Part shown: piece by piece, positions 1 through 64,000 of the stretch | How the letters are laid out: every line of letters starts with the position of its first letter | Numbering within the stretch: the stretch's first letter is position 1 | Origin: Sorex araneus | Lineage: Eukaryota > Chordata > Mammalia > Eulipotyphla > Soricidae | Direction of reading: 5' to 3' | NCBI RefSeq assembly: GCF_027595985.1 | Contig: NC_073304.1 | Location: forward strand, 219,178,000-219,241,999 | DNA length: 64,000 bases | Notes under the pieces: model-generated | The model's input: the letters and a program-made list of their open reading frames with translations, nothing else | Told to the model about the DNA's origin: nothing | Databases searched by the model: none | Translations under genes and position numbers: made by a program

Positions 1-45
1 CATCATAAACGGTCTGCCTGGCTAGTGAACTATTAAATCTTCTTA

Positions 46-227
46 TTTATTTATTTATTTTTTGCTTTTTGGGTCACACCCAGCGATGCTCAGGGGTTAC
101 TCCTGGCTCTGAACTCAGGAATTACTCCTGGCAGTGCTTGGGAGACCATATGGGATGCCGGGGATCGAACCCGGGTCGGCCGCGTGCAAGGCAAATGCCT
201 TACCCGCTATGCTATCGATCCGGCCCC
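46..227 (-). mobile_element. SOR-type tRNA SINE, full length
   Basis: Antisense copy with box B (gttcgatcc) and the standard body. A 20-bp target duplication flanks it at 26-45 and 228-247. It lies in ODAD4 intron 1. Confidence 0.95.
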
Positions 228-836
228 TGAACTATTAAATCTTCTTAGGACAATTTCTTTTAGAATAACAGTCAACTTTCGTTCCAAAGGGGGGTGATGG
301 GATAGGCCAGTAACCAGGCCCGAGTTCCCTCTAAGAGCAAGCTTCTCCACTGCTACCCAATCTTTTGTCCTATTTGATCACCAGCCACATCTTCAGACCA
401 GAATTAAGTGACTACAGGAATCAACGTCTGAGTTCCGAAGCCCTACCCCTGCTCTCCCCAATCCCTGCTCCCTCCCCCACCCCCCCACCACACCAATTCT
501 CTTCCAGGATTAATTTTCCACCTTGGAGAAGCTCAGGCAGAAAAGAATACCCCAAGGGAAGACAGCTTTGGGTGAGAAGTGGCCTTTTCCCAGTAAACAC
601 AGCTACTTCCTCTTCCTGGAAATAGAGGAAGATCTTGGAAGGGGTTGGGGACAGTCTGACACCTTCCCAAGGTCACTACAGCTCCGGCTAGGGTAATGAC
701 CTCAAACAGGAGAGAGTTCACCTCAGGGAGCGGGAGAAGTGCTTTCCACTCCCACTTCTGCGATAAAGCCACAACCTTTGTTTTCTTGGCATTTTCATCT
801 TCATCTCCCAAAAGTGATTTCTGTTCAATTAGCTCA

Positions 837-839
837 GGG

Positions 840-895
<56 letters not shown>

Positions 896-1010
896 TAGAC
901 AGACAGACAGACAGACAAGACAGACAGACAGAGACAGAGAGAGGGACAGAGACACACAGAGAGAGACAGAGACACAGAGAGAGAGAGAAGGAGAGAGAGA
1001 GAGAGAGAGA
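837..1010. repeat. (GA)n / (GACA)n microsatellite
   Basis: Pure GA block, then AGAC tetranucleotides, then mixed GA/GACA. It yields spurious Arg-Glu and Ser-Leu reading frames. Confidence 0.95.
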
Positions 1011-1331
1011 AAGCTAGCAAACTGGATTACCCAAGGCGTAGCTGACCTCAAGCTGATTTGGTTAGCCTGCAGAATACTCAGCCTTTGGAATAACATTTTA
1101 GATTGTGACGTAAAGTCATACGAGATTTGTGGTTGAATGTGAGACACAGCAAAGAGCCTGAGATTCTACCAAGTGGAATGGATGAATGCCAGACATTGAG
1201 GAAATTTAGTCTTTAGAGAGGTTCTTAGTCTCCGTTCCCAGCCTGGGGCTTCCACCCTAGTCCTGAGATTTTGCTTTTGTGGAGGATGGCTTTGCACGCA
1301 GATGGTGGCGTTAAAGAAGGTTACCCCTGGC

Positions 1332-1505
1332 TGGGGCAGAGTGGTAGTACAGCAGGTAAGGCACTTGCCTTGAAGGCAACCCACCCAGGTTCGATCCCCA
1401 ATATCATATGGTCCCTGGAGCCCACCAGGAATGATCCCTGAGCACAGAGCTAAGAGTGAGCCCTGAGCACTATCTGGTGTGGTGCAAAAACAAAACAAAC
1501 AAAAG
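1332..1505 (+). mobile_element. SOR-type SINE, diverged
   Basis: Head ggggcagagtggtagtacag, box B ggttcgatcccc and body ending in a CAAAACAAAC tail. Confidence 0.85.
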
Positions 1506-1640
1506 ATCTAGGTAGTGCTGTTTGGGGCCTGATGGGTCCAGAGATCTGTTTTCTTGCAAGAGGGTTTGGTCAACTGTTTCCGGTCCAGCTTCTCGCCTGC
1601 CTTGCTTGGTGCCTGTCCACCTGAGTGCTTCCTTTCTCAG

Positions 1641-1772
1641 GCACTTCACCTTCAGCCCGGAGATAAGAATTGCCTGGTTGCCCGCTCCAAGTGCTTCCTG
1701 AAAATGGGGGAGTTGGAGAAGTCCCTGCAGGATGCTGAAGCTTCACTCCAGGATGACCCGAATTTCTGCAAG
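1641..1772 (+). CDS. ODAD4: ODAD4 coding exon (second in gene), first TPR
   Basis: Acceptor CAG ends at 1640 and donor GTGACC starts at 1773; 44 codons, phase 0 at both ends. It encodes the DKNCLVARSKCFLKMG-type TPR segment, matching human ODAD4 closely from residue 39. Confidence 0.95.
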
Positions 1773-4700
1773 GTGACCCTGCGGGCTGGAGGACCCGGGC
1801 TGTCCTGAGCACTTGGAATACAACCTCTTGTTGGTTGAAGATGTGGCTGAAGATGCTGCCAGACAGCTTCTCTTCCGCCCCTTCCAAGTTCCTAAAGGCC
1901 TTGACTTCCTCCCCTAGCAGGGAATATTTTTTGTTCGGGGGTGTGGGGGGGGGCACATCCAGCAGTGCTCAGGAGTGACCCTGTCACTGCACTCAAGAAC
2001 CACACCTGGTGGGCTCGGGGGACCATACAGGATGCTGGGGAATCGAACCTGATTGGCCAGGCTTGACCATGCAAGGCAAACACCCTACTCGCTGTACTAT
2101 CTCTCCGGCTCCATGGCAGGGAATTTTGCAAAAGGCCGAGACCCTGTACACCATGGGAGACTTTGAGTTTGCCCTGGTGTTCTATCATCGAGGCTACAAG
2201 CTGCGGCCTGACCGGGAATTCAAAGTTGGAATTCAGAAAGCCCAGGAAGCCATCAACAACTCAGTGGGAAGTGAGTGCCCTGGGGGGCCTTGCCAGTCTG
2301 GTCCAGGGAGGACGGTTGGAATCCTGAGTTTTGGAGGAAGGGCCTGCCAGGACAGTGTCTGGGCAAACTCTTCTGGGCCCGTGGGGAACCTCCTGCTTGC
2401 GCATTTCCGGGGACGGGGCGCTTGGAAGATGTCCTGGCTCCCTTTTGCTGAACCCTGCAGCCGCTGGATCTTCTTGGAACCCCAGGTCCGCAGTCAGAGA
2501 ACAGAGAGGAGTCCCAAACCTAGCCCTCCCTTGCCCTGGCTTCCACCTTGTCATCTTATGCTTGATCTGTCACCAAAGGAGGCCCTTCCCCAGCACCTCA
2601 GGGAAAGGGAAAGGGGAGCAGAGAGAGGTGCCAGAGCTTGCCCTGTGGGTGGCAGGGTGTGGAAATAGTGCAAGAGCATGATCTTTGGGTCTAGGACCTC
2701 CTCCCTCTGTTTGGAAATCCTCCTGCCTGCGGGCCTTGGGCTAGCGGGGGATGTCTACCTCTGAGGAGAGTGGCCCCCGACTGTTTATCATCAGCTGTTT
2801 CTCCATAAAAAGGAGTAAGAGGTCGCGCCCGGGGGCCTGGCAGCCCTGAGCTCTGGCTTCGGTCCTTGCAGGTCCTTCTTCGGTGAAACTGGTGAACAAA
2901 GGGGACCTCTCCTTCCTGAGTAAGCAAGCCGAGGTGAGGGTCCTGGTTCTGAAGTGAGGAGAGAGGCGCTCAGTTCTGGGGGGAACCTCTTTGCTGGAGC
3001 CTTGGGGGGGGGCAGCCGGGAACTCTGCCTCGACTTCACAGATGCCACGCGAGTGTCCTTGCTCTAGTGTGCCCAGCCTCTGGGACCCTGAAAGAGAATA
3101 GGGGTTGACGGGCTCAAGGGCTGAGGCCAGGACCCAGAGCTCCCCTCTGAGGCTTGGCCCATCTTGTGTTTTTTTTGTTGTTATTGTTGTTGCAGAGTCT
3201 GAAAGCCCAGCAGAAGCCTCAGCCCATGAGACAGATCCTCACCCTTCCCAAGAAGGAAACCAAGCGGAAGGGCTCGTTCAAGAGTGAGAAGATTGTCCGC
3301 CAGCTTCTGGGGGAGCTCTACGCGGACAAGGAGTACCTGGAGAAGCTTCTTTTGGATGAAGGTTTTCAGTCCTTTGTTCATCCCAGGGAACAAGGGGTGA
3401 AGGCTGTGGGCAGTGGGGAGAGGCCAAATGCCAGAGGCAGAGCCTGTGGTGTAATATCAGCTGACATGGCCCTCCAGGCGGGTTTAGAGAGGTGGAAACT
3501 GAGGCATACAGAGGTCAGGTAGGACATTTGTCTTGCAGTGTGGGTTCGATCTCCAGCACCCCATATAGTTCCCTGAGCACCACCAGGAGTGATTCCTGAG
3601 TGCAGAGCCAGGGGAAACCCCTGAGCATCACCAGGGGTGACCCAAAAGAAAAAAAAAAAAGAGGTCAGGTAACCACCTAACTCTGCAGCACTCAGATTTG
3701 AATATAGAACATTCATGGTCAGAGTTGTGAGCCCAGAGGGAATGCCCACACTGCAGGTGCCTTTTTCACCCTGGCCTCATAGGACCCTCAGGACATGGCC
3801 AGAGTGATAATACAGAGGGTTTGCCTTGCACGTGGCAGACCCAAGTTCGATCCCTGGCAGCCCCTATGATCCCCTGAGCACCACCAGGAGCAATACCTGA
3901 GTGCAGAGCCAGGGTTAACCACTGAGCAGCACTGGGTGTAACCCACCCCCCCAAAAAAAAAACCCTTGGGGGCTGCATCCTTTACAGGGACAAAAGAATC
4001 CATCTCAAGTGCTGGCAGGGGAATCCTAGGGCACCCATCCTGGAAGGTTCAGTGTTTTTGTTTAGTTTTTAGGCTACACCCAGCAGTGATCAGGGCTTAA
4101 TGTTCACTTTATGTTTAGGGATCACTCCTGGTGGAGCTCAGGGACCATATGGGATGCCGGGGATGGAAGCTGGGTTGACCGTGTGCCAAGCTAGCACCTG
4201 AACTCCTGTACTATCTCTCTGGCCTCCTAGAAGGTTCTGGAACTGCATCTGCTAAGCTCTCCTTTTATTTATTTATTTATTTATTTATTTGCTTTTTGAG
4301 TCACACCCGGCGATGCACAGGGGTTAGTCCTGGTTCTGCACTCAGGAATTACTCCTGGCGGTGCGGGGGGACCATATGGGATGCCGGGGATCGAACCCGG
4401 GTCGGCCGCGTGCGAGGCAAACGCCCTACCTGCTGTGCTATCGCTCCGGCCCCTGAGCTCTCCTTGTGTAGATCAGGAGCGAGAGATGCTGACTGGGCAG
4501 TTGTCCAAGGTGACAGGCGAGTTAGCAGTGAAGAGTGGCCACTAGAGCCAAGGCTCCTTACCTCCAACCTAGGGTCCAGCCCCCCCCAACCCCTCTGCAC
4601 CCCCATGGGACAATGACAGAACGAGACGAATGGACGGAGCCAGGAACAAATGTCTCCGTCAGCACGGGGGTGGGAGTACTGGCCTACTGCCGAGAACCAA

Positions 4701-7700
4701 GGGCGGAACAGCTCTTGAAGCTGAAGCCAGCGTCTTCCCTCCAGAACTCACGTTCCCCCACGTCACCGCGGCTCCCCTGCGGTGCTGTGCCATGGGGCAG
4801 CCTCCGTGTTGGCACACCTCACCCACAACAGGCCCGACTGCGTCTGGGGTGGGATGGGGTGGCCTCCGCATTGTCCCCGTGGCCCTGCTGCCACAGTGTC
4901 ACTTTGCCACCAGCTCTGACCTCTGGTCAGTCAGCCGGGCAGGGTTGGGGCACACACCCCTCCAGCCCACTTGGCACCTGGAGAGCCGCTTGGCACAGGC
5001 GACCTGGACCCGGTCATGCCTTGAGACTCGGTCGGGTCTGCAGCCACCCCTGAGGAGCGGGAGTCCCAGGGGCGGGGGACTTTCCCAGAAGCTGTCACCA
5101 GGGCCCACACCCCTCCTGCTAGCTCCTGGCGTGCCTGCTGCCAAGCTGGACCCTGTGTTCTCTGGCTGCCCTTGGGCCCGACAGGCCCCTGGCCCCTGGT
5201 CCCCGACAGGCGTGCTCTCAGTCCCCTGGCTGTTTCCACGAGTCCTGGTCAGGCTCTCTGCTTGGGGCTCCAGATCCAGGGACCCCCCCAACCCCCAAAC
5301 CCAGAGGGGCCGACTCCCCTGGGGCCAGCCCTAGCCGGTTCCTCTTCACACGCCCTTGCCCCAGACCTTATCAGAGGCACCATCAAGCAAGGCCTGACCG
5401 TGGAGGACCTTATCCTGACGGGCATCAACTACCTGGACACCCGCAGTAACTTCTGGAGGCAGCAGAAGCCCATCTACGCGCGGGAGCGGGACCGAGCACT
5501 GATGCAGGAGAAGTGGCTGCGGGACCGCAAGCGCCGGCCCTCGCAGACGGCTCGCTACATCCTCAAGAGCCTGGAGGACATCGACATGAGTGGGTGCCCT
5601 GCTGCGGGGGGAGGGGCTGGGCCTGGTGCTGGGCGGGGGCAGACTGGGCCCCTTGGCCCTGGGATGGTTGGGGCGGCAGCCACCCTCCCCTGCTCTCCCC
5701 AGTACACATTGCCTCAGGGCCAAAGCCATAGCACAGCGGGGAGGGCGTTTGCCTTGCACGCGACTGGCCTGGGTTTGATCCCCAGCATCCCATAGGGTCC
5801 CCCGAGCACCGCCAGGAGTTACCCCTTAGAGTCACTGGGCATGACCAAAAAGAAAAAAAAATGCACCCAGACCCCAAAACCGGACACTTGGCCTCTCCCC
5901 CTCCTAGTGCTGACCAGTGGCAGTGCTGAGGGGAGCCTTCAGAAAGCTGAGAAGGTGCTGAAGAAGGTTCTGGAATGGAACAAGGAGGAAGTGCCCAACA
6001 AGGACGAGCTGGTTGGAAATCTGTACAGCTGCATAGGCAATGCCCAGATCGAGCTGGGGCAGATGGCAGCCGCCCTGCAGAGCCACCGAAAGGACTTGGA
6101 GATCGCCAAGGAATAGTGAGTGCCAGTTCCCCGGCTTGCAGAGGCGCAGGGCTGGCAGGGCGGCTTGTGGCTGCGCTCCCACGTTCTGCTCCCGAGTCCA
6201 AGCGGGTTCCCTGTGGGCAGGGCCGCCTGCCTGCAGTCTGGGAAGGGGTAGACCTATGTGTGGTTTGCAGGGGGTCTCCGGGGCAACAGCCCCACAGTGC
6301 TCAGGAGACCAGCAGGATGAGGCCTTCTCTGTGCTTCGGTCCTCTGAGCCATCTCTCTAGCCCGTCTCTTTTTTTGGAGAGGAGGGTCACACCCAGCGAT
6401 GCTCAAGGTTACTCCTGGCTCTGCACTCAGGGATCACTCCTTGCAGTGCCCAGGGGACTGTATGGGATGCCGGGGATTAAACCCAAGTTGATGGTGTGCA
6501 AGGCAGGTGCCCTCCCCGCTTACTAGCTCTCCAGCCCCACAAATTAAAAAACAAATTTTTTTTTTTTTTTTTTTTTGCTTTTTGGGTCATACCTGGCATT
6601 GCACAGGGGTTACTCCTGGCTCGTGCACTCAGGAATGACTCCTGGCGGTGCTCAGGGGACCCTATGGGATGCTGGGGATCGAACCCGGGTTGGCCACATG
6701 CAAGGCAAAACGCCCTACCCGCTGTGCTATCATTCCAGCCCCCCAAAACAAAAAGTTTTTAAGGGGGAAAAATATTGTGGACTCAGGTCAGAACCCCAGG
6801 GCTTTGGATTGTACCATCTCCCCAGGCGTGGCCTCAGACAGGTCCCTCAACACTCCCTGGCCATTGGGCAGAAACTGCACCAGCCCAGCCCGAGAGGGTG
6901 GAGGGTGGAGGGACGGTACAGGGAGAGAAGGCGGCCGGGCGGCGGTGCAGCAGCCACCACGTGACAGGCACAGGACCCGGGTGCACACCTCACACTGAGC
7001 CCTGGTGGCCTTCTAGGTGATGGTCACGCCAGGGACCTTCAAAGTCCTTGGTGACTTCCTTGGCCCCGTTTCCACTTGGCCCACGGTGCTGGGCCTCTCC
7101 GAGTTTCCCATCCTCCCACTCCCCCTTGCAGCCAGACCTGGCTCCCCCTGCACTCACAAACCCCCTCTCCACCTCTCACCTCTCCTCCTGCTACTAGGCC
7201 TCACCCCTCCTCGTTGCCTGCTGGCTTGGAGCTAAGCCTGTGATGGGGCCTTGGGATGCTCTGCGCATACACCCCCACCCCAGCCCGGGCCTGGCCCCCC
7301 ACCCCAGAGGTCATACAGGTGTCCTGAGCTTTCTTGCCGCTCCGAGCCCTCCTGCCCCTCTAATGCTCCCTTCCCCGTTCCTTCTCACCCCTTCCTGCAT
7401 GCTGACAGCAGTGTCCTGTACATGCTGCCAGAGGAGAGAACAAGCAACACTTTGACCGCGCATGACACTGACCTGGGTTCAATCCTTGGCACCCCATATA
7501 GCACCCCGAGCCTGCCAGAAGTAATCCCTAAGCGCAGAGCTAGGATTAAGCCCTGAGCACAGCCGGGTATGACCCCCCCCCCAAAAAAAAGGAAAGAAAA
7601 GAAAACTGACAGCAACCGACCAAGCTGGCTTTGATCTGGGTCCTGGCACTCAGCTGCATGGATCTGATTCACCTTCATGGTTTCCTCATCTGCAACCAAG

Positions 7701-10700
7701 GCAGAGTACCAGTGAAATGGGTCTCTCCATAGTACCGCGGGGAGGGGGTTTACCTTGCACCTTGCTGACAAGGGGTTGATCCCCAGCCTCCCATGTGGTC
7801 TCCCAAGCACTGCCAGGAGTCGTTACTGAGTGTAAAGCCAGGAGTGAGCCCTGAGCACTGCCGAGTGTGGCCCCCCCAAGTAAGACAAAAACATCTCTCC
7901 AGTCCTGGGAACCACAAGCATCTCCGGGGGGGCCTAACCCTGAACTTCCCACCAGACCTACCTCCCTTGTCCCCCAGGGAGCCCTAATCTTAATCCGTCA
8001 CTCCTGCGTTTGACCCCACCAAGGCCCTCCACTACCGGGATCCCTCCCTGGCTAGGAGCCTTGGGCATGTACCAACTTGAGTGCAATACAGAGCCCCTCA
8101 TCTTCCCCGCCAAACCTCTTACCAACACACAATGGTGCCTACGTGGCTACGTGGTCCCCCGAGAGGAAGTCAGGGGACCTCAGCCACTCCCACTTTCCCT
8201 GCTCCCCAGAACCCCTTCCCACGCTTTGTCCTCCTCCAGCTCAGAGCAGACCGTCCTCCTCCTCCTCCTCGTCTGATTCCTCCGTGGATCCAGGTGAGCG
8301 ACAGACCCAGGCAGGCACCCCAGCCTGAGAGTTGGGTTTGGCCCAGCTTGGCTGTCCTTCCTGCCAGGGCCTGTCCTGGTCACTTTGCAGGCCCCAGGGC
8401 CCTGCGCTCCAGCCAGCCCCTGGTGGCTCTGTTCCTGCTAATCCCAGAGAGGCACTGGCCTGTCCTTTCTCACCAGCTCTTTCTTCATCAACCCCCTCGG
8501 GCCCACTGGCCCGGCCCGGCCTCTGAAATTTAAATAACTGTCTGATTCCAGAAAGCCTTCCCAGCCCCGGGTGGTGGTTTGGAAATCCAGCTTCCAGCTC
8601 CCGGCTGCCTCTCCACATTTTATCTTCTCCCTCTGCCCTGCAGGACTTGGCGCTTTGGAAGGGAACTTACTTGCCGCCCTTTCCCTTCGCAGCCACGGCG
8701 GCGGGCACTGTGGCAGGGAAGAGGTGTGGCAGCGACTGGGAAAGAGGGTTAGTTCTGTTAGTTCCCGTCAAACTGCACGTCAGGGGCTGGAGCGATAGCA
8801 CAGCGGGTAGGGCGTTTGCCTTGCACGCGGCCGACCCGGGTTCAAATCCCAGCATCCCATATGGTCCCCTGAGCACAGCCAGGGGTAATTCCTGAGTGCA
8901 GAGCCAGGAGTAACCCCTGTGCGTTGCCAGGTGTGACCCAAAAAGAAAAAAGAAAAAACTGCACGTCAGATAGGACAGTGGGCAGGGCACTTGCCTTGCA
9001 CGTGGCCGACCCCCCTGTGAGCCCCGGCACCACGTAAGGACTCCCAGTCCACCAGGAGTGATCTCTGAGCACAGCCAGGGATGAGCCCCCAAACAAAAAA
9101 GAAATCCCGCCTATGCAGCACCCTCAGTGGCCGCCCCCCACCCCCGCCCGTGCCCCTCTCCGGTGCCCTAGAACTGTCTTTCCAAAGTGGCCAGCCCCTG
9201 GGGCCACTGCAGTCGCCAGGGTGAAGGCCGCAGGGCTGCAGGGCTGCAGGGGTGGGGACTTTCTGCAATGCTCTACGGGGGTGAGGGATTGAGGGGTGGT
9301 GTCACTGATGTTTTTCTGAAAAGCAGGTGGTAGGACAAATGAGTTTGGAACCCTTGGTGACTTGATTGTGTGCTTCTGCATGACTTTTTTTGGCGGGGGG
9401 ATGGCGGGGGGGAGGGAAGCCTGGGAGACTTTGTTTCTGGAGTCATTCCGAGTGGTGACTTGGGGGCTACTCCTAGCACAGTGTCCAGGGGACCATGTGA
9501 TGTGGGGGGATCAAACTGGGTCTCCTGCAGGCAAAGCCTTTTAGCCTAACCTTTTTTTTTTTTTCTTTTTGGGTCACACCCGGCGATGCACAGGGTTTAT
9601 TCCTGGCTCTGCACTCAGGAATTACTCCTGGCGGTGCTCGGGGGACCATATGGGATACTGGGAATCGAACCCGGGTCGGCAGTGTGCAAGGCAAACACCC
9701 TACCCGCTGTGGTATCGCTCCAGCCCCTAGCCTAACCCTTTGAGCCATATCCTGGCCCCCAAGTGACTTATTTCTCATCAGATGTTGGCCTGAGTAATGG
9801 ATTCTAGTGGACCTAGTGGACGTGTCCACTCTGCACACTGGACAGAGCCTCTGCTCTGCCAGGTGCCCTGAGAGCACCAGAGCGATGGTACAGCAAGAAG
9901 GGCACTTGCCTTACATGCAGCCCACCTGGGTTCCACCGCCAGCATCCCATATGGCTCCCCAAGCACCTCCAGGAGTAATTCTGAGTGAAGAACCAGGAGT
10001 AACCCCTGAGCACTGCTGGCTGTGCCTCCCCCCACCAAAAAAAAAAAAAGAGAGAGAGAGAAAAAAAACAAACCCTCAGGGTCTCAGGTAGGAGCAGGGC
10101 TGTGGATGGGGCATAGACAAGGGCACCCAGAGAGCTGGCCGGGCTGAGGATTGGGGGTGTGCAGGATTGCAGCAGAGAAGGGCGGAGGGGAGGGGGTGGA
10201 CCTGTTGCCTCACGAAGGGGGTGTGGGTGGGGTGGGGAAGGGACCTGCTGGTGGGGGGTACCCAAGAATATTGAGCCCCAGAGCAGTGTTCTACTAGGGC
10301 CTGTGCATGCAGCAAACCGGAAACTCCTCCCGCTGCCCCGCGCCCGCCCCTGGGCATCTCCCTGGGGCCACGTCGCGAGGTGTCCTTCGGGTGCCCTTTC
10401 TGGCGTATTTGCCCACAGCTCCCGGGCACACAGACACACGTCCCCTTTGACGGACGGGCAGAAGCTGCCCGTGCTCAGAGGCCGCACCCGGGAAGGGAAG
10501 GCAAGGCCTGGCCGGGAGGCGTGGCCACAGGCCAGGCTCCGTAAGAAGTCCCCGAGGGCAGGAGCTTGGGTTGTTGCCGTCCGGCCCGGCGGGCACAGGG
10601 AGCCGTTGGCGTGGGAGCGCCCACTCGAGGCGGAGGGACGGGTGGCAGGCGCATGCAGGAAGGCCGCCGGGGTGGGAGCGGAGAGGTCCCCGCGGCTGCT

Positions 10701-13700
10701 GCAGAGGCGCGCGATCTGGGCTCCTCACTGCCGCCTGCTGGAGAGGGCTGAGACTGCGGGTGAGTGCTGGTTCCGGTTTGGTTGGCTGGGAAGAGAGAAA
10801 TCAGAATTTTTTAAATTTAATTTAATTTAATTTTTTTTTTGCTTTTTGGGTCACACCTGGTGATGCACAGGGATTACTCCTGGCTCTGCACTCAGGAATT
10901 ACTCCTGGCGGTGCTCAGGGGACCATATGGGATGATGGGGATCGAACCCGGGTCGGCCGCGTGCAAGGCAAACACCCTACCCGATGTGCTACCACTCCAG
11001 CCCCGAGAAATCAGAATTTTCATATGACCGCGGTTAAACATCAGATGCAGGCGCTGAGACCAGCACCATAGATGGTCTCCTGGGCATTGCCAGGAGTGAC
11101 CACTTAGAGTCACCAGGTGTAACCCTAAAATCCCCCCTAAAAATAAAAGAATGAAGGGCAGATGTCACGGGGAATGCCATTGGTTCTCTCTGGGTGGGAG
11201 GCAGGGCCATCCCCGGTGATGCTCAAGTGATTCCTGCCAGCGCTCTTTTTACTGATTTACTACTGGATTTTTTGGGTCTTTTTTTGGAAGGGGATGGTGG
11301 TTGGTTTGGGGGACACATTTGGTGGTGCTCAGGGCTTATCCCTGATACTGCATTCTGTGATCACTCCTGGCAGGGCTTAGGGGACCTTATGGGGTGCTGG
11401 GAATAAAACCCAGGTCGGCTGCATGCAGGACAAGCTCCACTGTACTATCTTTCCAGCCCCTAATTTGTTTTTTGAGGGGGAGTGAGGCACATCCAGGGGT
11501 ACTTAGGGGCGACTCCCACCTGGATGTTTATTCTTGCAGCGGCACCCAGGGGACCCTATGGTGCCAGGGCTGGGACCCGGTGCTCCTCCATGCAAAGCCT
11601 GCACTCTGGCCCTTGAGCCCGGGCCCGGGCCCCTAAGTGTGAGTGCGGCCACTGCCAAGTCAGTGTCCCGCTTCCTCCCCACAGTGACCTTCCTGATGCC
11701 AAGTCGAGAGCTCTTGACAACATCGGCAGGGTGTTTGCACGAGTTGGGAAATTCCAGCAGGCCATTGACACGTGAGTGACCAAGGATTGCTGCTTCCGCA
11801 CCCAGTGACGCCACCGAGCCTCAAACCGGATCCCCTTTTCCCACTGGGCAAAGGGGCACCTGAACGTGGCTGGTGTCACGTCTGCCAGGCAGCTGTGGTG
11901 GACAGGCCCCCTGGCCAACGCGGGGGCTCATCAGGACATCCCTGAGTTGACTAGAACCATATTTCTCTGTTGGCCGATGGTAAGACGATCCTGGTGGGCC
12001 TAGGAGACGGCACTCAAGTGGCAAGGTTTGGGGCTGGAGCGATAGTCCAGCGGGTAGGGCATTTGCCTTGCATGCAGCCGACCCGGGTTCAATTCCTGGC
12101 ATCCCATATAGTTCCCCCCGAACACTGCCAGGAGTAATTCCTGAGTGCAGAGCCAGGAGTAACCCCTGTGCATCACTGGGTGTGACCTACTGTCACTGTC
12201 ACTGTCATTGTCATCCCGTTGCTCATCGATTTGCTCGAGTGGGCACTAGTAACGTCTCCATGTGAGACTTGTTGTTACTGTTTTTGGCATATCGAATATG
12301 CCACGGGTAGCTTGCCAGGCTCTGCTATGTAGGTGAGATATTCTCGGTAGCTTGCCGGGCTCTCCAAGAGGGGCGGAGGAATCAAACCTGGGTCGGCCTT
12401 GTGCAAGGCGAACGTCCTACCCTCTGTGCTATCGCTTCTGCCCGGGTGTGACCCAAAAAGACAAAGATAAAAAACAAGTGGCAGGGGCCGGAGCGATAGC
12501 ACAGCGGGTAGGGCGTTTGCCTTGCACGCGGCCAACCCTGGTTCGATCCCTGGCATCCCATATGGTCCCCCAAGCACCGCCAGGAGTAATTCCTGAGTGC
12601 AAAGCCAGGAGTAACCCCTGAGCATCGCTGGGTGTGACCCAAAAAACAAAAAACAAACAAACAAACAAACAAACAAGTGGCAGGGGGGCTGGAGCCATAG
12701 CACAGCGGGTAGGGCGTTTGCCTTGCACACGGCCGACCCGGGTTCGAATCCCAGCATCCCATATGGTCTCCTGAGCACTGCCAGGAGTAATTCCTGAGTG
12801 CAGAACCAGGAGTAACCCCTGTGCATTGCCAGGTGTGACCCAAAAAGGAAAAAAAAAAAGTGGCAGGGTTTGGCCTTTGACACCATACAGCCCGCTGAGC
12901 ACCAGGTGGCCCCAAAACCTTCCCAGTGCTGGGGGGCCCTTCTAAGTTACAGAAGAAAGCGCCCCCCTCCCAGAGCATGTGAGAGCTAGATGATTACGAG
13001 CGGTCCCCTACTTGCCGCCCCCAGGCTGACACTGAAGGACTGGGCTGAAGCTCAACTGTCCTACTCTGACAGACTCCCATGGCCCCTGCTTCTGTGACAA
13101 CATGGTTTGATTCTCAGCGGGTGACTCAGCCCCAGAGACTGGAGGGAGCACCAGAACCAGACCCCCTGAGCTTTGAGTCCTCAGGCCTGTCTCTCGACTA
13201 GAAGAGCCACATTCACGGCAGGCACCAGGGGCTGAGCGGCAGAAACAAGGAGAATGCATCCGTCCCCTTGTATTGTTGTTGTTATTATAATTATTGTTGT
13301 TGTTGTTGTTGTTGGTTTGGGAGCCAGACCTAGAGGTGCTCAGGGATCTCTCCTGGAGGACTCATGCGTCCATATGGGATGCTGGGAACCAAATCTGGGA
13401 CGGCAGTGTGCAAGGCAAACACCTTGCCCACTCTACTATCTTTTAGGCCCCTGTTGAATCTTTTAAATGTTAATTGAAGTGTTATTTTATAAATATTACC
13501 TTCAACTTTTTTTTTTCTTTTTGGGTCACACCTGGCAATGCACAGGGGTCACTCCTGGCTCTGCACTCAGGAATTACTGCTGGCCATGCTCAGAGAACCA
13601 TATGGGATGCTGGGAATTGAACCCGGGTCGGCCTCGTGCAAGGCAAACACCCTACCCGCTGTGCTATCGCTCCAGCCCCGGAGGAACAATTTTTCTTGGG

Positions 13701-14300
13701 CCTCCCAGCAGAGAGCCTTGGCCTCAGGGGGGCTGAGATCTAGGCTGAATTCCTGAGCCTGGTTCACTGTGTCCCCAGATGGGAGGAGAAGATCCCTCTG
13801 GCCAAGACCACCCTGGAGAAGACCTGGCTCTTCCACGAGATTGGGCGCTGCTACTTGGAGCTGGACCAGGCCTGGCAGGCGCAGAACTATGGCGAGAAGT
13901 CCCAGCAGTGCGCCGAGGAAGAAGGGGACATTGAGTGGCAGCTGAACGCCAGCGTGCTGGTGGCCCAGGCCCAAGGTAGGGGCTCAGGGAGGCCCAGCTG
14001 CACCCAGGGCCAGGCTGGAGCCTGCTCGAAGGGGCTCTGAGGAGGCAGATGCCTCCATCTGCACAGCCAGGTACAGCGTCGGGCCAAGGGCAGGGCAAGC
14101 CAGTCAGGAGGGCTTTCCTTGCGATCTTGGGGGTGGGAGGGGCACACCCAGGGGTGCTCCAGGGTTATTCCCTATGACTCTGGGGGCCGGCGGTGGACTG
14201 AACCAGGGTCTGCTGCATGTAATACAAGTGCCTCATCACCCTTCCTATCCGTCCAGCTCAAAGTCATAGATTCCCCAAATCACTGAGGGCTTCAGCCAGG

Positions 14301-14333
<33 letters not shown>

Positions 14334-17300
14334 TTTTGGTTTTTGGGTCACACCTGGCGATGCACAGGGGTTACTCCTGGCTCTGCACTCAGGAATTACT
14401 CCTGGCGGTGCTCAGGGGACCATATGGGATGCTGGGATTTGAACCCGGGTTGGCCACATGCAAGGCAAACGCCCTACCCACTATGCTATCACTCCAGCCC
14501 CCAGCCTTTTCTTAAACTCCGACCCATACTCAGGGGGGCCATTGTACAAGCTCACTGGGGACAAGACGTACCCCTCAGGGTGGTGGTTATCCTGAGCCCA
14601 AGCCCGAGGGCTTCTGGGGTCTGGGTGGGGCCTGGAGAACCGGGATTTAGGCGGAACAGTTGCAAAGCGGCAGCCTGGGAGGCGCCGTATACTGGGAGGA
14701 AGGAGGCAGGGCCTGGAGGAACTTGGGTTCTGCACCCTCAGGCCCAGGGGCCTCTGGCAAGAGCGACTCGGGGCCTCAGTTTCCTCCTCTCTGCATCTAT
14801 CTACCACATGGGGTGCTGTGTGGTGTGAGATAGGGGAACCTTAACCACAGAAACACTCAGGGCTGAAGAGAGAGCACTTCTTGCCTGAAGTGGCCAATCT
14901 GGGTTCAATCCCTGGCATCCCATAGGGTCCCTGAGCCCTGCCAGGAGAAGCCCTGAGCACCATCAGTGTGACCCAAAAACAACAAGAGTGCTGGAGCAAT
15001 AGCACAGTGGGTGGGACTTTTGCCTTGCACGTGGCCAACCTGGGTTCGATTCCCAGCATCCCAAAGGGTCCCCTGAGCACCGCCAGGAGTAGTTCCTGAG
15101 TGCAGAGCCAGGAGTAACTCCTGTGCATCGCCGGGTGTGACACAAAAAGAAACAATGACAGCAACAAGAAAAACCCAACACAAAAGAACAGGAACTGGCG
15201 GGTCTAAGAGTGTGGCTTGGTTGATAGTGATCCCTTCCTTCCCCTCTTAGAGCTTGCCCTGGCCCCACATGAAGTTTGTGTTTGGGGTTTGGCTTTGGGG
15301 CCACACCCAGTGGTGCTCAGGACTTAGTCCTGGCTCTGTGCTCAGCAATCACCCCTGGCAGAGCTCAGGGGACCATATCGGGTGCAGGGAATTGAACCCC
15401 GGTTGGCAACATGTAAAGCAAGCACCTTCCCTCTCTGTATTATCTCTGCAGCTGCGTAAGTCACACATTTTAAAAGGGTGACAATCTATTGCTCACTCCA
15501 CTTCCGGTTCAGCCTTAACTGTCAGTTGGGTGAAGGCACTGAGCTGCCTCTTCTCGGGGTTTCCTGTACAAGGGAAGCTTCTAGCCACTGGAGCACAATA
15601 TTTCATGGATGTGTGTGTGGGGGAGGGGCAGGAGAAATAGTATAGCAGGAGGGCACTTGCCTTGCAGGAGGCCAACCCAGGTTCGACCTCCAACCCAGCA
15701 TCCCTTGGGGTCTCCAAGTGCCGAGCCAGGAGCAACCCCTTAGTTGCCGGGTTGTGGCCCCCAAACAAAACAAAACAATTTTTAAAACTTGATTTCCATG
15801 GTGTTGTTTCAAAAAAGAAATAATCAGGGGCCCTTGGGGAGTAGTTCAGGGGGCAGGGCATTTGCCTTGGCTGATCTGGGTTTGATCCCCAGCATCCTAT
15901 AAGGCCCCCTGAACACAGCCAGGCGTGATTCCTGAGAAGATCCCAGGAATAAGCCCTGATCACTGGCAGACATGGCCCCAAAAATAACAACAACAACAAA
16001 AAAACAAAACAGAATTACCCCCTGGGGGCAGGTGGGCCAGAGGCGAGACTCAGGGTCCCTTCCAGGAGCGGCCCTTTCACGTCGTTTCTGAAATTCTGAG
16101 TTCACATTCAGAAGAAGAGGGCTATTTCCTTTCCGGAAAGTCAAAGCTGGAGGAGTTGTCACCTAGCCCGGAGACGGTGGCCGCCGCGTCCCTGACCCCT
16201 AGCCCGCCCCCTCGCTCAGCGCCGCCGTCAGGGTGGAGGGGGTGCTGGGCGCCAGGGCTGCGGCCTCCTGCCCACTGCAGGGCCCAGCTCCCGCCCAGCA
16301 CCCCCGCGGTCCCCTGTCTCCCCACCTTCCAGTGAAGCTCAAAGACTTCGAGTCAGCTGTCAACAACTTCGAGAAGGCCCTGGAGCGAGCCAAGCTGGTG
16401 CACAACAACGAGGCGCAGCAGGCCATCATCAGCGTGAGCCCCTCGGCACCCGCCCACCGCGCGCCCACTCCCCACGGGGCAGGTCCTTCCCGATGCCCAG
16501 CAAGCGCTTCTGCAGGGAGGAACCAAACCCCCAGCACTGGCAGAAGGAGGCAGAGCCTCCCGGAGCCGCCTGCAGCACCTCTCCCCTGCACCCACCCCGC
16601 GCTTCCCAGCTGTTCTGTTGTGGGTGGGGCCCGGCTGAGTTGATTTTTGGACTAGCCCCATGGAAACCCCCGGCTCCGGGAGACAGCAGTTTAACTGTCC
16701 TGGCTTCTGAGCAACCCTGGGACAACCTTCCTGCTTTTTCCTGCCTGTGAGATTGCTTTGGGGGCCTCTCCACACTTCCCACCACTACCACTCATGCATG
16801 CACGCACACACGCACACATATATGCCTACGCATGCACACACACATACCCATATATTGCAGACACATGCATGCACGCATGCACAAATGCACACACATGCCT
16901 ATGCATGCACACATATACCCATACATTGCAGACATACACACACATGCACACACACGCGCACACACATGCATACACATGCGTATGCACACACATGCCCATA
17001 TAGTGCAGACACTCATGCACACACATGCTTACTTACACACATACCCACATATTGCAGGCACACATGCACATACAAACACACATTTATGCTCTCATACACG
17101 CACACTTACAAACACACACATACTCCTCCTTCTTTCTGAACAGGCTTCCACATGCCTCTTAGCATGGGCTGTTCTCTATGCCTGACATGTTCCAAACCCT
17201 CCACTCTTACCCCCTGCCCAGTTACTGCCCACTCCTACCTCTTGGCCTGGGCATGTGCATATGTGTCCCCTGCTCCACTGTCCAGCATGTCCTGTCAAGG

Positions 17301-20219
17301 CCCAGGACACTTTGTGCAAACGGTCCAGGCAACCGAGAGCTGGGCCGGGAAGCCCCGCGCTGCCTTTCCTTCCCCAAGGCTCACTGCACTGCTGGACCCC
17401 TGCAGGCGGACGTGTCCTTGAGGGTTGGCATAAGCCCTGGCCCCCAGTTCCTGGTCCCTGCAGCCACCCCAGCTCTGTCCCTTGGAGTTCACTGGGGTGG
17501 AGCCCCCAGAATTTGCACAGGGTCCCTGTCCCCAGGAGTCTGGGCCAGGGCTGTGGGGTCTCACTGCAGAGTCACAAATCCTACAGACCCCCTGAGACAG
17601 CGCAGGACCTGGAAAGGGATGCTAAAGGGTAGGGTAACAGTGGGTAGGGGTGCAGAGGGGCTGCCAGGCCCAGGAGAGCCCAGGCCTGTGTCTGGGGGTC
17701 CAGCCTGGGAGCGGGCATGAGCCCTGACCCCCTTGAGGTTTTAGGGTGCGAGCCTGTAGTTTAGTGGGTCCCAGGGAAGCCCCACGTTCCTGTAGAACAG
17801 TGAAGTTGCTCTCAGGACACCCAGAACCTAGCACTTCTTTATCCACTGAGGGGTTAGCCCCCCTCCCCGCAGCCCTGTTCCCCTGCTCCTGGGTGCCAGG
17901 TCAGACCCCCACAGTTGCCCTGCCTGGGATCACCCCCTGCTCCTGTGAAGGATGTGCAGCTGCAATCTGGCACCACCCGTGGTGTCTGCACAGCCATCTG
18001 GCAGCTCGGAGCTGGAGTCTCGCCCTGGCGGGTGTGGGCCCCCCCAGTGTCTCTGGGGTCCCAGGGCTGGGATGGCATGTCCAGCAGCATGCATGCAGGT
18101 GTGGATGGGCCAGACCAACTCTGCCCAAGGCACACGGGCCATGGGTCGTTCAGTCCACATTTCCAGGGTGCCGGGTCTTGTGAGAAGGCTCTTCTGGGGT
18201 GCCTCTCGGAGTCCCCAGTCCTGTCCCTGCCTTGCTGCCCTGCTACATGCCTGCAGCCTCCAACTTTGCACGGGCTGAAGCCCAGAGCGGCTGGCGATGA
18301 GAAAACGGAAATCGGGGGGTAGCACTCAAGCACAGGTCTGCCCCAGGCCAGAGGTGGCCCTCTGGCAGGGATCCCATGCCCAGGCTGGGGGTGACCCCAA
18401 GTCCAGAAGCCTAATGAGCCTCCGGGTAGAGGTCTCGGGGCGCTGGCACACAGGTCAGTGCCAGGCGGACTCACGGCTCCCTTCCCACCCACAGGCCTTG
18501 GATGATGCCAACAAGGGCATTGTAGAAGGGCTGAAGAGAAACAGTTTCCGGGGGAGTTTCTTCGAGAAGAAAGGTGAGCCTGGACACCCCAGCTGTCCAC
18601 ACCTCCTGTGCGAGCAGGGGGGACCCCACCTGCACGGGGACCCAACTGTGCTGCTGAGCCCCTGGCCCCTCCTGTTCCCAAATCTCCTGCCCCCTGCCCC
18701 CTCTCCTGCTCCCATCCCCCATCTCCTGTTCTCTGTCCTCCTCCTCCTGTCCCCACTTCTCCTGTCCCCCTTCTCCCATCTCCTGTCCTCCCACCCTCCC
18801 TTATTCTGTCCCCCACCCGCTCCATTCCCCTCATCTCCTGTCTCCACTGTCCCCGTCCCTCCATTCCCAGTGTCCCCACGCCTCCTGCATGCTCTGCTAT
18901 CCCCCTCGCCCCCGCACTTCTCCATCCTGGTCTAGGGAAGGCCCAGTGGGCGGCAGCTGCCAGCACTTCCCTCCCAGAACAGCAGGTGGCAGCATTGCCC
19001 CAGCTCCACAAAGCGACCTTTTCCGGCTGGGAACTCGAGAGCCCCGAGGACTCCAGGAGACCAGTGGCATGTGGGCAGAGAATACGGGGCAGACTCGGTG
19101 CCTTTTCCCTGTCACTGCTGAGTACAAGGAGCAAGGATCCCGCTGGCTGTGAAACTGTCCTCCAGCTCAGCTACCTGCTAGCAGGCCACTGGCGTTTGGG
19201 TCGGGACCTGTCTAGCCGCAGAGGGAGGCCCCTGGAGAGAAGCAGCCCTGGCTCGTGCCCGAGAGGCTGGCGGCCTGGGCCCTTATTTCTTTGCAGAATG
19301 ACTTTCGCGTGTGACGTTTCCTCAGTTCCCAGGTCCCTTGCCTGCACACTCAGTGACACTGTGCAGTTTCATGAGAATCCACTGATGGAATCCTCCTGCC
19401 TGTGTGCATGTATGCGCGCGGCGTGTATGTGCGTGTGTGTGCTTGTGTGCACGTGTGTGCGTGTGTTTGAACTTTTTCTTTTTTGCGGTGTTTTGGGGTA
19501 ACACCCGCCTGTGCTGCAGGAACTACTCCTGGTTGTACGTGCTCCGGGGCTGCTACTGGTAGTGGTGGTTGGGGGGGACCCAAGGGTGCCAGGGATGGAA
19601 CCTGGACTTCCTGCAAAACATGTGTGCGACCCGCTCTGGGGTCTCTCCTTTTGGAAGGGGGATGCAGTGTCTCATCGGCACACAGAGCCAACACGCTTTT
19701 CTTCCCGCACTCACCCGCTTCTCAGAAGAGGAGGAGGATCTGCAAGGGAAGAAAAGCAGTAGGAGGCAGAAGATGCAGCCTGAGAAGGCGGGGAGCCACT
19801 GGGAGCAAGAGCACGGGAGTGACAGGGGCCTAGACGCGGACTCATCCCAGGAAAAGGTGCACAAGAGGGTGAGCAGGACGGGGGAGAGCAGCGAGCGGGA
19901 GGATTCGGAGAGCGGCAGCTCTTCCCAGACAATCGAGCCGAAGGACTCAGAAGATGTGGCGGGGGGGAGAGCAGCACAAGACCAAAGAACACGGAAAGAA
20001 GCAGGCAAGAGAAGAATACAAGTGGCCAAAGCAGAACTGAGGGAGATCTACAGGCGGCCCTCCGAGCTGGACCAGGCCCTCTCAGGGTCAAGCCTGAGGG
20101 ACTCCGAAGAGCTAGAGGGAAAATATTCAGAAATCTTCCAGAGAGACTTGGGAGAGCCGAGGAACGCAGATTCGAGAGACCTGAAATACACAAGGCGTGC
20201 CAAGAAGGAAGGTGAATGA
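1641..20219 (+). CDS. ODAD4: ODAD4 (TTC25), outer dynein arm docking complex subunit 4, 5'-incomplete
   Basis: ODAD4 is a TPR protein of motile cilia that helps dock outer dynein arms on the axonemal doublets; human loss causes primary ciliary dyskinesia (family knowledge). Coding exons seen here: 1641-1772, 2120-2270, 2872-2933, 3196-3361, 5365-5589, 5908-6115, 11685-11771, 13779-13975, 16333-16433, 18495-18573 and 19726-20219. They total 1902 nt with every phase matching, giving 633 residues plus stop. Adding the roughly 38 residues of the human first exon gives 671, against 672 in human as I recall it. TPR-like helices fall at about residues 39-115 and 300-480. The last 160 residues are charged and Ser/Glu/Arg-rich. 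The first exon with the start codon is not found in 1-1640 and must lie upstream of the window. Oddities are a SINE-duplicated acceptor before 2120 and a weak donor at 3362. Confidence 0.95.
1927..2112 (-). mobile_element. SOR-type SINE abutting an ODAD4 splice acceptor
   Basis: Antisense copy whose head end lies about 7 bp from the acceptor at 2119. The target duplication GCAGGGAAT occurs at 1917-1925 and 2116-2124. Confidence 0.9.
2120..2270 (+). CDS. ODAD4: ODAD4 coding exon, second TPR
   Basis: It starts GGA ATT TTG (GILQKAETLYTMGDFEF) after CAG at 2117-2119; donor GTGAGT at 2271; 50 codons plus one base. An antisense SINE ends only about 7 bp before the acceptor, and the acceptor itself is part of the SINE target-site duplication (copies at 1917-1925 and 2116-2124). 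Confidence 0.94.
2872..2933 (+). CDS. ODAD4: ODAD4 coding exon, linker
   Basis: 62 bp between CAG at 2869-2871 and GTGAGG at 2934. It completes a split Ser and encodes PSSVKLVNKGDLSFLSKQAE, collinear with the human linker after the second TPR. Confidence 0.93.
3196..3361 (+). CDS. ODAD4: ODAD4 coding exon, Lys-rich linker
   Basis: It starts at AGT CTG AAA after a GTT-rich tract and CAG at 3193-3195, and encodes SLKAQQKPQPMRQI through LGELYADKEYLEKLLLDE. Conservation and phase (ends in G, next exon supplies AC for Asp) force the donor GTTTTC at 3362, which is a poor match to GTRAGT. Confidence 0.9.
3483..3712 (-). mobile_element. MIR-like relic split by a SINE
   Basis: GGTGGAAACTGAGGCATACA and GAGGTCAGGTAACCACCTAA joined across the SINE read like the antisense MIR core (GGAAACTGAGGCACAGAGAG then GGTTAAGTAAC). 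The younger SINE at 3522-3660 divides it. Confidence 0.5.
3522..3660 (+). mobile_element. SOR-type SINE, head-truncated
   Basis: Starts within the tRNA head; 11-bp target duplication at 3511-3521 and 3661-3671 despite the truncation. Confidence 0.88.
3793..3963 (+). mobile_element. SOR-type SINE
   Basis: Head at 3797, box B aagttcgatccc and poly(A) after a C run. Confidence 0.88.
4060..4228 (-). mobile_element. SOR-type SINE, diverged
   Basis: Antisense body and head (ctatctctctggcc) with many substitutions. Confidence 0.8.
4265..4455 (-). mobile_element. SOR-type SINE, full length
   Basis: Antisense, (TTTA)n tail. Target duplication AGCTCTCCTT at 4255-4264 and 4456-4465. Confidence 0.94.
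5365..5589 (+). CDS. ODAD4: ODAD4 coding exon, conserved middle region
   Basis: 225 bp, acceptor CCCCAG, donor GTGGGT at 5590. It encodes LIRGTIKQGLTVEDLIL, then GINYLDTRSNFWRQQKPIYA and the RKRRPSQTARYILKSLEDID segment, strongly conserved with human. Confidence 0.95.
5714..5861 (+). mobile_element. SOR-type SINE, short
   Basis: Sense copy with a small internal deletion; ends 46 bp before the ODAD4 exon at 5908. Confidence 0.9.
5908..6115 (+). CDS. ODAD4: ODAD4 coding exon, TPR
   Basis: Acceptor TAG at 5905-5907, donor GTGAGT at 6116; 208 bp. It encodes LTSGSAEGSLQKAEKVLKKV and the TPR GNLYSCIGNAQIELGQM, ending inside a Tyr codon (TA plus T). The junction reads Met-Met-Leu where human has Met-Leu-Leu. 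Confidence 0.95.
6365..6538 (-). mobile_element. SOR-type SINE
   Basis: Antisense, diverged head ctagctctccagcccc. Confidence 0.88.
6555..6741 (-). mobile_element. SOR-type SINE, full length
   Basis: Antisense copy with a T18-long tail, tandem after the previous SINE. Confidence 0.93.
7440..7592 (+). mobile_element. SOR-type SINE, head-truncated
   Basis: Begins in the anticodon-like region; box B ggttcaatccttgg is mutated. Confidence 0.82.
7725..7885 (+). mobile_element. SOR-type SINE, diverged
   Basis: Sense head and body with gtggccccccc end. Confidence 0.82.
8784..8956 (+). mobile_element. SOR-type SINE, full length
   Basis: Target duplication of 14 bp at 8770-8783 and 8957-8970; young-looking head. 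Confidence 0.95.
8971..9107 (+). mobile_element. SOR-type SINE, partial
   Basis: Degenerate sense copy directly downstream of the previous element; box B lost. Confidence 0.75.
9385..9541 (-). mobile_element. SOR-type SINE, very degenerate
   Basis: Antisense body landmarks only; the next SINE inserted at its head end. Confidence 0.6.
9552..9727 (-). mobile_element. SOR-type SINE, full length
   Basis: Target duplication TAGCCTAACC at 9542-9551 and 9728-9737. Confidence 0.94.
9878..10066 (+). mobile_element. SOR-type SINE
   Basis: Sense copy with A13 and GA tail. Confidence 0.88.
10330..10759 (+). promoter_or_regulatory. Intronic CpG-rich patch in ODAD4 with splice donor at its edge
   Basis: Dense CpGs (CGCGCC, GTCGCG, GGCCCGGCGG, AGGCGCGCGA) unlike the flanking intron, preceded by a G-run block at 10184-10258 and ended by a canonical GTGAGT at 10760. 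It could be an alternative first exon or CpG-island enhancer; no coding similarity is seen. Confidence 0.4.
10811..11004 (-). mobile_element. SOR-type SINE, full length
   Basis: 16-bp target duplication at 10795-10810 and 11005-11020; TTTAA-rich tail. Confidence 0.95.
11052..11140 (+). mobile_element. SOR-type SINE, 3' part
   Basis: Only the body and tail are left. Confidence 0.6.
11277..11458 (-). mobile_element. SOR-type SINE, diverged
   Basis: Antisense; head ctatctttccagcccc. Confidence 0.82.
11465..11635 (-). mobile_element. SOR-type SINE, degenerate
   Basis: Antisense; ends 50 bp before the ODAD4 exon at 11685. Confidence 0.65.
11685..11771 (+). CDS. ODAD4: ODAD4 coding exon, TPR
   Basis: 87 bp, acceptor CACAG, donor GTGAGT at 11772. 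It encodes DLPDAKSRALDNIGRVFARV and GKFQQAID, a TPR helix pair. It follows a 5.6 kb SINE-filled intron. Confidence 0.95.
12026..12475 (+). mobile_element. SOR-type SINE interrupted by second-family SINE
   Basis: Sense head and body to 12187, tail resumes at 12444. Its target duplicate AAGTGGCA lies at 12016 and 12476. Confidence 0.9.
12188..12443 (-). mobile_element. Second SINE family (tRNA head, CTGTCA tail), full copy
   Basis: Minus-strand reading: tRNA-like head (GAAGCGATAGCACAGAGGG and box B), then an unrelated body (GGAGAGCCCGGCAAGCTACC, GGCATATTCGATATGCC, GAGCAAATCGATGAGCAACG) and a (TGACAG)n tail. It is inserted in the tail of another SINE with a 10-bp duplication GGGTGTGACC at 12178 and 12444. 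Confidence 0.8.
12486..12674 (+). mobile_element. SOR-type SINE, full length
   Basis: Sense, (CAAA)n tail. Flanked by AAGTGGCAGG at 12476-12485 and 12675-12684. Confidence 0.95.
12685..12857 (+). mobile_element. SOR-type SINE, full length
   Basis: Third copy at the same target; flanks AAGTGGCAGG at 12675-12684 and 12858-12867. Confidence 0.95.
13310..13451 (-). mobile_element. SOR-type SINE, diverged
   Basis: Antisense, preceded by a (GTT)n tail at 13274-13312. Confidence 0.8.
13508..13679 (-). mobile_element. SOR-type SINE, full length
   Basis: Antisense, well conserved; 99 bp before the ODAD4 exon at 13779. Confidence 0.94.
13779..13975 (+). CDS. ODAD4: ODAD4 coding exon, TPR
   Basis: 197 bp, acceptor CCCCAG, donor GTAGGG at 13976. 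It encodes WEEKIPLAKTTLEKTWLFHE, then GRCYLELDQAWQAQNYGEKS and ends NASVLVAQAQ: two TPR-type helical pairs identical or nearly so to human. Confidence 0.95.
14129..14262 (-). mobile_element. SOR-type SINE, degenerate
   Basis: Antisense body with head remnant atccgtccagctc. Confidence 0.65.
14315..14501 (-). mobile_element. SOR-type SINE, full length
   Basis: Antisense, TTTTC tail. Near-duplicate AGGCTTTTCTT and AGCCTTTTCTT flank it. Confidence 0.92.
14862..14982 (+). mobile_element. SOR-type SINE, shortened
   Basis: Sense copy with an internal deletion of the body. Confidence 0.78.
14988..15158 (+). mobile_element. SOR-type SINE
   Basis: Sense, full body; tandem with the previous copy. Confidence 0.92.
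15282..15453 (-). mobile_element. SOR-type SINE, diverged
   Basis: Antisense copy with ccacacccagtggtgctcag start. Confidence 0.82.
15625..15777 (+). mobile_element. SOR-type SINE, diverged
   Basis: Sense; box B ggttcgacctcc, body partly deleted. Confidence 0.8.
15828..16007 (+). mobile_element. SOR-type SINE, diverged
   Basis: Sense; (AAC)n tail. Confidence 0.8.
16333..16433 (+). CDS. ODAD4: ODAD4 coding exon, last TPR
   Basis: 101 bp between TTCCAG and GTGAGC at 16434. It encodes KLKDFESAVNNFEKALERAK and VHNNEAQQAIIS, the final TPR of the repeat array, and ends in phase 0. Confidence 0.95.
16788..17122. repeat. CA-rich minisatellite with TTGCAGACA core
   Basis: Alternating CA/TG/CG dinucleotides carry four copies of a CCCATATATTGCAGACA-like core at about 16847, 16917, 16994 and 17045. 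Confidence 0.8.
18495..18573 (+). CDS. ODAD4: ODAD4 coding exon, start of variable tail
   Basis: 79 bp, acceptor CCACAG, donor GTGAGC at 18574. It encodes ALDDANKGIVEGLKRNSF and then a stretch ending FFEKK that diverges from human. A 250-bp C/T-rich tract begins soon after the donor. Confidence 0.88.
18650..18912. repeat. C/T-rich tract with CTCCTGTCCCC units
   Basis: Nearly pure pyrimidine, irregular CTCCTGT(C)n units. It lies in ODAD4 intron just after the exon ending 18573 and creates a long spurious minus-strand frame. Confidence 0.8.
19402..19468. repeat. (GT/GC)n repeat
   Basis: Imperfect GTGTGCGTGTGT series in the last ODAD4 intron. Confidence 0.8.
19470..19650 (-). mobile_element. 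SOR-type SINE, very degenerate
   Basis: Antisense landmarks only; ends 75 bp before the last ODAD4 exon. Confidence 0.5.
19726..20219 (+). CDS. ODAD4: ODAD4 terminal coding exon
   Basis: Acceptor TCTCAG ends at 19725; stop TGA at 20217-20219. It encodes a charged tail with an EEEEDLQGKK start, Ser/Glu runs, and an EIYRRPSELDQALSG motif that matches the human tail, which anchors the frame. Most of the rest is poorly conserved. Reading frame and total length (671 predicted) support it as the true last exon. Confidence 0.9.
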
Positions 20220-20984
20220 GGCAGGTGGGGCAGGGGGCAGAAGGGCCGGACAGAAGGGGCCTGCCCCGGTGAGACTGACTTCTCACGGACCCCACACAGG
20301 TCCCCTCTGCCTCTTCATGCCACTAGGTTTTCTTTGAATACAAACCTTTCACTCTTCCCCAGCCCGAGTCTGTTGTTTCGCTCTGCGTCCCCACCCACCT
20401 CTGAACACGCTTCAGAGAAGGTGCTCGCGCTGGCCGGGTGAGCCGTACCCAGGCCTGCAGGAACACGGCCTCTTCCCCAGGCCTGTTCCAGGGCCAAATG
20501 GGAAAAATGAGAAAAATGTTGTGGATCCGAAGCAATAGTGCAGCGGGGAGGGCAAAAGTACTGAGAAGAAAGGGCTTCGGGAGGGTGAAGTGAGCTCCAA
20601 GGCGCCCAGAAGGCTCACAGGACTGGGACCAGGGAGAGGAAAGGGGTGGGGGCAGAGGCCAGGCTGGCGACCCCCCCACCCTTCCACCCCCATTACCCCC
20701 CTGCTCCTGTGTGCAGGGCACTGTGGAAGGGAGGCTTTCGGGAAGGAAGAATGAGCAGGGCCTGAAAAAGCACAAGATCAGGCACGCTCCCAGGAGAAGA
20801 GTCGGAAGCTCCTTCCTAGAGCAGCTGAATGTGGCCCAAACTCCCCCCTGTCCAATAAGCAAATAAGAAGAAAGCTACCATAGTATTCAAAAGCCAGAAA
20901 AGCACACTGGGCCAGCGTTAGCCATCACATAGCGAGGGGCCCACTTGTCAGCCCCCAAGCCTTGAAAACAGATAAACAGATGGC

Positions 20985-21106
<122 letters not shown>

Positions 21107-21244
21107 GTCTCAGGGGAAGGCACAGCATATTCTCAGAGGGGAGGCTCAGCTGTGTAATTCTGGGGACACAAACCCAGGCATCAGCCCCAGAGGGGTCTCC
21201 ATAGTCCCTCCCCCCTTTAAGAGCCTTTATGAATTCTTCCCTTT

Positions 21245-21407
21245 ATGGAGCCGTAGAACAGCTGTCAGGGCACTTGTCTTGTGTGCAGCCAACTGGGTTT
21301 GATCCCCCACATCCCATATGGTTTCCTGAGCACCGCCAGGAGTAATTCCTGAGTGAAGGGAGAGCATCCTAGGGTGTGGCTACAAAACAAAACAAAACAA
21401 AAAAAAG
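21245..21407 (+). mobile_element. SOR-type SINE, diverged
   Basis: Sense; CAAAA tail. Confidence 0.82.
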
Positions 21408-21504
21408 AAGAGGCAGGGGTGAAGCAGCCACATCACAGGGTGGATTAGGGTTTCTCTACATCATTCATGGTGTGTCAAAACACTCAACAAGAGAAAACAA
21501 TACT

Positions 21505-21653
21505 TAGGGCTGAAGAGAGCACAGTGGGTAGGGCACTTGCCTTGCACACGGCGGGCCTGGGGTTCAATCCCTGGCAGTCCATGTAGTCTCCTAAGCCCAG
21601 TCAGAAGTGAGCCTTGAGCTAGGAGTGCCTTCCCCCCCAAAAAAAAAAATAGA
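21505..21653 (+). mobile_element. SOR-type SINE, diverged
   Basis: Sense; body partly deleted. Confidence 0.78.
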
Positions 21654-22252
21654 AACGAGGGCCGTGGAAGTAGCTCAAGTTGCGTAGCACATGCTCGCTC
21701 CTGTGTGGTCCTCATTGGAACCCAGCAGAATATTCCGCTTTGCTGGGCGGGGTGGAGCGGAGGACACTGAACCTGCCTCTGTGAGCACTTCTGGGAATGG
21801 CCCCGAGAGACCTCCCAACCACGCCCTCCCGAGGAAAATGAAAATGAATGTAAAAAATCTCCGAATGCATCTCAGCGCCTTCAAGGCAGCGGCTTTTTGC
21901 AAGACTCTGCGCTTGCACTGCAAGGCGTTTGCAAGAATCCTTTCCAAGGGCTGCTCCTGCAAGACTTTGCCCTCGCACTCCGCTGCCTCCCTCGCCGTTC
22001 ACACCTGCGTCCGGGCGCGCTGCAGCTGCAGGCGGGAGCGGGCGACGGCGCGTGGCCGCTTCCTCCTGCCTGTAAGTTTCGGGTTCGTGTCCCCGCGCCT
22101 GCGCCTGCGCAGAGAGGCCCGCCCCGCCCCGGGGCTATGAAAGGCGCGGGGCGTGCGCTCCCGGGCCTGCACTCGGCGTCCCTCCGCGCAGGCGGGCGGC
22201 CCCGGGGAGCTCGTGCCTGCGCAGGCGGCGACAGCGGCGCCCCCTCCTCATC

Positions 22253-28517
<6,265 letters not shown>

Positions 28518-29325
28518 GCGGGCACCCCAGCCCCTCACTCTGTGAGCGGGGATGGGGCCCTGTTCGAGCTTGGTTTTCAGATTCTTTTTGTTACTCCGAG
28601 TTAACCTTCCGGTAATGTTAGACACAAGGCCCCCTCCTCTAACCCTCCAGCTGTCCGCACAGCGGGGTGGGCAGATGCCCTCCAGGGACCTCGGCCCACG
28701 CTGATGAGGTCAGACTGAGCCGGGCCTGGTGCCACAGCCGCCACTGAGTCCTGCTCCAGTTCTTGGAGCCCCCCCCCGTCCTGCCCCACCGCCACCCTGT
28801 GCCTGCCTGTCCCCCACTCTGGTCAGAGCCGCAGGGCCCCACATGGTGGTTTCCACGGCCATGGAGAACAGTGGTGGGGCTGAGGGGAGGGTCCCTGGGC
28901 TCTCGCCTGTTTCCTAAGCAGCCTGTCCCGGCCACTTCCTGGCTCCCCCACGCTCTCCCTCCCGCAGTGTGTGCGGCTGGGGACATGGAGGCGAGACGTG
29001 ACCTCGGGGGGGAAGCTCCGGCCTTGCTACCCGCCCAGCCATCTGTCTCCTTGGTGCCTCCTACAAAGGCTGATGGCGCGGACTCCTGGCTGTCGAGGCC
29101 CAAGCCTAACCAGATGCCTCTGGGAAGGGGACTAACACTGCTACGTGTGCTGTGGTCTCTGGGGTGCTGCCCCCCCTGCCACCTCTCTGCTCGGTTAACA
29201 GGGCCTTGCTAATCAGGATGTCACCCGACAAAAGTGGTTGGGACTTATGATACTGTGGTGGCTCTGCCCAGCCTCAGTGACCTGTAAGACTGCTAATGAA
29301 TAAACCACGTTAATCCCGGCTGTGT
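28518..29325 (+). other. CNP: CNP 3' UTR
   Basis: Follows the TGA at 28517 without any intron signal and ends just after the AATAAA at 29299. It is mostly GC-rich with no SINE, in contrast to all introns around it. Confidence 0.8.
29299..29304 (+). terminator. CNP: CNP poly(A) signal
   Basis: Canonical AATAAA 782 bp after the stop codon, followed by a GT-rich stretch (ctgtgtgcagtctctgt) around 29320-29336, the expected downstream element. Confidence 0.85.
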
Positions 29326-30420
29326 GCAGTCTCTGTCGCCCTCCGGCCCGGCTGGGGCCATCGGTCCTGTCTCCTGCGCTGGCTGGGCCCAGCTGTGGTG
29401 AGGCGGGGCAGCCGAACAGTGTGGCTTTCATGGGGAAGGAGAGGCTGCTGGGGGCTGGGCTGCACGCAGCACAGGCCTGTCCCCCATCAACGGCTGGCCA
29501 CAGACCCGCAGGTGCGTCTGGCCCAATGCACCAGGACGTCTCAGCGAGACCTGGGGGTCCGGCTCACCTGGCCCCCTCAAATGTGCAGATGCAGGAGCGC
29601 CGGTACGGGGTGCGTCTCCCAGCAGCAGGGGCACGGGCAGCTCTGTGGCATTTCCCGGACTGATGGGTTGCCTCACTGTGGCCTTGCTGCTAACGGGGAC
29701 ACCTGAGGGAAGGGGACAGAGGCTAGAAAGTAAATCACATAATCCTACTTGGTTCAAGGTCTTCCCCGGCCATATCTGCGACAATCTAAGCTGTCGTCAA
29801 AGGCACACTCTGCCTGGAGCTCCTGCTAGGTGTCACCTGAGTAGCAGACAAAGCCCCCACCCAGCTGGCCCTCGGATAAGGCAGGGGCTTCCTTCACGGG
29901 AGCCACTGTCTGGCCCAGGAGTTGGTCTGGGCGTCAGGATCAATTCTCATCTCTGACCCCTGTGAGCCTGTGCAGGCATTTCAAGAGCCCATGTCAGCCG
30001 CCCAGGCCGGAGTGACAGCACAGCAGGCAGGGTGCTTGCCTTGCATGCAGCAGACCCGAGTTGGATCCGCAGCCCCTCAGTTCCCTCAAGCCCTGCCACA
30101 AGTGATTCCTGAGTGCGGAGCCAGGAGTAAGCCCTGAGCAGCACTGGGTGCGGCTCGCTCCTCAGCCCCTCCAGGCCAGCCCTGCCCGCCAGCCACCACC
30201 CCTGCATGTGTGCGCCCCACTGTAAGATAAGCTGAACCCCTCCTGTAACTGCCTTCAGGCGGGGCGCAGCAGCATTCTACCTGCCAACAGGTGGGTGCCC
30301 GCGGCTCTATCGGGGCGCGTGCTTTATCGCGTCCCTGTCACCTTCTGATCCTGGCTGCAGGCTCGGCTCTGGCTCACTGACTCTGGCCTGACACAAAGCA
30401 GCTGCCAGAGCAAAGCGCCA
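29326..30420. other. CNP-DNAJC7 convergent intergenic spacer
   Basis: No gene is seen. It lies between two facing 3' ends and holds one old sense SINE (30001-30161) and otherwise unique sequence. Confidence 0.7.
30001..30161 (+). mobile_element. SOR-type SINE, diverged
   Basis: Sense, in the convergent spacer; no A tail left. Confidence 0.82.
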
Positions 30421-30424
30421 GAAA

Positions 30425-30712
30425 TGGTCAAAACAATTTTATTCTCTTTAACTTTTTTTTTCCTTTTTTAATAAAGTTAAACAGTAAAACAAAAAATTCA
30501 CAAGCTGCCTCCCTATCTGCCCCCCGCCTCCCTCCCCTCCCCGCAGTCTTGGGCGCTGGCTCTTCCGTCACCCCACTCACAGACACGGGATCCAACTGAG
30601 AAAACGAAACTGCTCTAGCACGTGGAGTCTGAAGGGAGCAGGGCAACTGTGTCCACATTCAAGGTTACACTGAGCAAGTCTGCATTTTCTGGGTCTGGCT
30701 TGCGTCCCTTCA
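30425..30712 (-). other. DNAJC7: DNAJC7 3' UTR
   Basis: Short, repeat-free trailer between the stop codon and the poly(A) signal. The minus-strand reading contains an A/T-rich end similar to short DNAJC7 trailers in other mammals (inference). Confidence 0.75.
30439..30444 (-). terminator. DNAJC7: DNAJC7 poly(A) signal
   Basis: AATAAA on the minus strand (tttatt on plus), about 270 bp after the stop. It faces the CNP poly(A) signal 1.1 kb away. Confidence 0.8.
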
Positions 30713-30750
30713 CTAGCCAAACTGGAAAAAGAAATTTCCCGGACCAGACG
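30713..30750 (-). CDS. DNAJC7: DNAJC7 exon 14 coding part and stop
   Basis: Acceptor TTCCAG; encodes [11 protein letters not shown] then TAG at 30713-30715, directly followed by TGA, a tandem stop. Confidence 0.95.
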
Positions 30751-33700
30751 CTGGAAAGGAAAAGACAGCCGGTTAGCGGGCTCTGCGTTCCTCGAGTACG
30801 GAAAAGCCCCTAAGGGCCGCTGCGGACAGCATGCGAGAGCGGCCACTGAGCATGCGTGCCCAGGAGTGTCTGTGAGCAGCCTCCAGCTCACCTGGAGCTG
30901 CCTCCCTGCACACCCCCACCCCAACCCCGAGGCCCCCAAGCACGGCACACACACCCACCTTCAAAGCTGAATCCCCCAGGACCACCGAAGAACGCCTTGA
31001 AGATATTGTTTGCATCGAAGTCTGTGGAGGGAGGGGGGAGGACAAAAGGACGGGAAGTAAGCGGTTGAAGAGCAAAGACCCCCAGACAGGACTGCTTCTC
31101 CCCTAAACTTCTGAGGCGGGTGGACCTGCTCTGCCCCAAAGCTCGCACTGGGCCCCTCTCCGTGGGAGGATGTGCTTCCTTCTCTCTAGAAGACTTTCTC
31201 CGCCTCAACCCAGAGGCCGGGCCGCTTTTCAACGGGGAGTGACACCCCCAACTGCCCCCCAGCACTCTCCCAAGCTGCCACTGTGACTGATAAATGACGA
31301 TGAGCACATGGGAGAAAGGGCTGCAGGCTGTCTGCTGCGGCCTGGCCTTGGCTCGTGAAGGCCCTCGGGGTGGTCAGGGAGCAGCAGGGTCACTCCAGTA
31401 GGGCCTAAGGGTGGGACCAGACGGTGCTCTGGGGAGGGGGAACATGGAGCAATGGACACAGAACCCAGGGCTGGCTCGTGTTTGTATACACACACACTGC
31501 ACCTGGCTTGTGTTTATACACACACACACACACACACACACCCCGTCACTTCCATTTTTCCATTTCTTCAATCTACTTAAAGTAGATTTTCATGGTGAAG
31601 GAAAAGAGCTGCCGTCAGAGACAGGAAGCCGAGAACTTTCTTTTGAAGAGAAGCCCCTCCCAAGCTGAGCTCCACTATGTGCTATAGGGCAGTGCTCAGG
31701 CCACCAGGACTGCACCTGGCCACACTGGGGGTCCACACTCAGGGTCCTGCACAAACTAGGTAAGTGCTCCACCACTTGCGCTATCTCTCCGGCCCTGTCT
31801 TAATGCTCAGGCCAGTTTTGTGCTTGGGGGCTCCGAGAGCTACCCTGGGTAGTTGTTTGGAGGCCACGCGGTGCCTGGGCTCCAACTCAGGGCCCCCCAA
31901 ACGGCCAGGCAGCCCCAAGCCCTTTCCTCCATGGAGCACACGATGAAGCAATGCCCTGAGAATTGGGCTTCACTCCATTCTAAGTCTTTTGGGAAAGTGG
32001 AAATTTGTGAGGACCAGGAGAGCATGAGATAAGCTGATGAAAAAGAATGAAAAAGAATGGCCGGTGAATAGAAACAAAACTATTCAGGGCAGCCCCTCAG
32101 GCCTTCTGACGTCTGATCTAGCTACTTTTACTTTTGGTGGGGCCACACCTGGAGGTGCTCAGGGGATCACAGTGGTACCAGGAGATTCGAACCTGGGCTG
32201 GATGTGTGTGAGGCAAGTGCCTAAGCCCCAGCATCACGGCCACGCCCTGTGGCCTGGTCCTGCCTCTCCTTACTGTCTGTTTCTAGCTCTCTGTGCTTCG
32301 ACAGCTCCTCAAAGGTGCTGCCCTTCCTGCCTCTGTTCACGATGGCACCTTGCAACTTGGTATTCCCCCTGTTCCCCCCATTTTTTTTTGGCTTTTTGGG
32401 TCACACCTGGCGATGCACAGGGGTTACTCCTGGCTCTGCACTCAGGAATTACTCCTGGCAGTGCTCAGGGGACCATATGGGATGCTGGGAATCGAACCCG
32501 GGTCGGCCGCGTGCAAGGCAAACGCCCTACCTGCTGTGCTATTGCTCCAGGCCCTCCCCCTGTTCCCTGACCACAGGCTACACTTGACTGTATCCACTGA
32601 AATTCACATCAGATGTCGGGGGTCAGATCTGGTCGATGGGTCAGAGCGTGCAAACCCTAGACTGGTTCCTGGAGGCCAAGAACCCGTTTGATTCATGTTA
32701 CTCCCAGCAGCCCACAGTGCCCCACACATTAGTCATTCACAAAGGGGACACTTTGGAATAGAAATTCCTGCACATCCCTGGCTGAAGAAGTTTCCCTCTG
32801 GAGTGTCTTTAGAACAAATCTGAACATTGCACAGTGCGCACTCACCACCCATATTCATGCCCTCTTCATCCAGGTCCTGCCCACTGTCGTAGCGAGTCTT
32901 TTTCTTGGGATCAGAGAGAATGGTGAAAGCTTCTCCGACTTCTTTGAACTTTTTCTCCTCTTCCTTCTGAACTTCAGCACTAGCTCCGCTGTGCCGATCT
33001 ACCAGGAGGAGTATGGGAAGAACTCAGGTTACTATTTTGGGGGTTTTCGGTTCATTTGGGCAGCCGCACCTGGCAGTGCACAGAACCAGTCCCAATTCCA
33101 TGCTCCAGGGACCATGTGGTACTGCAGACTGGGTTCAGGCCACCGTGTGTGCAAAGTCTGCGCTCTCCAGCTAAGGAAGACAGGCTGAGCGGGGGCCCTT
33201 TCCGGTCTGATTCTGGAACTGCTCTCTTTAAGGCATCTCGTGTGGGCCTGTCTAGCCTGCTCTGCCCAGAGCCCCCGCCCCTGCCCCAGCTCTACCTGGA
33301 TGGTGCATCAAGGCCCGTTTCCGGTAGGCTTTCTTGATCTCGTCCTCGGAGGCGTTCTTGTCCACGCCCAGGATCTTGTAGTAATCTTTCCGCTTACTCT
33401 TCTTCAGTTCCAGCTGTGCATTTTTCAGGAGCTGTTTATGTTCTAGAGGGAGTTATCCAGAGTCAGTGGACAAATCTGAATCTGGTCTCCCTCACTGGGT
33501 GGCAGGCTGGGGAGGGAAAGTTCCTGCCGTGGAGTCAGAAACTTCTCGAACCCCCCCCCCCAAGGGCTGTGACCGTCATCTTCTGGAGCTGAGAACATCC
33601 GCCCCAACTGATGCTCCTCACAGCAGCGGCACCACACAAGGAGGCAAGTCCAAGTGACAGGGAGGGTCGGGACCGGCAAAGTGGGGCCGCGCCAAACCCA

Positions 33701-34243
33701 GGGTCTCGGGTCACTCCTTTTGGGCTGGTGATCAAATATGCTCCGGATACACCTGAGCCCTGAATCAAACTGCTCCCAGGCCCCGCTTCAGGGCGGACAA
33801 GCCAGACAGCACCGTCTCCTGAGAAACAGATGCTCTCAAACCCCTTTACCTTTTGTTTTCTCCGTCTGGTACACCTTCTCATAGTCCCGCACTGCTTCTT
33901 CATACTGTTCCGTGTCCATGTAACTAAGAAGGAAAGAGAGGGCAGCACAGTGCTCAGACATAAGAGGCAAGGGCCTTTTGTATTGCTCAGAGGATGCGGC
34001 TCACGTCAGCAGCACACTTTTAGCTGTGATGTATGAAACGAGGGCCCTTAGCTGAACAAGGAGAGAAATGGATGGGCAGGTCTCAGCTTGAGTGAGTGCT
34101 CCTCTGCTTAAGGCAAAGAGCAACCAAGGGGAGAAAGTATCCTCCAGCTCACAGAGCTACCGAGCGGCCTCACAACGGCCTTGTGGGTGATGGCACCCAC
34201 CTGATCAGCTGAGATTCAAATACATGAGAGAAACAATATGCTT

Positions 34244-34278
<35 letters not shown>

Positions 34279-37200
34279 CTTTTTGGGTCACACCTGGCAA
34301 TGCACAGGTGTCACTCCTGGCTCATGCACTCAGGAATTACTCCTGGTGGTACTCGAGGGACCATATGGGATGCTGGGATTCGAACCCGGGTCGGCCGCGT
34401 GCAAGGCAAATGCCCTACCCCCCTGTGCTATCACTCCAGTCCGAGAGAGAAACAGTATGATGAGAGATCCAGGGTCCCGGAGGGGCACTGAAACCCAGAT
34501 GCAGAGCTAACTCCACCCCAAAAATGTGGGATTAGCGGGCCGAGAAGGGCAAGCTCATGGTGCTGGCGGCTCCGCAAAAAATCAGCAATCCAAAGATGCA
34601 CGTGAAGCTCTGACAGAAAAGGAGACTTGCTCCTACCCTGGGAAGTGTGAAGGAAAGGAGAAGGTGGCCCGAGAGGGCGCGGGAGGGATTTTGTGTGCTC
34701 AGCTGTCGCTAGACCTTTCAAAGGTCTCTTCTCTTTGAATGGTGATCAAATAAGCTCCAGATATACTGAGCCCTGAGTCATTTTCCACATCCCGGGAAAC
34801 TCCCTGGCTCGAACACTGGCCCCTGATCCCACAGATCACAGCTGGCACTCCAGAGACACAACCAAATCCTCAAGCCCACCAGGCCTGAGGTCAGGGCAGG
34901 AGCAGATACTGTTGTGGCTTTGTCTCTACCCGCCCCACAGCCCCCAACCCGTGGCCAAGAAACACACAAACTGTGACAGACCAATGCCCAGCAGATCTAG
35001 GCCACAATGGCTACTGGGAGCGCGGCAAACTTTGTTTATACGATGGAACAGAACATAGACTAAAGACAACGGGGGACTGACAGCCCTGTGTGTCAGAAAG
35101 AGGTTACAAATAAATGCATTAAATAAGCTCATATTCCGGAGACGTGGTTCTTTATTTATTTACTTATTATAATATTAGAATTCTGTGCATTTAAAAATAA
35201 TATTTTTTGGGGGGTGTGTTGAGTCACCCTCAGCGATGCTCAGAGGTTAGTTCTGGCTCTGCATTCAGGAATTACGCCTGATGGTGCTCAGGGAACCATA
35301 TGAGATGCTGGGGATTGAACCTTGGGTACGCTGTGCGCAAGGCAAACACCCTACCCGCTGTACTATGGCTCCGGTCCCTCATGTGCCTTTTTAACACCTA
35401 CTTAAAAATAACTCAATGATATGCTTACATTTTTTTTTTTTTCAGTGCTGGAGAGAGTAGGAAGTGGAGCTCTCTAGCAGTGACCAGAGCGATAGAAAAA
35501 AATCTAGTATTGTCCCAACTTCAGGGGACGAACAGTGACAGGCCTCTGGTAAGGTTTCCTGAACTAATCTCCAGCACTTCGTCCATCCCAGCTGCCAAGA
35601 TCTGGCTCAACTGTTCCACCAGAGCACTCGGCGCATCCTGGGATCTCAAGAGACTGTTCTTTCTTACCACGAACATAAGGGCGGGTCTGCTCAGAGTGAT
35701 TCCTGATTTGTGTTATTGTACACAAAGAAAATAATCCTTCATCCCATTGTCATCGTATCAAGAATTTCCTCTTCTCTTCCCACTCTATGTTCAGAGCATT
35801 CCAAACATCATGTATCCAGAGAGGGGATTTTCCTTTCTTACTATTACAGTACAAGGAACATTGTGTATGGAACATTCTGTGTCCTGTTAAAATAAATCTG
35901 GAGCTCGGGCAAAGGGTATTCATACATCTTTCAAAGCTTCCACATTTGCTAGTTGCTCTCCAAAGCTGACTGACAGGTGGTCTCACAAAATACAGAATTC
36001 TAGGTATTTTTCTTTTCTTTGTGTTTTTGGGTCACACCTGGCCATACTCCAAGATTACTCAGGGACCATACAGGGTGCTGTGGATCAAACCCTGGGTTGG
36101 CTGCATGTGAGGCAAATGCCTTACCCACTGTACTATCGCTCCAGGACCTCTAGTTATTTTTTCATTTGACACTTAAAATCAGAAGAGAGGTCCTTACAGG
36201 GTTAAGAGATCTGCTTTGCAGGCACCTGGCCCTGCTTCAATACCTGGCATGTCTGGGAGCGGTGCCTGAGCAGTCACGGATAATAATCCTTAAGCATCGC
36301 TGGGTGGTCCAAAAACAAGAAAAGAGCAAAAGCAGATGTTTTTGGGAAAACTATACGGCAGGCAGTAAACCATTCCGTACCACTGAGAAACTGGAAGCTA
36401 AAGAACCTTCAGGCGTCTGTCACAGCGTTGGGCTCTGAGGACCGTATTTCAAAATATGGAATGAAATGAGTGCTGGTCACAGTAACCAGGTCTTCCAGGG
36501 ACTTGAAACACAGGACACTCACCCCTGGGCAGTTCTCTCCTAGCCTTCAAGCTCCAGGTGAGGAGTCAGGTGGATTCTAGAGTCAGAAACAGGAGCGCTA
36601 GGGGGGCCCCTACTCGGAAGGTGAATCTGGGTGCTGGAGGTGGGAATACTCTGGAACTGGATCACCTACTCTGGTGGAGATCTCACAAGGGGGTTCCTCG
36701 TACAGCTGGGAGTCAAGTCAGATTAAATCCCTTCTTCTTCTTCTTTTTTTTTCTTTTTAAGTCACACCCAGCGATGCTCAGGGGCTACTCCTGGCTCTGC
36801 ACTCAGGAATTACTTCTGGTGGTGTTGGGGGACCATATGGGATGCTGGGAATCGAATGTGGGTCTACCTCATGCAAGGCAAATTCCCTACCCAGATTAAA
36901 TCCCTTTCAACCATAAAGCCATAAACCTAGAGGTGGGGGAAGGACCAAGTGACACATCCCTGGGTCCATGATGCGGCCCTGCCTTCAGCGAAAACTCCCT
37001 CTCTCCTCCATAAAACTCATCTTCCCTAACCCAGCAGAAACAGGGTAACTGTTGGCCAGAGATACTTGACTTCTTTCCTCTATGTACCACACATCCAACC
37101 AAGTACTTATTGAGTCAGCACCGCCCAGTGCAAAGTGCAGTATGCAGTATGAAATCTCCACAGGGAATGGGCTTAACTTTCTTTTGGGGGATCACATCCA

Positions 37201-40200
37201 ACAGTGCTCAGGGGCTACTCTTGGCTCAATGCTTGTCAGGGGGCTTTTGTGGAGATGTCAGGGAATTAATGTGGTGCTGGAGCTTGAACCCTGGCCTCCT
37301 GCCAGCCAAGTGCACACTCAGCCTGCTCTCTCCCCAGCCCGGGGCTTCCTTTTCACAACAGGGATTTGGGTCAGGCATCAGAAGAAACTGACAGACTGTG
37401 AGGGGTATGAAGGCACAGGCACGGGAGACGGCGGGGTGCTGGGCAGTCTCGTGCGCCAGAGGTCTCTCTACAAAGAGGGTCTAGGGCTCTCTTGGAGGCA
37501 GGGGGAAGGACTAAATGACCTCACAGCATCCCTGGGTCCATGATGCAGTCCCGCTGGCAGCGACAACTTCCGCTCCCCTCCCCGCAGGCACTCACCACTG
37601 AGCCCTTCTCAAGTAGGCTTTTATGTATGTGTCGTCGAGTTTCACCGCATTCGTACAGTCTTCTATGGCGTCATCTAGTTTCCTAAGCTTCAGGAGAGAG
37701 CGCACAGTCATACCCCACATCTTTGGAGAAGAGGGGAGCCCAGAAGCAGTGAACATGCTTCAGAACCCCCAATTTTACTGCATCGTCATCGCCAATTTGA
37801 TGCCGAATCTCCCTGCCCCACACCCTTAAAGTAGGATGTTTACATTATGTGAATTAAAAAGAAAAAAAATGAGGGGCCAGAGCGATAGCAGTAGGGTGTT
37901 TGCTTGCACTTGACCGACCCAGGCTCAATTCTCAGCATCCCATATACCCCAAGCACCGCCAGGAGTAACTCCCGAGTGCTCCAGCCCCACACTGCTTTCA
38001 AAGAAGCATGGTGACCATCAGTCCTGCCGGAGAAAAATACCCAAGGCCAACCTCTTATTTGAGTTCTCTTCAAATCACACATAAGAAAGAAAAGAGCCAC
38101 TTGCTCAAGCACAGAAGTAGCAGGAAGGAAAAAAGCTTCTAACAAGCTGAAACCCAAAACCTCTCCTCAACAGTTTCCTATGGACATGCAGTATTCTCTG
38201 TCCTTCTATATATTCTCTATACTTCTTGATGTCCCTTAAAAATATCTCCATATACCCCAAGACATAAATCAAGTGCTTACCTTGGAATTAACCGTACCCC
38301 GATTACAGTAGAGTTTAGCATTTGTCTTTATATTGTTGGGGTCAATCCCCAGGGCTTCTGTGTACAATTCATATGCTAGCTTGTAATTTCCTTCTTTAAA
38401 CGCTTTATTCCCATCTTCTTTCTTTGCCTTAAGTGCTTTGGCATTCTACAGAGAAAAAAAGCAATTAAATCAGTACCCCAGAGTCAGTTTACTGTGAAGG
38501 TTTCAGAGTCTATTTCCAATTTCTCAAATTCTAATGGTTTAGCACCACGCAGGCCGCCCCCTTCCCTGCCACCATGCACACATGGGCTATTTGTGCTCAT
38601 AAGTGCGTCCTACAGAGTGGACAGGGAAAAAAACATTAAAGAGTACCAATGACACCTGGGTCAGCCAGAGCTTACTTCCACCCCCTAAGATAAGCATCAT
38701 TAGCTTTTCTTCACTGCGAAAAGAAAAAAAGTTCTGTGGCTGGAGAAAGGGATAGTACAGGGGTAGGACTTTTGCCCTACACGCAGCCAACCTTAAATCG
38801 AACCCCAGCACTGCAAATGGTTCCCTGAGAACCACTAGGAGTGATCCCTGAATCCAGAGCCAGAAGTACCCCTTAAGCACTGCCAGGTCTGACCCAAAGA
38901 AAAACGTTCCTAGCCTGTGTGATTGTATTTACCAAACATCCTGACAAGGCAGAAGATATGTTCCTTGTGATTCTAAAACCGTTCATTCTAATCTTAAAAG
39001 CTCACATCTTTCTGTACCATTCGTGGCTGATGTCTAGAACTTACTCTGCAAGCAATGCAGGCCTTCTCATGATCAGGGGCCATCCTGAGAGCCTGCACAA
39101 AAAACTGAACTGCCTTCTCAATACAATCTTCGTAATAAAGGCAAAGACCTCGTACGTACAAAGCGTCTGCGTTGGTGGAATCCATTCGCAAAATGTCACT
39201 GCAACAGATAGAAAAGAGCACATTTAGGGGCCGGAGAGATGGCACAGCAGGTGGGGCATTTGCCTTGAGACATGGCAGACCCAGATTTGGTTTCTGGCAC
39301 CACAAATGGCCCCCCAAGCAGTGCCAGGAATAATTCCTGAATGCAGAGCCAGGAGTGTGGCCCCCAAACAAAAACAAAAAGGGGAGCGGGGTAAGAAGGG
39401 CATATTCAGTATGGTCTGGATCTCACCACTTCTATCATTTGTGGCTGGTTTTATTCCTTTTTTTTTTTTGGCTTTTTGGGTCACACCTGGCTATGCACAG
39501 GGGTTACTCCTGGCTCTGCACTCAGGAATTACTCCTGATGGTGCTCAGGGGACCATATGGGATGCTGGGAATCGAATCCAGGTCAGCCTCGTGCAAGGCA
39601 AATGTCCTACCCGCAGTGCTATCGCTCCAGCCCCTGGTTTTATTCTTACTTTGTTGTCTATTATGAAAGGAATTTAAGAGCAGACAGATTCTCAGGAACT
39701 TGTCTGCAAAATAAGCCACCTGTACCGACCTTGAATACACTTCTGGCCTCTCATCATCTTACTTAGAACAAAAGCTGACAAATTCAGAGAGCTAAATTCT
39801 GCCCACCACTGGCTTCTGTAAGTAAAACTTTACAGTTTTGTAGCCACAACACATTACAATGGCAGAATTCAATACTTAAGATGTACGGCTGGGTAAAATT
39901 CAAAAACACTTGCTATCTGGCCCTTTATGGAGTTTGTAACCTTCTGGAGAGGATAAGGACTACATTTAAAAAGCAAATAAAACAAACAAACAAAAAAATC
40001 ACACACCTGTTTTTCACATGAGTTCCAGCAGCTATTATACTCCTAGGGGTTTTCAAATCCAGCTTGACCTTTGGGCTTTACGTCTCCGGAAGGTCTGATC
40101 TACCCAAACTGGCCTATCCACAAAGCCTATGGCAGTCCCTGAGGGAGAGCTGCCAAACAGCACGGCCCAGTGACACCCAGCATTTCAATACAAAACTGGC

Positions 40201-43200
40201 CTGACTTACCTGGCCACGGACTGTGCTTCTGGATAACGACCCAGCATGGCTAAGCATTCTGCTTTGAGAATTTTGAATCGATGACAAGCAGGGGCAAATT
40301 CTAGGGCACGGTCCATGCAAAAGACAACCTGTGGGAAGGAAGAAAGCATTGTGAGACTCTTCTTCCTGGATTCTAGAAACATTCTCACTTTCATTTGGCC
40401 ACAGGGAGCAGAGTCACAGAATTGAAACAATGTACAATTGTTTAAGAACAATTTTTAAGAACAATTGTTCTTAAACAAAGTTTAAGAACAAGTCTAGGGG
40501 CCGGAGAGATAGCACAGCGGGTAGGGTGTTTGCCTTGCACGCGGCCGACCTGGGTTCGATCCCCGGCATCCCATATGGTCCCCCAAGCACTGCCAGGAGT
40601 AATTCCTGAGTGCAAAGCCAGGAGTAACCCCTGAGCATCACTGGGTGTGACCCAAAAAGAAAAAAAAAAAAAACCAAAAAGAACAAGTCTAGCTCATTTG
40701 AATAAACTATTGACAAGGGAATAGCAAAATAATCTGATATGAAATCAATGCTCCCCACTTCCAAAACTGCTCAGTCCACTTCTTCCTGTACCAATGAATG
40801 TCACATTTTACTGATTACCTTGGTGACCATTCTACCATTTCAACTTTGATAAAGAAATATATTATAAAACAGTAAACTGATATATATGTGTGTGTGTATA
40901 AAGTAAAATGGTTCATTCTAAATAGACTATTCAGATATTATACCCATTATGTTGCTATATAACCCCCAAGTCAAGTCTCTAACAGAGCCAGGGACAGGGG
41001 TGAGGGTGACGAGAGAGAAGATTTTTAGGATTAGTTCATTCTTTTGGCTTCATTAAGGCCCTCCATGTATGTCCGCTTTTTTCTTTTCAGAAGCTTGTTC
41101 TTTGGACTTTCATTTTGGTTTAGCAGTTATCCCTCGGAGATTCTGCAGAACCAAATTCTCCTCAGAGGACAACTGACCATGAGAAGACATTTCGAGTTAA
41201 CAGGACAACAAATCCTTCTAAAAATCTGGATGAAATTTCTTCTAAAATGAAATTCAGAAATTTAGAAGCAGAAATAACTCAAAAGTTATTTTGTTTTTTT
41301 TAAATTAAAACTTTTTTTTTTTTGCTTTTTTTGGGTCACACCCAGCAATGCTGAGGGGTTACTGCTGGCTTTGCACTCAGGAATTACTCCTGGCATGCTT
41401 GGGGGACCATATGGGATGCTGGGGATCGAACCCGGGTCGGTGGCGTGTAAGGCATGTGGCCAACCTGGGTTCAATTTCCAGCATCCCATATGGTCCCCTG
41501 AGCACCACCAGGGATAATTCCTGAGTGCAGAGCCACGAGTAACCCCTGTGCATTGCCTGGTGTGACCCAAAAAGAAAAAAAAAAGTTATTTTGTAACAGG
41601 AGACTGGTTAGAAAATGTAATCATACACTGTGTCTTACAAGCGCTTCATATACAACTATGGAAAGGCTTCGAAGGTCTGTTAAAAAAAAAGGGGGGGAAG
41701 CAAAGTTCAGAACTCTATATTTGGTGCAAAAATGAAGAAAATTAAGACTATTTTTACTTATGTAAAACAGAACTGGAAGGAAATAAGGGAAGTGAAAATA
41801 ATAGATGATCCACGGGGTGAGGCAGATGGGGACAGCCGTGTCTGGGGAGACACTGGTCACTGATTATGAGCATCTGCTTACACTTTCTAGCTTTTGAATT
41901 ATGAACTGCACCTACTCAAAAATTCGAATTTGGGGCTAGAGCGATAGCACAGCGGGTAGGGCGTATGCCTTGCACGCGACCGACCCGGGTTCGATTCTCA
42001 GCATCCCATATGGTCCCCTGAGCACCGCCAGGGATAATTCCTGAGTGCAGAGCCAGGAGTAACCCCTGTGCAGAGCCAGGTGTGACCCAAAAAGAAAAAG
42101 AAAAAAAAAAAACCCAAAAAATCGAACTTAGGGGCTGAGAAGACCATTCAAGGGCTGGAGCATATGCGTTACGCCCTGGAGCTTGGGTTTGAGCTCCAGC
42201 ACCTCATGGTCCCCAGTTCCCCCAGAGCAACCCCCAGGGGCCCGGAGTAGCCCGTGAGCAGCTCTAGGTATGGCTCCAAAAAGCTGGGACCCTAAATTTT
42301 AAAAATATGAGGAAGTTGGGGCTGGAGAGATGGTATAGCGGGTAGTGTGTTTGCCTTGCACACTGCTGACCTGAGTTCGATCCCTGGCACCCCTGAGCAC
42401 TGCCAGGAGTGATCCCTGAGAGTAGAGCCAGGAGCAAGTCCTGGGCATTGCTGGGTGTGCTTCCCCCAACGCCCCCAAGAGGAAGAGATAGGTAGTTAGA
42501 TCAAAGGGTTAAAGTGCAAGCGTTAAAAAACTGGGGGTGGGGATGGGGGGGGTAGTGGCATAGTACAGCAGATAGTGCTTGCCTTGCACTTGATCGGCAC
42601 AGGTACAATCCCCAGCATCCCATAAAGTCTCCCGTGTACCACCAAGAGTAATTCCTGAACCAGGACTAACCACTGTGCATCACCAGACAGGTGACCCGCT
42701 CCAAACAAAAAAAAAAGCAAAATGGCGAGACCGGGGCACTGGACACAGCAAGCAGGTAGGGCACTTGCCTTGCCTTGGACACATTAGACTTGGGTGGGTC
42801 GTTCCTGATGTCCCACATGGTTCCCCCAAGCCTTGCCAGTGATCCCTGTGCACAGAGTAGGGAGTAAGCCCTGAGCACGTCCAGGTATAACCCCTCACCC
42901 CTGCCAAAAAAAAAAAAAAATGGGGGAGGGGCCACATGTAGAATTGTTCGAGGGCTACTTCTTTACAGGGCAGAGGACTGAGCCTGGGGTCCGCACATGT
43001 AAAGAACACACGATTGCCTTTGAGTTCCCTGCCTGGCCTGAGATGCATGCTCTGCTCTGCACGCTGGGGGCCTGAATTTGGTCCCATGAGCACCAGCAGC
43101 AGTGTTCCCGAAACGCCAAACTGGGGGAGTAGTCCCTGAGCACAGAAACCAAATGAACCTACTGGCCGCAGGCAAACACCATGAACTAGCCCACCAGGAA

Positions 43201-46200
43201 GACCTGCAGAGTTAAGTGGGCAGCCGCCTCACCACCAACACTAATTCTGGCCTTGAGTTCTGAGACAACGTGAAAAGTCAGGTATGACGTAGGGGAGTGC
43301 TGTGGAGCTAATTTTCCCAACTTAAATAGAAGAAGGGGGAAGCAGCCGGTGAACATCACACAGCCACACCCGCTGCTGCTCGATCTGTGCAGGGACAATT
43401 CTGCTCCTCGCGGGGAGGCTCAGCACTGCACTCCCACCCCCACCTCTCTGTGACTAGGGACAGCTGCAGGCAAAGAAGATCTTTGTTTCTTCCAAGTTCA
43501 TCTGTTTCCCCCTGCCAGGATCATAATTCTTCATTTGTGACATCACCATGAGCTACAGTTGGGGGGGTGGGGGGGCTGGGATGTCACAAACAGAGGATTC
43601 TGTCACAAACTCGGGATTCTGGCTCGAGAACGGGTAAGAGAGAAAAGAAACCCAAAGACCAACTTTTGAGACAAAGCTTTTGCCTATGCAAACTCAAAAA
43701 TGTGACAGGAGGCAGAATTGCTTTCTAACACACACAAAAAGGCAAAACAAACTTATGAGTCACTTTAAAAGACACTGGGGTTATTAAAACAAATGAAGAG
43801 AGATGCTAATGAGTTAATGCTGGCAATCTGTATAAGCCGGTCAGATATATGCATTACCAAATAAAAGACCTGCAGGGCATGATTTAAGAGTAATTATTTG
43901 GGGAGCTGGAGCAAGAGTACAGCGGGTAGGACACTTGCCTTGCTGCGGCTGACCCGGGTTCGATCCCCAACATCCCATATGGTCTCCCAAGCACCAACAG
44001 GAGTAATTTCTGAGTACAGAGCCAGGAGTTACCCCTGAGCATCGTTGGGTGTGACTCAAAAGCAAACAAACAAGAAAACATGATTTTCCTGGGGTTGGTA
44101 TGTGTGATTCAGTGATAAGAGTGCTTCCCTTTTAGCTTACAGGTTTGATCTCTAGCACCATACAAAAAGAACAACAAATTCAACAAAAATGATTCTCAGG
44201 TGAGGGCTCATTCCAAATAGATTCTAAAGAAGGGATAGGAAGCACTCAAAGGAGATGTAATCACTATGAGATCTAGAACACTGCCTAGGCCTTTCATATC
44301 TTTGCCATGTTCCATATTTGTCAACTCTTATTTCTTTCTGTTTCAGGGCCACACCCAGCAATGCTCAGGGCTTACTCCTATCGCTGAGCTCAGGGATCCT
44401 GCGGGCACAGATTGGAGAACCATCTGTGGCGTCAAGGGTTAAGAACCTACTGTACCATCTGGTCTCAGGAAGTAAAGCTGAATAAGGATACTAGTAGGCT
44501 CTTGCAGAAAGGTCTAATATCAAAAAGAGAATGCTGACAGGCTATGTAGCTCACCTGGACCCCTTATTGGGCCCCAGGATATTCCCAGGGATCCACAGAT
44601 GAACACTGTAAATGGAGGGAATGGCATGAGACCAGGAGAGCTATATGAAAGAAAGATTATGAAACACTGATGTGGGGACTGGAGCTATAGTTCATCGGGG
44701 AGGGCGTCTGCCTTGCATGTGGCTCACCTGGGTCCAATCCCCAGCATCCTCTATGGTCCGAGTACTGCCAGGAGTGATTCCTAAGCACAGAGCCAGGAGT
44801 AACACCTGAGCATCACAGGGTGTGACCCAAAATCTAAAAAAATACAAAACCCTACTGAGGGTGGCTCTCAGAGGCATGGTTTCCATACGGGCAGCCTGGA
44901 TTTGAGCCCCAGCACGGAAAGGTCTCCTGAGTATCACTGAGTGATGGGGGGTGAGGGGCGGGGAGATAAAGCTAGCTTTCATTATTCAAATAAAAACGTA
45001 TCATTCAGGGACTAGTCAACAGGCTGGGTACTCCTGCTTTGTATGCAGGAGGCCTGGAGAAGGCCTGCTGAGAGCAACTTCCAAGTACAGAAGCGGGAAG
45101 CAGCCACTCAGTACCACGGGGTTTGGCTCAAAAACCCAAATTAACAACATTTTTTAAAAAGTGGGAGTTGGGGGGCTGGAGTGATAGCACAGCGGGTCGG
45201 GTGTTTGCCTTGCATGCGGCCGACCCGGGTTCGATTCCCAGCATCCCATATGGTCCCCTGAGCACTGACAGGGGTAATTCCTGAGTGCATGAGCCAGGAG
45301 TAACCCCTGTGCATCGCCGGGTGTGACCCAAAAAGAAAAAAAAAAGAATGAAAAACGGTACAAGCCACTCTGGAATATCATTTATTAGTTTCTCGCAAAA
45401 CTAAACAAGATACTCTCTTTACCACATACCCAGAAAATCATACTTCCGGGTATTTACTCTAAGGAGTAGCAAACAGGTTCACATAAGACCTAAACACAGG
45501 TATTTTTAGCAGCTTTATTCATAACTGCCAAAAGCTTGGTTCTAACAAACGCACCTCTGTTGCAGCTAACAATGGGAGGCTATGCGTGTGTGACAGGGGC
45601 TACACGGCAAGTGACTGCACCTTCCCTTTAACTCAGCTGTGAACCTACAATGATCTTTGGAAAAAAAGGGGGAGACTTAAAAAAGTCGAATTACAGCTAA
45701 TAATTTAAATGTCAGAGCTCTGAATTCTCTCACTCTGCCCCACCCCACACACCCTTTAATGAGAAAAGGTAGGCAAGATTAGATTTTTTTAGTTGCACTT
45801 TACCTTTCGAAAATCCCGCTTCTCAAAATCCGTTTCTGCTATTTTCTCATATTCTATGACTGCATTAGCGTTCTTGAACTATACCAGAGAATCAGACAAG
45901 GAAAGCTTTAATGAAACTGTGGAGTCAATGAACCACTTTGTCCCTTCAAGAAAAACCAAAACCATGAAACTTTTCACATATCGAGTTGACAGAAGTGAGG
46001 GTCAAAGCCCTGCTAAGGCCCAACCTCCACCTTGGTTTGAACCTAAAGCCAGGAATCCAAGAACCACACCTTAGAATACATAAAATAAGGATCAGACATT
46101 TTTCGGGGACTGATCAGCAAGTGTAAGGTTCTTAATAAAGTTATTAATTCACACTTAAATTGGATATATAAGGAGATGAAACATCATGTTTTTAGCTATT

Positions 46201-49200
46201 ACTAACTTATTCAGAATGTGAATTTAACTTCACTCAAATCAAGTTCCTTGAAGCATCTGTCTTTCCCCTTAGCACATTGGGGGATATTCCAGAAATCCAA
46301 CTCTCACACAGTTCTGAAGTTGCAAACCATACTGAAAACTCCTCTTTCAGATAATGAAGAGACTACAAGGTTTGCCTAAAATGACCCAAGTGCAGTTGAT
46401 GGAAAAAAAAAAAAAGACCAGATTTCGGTTCTAACCCTCAAGTCACGTTTCCTCCCAAACTGCTTCTTTAGACCGGATCGGACCCTTACCTCCTGCTGTG
46501 CCTGAGTATTTTTGTGATCCAGTTCTAGGGCCTTCTGGAAACTGCGACTTGCAGCCATGGCATTTCCAAGAGATAGGTGGCATTTGCCCTCTCGTAGATG
46601 TCCCTAAAGGTAACACAAGCAGAGAAGAATTAGGGGCATGATTGGACACACAGAGAAATCAAGTGTGGTAATAGCCATCCCCACAAAATTAAAACGAGAT
46701 GAAAATGATTGGAGCACTGAATCTCAACTGGGGATGAGTCTGCCCCTGACAGAACTTCTAGCAATGTCTGAGACATTCTTGCCAACATAACTGGGGAGGG
46801 GAAGGGTGCCACCGATACTTAATGGTTAATGGTCAAGGACGCTACTAACTATCCTACAATACACAAATAGCCTACAATAGCCTATATCCTATTATACACG
46901 AATACGTGAAATGGCAACAAAGAATGATCTGGCTCAAAAACAGTGTTGAGAACGAGAAACCCAGGGTTATAGGAATTCAGATGCAGAATCTCAGTCCTCC
47001 CCAAAGAGCCTCATTACGTACCCGGACGAAGCTGTCATCCAGCCTGACTGACTGCTGTGCGTCTCCAAGAGCTTCCCGAAACTTTCCAAGCATCATCAAG
47101 GTGGCTGCTCGATTCCCATAATAGCTAGCATTTTTAGGACACATATCTACAAGAAAAACAAAAGATTGTTAAAAAAAAAATTAAATGTTTGGCACAGGTC
47201 GCAGCTTCAACTAGCAGAGGCCATCTCCATCAGAACTATACCAGACAATCAAACTAAGAATGCTGACACTGAGTTAAGGTCACAACTCCTGAACTACATT
47301 CTGTGCAAACGAGAGCAGGATACGGAGCACATTCAGAATGGTCAAAAAAGTGAGAAAGAAAAATCTAGGGTCAGAAAGAGAATAAGATACATGGTTCTTG
47401 CCTTGCATGTGGTCAATTCCTAGCGCCCATATAAGGCTCCCCCAGCACCACCAGGCATGACACCTGAGCACAGAGCTAGATTTGCCCCTAAACACGGCAG
47501 GTGTGATCCAAACAGCCCCTTTTCCAGAAAAAATTTTCTTTAAAAAAATTTGAGGGGGCTGGAGAGACAGTACAGTGGGTAAGATCTGGCTTGCATGTGG
47601 CAGACCTGGATTCGATCTCTGGCATTCCACGTTGCCAGGAGTAATTCCTGAGTGCAGAGCCAGGAGTAACCCCTGAGCACTGCAGGGTGTGGCCCAAAAT
47701 TCAAAACAACAAAAACAAAAAACAACAACAAAAACCCAGCTGCAATGACTGTAGACAGTAGCCCTCTGGCAGCCTGCAGCCTGCTGTTTGTACAGGCAGC
47801 CCTCTGTGGTGGACTTCTTATCTGCCCTCATGTTGTTGCCAATCTTTGGCTCCAAACACATGCCTTTGGAAAGTTCCAGGGCATGATGGTCAGGGTCCAC
47901 ATGAGCCACGTCACCATATCTAGCTGCACCAAGCTGCAGACAAGGAGCATGAGACTGAAGTGCTGTGCAGGGCCATGCTCAAATGCCCTGGTCAACAGAA
48001 GATCCACATTTCCAAGAAGGAGTCTGATGTGAATGAGTTGGAAGAGATGTGGCTAAAAAGCGGCTTATTCCAGATCCATGCAGGATCAATCAAATCCAGA
48101 ATTGTGAATCTTGGGACAGATGATGGGCACTGCATTACAGAAACCTTCAGGGCTGCCTCAGGGCTGCCTCTTCTTCTTCTTCTTTTTTTTTTTTTTTTGC
48201 CTTTTGGGTCACACCCGGCGATGCACAGGGGTTACTCCTGGCTCATGCACTCAGGAATTACTCCTGGCGGTGCTCAGGGGAATATATGGGATGCTGGGAA
48301 TTGAACCCGGGTTGGGCACGTGCAAGGCAAACGCTCTACCCGCTGTGCTATTGCTCCAGCCCCAGGACTGCCTCTTCTGAGTCCCTTCTACTCCCCAATC
48401 CTGTTTCCTATACTAAAGAATCAATTTTACGGGGTGGTGGGGCGAGGGTGTGGGGGAAGGTAGGCCACAGTTGGTGGGGCTGAGGAGTAATTCCAGGCTC
48501 TGTGCTCAGACATCACTTGGTGGTTTAGGGTGCCATGTACAATGCTGGGGTTGGAGCCAGGATCAGACCTTAACCTCTGTACTACCTCTCCAGATCAAGA
48601 TATTTATCTTTTTTATTTATTTTTTATTTATTTATTTTTTGCTTTTTGGGTCACATCCGGCGATGCACAGGGGTTACTCCTGGCTCTGCACTCAGGAATT
48701 AACCCCTGGCGGTGCTCAGGGGACCATATGGGATGCTGGGAATCGAACCCCGGGTCGGCCGCGTGCAAGGCAAATGCCCTGTGCTATTACTCCAGCCCCG
48801 CATATTTATCTTTTTAATGAATTGTATTTTACATACTAAGACATAACAATGATTTCATGTTGAGTTGGGGGGAAGAGAGCCTACAGGCATGTTAAAGGAG
48901 AAAAATAACAAGGGATTAAAATATGGCCGCTGGCAGTCATACCCACGAACTGCCTCTGGTGCCATATAAGCTCAGTAACCAGCCATGATCCAGAGACTCA
49001 TAAATAAATCCCAGAAGAGATCAACAAGCTGCAGAAATGCTTCTGGATCTAAAGTCATCATCAAGTTAAAAATTTGATTGCAGCTTTATTACCCCATTCA
49101 AAATTTTAGAATTCCTGGAGCATCTCATACTCTACACCACTGATACACCAGGAGCAGCATACCACATCAGATGAGATATAACGCAGAAGGCAACCAATCT

Positions 49201-50789
49201 CGATTAAGAAAAAAAAATCTTGGGGCTGGAGAGATAGCACAGCGGGTAGGGCGTTTGCCTTGCACGCGGCCGACCCGGGTTCAAATCCCAGCATCCCATA
49301 TGCTCCCCTGAGCACCGCCAAGGGTAATTCCTGAGTGCAGAGCCAGGAGTAACCCCTGTGCATCATCGGGTGTGACCCAAAAACCAAAAAAAAAAAAAAA
49401 AAGAAAAAAAAATCTTACTACACACGAGGCTCGAACTATAACATGTGAATAATCTTATTCAAGGGCTTAATGGCTCCAGCATAAGAGACAACAATTTTCA
49501 CACACTATTTTTTAAGGAAATTTTTGGATCATTTTTAGTGAATTATTCATAATAAGTAATACAAAAATAATTATTTTAGGGCCTGCTATTGGGGTAGGTT
49601 GGGAACCACTATGTGGTGGTTGGGAAAATTGGAAATAATGGTGGTGGGAAGGGGTCAAGGTCAAGGGGATTGGTGTTGGAATATTGAATATAATAAAACA
49701 TCGTGAACAACTTTATAAAAATAAAATTTTATTTATTTTTTTTTTTAATTTATTTATTTTTAATTAGAGAATCACCGTGAGGGTACAGTTACAGATTTAT
49801 ACACTTTTGTGCTTATACTTCCCTCATACAAAGTTTGGAACCCATCCCTTCACCAGTGCCCATTCTCCACCACCCGTAAACCCAGTGTCCCTCCCACCCT
49901 CCCCAATCCCATCTCCCCCCCACCCCACCCTGCCACTGTGGCAAGGCATTCCCTTCTGTTTTCTCTCTCTAAAAATAAAATTTTAAAAAATATGGTAGCA
50001 GGGGTCAGAGTAATAAAAGTACAGTGGGCAGAGCACTTGCCTACAATGCGGCTGACCTGGGTTCGACCCCTGGCATCCCATATGGTATCTAGAACCCCGA
50101 GAGGCCTGACCCCTGAGTACAGACCCTGGAATAAGTCCTGCTGGGTGTGGCCCCCCAAGTCAAAAGTAAATATATATGCCAGTAAATTGAGAATAGAGGT
50201 AATAAAAAGTTGACATCATCTACAAAGGTCATTTTATTCTTTGTGGGGAAAAGGTGGGGGTTTGGGACAAACTTGATGATGCTCAGAAGCTATTCCTGGG
50301 TCTCTCAGGAGCTGCCCTGGAGGTGGTTCAGAGGACCATATATGAAGCAGCAATCTGACCCAGGGCTGGCTGCACGCAGAGCAAGCCGCCTTCCACCTGG
50401 TCCTACCTCTCCAGCTCCATTTTCTTCCTCAGAGAGAAAATGAAGTGGTCATCGCCAAGCTACACTTAGGTGCGCATACTTTTAGTCCACTACCTAGAAT
50501 TTTCTGCACTTAATTTGCCAAAGATCAACACACTTGAACTTAAATTAAAAAAAAATAATAATGATAAAGCAATCTCATACAAAATCATTAAGCCTAGAGT
50601 AAGTTTATTAACACGCCAAGGAAAGGGCTAGTTCTTAGAGAGAAGCTATTTATAAGAGTATTTGACAAGTGATTTTTCCAGAATAAGCTCTACTTCTCAC
50701 CTATGGCTTTTGTGTAATAGTTGTAAGCTTCATTGTAATCTTTCTTGGCATAGTATGCATTTCCTTGTTCCTTGAAAGTCTCCGCTTCC
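30713..50789 (-). CDS. DNAJC7: DNAJC7 (TPR2), Hsp70/Hsp90 co-chaperone, 5'-incomplete
   Basis: DNAJC7 is a cytosolic J-domain protein with three TPR clusters that binds Hsp90 and Hsp70 and stimulates Hsp70 ATPase (family knowledge). Thirteen coding exons on the minus strand: 50789-50701, 47146-47022, 46603-46490, 45878-45804, 40328-40210, 39198-39045, 38445-38281, 37687-37596, 33923-33850, 33442-33296, 32998-32846, 31021-30959 and 30750-30713. They join in frame (1408 nt) to residues 27-494 if the missing first exon supplies 25 codons plus two bases as in human. TPR motifs fill residues about 28-370. The J domain spans about 381-451 with His409-Pro410-Asp411, split by an intron within Asp411. 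The C-terminus is Gly/Phe-rich ([20 protein letters not shown]). Exon 1 lies beyond 64000, so the first intron exceeds 13 kb. Confidence 0.97.
30959..31021 (-). CDS. DNAJC7: DNAJC7 exon 13, Gly/Phe-rich tail
   Basis: 63 bp, acceptor CCACAG, donor GTGGGT. It encodes [20 protein letters not shown], with Ala for human Pro in DPNN. Confidence 0.95.
31487..31543. repeat. (CA)n microsatellite, interrupted
   Basis: TATACACACACA, a short break, then a longer CA run; in DNAJC7 intron 12. Confidence 0.93.
31680..31797 (-). mobile_element. SOR-type SINE, partial
   Basis: Antisense body and head gctatctctccggccc. Confidence 0.65.
32125..32245 (-). mobile_element. SOR-type SINE, partial
   Basis: Antisense, internally deleted. 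Confidence 0.68.
32377..32554 (-). mobile_element. SOR-type SINE, full length
   Basis: 13-bp target duplication at 32364-32376 and 32555-32567. Confidence 0.95.
32846..32998 (-). CDS. DNAJC7: DNAJC7 exon 12, end of J domain
   Basis: 153 bp, acceptor GGTAG, donor GTGAGT. It completes HPD and encodes [40 protein letters not shown] and [10 protein letters not shown]. Confidence 0.97.
33037..33172 (-). mobile_element. SOR-type SINE, very degenerate
   Basis: Antisense; starts 39 bp upstream (transcript sense) of the DNAJC7 exon 12 acceptor. Confidence 0.6.
33296..33442 (-). CDS. DNAJC7: DNAJC7 exon 11, start of J domain
   Basis: 147 bp, acceptor CTCTAG, donor GTAGAG. It encodes [19 protein letters not shown] then J-domain helices I-II ([29 protein letters not shown]). 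The intron falls after the first base of the HPD aspartate. Confidence 0.97.
33850..33923 (-). CDS. DNAJC7: DNAJC7 exon 10, TPR9
   Basis: 74 bp, acceptor CTTAG, donor GTAAAG. It encodes [20 protein letters not shown] and EKTK. Confidence 0.95.
34241..34444 (-). mobile_element. SOR-type SINE, full length
   Basis: T36-long tail. 15-bp target duplication with one mismatch at 34226-34240 and 34445-34459. Confidence 0.94.
35201..35379 (-). mobile_element. SOR-type SINE
   Basis: Antisense, moderately diverged. Confidence 0.88.
36007..36149 (-). mobile_element. SOR-type SINE, internally deleted
   Basis: Antisense; about 35 bp of the body missing. Confidence 0.85.
36196..36325 (+). mobile_element. 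SOR-type SINE, very degenerate
   Basis: Sense body landmarks and gggtggtccaaaaac end. Confidence 0.5.
36734..36892 (-). mobile_element. SOR-type SINE, head-truncated with duplication
   Basis: The tRNA box A half is absent, yet a 14-bp target duplication flanks it at 36720-36733 and 36893-36906. Confidence 0.92.
37176..37343 (-). mobile_element. SOR-type SINE, diverged
   Basis: Antisense; head ctctctccccagccc. Confidence 0.78.
37596..37687 (-). CDS. DNAJC7: DNAJC7 exon 9, TPR8
   Basis: 92 bp, acceptor CTGAAG, donor GTGAGT. It encodes [19 protein letters not shown] and [11 protein letters not shown], ending two bases into a Cys codon. The acceptor AAG is less common than CAG or TAG. Confidence 0.95.
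37872..37985 (+). mobile_element. SOR-type SINE, 3'-truncated
   Basis: Sense head and half body ending abruptly in an antisense-like ctccagcccc. Confidence 0.75.
38281..38445 (-). CDS. DNAJC7: DNAJC7 exon 8, TPR7
   Basis: 165 bp, acceptor CTGTAG, donor GTAAGC. It encodes [38 protein letters not shown] and [17 protein letters not shown]. Confidence 0.97.
38736..38905 (+). mobile_element. SOR-type SINE, diverged
   Basis: Sense; box B aaatcgaacccc mutated. Confidence 0.82.
39045..39198 (-). CDS. DNAJC7: DNAJC7 exon 7, TPR5-6
   Basis: 154 bp, acceptor TTGCAG, donor GTAAGT. It encodes [40 protein letters not shown] and [11 protein letters not shown]. Confidence 0.97.
39228..39381 (+). mobile_element. 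SOR-type SINE, diverged
   Basis: Sense; begins 30 bp upstream (transcript sense) of DNAJC7 exon 7. Confidence 0.85.
39457..39633 (-). mobile_element. SOR-type SINE, full length
   Basis: 12-bp target duplication CTGGTTTTATTC at 39445-39456 and 39634-39645. Confidence 0.95.
40210..40328 (-). CDS. DNAJC7: DNAJC7 exon 6, TPR4
   Basis: 119 bp, acceptor CCACAG, donor GTAAGT. It encodes [20 protein letters not shown] and [19 protein letters not shown]. Confidence 0.96.
40454..40475. repeat. Perfect 22-bp palindrome
   Basis: Centred on AATT with arms TTTAAGAACAA and its complement. It sits among two further direct TTTAAGAACA copies (40441, 40481). Confidence 0.9.
40498..40678 (+). mobile_element. 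SOR-type SINE, full length
   Basis: 14-bp target duplication at 40484-40497 and 40679-40692. The target is one arm of a TTTAAGAACA repeat cluster. Confidence 0.96.
41295..41447 (-). mobile_element. SOR-type SINE, left arm of fold-back dimer
   Basis: Antisense, head-truncated at ggcgtgtaaggca, directly abutting an inverted partner. The outer duplication AAAAGTTATTTTGT lies at 41281-41294. Confidence 0.92.
41448..41580 (+). mobile_element. SOR-type SINE, right arm of fold-back dimer
   Basis: Sense, starts inside the head at tgtggccaacctgggttc; the outer duplication repeats at 41581-41594. Confidence 0.92.
41933..42113 (+). mobile_element. SOR-type SINE, full length
   Basis: Sense; approximate flanking repeat around TCGAA. 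Confidence 0.94.
42130..42285 (+). mobile_element. SOR-type SINE, very degenerate
   Basis: Sense; gggtttgagctccagcacct box B relic. Confidence 0.6.
42318..42479 (+). mobile_element. SOR-type SINE
   Basis: Sense; short deletion after box B. Confidence 0.88.
42549..42718 (+). mobile_element. SOR-type SINE, diverged
   Basis: Sense; A10 tail. Confidence 0.82.
42728..42919 (+). mobile_element. SOR-type SINE, diverged
   Basis: Sense; A15 tail; third in a tandem row of four. Confidence 0.75.
43900..44078 (+). mobile_element. SOR-type SINE
   Basis: Sense; box B gggttcgatcccc intact. Confidence 0.9.
44090..44170 (+). mobile_element. SOR-type SINE, head only
   Basis: tRNA-like head with ggtttgatctctagcacc; body missing. 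Confidence 0.6.
44338..44466 (-). mobile_element. SOR-type SINE, degenerate
   Basis: Antisense; ccacacccagcaatgctcag start. Confidence 0.7.
44672..44848 (+). mobile_element. SOR-type SINE
   Basis: Sense; fair head and body. Two SINE-like scraps follow to 45140. Confidence 0.88.
45172..45346 (+). mobile_element. SOR-type SINE, full length
   Basis: Sense, little diverged. Confidence 0.95.
45385..45690 (+). mobile_element. Ancient LINE-1 3' fragment
   Basis: Contains GGTATTTACTCTAAGGAGTA and TAGCAGCTTTATTCATAACT followed by a GGGAGGCTATGCGTGTG and GCTGTGAACCTACAATGATC trailer, the late ORF2 and 3' UTR order of old mammalian L1 elements. It lies in DNAJC7 intron 5. Confidence 0.65.
45804..45878 (-). 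CDS. DNAJC7: DNAJC7 exon 5, inter-TPR linker
   Basis: 75 bp, acceptor TATAG, donor GTAAAG. It encodes [20 protein letters not shown] and RDFRK (25 codons). Confidence 0.96.
46490..46603 (-). CDS. DNAJC7: DNAJC7 exon 4, TPR3
   Basis: 114 bp, acceptor CTTTAG, donor GTAAGG. It encodes [20 protein letters not shown] then [18 protein letters not shown], phase 0 at both ends. Confidence 0.96.
46714..46965 (+). mobile_element. MER5A-like hAT DNA transposon relic
   Basis: The order of motifs (TCTCAACTGGGG start, AGCAATGTCTGAGACATTCT, ATAACTGGGGAGGGG, ATCCTACAATACACA, GAATGATCTGGCTCAAAA and a TTGAGAACGAGAAACCC end) follows the mammalian MER5A consensus as I remember it. About 40 extra bp follow position 46870. 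Confidence 0.65.
47022..47146 (-). CDS. DNAJC7: DNAJC7 exon 3, TPR1-2
   Basis: 125 bp, acceptor TTGTAG, donor GTACGT. It encodes [20 protein letters not shown] and [20 protein letters not shown], with Lys for the human Arg in LGRF. Confidence 0.96.
47385..47517 (+). mobile_element. SOR-type SINE, head-truncated
   Basis: Sense; diverged body. Confidence 0.7.
47553..47730 (+). mobile_element. SOR-type SINE
   Basis: Sense; CAACAAAAAC tail leading into the RPL10 pseudogene. Confidence 0.88.
47755..48160 (+). pseudogene. RPL10 processed pseudogene, 5'-damaged
   Basis: The translation shows ribosomal protein L10 (uL16) landmarks in order: [45 protein letters not shown], then a frameshifted copy of the C-terminal region (aagcggcttattccagat at 48058-48075). 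There is no intron, several frame breaks and the N-terminal half is missing or scrambled, so it is a retrocopy, not a gene. It sits in DNAJC7 intron 2 opposite to the gene. A SINE interrupts its 3' flank at 48180. Confidence 0.8.
48180..48363 (-). mobile_element. SOR-type SINE, full length
   Basis: Antisense; flanked by AGGGCTGCCTCTTCT and AGGACTGCCTCTTCT, a duplication with one change. Confidence 0.93.
48455..48596 (-). mobile_element. SOR-type SINE, degenerate
   Basis: Antisense; head tactacctctccag. Confidence 0.68.
48614..48801 (-). mobile_element. SOR-type SINE, full length
   Basis: 14-bp target duplication at 48600-48613 and 48802-48815; (TTTA)n tail. Confidence 0.94.
49222..49400 (+). 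mobile_element. SOR-type SINE, full length
   Basis: Perfect 16-bp target duplication at 49206-49221 and 49401-49416. Confidence 0.96.
49581..49735 (+). mobile_element. LINE-like 3' end, sense
   Basis: A GGTAGGTTGGGAACC, GGTGGTGGGAAGGGG, GGTGTTGGAATATTGAATAT and CATCGTGAACAACTTTATAA series ending in an A/T tail resembles the 3' UTR of shrew L1. It is immediately followed by an inverted related piece. Confidence 0.5.
49736..49975 (-). mobile_element. LINE-like 3' end, antisense
   Basis: Read on minus: GGAATGCCTTGCCACAGTGG, GTGGGAGGGACACTGGGTTT, GAGAATGGGCACTGGTGAAG, GTATAAATCTGTAACTGTAC, CACGGTGATTCTCTAATT and an A/T-rich tail. This is a typical shrew L1 3' UTR by my recollection. Confidence 0.55.
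49999..50160 (+). mobile_element. SOR-type SINE, diverged
   Basis: Sense; inserted after the LINE-like tail. Confidence 0.82.
50240..50419 (-). mobile_element. SOR-type SINE, degenerate
   Basis: Antisense; head ctacctctccagctcc. Confidence 0.75.
50701..50789 (-). CDS. DNAJC7: DNAJC7 exon 2, first TPR helix
   Basis: Acceptor TTTTCAG, donor GTGAGA. It encodes [20 protein letters not shown] and AYNYYTKAI, identical to human as remembered, and is the most 5' DNAJC7 exon in the window. Confidence 0.96.
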
Positions 50790-51636
50790 CTGAAAAGGAA
50801 AGAGAGAAAGAAACATGTTACTATATACCTGGGCAATAACCCTGGTAAGCTCAGGGGAGAAATCTTGGAGCCCGAGCGCTGCACACTGGGCTGAAAGTTG
50901 GTGTGATACTTGAAGGAATACAGGTTAGTCTGACGGCTGATAAAGGAGGCGCTACTGCAAGTTTTCTCAGTGTTATTTGTTGTCTTAGACATATCCAAAC
51001 AACACAGAGTACTCCTCTGTCATCAGCCTGCCTTGCCTTGCTGTCCAGATTCATAGTCACTCCCCTTAGGGAAGGGTCTCTCGCAGAAACGGAATCCTTG
51101 CGCTTATTCCTCTCTGTGCCGTCAAACCCGCTGCCTCTTTAGCAAACTCAGAAAAAGCATCAGAATTCTATTCAGGAGCAACTCCTTCTCAATGGTTTTA
51201 GTGGCTCAAGTGGCTCATGCTGTTTGTCACTGGAAGGACACTCGAGCAAAAAGCAGGTGGCAAAGGGTATTGAAAGTATAATACATGGGTGTGTAAGGAG
51301 ACCTGACCAACCACCAGAGACCAAGAACTTGCCTTTCAGGGTGAGACAAGCAAAGGCCACCAGCGTGAGGCCCTAAGAACCACCCCACCTGCTGCAGTAC
51401 TCTCTGCCACTGTACTTAAATGAATACATGTGATTTGGTTCCAACTCCTTTGCCACCTCTAGTGTACTGTAAAACCAGAGTAGGTTTTTATCATATCCCA
51501 ACCCAAGATCTACTTCTGAAACAGTGTCATTAGATAAACAGTAAGACAAAAGGAACCACGCCTTATCGGGAATTATATTTCTAAGAAATGATAATTAAAG
51601 CACACTACCAACAATGTTTTAAAAGAACAATGAACA

Positions 51637-51808
51637 GGGGCTGGAGTGATAGCTCAGCGGGTAGGGTGTTTGCCTTGCACGCGGCCGACCCGGGTTCGAT
51701 TCCCAGCATCCCATATGGTCCCCTGAGCTCAGCCAGGGGTAATTCCTGAGTGCAGAGCCAGGAGTGGCCCCTGTGCATCGCCGGGTGTGACCCAAAAAGA
51801 AAAAAAAA
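51637..51808 (+). mobile_element. SOR-type SINE, full length
   Basis: 16-bp target duplication at 51621-51636 and 51809-51824. Confidence 0.96.
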
Positions 51809-51860
51809 AAAAGAACAATGAACAATGAACAAGTAACCTCTATTAAAGATATCCAAAACC

Positions 51861-52020
51861 ATGGCGCTGGAGCAATAGTACAGTGGGTAGGGCAGTTGCA
51901 CGGGGTCAACCCAGGTTTGATCTCCGGCATCCCATATGGTCCCCGGGAATACTCAGGAATGATTCCTGAGTACAGAGCCAGGAGTAACCTGTTAACATTG
52001 CTGGGTGTGGCCCAATTACC
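51861..52020 (+). mobile_element. SOR-type SINE
   Basis: Sense; deletion in the anticodon-like region. Confidence 0.85.
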
Positions 52021-52340
52021 AGGCTGGGGGAGAAGATACCCAAAACCATTCTACTATCTACTATTAATTACAAAGGTAACTCTTGGCCTAGAGGAATAGA
52101 GCTTAGGAAACCTGCCTTGCAACCTTGTAACAGTAAGTTCCCAGTGCCCATGGGTCAAGCAACCACTGTGGGAACTCTACTGTCTGAGCGGGCCTACTCT
52201 ACTGTCAGAAATCCCCAGTATCACAGTAAGGAGTCTGACTTCAGCCCCCTAAATGTGCACCATGGCCAGGAAGTGCTACTTTTGGCTGAATGCACATTAC
52301 AAGGTGCACAATTATAACCTGTATGTCTCAACTAAGAGTG

Positions 52341-52515
52341 TCGGGGCTGGAGAAAAAGTGCAGCAGGGCCGTCATTTGCTTTGCCTGTGGCTACTGACCT
52401 TCAATTAATCCCCAGCACTGCATACGGTTCCAAGTCCTGCCAGAAGTGACTCCTGAGCACAGAACCAGAAGTAAAACCCTTAGCACTGCCAGGTGTGGTT
52501 CAAAAACCAAGGAAA
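52341..52515 (+). mobile_element. SOR-type SINE, diverged
   Basis: Sense; ggtgtggttcaaaaacc end. Confidence 0.8.
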
Positions 52516-52668
52516 CACAACCGAAACAGAAATATGTAAATAATTCTTTACCAAAGTGATTACTGCAACATAATTATCTGAATGTTTTTATGTTAAGAAA
52601 AAAATGTTACATCTACTCTGGTCCCCTCCACCTGCTCTCCCCACAGGACACCTAAAAATGAATCCAGG

Positions 52669-52852
52669 GGGGCTGGAGCGATAGCACAGCGGGTAGGGCG
52701 TTTGCCTTGCACGCGGCCAACCTGGGTTCGATCCCCAGCATCCCATATGGGCCCCTGAGCACCGCCAGGAGTAATTCCTGAGTACAGAGCCAGGAGTAAC
52801 AACCCCTGTGCATCGCCAGGTGTGACCCAAAAAGCAAAAAAAAAAAAAAAAA
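52669..52852 (+). mobile_element. SOR-type SINE, full length
   Basis: Target duplication GAATCCAGG at 52660-52668 and 52853-52861. Confidence 0.95.
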
Positions 52853-53014
52853 GAATCCAGGAGATACCTGAAGCCTATTTAAGTACAATGTCATTTTTTT
52901 TACCCCCTTCCTCCCCCTCTGGGTATGCAGTGGGAAATGTTCTTCATTGCTGTAGGGGAGTCTCCGCTCAGTACTGGGTTGCTACTTTAAGTACAATCAC
53001 TTATCTTTTGTTTC

Positions 53015-53167
53015 CTTTTTTTGGGTCTTGGGCCACACACTGTGCTGTTCCCGCTCAGTGCTCAGTGGTCACTCCCAGAAGTTCTCAGGGACCACATGGT
53101 GCTAGGGACTAACCATGGGCTCCTGCCTGCAAAGCATATACTTCACTGGTGGAGCTAAGTCTGACCT
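53015..53167 (-). mobile_element. SOR-type SINE, degenerate
   Basis: Antisense landmarks. Confidence 0.55.
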
Positions 53168-53186
53168 CGTATTTTCCAACTGTTTT

Positions 53187-53325
53187 GTTTTGTTTTGGGC
53201 CCACTCCTGGCGGTGCTCAGGACTTAGGGATTGCTCCTGATTAGCCTTGGGGACCACATGCAGTGTCAGGACTAGAACCTGGGTCAATGTATGCAAGACA
53301 AGCGCCCTACCCACTGTCTCTCTTA
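53187..53325 (-). mobile_element. SOR-type SINE, partial
   Basis: Antisense; tail end deleted. Confidence 0.68.
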
Positions 53326-53591
53326 GCTTGATTCTAAGGGTATCAGCAATGGGGAGATTTGTGATTTTACTTAAACTACAAATTGGCAAAGTGGCCTTGC
53401 TTTTATTGAGGCCATCTCCCTTTGCATCCTCTATCTCAGTCCTGGGAAGTCCTATTAACATGAAAAGGCTGCTAGAAGGAGAAGGAAAATGAATTATGAT
53501 CTTGCCCCCTTCTCACTCTGCCAATCAGACTTGTGTCTTAATTGGTCCTTCAAGGGGACAAAGAAAGAGTCCTTTTAAGCCTCAAGCAAAC

Positions 53592-53768
53592 TGGGGTCAA
53601 AGCGATAATACAGCAGGTAGGGCATTTGCCTTGCATACAGCTGACCTAGGTTCGATTCTTGGCATCCCTTAATGGTCCCCTGGGCACTGCCAGGAGTAAT
53701 TCCTGAGAGCAGAGCCAGGAATCCCTGAGCACTGCCGAGTGTGACCCAAAAAGCCTAAATAAATAAAG
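53592..53768 (+). mobile_element. SOR-type SINE
   Basis: Sense; flanked by CTCAAGCAAACTGGG and CTCAAACAAACTGGG (53581, 53785). Confidence 0.92.
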
Positions 53769-53940
53769 TAAAAATAAAATAAAACTCAAACAAACTGGGT
53801 ATTTGTCTTGTACTGTCAGACTGAAGAAGCATGAAAAGAAAAAAAGGAAATGAATGCCTACATATTTGAACTGTGATAGTTAAAAATCTGTTTGAGCAAT
53901 TTATTATACTACTACAATGATCTAGAGATCACCTGTTTTT

Positions 53941-54116
53941 TGTTTTGTTTTGTTTTTGGGTCAGACCCAGCGACGCACAGGGGTTACTCCTGGCTCTGCA
54001 CTCAGGAATTACCCCTGGTGGTGTTTGGGGGACCATATGGGATGCTGGGAATGGAATCTGGGTCAGCCGAGTGCAAGGCAAACGTCCTACCCACTGTACT
54101 ATCGCTCCAGCCCTCA
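53941..54116 (-). mobile_element. SOR-type SINE, stacked copy 1
   Basis: Flanked by AGATCACCTGTT at 53926 and 54117. Confidence 0.93.
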
Positions 54117-54131
54117 AGATCACCTGTTCTT

Positions 54132-54307
54132 CTTTTTTTTTTTCCTTTTTGGGTCACACCCATCGATGCTCAGGGGTTACTCCTGGCTCTGCACTCAGGA
54201 ATTACTCCTGGTGGTGCTCAGGGGACCATATGAGATGCTGGAATTCGAACCAAAGTTGGCCGACTGCAAGGCAAACGCCCTACCCGCTGTGCTATCAATC
54301 CAGCCCC
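54132..54307 (-). mobile_element. SOR-type SINE, stacked copy 2
   Basis: Flanked by AGATCACCTGTTCT at 54117 and 54308: the same target as its neighbour. Confidence 0.94.
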
Positions 54308-54361
54308 AGATCACCTGTTCTTTAGGACCCCTTAATTCCAAGACTTAAAAGGATCAGCCGT

Positions 54362-54641
54362 TGGGGTTGGAGTGATAGCACAGCGGGTAGGGCGTTTGCC
54401 TTGCACGCGGCCGACCCGGGTTCGATCCCCAGCATCCCATATGGTCCCCTGAGCACTGCCAGGGGTAATTTCTGAGTGCATGAGCCAGGAATGACCCCTG
54501 TGCATTGCTGGGTGTGACCCAAAAAGCAAAAAAAAAAAAAAAAAAAAACACAAAAAAAACATTCACCGCTGCAAGTCCAAATGCACTACTTCTAACGGTA
54601 GATTCATAGCAGCTGAAAAATAAATATCATTAAAAAAAAAA
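54362..54641 (+). mobile_element. SOR-type SINE with 3' transduced segment
   Basis: SINE at 54363-54550, about 75 bp of non-SINE sequence at 54556-54630 and a second A run at 54632-54645, all within one 15-bp duplication (54347-54361 and 54642-54656). Confidence 0.85.
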
Positions 54642-55182
54642 AAAAGGATCAGCCGTAACCTCTCTACATGGTATATAGCATGCTGCGACTCTACATTCAG
54701 GAAAGCGTTCTAGAAACTGCAGGGGCAGACATGCCAAGAACTCTGAAGAAAAGCCCTCTAAACACCAGATTCCAGCAGCAGTGTCAGACTGCAGGGAGAA
54801 ATGCAGTAATAAATTCAAAAGAAACATCAGGTCCCAAACTATCTGGGAAAATCTCGCTTTCTCTTCATTCGGCAGGTGGGTAAGCAGCCACAGATCCTGG
54901 GGGGAACCACAAGAGCCTGGGCACTTGGGTAAAGGCTGTGCCCACTGTAAAAAGCACATCAGTAAAAGTGGAACAATCTGTAGAGCTCTCAAGGGCATCC
55001 TTCCCTCTTATCCTGAAAGAAACATGAACTCCTACGAAGATGAATAAATTTATCACTGGCTTCAAGTAAAAATGCGAAGGATGATTCAGTTGAAAATTAA
55101 TAATTACTGAGGGTAGGTACTGCATTTTATTTTTCAAAGTAAAAATGTTTATAGAAAAGTTTATTGAAAAGGAGAAGAGAGG

Positions 55183-55371
55183 GGCTGGAGCAATAGCACA
55201 GCGGGTAGGGCGTTTGCCTTGCACACAGCCAATCCAGGTTCGATTCCCAGCATCCCATATGGTCCCCTGAACACTGCCAGGAGTAATTCCTGAGTGCAGA
55301 GCCAGGATTAACCCCTGTGCATCGCCGGGTATGACCCAAAAAGCAAAAAAAAAAAAAAAAAAAAAAAAAAA
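55183..55371 (+). mobile_element. SOR-type SINE, full length
   Basis: Sense with an A27 tail; AGAAGAGA flanks both ends. Confidence 0.94.
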
Positions 55372-55498
55372 GTAGAAGAGAAAGGAAAAGGAACTTCCCA
55401 TGTGGGGAGGAACTCAGTTCAGGACTAAGTTCAAGGCCAGGCACTGCACCAACTTATCAAGTGAATTTCATTAGTTTCAGTTTTTAAAGAAGAAAACT

Positions 55499-55645
55499 GG
55501 GGCAGGAGCAATAGTACAGCGGGGCAGGGCATTTGCCTTGCACAAGACTGACCTGGGTTCGGGCCTGAGCACTGCCAGGAGTGATTCATGAGTGCAGAGC
55601 CAGGAGTAACCCCTGAGCATCGCTGGTGTGACCCAAAAAGCCAAA
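55499..55645 (+). mobile_element. SOR-type SINE, internally deleted
   Basis: Box B runs straight into ctgagcactgccagg; about 30 bp missing. Confidence 0.88.
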
Positions 55646-56299
55646 AATCAAAACAAAACAAATAAAGGCTTAATTAAATTACTTCATTACGGTCAGATTC
55701 CACAGCGTGTGCTCTTTATACTATTACATCTAATATCTTTACCTACTGCCTAAGGTCTTACGAATTCTCTCATGTTAGGAATAAGACCTGGGCAATGAGT
55801 ATGACTTCTGTACAAAACCCAATCCCAGAACAGCAATCAGGACTTCAACAAGCCAAAGGACAGTCCTAACATCAGTCCTGGAGGGAGCAATGCTCCTTTC
55901 TCTTTAAGATGCAAGACCTAGTGAACTGGACTTTGCCTCCCCCAAGAAATGCATTTCATTTTAGTAAATGGTGAGTAGATTCCATTCTAGAGCAAACAAA
56001 GCAAGTAATGTCGAGTCAGCCCACAGCAGAAAGAACAAGAAGAATTGTGTTGTGACAAGTTACCATGTTTTTAACTTCACACTGCACAGCATCAGGCCAG
56101 AATTAGCTATTCCCACACAACTGCCTCATGAAAAGGGCTTATTTTCATAGAAACATGGTTGATTTACAGCTGCCCAAACAATGGGCACTTAGTGATTTTT
56201 TAGTCCGAACGCTATATTTTTGCTTCCAGGCCCAATGCCTAAAGTGGAGTCCCTCCTTCTTCATTTTGAACCTCCCCATCAAATACTCGGCAAGCTTTT

Positions 56300-56475
56300 T
56301 TGCTTTGTTTTGGGGTCACACTTGGCAGGGCTCAGGGCTTACTCCTGACTCTGTGCTCAGGAGTAAGGTCCTGACAGTGCTGAGGGTTCAACCATATCGG
56401 GTGCCAGGGATCGAACCCTGGTCGGCTGCGTGCAAAGCTAGCACCCTACCCACTGTACTATATAACTCTGGCCCC
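56300..56475 (-). mobile_element. SOR-type SINE, diverged
   Basis: Antisense; CAAGCTTTT occurs on both sides. Confidence 0.85.
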
Positions 56476-56825
56476 ACGTGACAAGCTTTTAACCAATGAG
56501 CCTGCCCCTGAGAGACTAGCAGAAGAGGGGATCTTTGGAATCCAGCATGGCAGCAATGAGAAGTGAACAAGTCCAAAGCAGAAACAATTCCAGAGTCAAA
56601 TCCCTTCAAGTCCTGCCCTGAGAGCCCGAGGGGAGGCTATGTCAAAGGCATGAGACTGGAAAAGCAGAGTTGGTCAACACTGGAACTGAGGGGAACCTGG
56701 TGGTGCTATCAGTCACATCACAGCGGGGGTCAATTCATTTGACAGCCAGTGAGGCAGAAATGGATGTCAACTCTGAATACTTCAGTACAGAAGGGAGGGA
56801 GGATTAGGGTTAAGAGGTTCATTTG

Positions 56826-56999
56826 CGGGGCTAGGGTGATAGTACGGCAAGCAAGGTGCTTGCTTTGCACGCAGCTGACCCAGGTTCAATCCCCAGCACC
56901 CCAGATGGTCCCCAAGTATGCCAGGAGCGATCCTTGAATACTGAGCCAGGACTAAGCTGTGAGCACTGGAGATGTGGCCCCCGAACAAAACAAACAAAA
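56826..56999 (+). mobile_element. SOR-type SINE
   Basis: 14-bp duplication AAGAGGTTCATTTG at 56812-56825 and 57000-57013. Confidence 0.94.
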
Positions 57000-57032
57000 A
57001 AGAGGTTCATTTGAATGAAACAAAATTTTTCC

Positions 57033-57129
57033 AGGGTGGAGAAACAATAAAGTGGGTAGGGTGTTGCCTTGTACATGGACAACCTGGATTTGATTTCCAG
57101 TACCTCATATGGTCCCTCCCCAAGCACAA
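57033..57129 (+). mobile_element. SOR-type SINE, 5' half
   Basis: Sense head and box B; the remainder was displaced or lost where the next SINE inserted. Confidence 0.72.
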
Positions 57130-57147
57130 AAGCCATGAATACCTTTC

Positions 57148-57336
57148 TTTCGTTCTTTTCTTTTTTTTTTGCTTTTTTGGGTCACACCCGCCGATGCACA
57201 GGTGTTACGCCTGGCTCATGTACTCAGGAATCATTCCTGGCGGTGCTCAGGGGACCATATGGGATGCTGGGAATCGAACCCAGGTCGACCGTGTGCAAGG
57301 CAAATGCCCTACCCACTGTGCTATCACTCCAGCCCC
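57148..57336 (-). mobile_element. SOR-type SINE, full length
   Basis: 18-bp perfect duplication at 57130-57147 and 57337-57354. Confidence 0.96.
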
Positions 57337-57373
57337 AAGCCATGAATACCTTTCATGGGGGGGAGGGCTGGAG

Positions 57374-57383
57374 AGAGAGAGAG

Positions 57384-57460
<77 letters not shown>

Positions 57461-57472
57461 GAGAGAGAGAAT
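57374..57472. repeat. (GA)n microsatellite
   Basis: About 49 GA units with single interruptions. Confidence 0.97.
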
Positions 57473-57606
57473 GCGAAAGGGACTAAATTAAACTAGATTA
57501 TTTTCTATGGTTACAAAATAAAATTCAGGCAAAAAAAAAAAATCTTGGAATCACAGCAAAATTGGCCTTAATGGATCTGCTGGTAGGTCTTTAAAGTCTC
57601 ATAATA

Positions 57607-57660
57607 GGGCCAGAGAGAGATAGTATGGTGGGTAGGGCACTTGCTTTACAAGGATTCGGT
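57607..57660 (+). mobile_element. SOR-type SINE, head fragment
   Basis: Head gccagagagagatagtatgg only. Confidence 0.55.
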
Positions 57661-57757
57661 GACACTGGCGTGTCTTGCAGCAGCTGAAGAGCTTGTGAGC
57701 ACCCAAGGTGGCTGCAGAGACGTCAGGAGCAGCAAGAATTTTCCCTCCACTAACAGT

Positions 57758-57939
57758 CCCCCTGCCCCCCCCCGCCCTTTTTGGGTCACACCCGGCACTG
57801 CACAGGTGTTACTCCTGGCTCATGCACTCAGGAATTACTCCTGGCAGTGCTTGGGGAACCACATGGGATGCTGGGACTTGAACCCGGGTCGGCCGCTTGC
57901 AAGGCAAATGCCCTACCCACTGTGCTATCACTCCAGCCC
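57758..57939 (-). mobile_element. SOR-type SINE, full length
   Basis: 13-bp duplication CTCCACTAACAGT at 57745-57757 and 57940-57952. Confidence 0.95.
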
Positions 57940-58000
57940 CTCCACTAACAGTTTTTAACTTAATATTTTTGTCAGTTTTAAACTTAACATTTATGGGATT

Positions 58001-58175
58001 GGGGCCAGAGTGATAGTACAGAGCATAGGAGGTTTGCCTTGCAAGCGGCCAACCTGGGTTTGATCCCAGCATCACATATGGTCTCTCAGCACTGCCAGGA
58101 GTAATTCCTGAGTGCAGAGCCAGGAGTAACCCTTAGGCATCACCAGGGGTTGCCCAAACATTAAAAAAAGGAAAA
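58001..58175 (+). mobile_element. SOR-type SINE
   Basis: Sense; followed by a duplicated A/T-rich unit. Confidence 0.88.
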
Positions 58176-58183
58176 AAAACACA

Positions 58184-58281
58184 CAAAACAACTTGAATTT
58201 TAAAAAATTATGAGGTTGGAGGGAAACAACAACAACAACACATAAAACAACTTGAATTTTAAAAAATTAAGAGGTTGGAGA
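58184..58281. repeat. 57-bp tandem duplication
   Basis: AAAACAACTTGAATTTTAAA and GAGGTTGGAG occur in the same order twice, 57 bp apart. Confidence 0.85.
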
Positions 58282-58440
58282 AATAGTTATATGTGATACT
58301 ATTAGACAGATCATGTGGCTGACCAGGGTCTTATCCCCAGCACCACATATGGTCCCCCAAGCACCACCAGATTTGATCCCTTTGTGCAGTTAGGAGTAAA
58401 CCCTGAGCACTAAGAGGTGCGGCCCCACCGCCAATAAAAA
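58270..58440 (+). mobile_element. SOR-type SINE, degenerate
   Basis: Sense; ggtcttatccccagcaccac box B relic. Confidence 0.72.
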
Positions 58441-58641
58441 CCCAAGCCAAATAGATAAAGTATGCACTTCTCTACCTAACGACAGAGTCATTTCCACGTA
58501 GAAGCAGCCTCACTTTGCTAATTCGAGAGAAAATGGAGTGGCTCCACCAAACTAGTCCTTTTAGCAACATGTTTAACAGTATTTTTTGTAAAAAAAAATA
58601 AAAAAATCTGCTACTAAAAGGCTTTTCACAAGTTCTGTCCC

Positions 58642-58649
<8 letters not shown>

Positions 58650-58680
<31 letters not shown>

Positions 58681-58848
58681 TGCTTTTTTTGGGTCACACC
58701 CGGCGATGCACAGGGGTCACTCCTGGCTCATGCACTCAGGAATCACCCCTGGCGGTGCTCAGGGGACCATATGGGATGCTGGGATTCGAACCCGGGTTGG
58801 CCGCGTGCAAGGCAAACGCCCTACCCGCTGTGCTATCGCTCCAGCCCC
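58650..58848 (-). mobile_element. SOR-type SINE with (TA)n at tail
   Basis: 12-bp duplication TCCCTTCTGTAT at 58638-58649 and 58849-58860. Confidence 0.95.
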
Positions 58849-59036
58849 TCCCTTCTGTATTTTAATGTAAAGTTCCCCGACAAGATCAGTATAAGAAAGC
58901 CAGTGCCGGCCTTCCTCACCAAGATACAAGAGAGGAATATGTCTCACCAAAGAGGTCTGCTTTGCATTATAAAGTGTTATTTCTTCACAATGGACTTTGT
59001 CAGAAGGAACTGCAGTAATCAGAAAGTGCTGCTGTA

Positions 59037-59200
59037 GGAGCCAGAGAGATAGAAGTACAGCGGGTAGGGCATTTGCCTTGCATGCAGCTGACTTGGGTTC
59101 AGTCCCGAGCACCCCAGATGTCCTGCCAGCAGTCCTTGAGAGCGGGGACAGTACTACACCCAGAGCACCACTGGGTGTGGCCCCAAACCAACCCAACCAA
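59037..59200 (+). mobile_element. SOR-type SINE, diverged
   Basis: Sense; CCAACC tail. Confidence 0.8.
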
Positions 59201-59542
59201 AAAACCCCCAATGAAACAAAATGAAACCCTGCTGCTATGGAAACCTGCTCCATTACATGTGTGTTAAAAATCTGTGCATCTGGCATGTAGCTGCTGTCTC
59301 TCTCAGTTTAGCAGCCTTCATCACAGATGCTAATTACCCCAACACTGCCAAGGGAATCATTTGGTATCACACAGGTCTTAGCAGGGCTCAGCATCATATG
59401 ATCATATCCGACAATTTGGGCTATGATCACCAGCCAACTTTGCACATTTACAGCTCAACTAAATTAAACACACATTAAAACACCACAGTTGACACTGCAA
59501 TGTGCCACAAATTAGGTGCCCTATTAAAAAAAACCCACTTGC

Positions 59543-59729
59543 GGGGCTGGAGCAATAGCACAGTGGGTAGGGCATTTGCTTTGCATGCCCGACCCCCGGG
59601 GTTGATTCCCAGCATCCCATATGGTCCCCCAGCACTGCCAGGAGTAATTCCTGAGTGTATGATCCAGGAATAACTCCTGTGCAACGCTGGGTGTGACCCA
59701 AAAAGTAAACAAACAAACAAACAAAAAAC
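59543..59729 (+). mobile_element. SOR-type SINE, full length
   Basis: 12-bp duplication AAACCCACTTGC at 59531-59542 and 59730-59741. Confidence 0.95.
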
Positions 59730-59848
59730 AAACCCACTTGCTCTAAATACTTCCAAGTTGAACCCTTAAGATCTTTGCTGTAGGCCTCTCTTTTAACAAT
59801 TAAAAAGGCATTTGGAAATTTTAATCAGTCTCTACCAAGGTAGAATTC

Positions 59849-60016
59849 ATTTTTTTTTGGGTCACACCCTGCGATGCACAGGGGTTACTCCTGGCTCTGC
59901 ACTTAGGAATTACCCCTGGCAGTGCTCGGGGGACCATATGGGATGCTGGGAATCGAACCTGGGTTGGCCGCGTGCAAGGCAAATGCCCTACCCTCTGTGC
60001 TATCGCTCCAGCCCCT
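59849..60016 (-). mobile_element. SOR-type SINE, full length
   Basis: Antisense, little diverged. Confidence 0.94.
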
Positions 60017-60347
60017 AGATGATAGTTTTTAAGCCATCCATCCTCAATGATGGCTGGATTCTCTTTGGAACTGCCTCACTTATCATGTTTGTATATGAAA
60101 CAGGGATAAGGTGCTTCATTTATAACATTACTTCTACCTCAGCATTAAAAATAAAGATGAACATGGTCTCATTAAGCTCCATTTACAATCTAGGAAATAC
60201 TTAGATTTAAGAAAAAACATGCCACGTTCTTATTTTATCTTATCTAGAATAATACATACTAGATAAAGTTCAGTTCTTCTGACATTAACAATTTAATAAT
60301 TCTATAATTTAGAAGCAAGGTCTTTTTCTCCCTTGTTCTTTCTTCTA

Positions 60348-60411
60348 GGTTTTGGGGCCTACCCAATGATGCTCAAGGCTGACTTCCAGCTCTGACTCTT
60401 GGCTGGGCTTG

Positions 60412-60449
<38 letters not shown>

Positions 60450-60641
60450 CCCACTCTCTCTCACACACACACACACAAAACTGAGCAACTGATATTGCTT
60501 AGGGCTTACTCCTGGCTGTGCACTCAGGGATCACTTCTGGTGGGTTCAGGGACTATATGACGTGCCAAGGTTTGAATCTGGGTTACTCACATGCAAGGCA
60601 ACAAGGCAAAAGCCCCACCTACTGTACTCTCTGCAACCCCA
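60348..60641 (-). mobile_element. SOR-type SINE with CT/CA expansion
   Basis: Antisense tail part and body separated by a (CT)n(CA)n block at 60412-60477. Confidence 0.6.
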
Positions 60642-61730
60642 ACACTTACATTTTCTTGAGGTATCCTATTACTCCTAAAATGGAAGGTTAATCTACTTTT
60701 GCTAAAATTACAATGCACAAAATGATCTCTTCTGTCAGAAAGGAGAGTTTAGGGGTCTTTGATTTTGAAGGCTTATTTTATTTTCTTACTGTCAGGAGGC
60801 TAACTTATTAATAATATTTTATGCTATCAAAGTCATATATCCTGTATGTGTTCCTACTGTATTTAATATTTTCAAAATGCCACCCGTTTGCCATGATTGT
60901 GGCACCCATTTTTGTTTTTCTGCCAAATTTACTAGTTGCCCTGTTGGATTTAGAAAATCCTCCACCCTTCAGAATCTATGGGATCTAAGCCAGTCTCCGA
61001 GTAGAAATTCCTTCCTCCTTCCCACAGTCCAAGACCTCTTGTCCCCAAAGGCATGTCACAGGGCCTGTTCCATCTTGTACTCTCTCTGACCTTCACTACA
61101 GAATAAAGTAAAGAAAGCCGAGGGGCTTATCTTTTGTTCATTTTTTTTCTTAATCAAATATCAATTACTTATTCATCTTCTAACATCCTTATTTCTTATT
61201 CATCTTCTAACAAATCTAGAGACAGACACAACTACGCAATTTAAGATTTGTATTGATTGGATCAACTGAAACCCTACACAGCTCGGAAAATTCCAGATTG
61301 TTTGCTAAATGCAAGTTGCTTCATACTGGGTAAAACACAGGCTTCAAAATGATCCAGAGAAAACTTGGTGATAAAGGTGCTACCTAGCATCCTACACCAA
61401 ATTTCTGAGAAACATCCCAATTTCTCTCTCTGAAGCACAAAGGAAACACCCATCCATCCCCTAAAAGAGGGAAAGAAGATGAAGAAAACCCACTGACAGA
61501 TGAAATTGTTCTGAACATTCAGGGGAAGCCTCATCAGGGACGGAGCCAGAAGGGACCAAGAAACGCCCGCTGAAGTCCCAGAAGCCTAGACAAGGCAGCA
61601 GCACTCTCTACCGCTCAAGCTGGGAAGAACAACGGGCAGCATTTGGGAGCTGGCGAAGTTCCATGCAGTGGGGGAAAACCACGAACCAGTCAACCAGATG
61701 CAAATGACAGAATACTGTAGGTCCAATTTT

Positions 61731-61898
61731 TTTTTTCTTTTTGGGTCACACCTGGCGATGTACAGGGGTTATTCCTGGCTCATGCACTCAGGCATTACTC
61801 CCAGTGGTGCTCGGGGGACCATATGGGATGCTGGGAATCGAACCCAGGTTGGCCACGTGCAAGGCAAACACCCTACCTGCTGTGCTATTGCTCCGGCC
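61731..61898 (-). mobile_element. SOR-type SINE, full length
   Basis: 16-bp duplication at 61715-61730 and 61899-61914. Confidence 0.96.
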
Positions 61899-61943
61899 CT
61901 GTAGGTCCAATTTTGAGGTGATTCCTAAGCACTGCAGAGTGTG

Positions 61944-61946
<3 letters not shown>

Positions 61947-62004
<58 letters not shown>
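61947..62004. repeat. (CA)n microsatellite grown from a SINE end
   Basis: About 29 CA units directly after GTGTGACC, the sense end of a SINE body (61914-61946). Confidence 0.93.
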
Positions 62005-62006
<2 letters not shown>

Positions 62007-62233
62007 AATTCCTCTAATGGAAACTGAGGCATCCACCTATCTGCCTAGTCTATTCTTTATCTCTGGGTAGAAGAAACCTGACTCAGAGCTGTTTCTGAGA
62101 AGCTTCCCTGAAACTTGGTGAAAATGAGTCACTGCTTTTGAGATGTTACCCCCCAAACCTACAATTTTCCACCCCATGCTTCCCCATTCTATGACATGCC
62201 CCCACCCGAACTCATGGAGACGCCATAAGAAAT

Positions 62234-62345
62234 TAATCCCCATCATGTATGGTTCCTCAAGCACTGTCAGGAGTGATCCCTGAGCCCAGAGCCAGGAGTA
62301 AGCCCTGAGCACTGCTGGGTGCCTCCCTCGACCCCCCCCCCAGTA
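62234..62345 (+). mobile_element. SOR-type SINE, head-truncated
   Basis: Sense body from ccccatcatgtatggttcc on, C-run then A tail. Confidence 0.78.
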
Positions 62346-62845
62346 AAACAAAACAAAAAAGTAGAGCTGAGGAACTTTAAGAAAAAGGAGGCTGCTGGGG
62401 GAGGGGGAGAAGAGGAAAAGAGTGGGGAGCCTAGACTGTCAGCCTAGACTGTCAGGCTGAATTTCGATCCCAAAATTCTTTTGGTGTCTTAATTTAACAG
62501 GTGATTAACTATCTAAGAGCAAACTGCCCAAGGAAAAATGCTCAGGTCAGAAACTAGATCAAGCGACCTGCTAGCTTCTCACTGCAACCCTGACCAACCG
62601 ACCCACATCCCCAAAGTCATTAGAAACACATGGGAAAGTCACACACCAACAGAACACAGAGTGTTAAGATCAGATTTTGAAAATAAAATACTCTGCCTCA
62701 ACCATTCATACCACTGCCAATGGTTGGATAAAGCAGAAAATGCTTTATCAGGAATTGTTTTGAGCTGGTTGGGGCAATAAAACAAATTGTTAATCCAACC
62801 CAAGATATTGAATCCTGTCCTTTCTTACTGCTGAGATTCATACAG

Positions 62846-62980
62846 TTTGTTTCGTTTTGTTTTTGCTTTTTGGGTCACAGCCCAGCAGAGCTCAGGGCTC
62901 ACTCTTGCCTCTGTGCTCAGGGATCGAACCTGGGTTGGCCAAGTACAAGGCAAGCCCTTACCTGCTATACTCCAGCCCCA
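62846..62980 (-). mobile_element. SOR-type SINE, internally deleted
   Basis: Antisense; ATTCATACAGTTT and ATTCAGACAGTTT flank it. Confidence 0.88.
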
Positions 62981-63547
62981 ATTCAGACAGTTTAAAAGAA
63001 TACCTGGAACGACCTCTAAGCAACTTCCACATCACTCAGCACTGGAGAAAGGAAACCAAACATTAGTGGAGTAAGAGAGAAATACACTCTCAGAGGGACG
63101 CTGCATCAGACAAGGCATCCAGGCCACGGCCGACCATTGTTACCCAGTCTTCTAAAGTCTCAGGAAAAGAAAGTAAAGGTAAGAGCCCAGTACTCAGCTT
63201 TCAAAAAAAAAAAAAAAAAAAAATTTAAAAACACCAGCTTCAATGACTAATCTGTGATTGGCTGGAATGTACAACAAGGCTCTGCTTTAAGCCAATCAGA
63301 GCTCTGGTCGTTAGGAATACACTAGACCCTAGAGTAACTGACACTCAGTCCAACATACCATTAAAAGTATTTGATTTATCTGACTGGATGGGAACCTGAA
63401 TTAAAGAAACAGACTCTACCTTTGCTCCAGTTGTGAGAACAATTTTGCCATGTTATTATCAGGGTTTAGTTAATTTACTGGAATTCAGGAATCTGTATCC
63501 TTATTTTTCCTTCCCTTAACCATGACTCCTTTATCCATTCTCATTTC

Positions 63548-63607
63548 TTTATATGGCCCCATACAAGCTACCCGTGGTTTATATGGCCCCATACAAGCTA
63601 CCCGTGG
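63548..63607. repeat. 30-bp perfect tandem duplication
   Basis: Unit starts TTTATATGGCCCCATACAAG; two exact copies, inside the second-family SINE fragment. Confidence 0.95.
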
Positions 63608-63706
63608 CCTATCTGATATGCCAAAAATAGTAACAAGTCTCACAATGGAGATGTTACTGGCGCTCCAGCAAATGATGAACGACGGGACAACAGTGCTACA
63701 GTGCTA
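63548..63706 (+). mobile_element. Second SINE family, partial copy
   Basis: Shares with 12188-12443 the body landmarks AAGCTACCCGTGG, GATATGCCAAAAA, GTAACAAGTCTCACAATGGA, GATGTTACTGG and ACGGGA plus an ACAGTGCTA tail. The first 60 bp are a perfect 30-bp tandem duplication. Confidence 0.7.
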
Positions 63707-63954
63707 GGTAAAGTATATCAAAATGGTAACTTTGTGCTTTGATACTTTTGAGTTTAAGGTCAAAGGTAATTCTCTTGCAGCCTGCAACTTACTGACATGT
63801 CTAGCTACTGCTCGGGAACTTTACATGAAAGATTAGGGGATCAAAGACCTAAGAACCTAAAACAGTAGAGGAGGGCAGGGGAAAGGCATCCCCACAAGCT
63901 CTTCAATGAAGCAAGATCATCAACTTCAAATTATCTCAAAAAGGGCAGAAAGAT

Positions 63955-64000
63955 GGGGCTGGAATGACAGCACAGCGGGTGGGGCGTTTGCCTTGCATGT
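63955..64000 (+). mobile_element. SOR-type SINE, cut by window end
   Basis: Sense head only: ggggctggaatgacagcaca onward. Confidence 0.9.

Follow-up and report, generated by a model that had tools for sequence, protein, structure and literature searches.

The ODAD4 exons and the inserted SINE

The window, i.e. the whole 64-kb stretch of shrew DNA that was analysed, contains the ODAD4 gene from exon 2 onwards, while exon 1 was found upstream, in L033. Exons 2 and 3 and all features of the intron between them lie on the plus strand, apart from a SINE on the minus strand. Exon 2 (1641-1772) has a length of 132 nt, ends in ...FCK and is followed by the donor AAG|gtgacc; it was delimited by its junctions, its translation and the alignment to ODAD4 chains. 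Exon 3 (2120-2270) is 151 nt long and encodes GILQK...NSVG, which is identical to the ODAD4 chains 7rro_I1 and 9cpc_1C in 50 of 50 residues and to 8j07_m9 in 49 of 50. The joined exons align to the same three chains over query residues 1-93, with E-values from 4.8e-56 to 8.8e-54.

The junction from 1772 to 2120 gives the conserved ODAD4 sequence FCK|GILQK. It was also returned, with no alternative, by a junction resolver that searched only near the exon and was guided by a human ODAD4 sequence (44 of 49 residues identical). The upstream acceptor discussed below lay outside this search range and was tested by translation. In the preliminary description the donor had been placed at 1773. The intron does begin there (GT at 1773-1774), but the last base of the upstream exon is 1772. 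The donor of intron 2 is off consensus (AAG|gtgacc, 1770-1778), and both ends of the intron look weak. According to the part of PMC12468610 considered here, human ODAD4 exon 2 is 132 nt long and holds Lys82. As the exon that precedes the insertion in the shrew has the same 132 nt and Lys82 as its last residue, the two shrew exons fit exons 2 and 3 of that numbering.

Ten ODAD4 exons, joined from 1641 to 18573 (the last exon not included), form a single frame without a stop. The features of an ODAD4 orthologue are present: the tested frame is intact and the TPR exons are conserved. In the 2.4-Gb genome, exons 2 and 3 have one genomic match each at E <= 0.001 and no other copy. A processed ODAD4 copy, as a fossil record of splicing, was likewise sought through the whole genome, and no retrocopy was found at E <= 0.001. 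A long GA-rich simple repeat occupies positions 841-1012 of the window, in ODAD4 intron 1.

The antisense SINE between the two exons (1926-2112, minus strand) consists of the remains of a T-tail with a G-rich stretch (1926-1951), a body (1952-2110) and a head that extends to about 2112. A profile derived from the copies within the window matches it from 2110 to 1952 at 2.1e-32 and gives 109 hits in the 64 kb. By this profile match and by genome-wide matches, the element belongs to the repeat family that fills the window and the genome; among the other genome matches listed, 26 of 39 end at 2112-2114, where the SINE head ends. The family is taken by us to be the SOR SINE of shrews, and the element in ODAD4 is probably one of its copies. 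The cited part of PMC11240701 mentions a Sor SINE found in the genome of Sorex araneus.

The ODAD4 SINE is 15.2% diverged from the window consensus (rank 41 of 69; median 13.2%). In a whole-genome search with this element, the matches listed were the element itself and 39 others at 76-81% identity (40 of 2621 candidates scored), whereas the same search with a young copy from the window listed that copy and 39 others at 96-99% (40 of 1437 scored); with 40 candidates scored each, these figures are a comparison and not a census. Judged by the 15.2% divergence and by the lower identity of the matches listed, the insertion is old. At an assumed rate of a few substitutions per billion years per site, a divergence of 10-15% would correspond to some tens of millions of years. 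The tail has decayed to a short T run and the G-rich stretch, with no long T tract.

All AGs within the SINE score -1.8 bits or less with the acceptor matrix described below. Its eight GTs (at 1932-2093) are all weak or frame-breaking, and the element forms no new intron with a donor of its own. In-frame exonization by means of a donor inside the SINE was considered and rejected: two GTs that would preserve the frame, at 1932 (12 nt) and 1974 (54 nt), are weak, and use of the best GT, at 2008, would give an out-of-frame exon of 88 nt.

Two copies of one acceptor

As had been reported in the preliminary description, the SINE is flanked by GCAGGGAAT at 1917-1925 and at 2116-2124, both copies being read directly from the sequence. 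The pair forms the core of a 17-nt imperfect repeat detected by a repeat finder (1912-1928 vs 2111-2127, 82% identical, spacing 199). An exact flanking repeat of at least 9 nt is found in 26 of the 63 near-full-length SINEs of the window (low-complexity matches excluded). When the flanks were swapped between SINEs, a repeat of this length appeared in 61 of 3906 pairs (1.6%), and the flanks of the ODAD4 SINE paired with those of other SINEs gave at most 8 nt in 124 pairings. This flank-swap test rules out a chance repeat in place of a target-site duplication. A second 17-nt repeat (1889-1905 vs 2126-2142, 76%) is out of register and was taken as chance.

The duplication does include the CAG acceptor and the first exon bases, as had been claimed: four intron and at least five exon bases lie within GCAGGGAAT. 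Since at least five exon bases are duplicated, the insertion point of the SINE lies inside ODAD4 exon 3, and since the acceptor was copied along with the duplication, the SINE became the end of the intron. The two acceptors share their last four intron and first five exon bases and are 199 nt apart, but their surroundings differ. The upstream duplication copy (1917-1925) overlaps the ancestral tandem acceptor TAG|CAG (1915-1920). The downstream copy (2116-2124), with its CAG at 2117-2119 directly before exon 3, contains one AG and is not tandem.

The origin of the sequence in front of each acceptor could also be confirmed. The upstream copy retains the ancestral pyrimidine tract, as ttgacttcctccccta lies in the intron before the duplication, within the ancestral part of intron 2 (1773-1916; sequence and acceptor scores). 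At the exon-linked copy, by comparison, the SINE head supplies the tract, as it does any branch point located up to 45 nt away. The stretch needed for both (2075-2115) is composed of the SINE head plus ATG. Translation further bore out that splicing to 1921 adds 199 nt, shifts the frame and reaches an in-frame TGA at 2050-2052.

The strength of the acceptors was assessed by a weight matrix derived from 49 acceptors, which belong to seven genes within or next to the window. The set comprised 50 acceptors (48 obtained by script and 2 by hand, including ODAD4 2872), from which the site under study was subtracted; 6 exon pairs had been left out, and the one re-added by hand was that of ODAD4 2872. 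The matrix separates real acceptors from other AGs with an AUC of 0.98, and it ignores enhancers, silencers and exon definition, so that it cannot predict a ratio. The upstream CAG|GGA scores 8.0 bits (15 of the 49 real acceptors are lower) and the adjoining TAG 7.4 bits (14 of 49 lower). For the downstream acceptor, 2.6 bits were obtained, with 1 or 2 of the 49 lower, depending on rounding. With the 22 window acceptors alone, the values are 9.8 bits upstream (14 of 22 lower) and 4.4 bits downstream (3 of 22 lower).

Resolved by position, 3.9 bits of the 5.4-bit gap come from an A at -7 and 2.1 bits from GG at -13/-12, both in the downstream site. Purines at -18/-17 in the upstream site compensate for part of this, and a purine at -5 is present in both. 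As the difference leans on few bases, mostly on the A at -7, it is fragile. The pyrimidine content at -20 to -5 is 13 of 16 upstream and 12 of 16 downstream. The scoring of branch points in both tracts, which had been proposed earlier, was carried out with assumed weights and gave 5.08 upstream vs 1.66 downstream. The upstream value exceeds that of 40 of the 49 real ones, but the match is only 17 nt from the exon; 3 of the 49 lie below the downstream value.

The nearest AG before the downstream acceptor is 44 nt upstream of it, and a G-rich stretch follows the upstream acceptor; neither feature enters the matrix, nor does the length of the exon. Three other AGs score well: the one at 1888 (8.3 bits) outranks the ancestral acceptor, and those at 1897 (5.6 bits) and 1840 (4.0 bits) outrank the downstream one. 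Because both sites are outscored by other AGs, the matrix alone cannot pick the site in use. Splicing to the AG at 1888 would keep the frame in length, but a stop is met, and this candidate was discarded.

Selection on either acceptor is unsupported by these scores. After 8-15% of neutral change, 40-52% of simulated acceptors score as high as the upstream one, so that neutral decay alone would leave that share as strong and selection for its retention need not be invoked. As for an improvement of the SINE head by selection, 64 heads of the window were joined to the same exon edge for comparison; the 2.6 bits of the ODAD4 head rank fifth (tied with the fourth), and the best reaches 4.8 bits.

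Predicted use of the two acceptors

In the absence of constraint, 8.5, 12.7 and 15.9 amino-acid changes would be expected in exon 3 at divergences of 8, 12 and 15%, and the chance of zero changes would be 2e-4 or less; the exon is identical to 7rro_I1 throughout. Skipping of exon 3 would break the frame, given its 151 nt. As the exon has stayed conserved since an old insertion, its skipping is frame-breaking and no second copy was found in the genome, the SINE-side acceptor appears to be productive. Over most of the period that followed the insertion it has presumably yielded functional mRNA, and a pure loss of ODAD4 function is very unlikely.

The features of the locus would be best explained by the following course of events. 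A SOR SINE would have inserted long ago, in antisense orientation, a few bases into ODAD4 exon 3. The target-site duplication would have spanned the intron-exon border, thereby placing an acceptor on both sides of the SINE. The acceptor copy joined to the exon would have kept the coding frame, with the antisense SINE head providing a tract and a branch region that are weak but sufficient. The junction from 1772 to 2120 would yield functional ODAD4 mRNA, and the SINE would be removed within the intron. The ancestral acceptor at 1920, intact and the stronger one by its score, would still receive a share of the transcripts. The resulting long form, extended by 199 nt and carrying the TGA at 2050-2052, would be destroyed by nonsense-mediated decay. 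Both the use of each acceptor and the decay of the long form are what we infer from the duplication, the scores and the conservation. The model predicts an empty site with a single CAG|GGAATTTT junction in outgroups, and an insertion common to close Sorex species.

The preliminary description had offered two outcomes: either the gene switched its functional acceptor onto the SINE, or it makes a mix of functional and nonsense transcripts. What stands is that the SINE-side acceptor must work, as exon 3 is conserved. A clean switch is disfavoured, given that the ancestral acceptor is intact and lies about 5.4 bits higher, 3.9 of which come from one base. We consider it fairly probable that both sites are used, the weak SINE-side acceptor giving rise to functional mRNA and the ancestral one to some nonsense mRNA. 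The main rival is an almost exclusive use of the SINE-side acceptor, with the ancestral site silenced by exon definition, the G-rich stretch or other signals. The conserved exon 3 and the open tested frame fit this, the tract content of the two sites is alike (12 vs 13 of 16 pyrimidines) and the downstream AG is 44 nt away from the preceding one. An exon of 151 nt has the usual size and may suit exon definition better than one of 350 nt, and the G-rich stretch behind the upstream acceptor could serve as an intronic signal; either would favour the downstream site. Because the score gap depends largely on a single base, the joint use of both sites was weighed lower and the switch higher than the gap itself would suggest. 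The upstream site nevertheless retains its AG, its tract and its branch-point match, and at about 5.4 bits above its competitor its complete silencing is possible but rather unlikely.

The opposite extreme, in which nearly all transcripts pass through the ancestral acceptor and are nonsense, would leave the shrew with very little ODAD4. It is in line with the acceptor and branch-point scores, which both favour the upstream site, but exon 3 shows no amino-acid change from 7rro_I1 despite the old insertion. Loss of ODAD4 in people leads to primary ciliary dyskinesia. The human founder mutation c.245delA is located near the same exon end and causes exon 2 skipping (PMC12468610, in the part considered). 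Canonical splicing was at 3% in one of the patients described there, and cilia were static in patient cultures, though the disease was milder in some. By analogy with these data, the shrew would probably be harmed if the downstream site were used very little, and the near-exclusive use of the ancestral acceptor is accordingly given little credence. An alternative exon 3 was present in 6% of that patient's transcripts and in a healthy control too (PMC12468610, same part), so that exon 3 may vary in humans as well.

As a single assembly was examined, the structure could in principle be a rare or recent allele or an assembly error, uninformative on the species. A recent allele is hard to reconcile with a SINE that is 15.2% diverged and that, unlike the young copy, has no near-identical sister among the 40 candidates scored. 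An assembly error, for its part, is hardly expected to produce a diverged SINE with its own duplication, and this explanation is the least probable of all. Returning to the joint use of both acceptors, it may be speculated that the duplicated acceptor is a built-in poison site, in which the level of ODAD4 is set, and perhaps adjusted from tissue to tissue, by the ratio between the acceptors, with both copies under selection in the shrews that share the insertion. We hold this extension to be a long shot.

Related systems and other SINEs near acceptors

In the literature searched, as far as the cited parts of it go, the merle SINE of the dog and the introners are the nearest systems. By analogy, the merle SINE of PMEL (SILV) is a close precedent: it is tRNA-derived, antisense and located at an intron-exon border, as in the ODAD4 case (PMC7349775, PMC6091007). 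Its 15-bp target-site duplication lies at the 5' end of PMEL exon 11 and includes the original acceptor (PMC7349775); the ODAD4 duplication likewise contains its acceptor. Two acceptors compete in merle (PMC7349775, PMC6091007), whereas a competition in ODAD4 is read from sequence scores. The competitors themselves are distinct. In merle it is a cryptic acceptor inside the SINE, which keeps the frame and acts in a length-dependent manner (PMC7349775, PMC6091007); in ODAD4 it is the ancestral acceptor upstream of the SINE, the use of which breaks the frame. Furthermore, the merle SINE has a long T tract and marks a pigment variant in dogs, while the ODAD4 SINE is old and its T tract has decayed.

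Splicing is also altered by SINEs near the acceptor in dog HCRTR2 (narcolepsy) and FAM161A (retinal atrophy), the latter insertion resulting in exon skipping, according to the part of PMC3976383 considered. These two elements are intronic (35 bp and 15-16 bp upstream, respectively) and linked to disease, whereas the ODAD4 SINE entered the exon. For introners, the cited part of PMC9860276 describes how the duplication supplies a splice site, so that an insertion into an exon can be spliced out. Introners are, however, new introns, while in ODAD4 the insertion lengthened an intron already present, without adding a donor. The same part of that study reports no evidence for introners in mammals. 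Exonized antisense SINEs (Alu and others), as described in the literature considered, bring a tract together with acceptor-like sequence. In contrast to these, the ODAD4 SINE is predicted to be absent from the normal mRNA and to contribute no more than its head, as the intron's 3' end. Unlike the precedents, as far as their cited descriptions go, the ODAD4 insertion is old, it concerns a gene for a conserved protein and both acceptor copies have been kept.

The ODAD4 locus represents a natural experiment on acceptor choice in a gene of primary ciliary dyskinesia. It illustrates how an element that enters coding sequence can be tolerated if its target-site duplication covers the splice site, and how a gene may persist over long periods with a weak acceptor to which a mobile element contributes.

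Up to 110 nt upstream of the 50 acceptors, 7 antisense and 2 sense SINEs were counted, with the ODAD4 case included; up to 200 nt, the numbers are 9 and 6. In this genome, branch regions may occasionally be provided by SINE heads. Antisense SINEs end 29 nt upstream of the real acceptor at 39198 (DNAJC7) and 38 nt upstream of the one at 28068 (CNP). Likewise, antisense SINEs end 70 nt upstream of the acceptor at 11685 (ODAD4) and 49 nt upstream of one STAT5B acceptor (L011-L030), both of them without the first ~20 bases of the head. At 12188-12440 of the window, another repeat (tactgtcactgtcactgtcattgtcatcccg...) is apparently nested in a SOR SINE near its tail.
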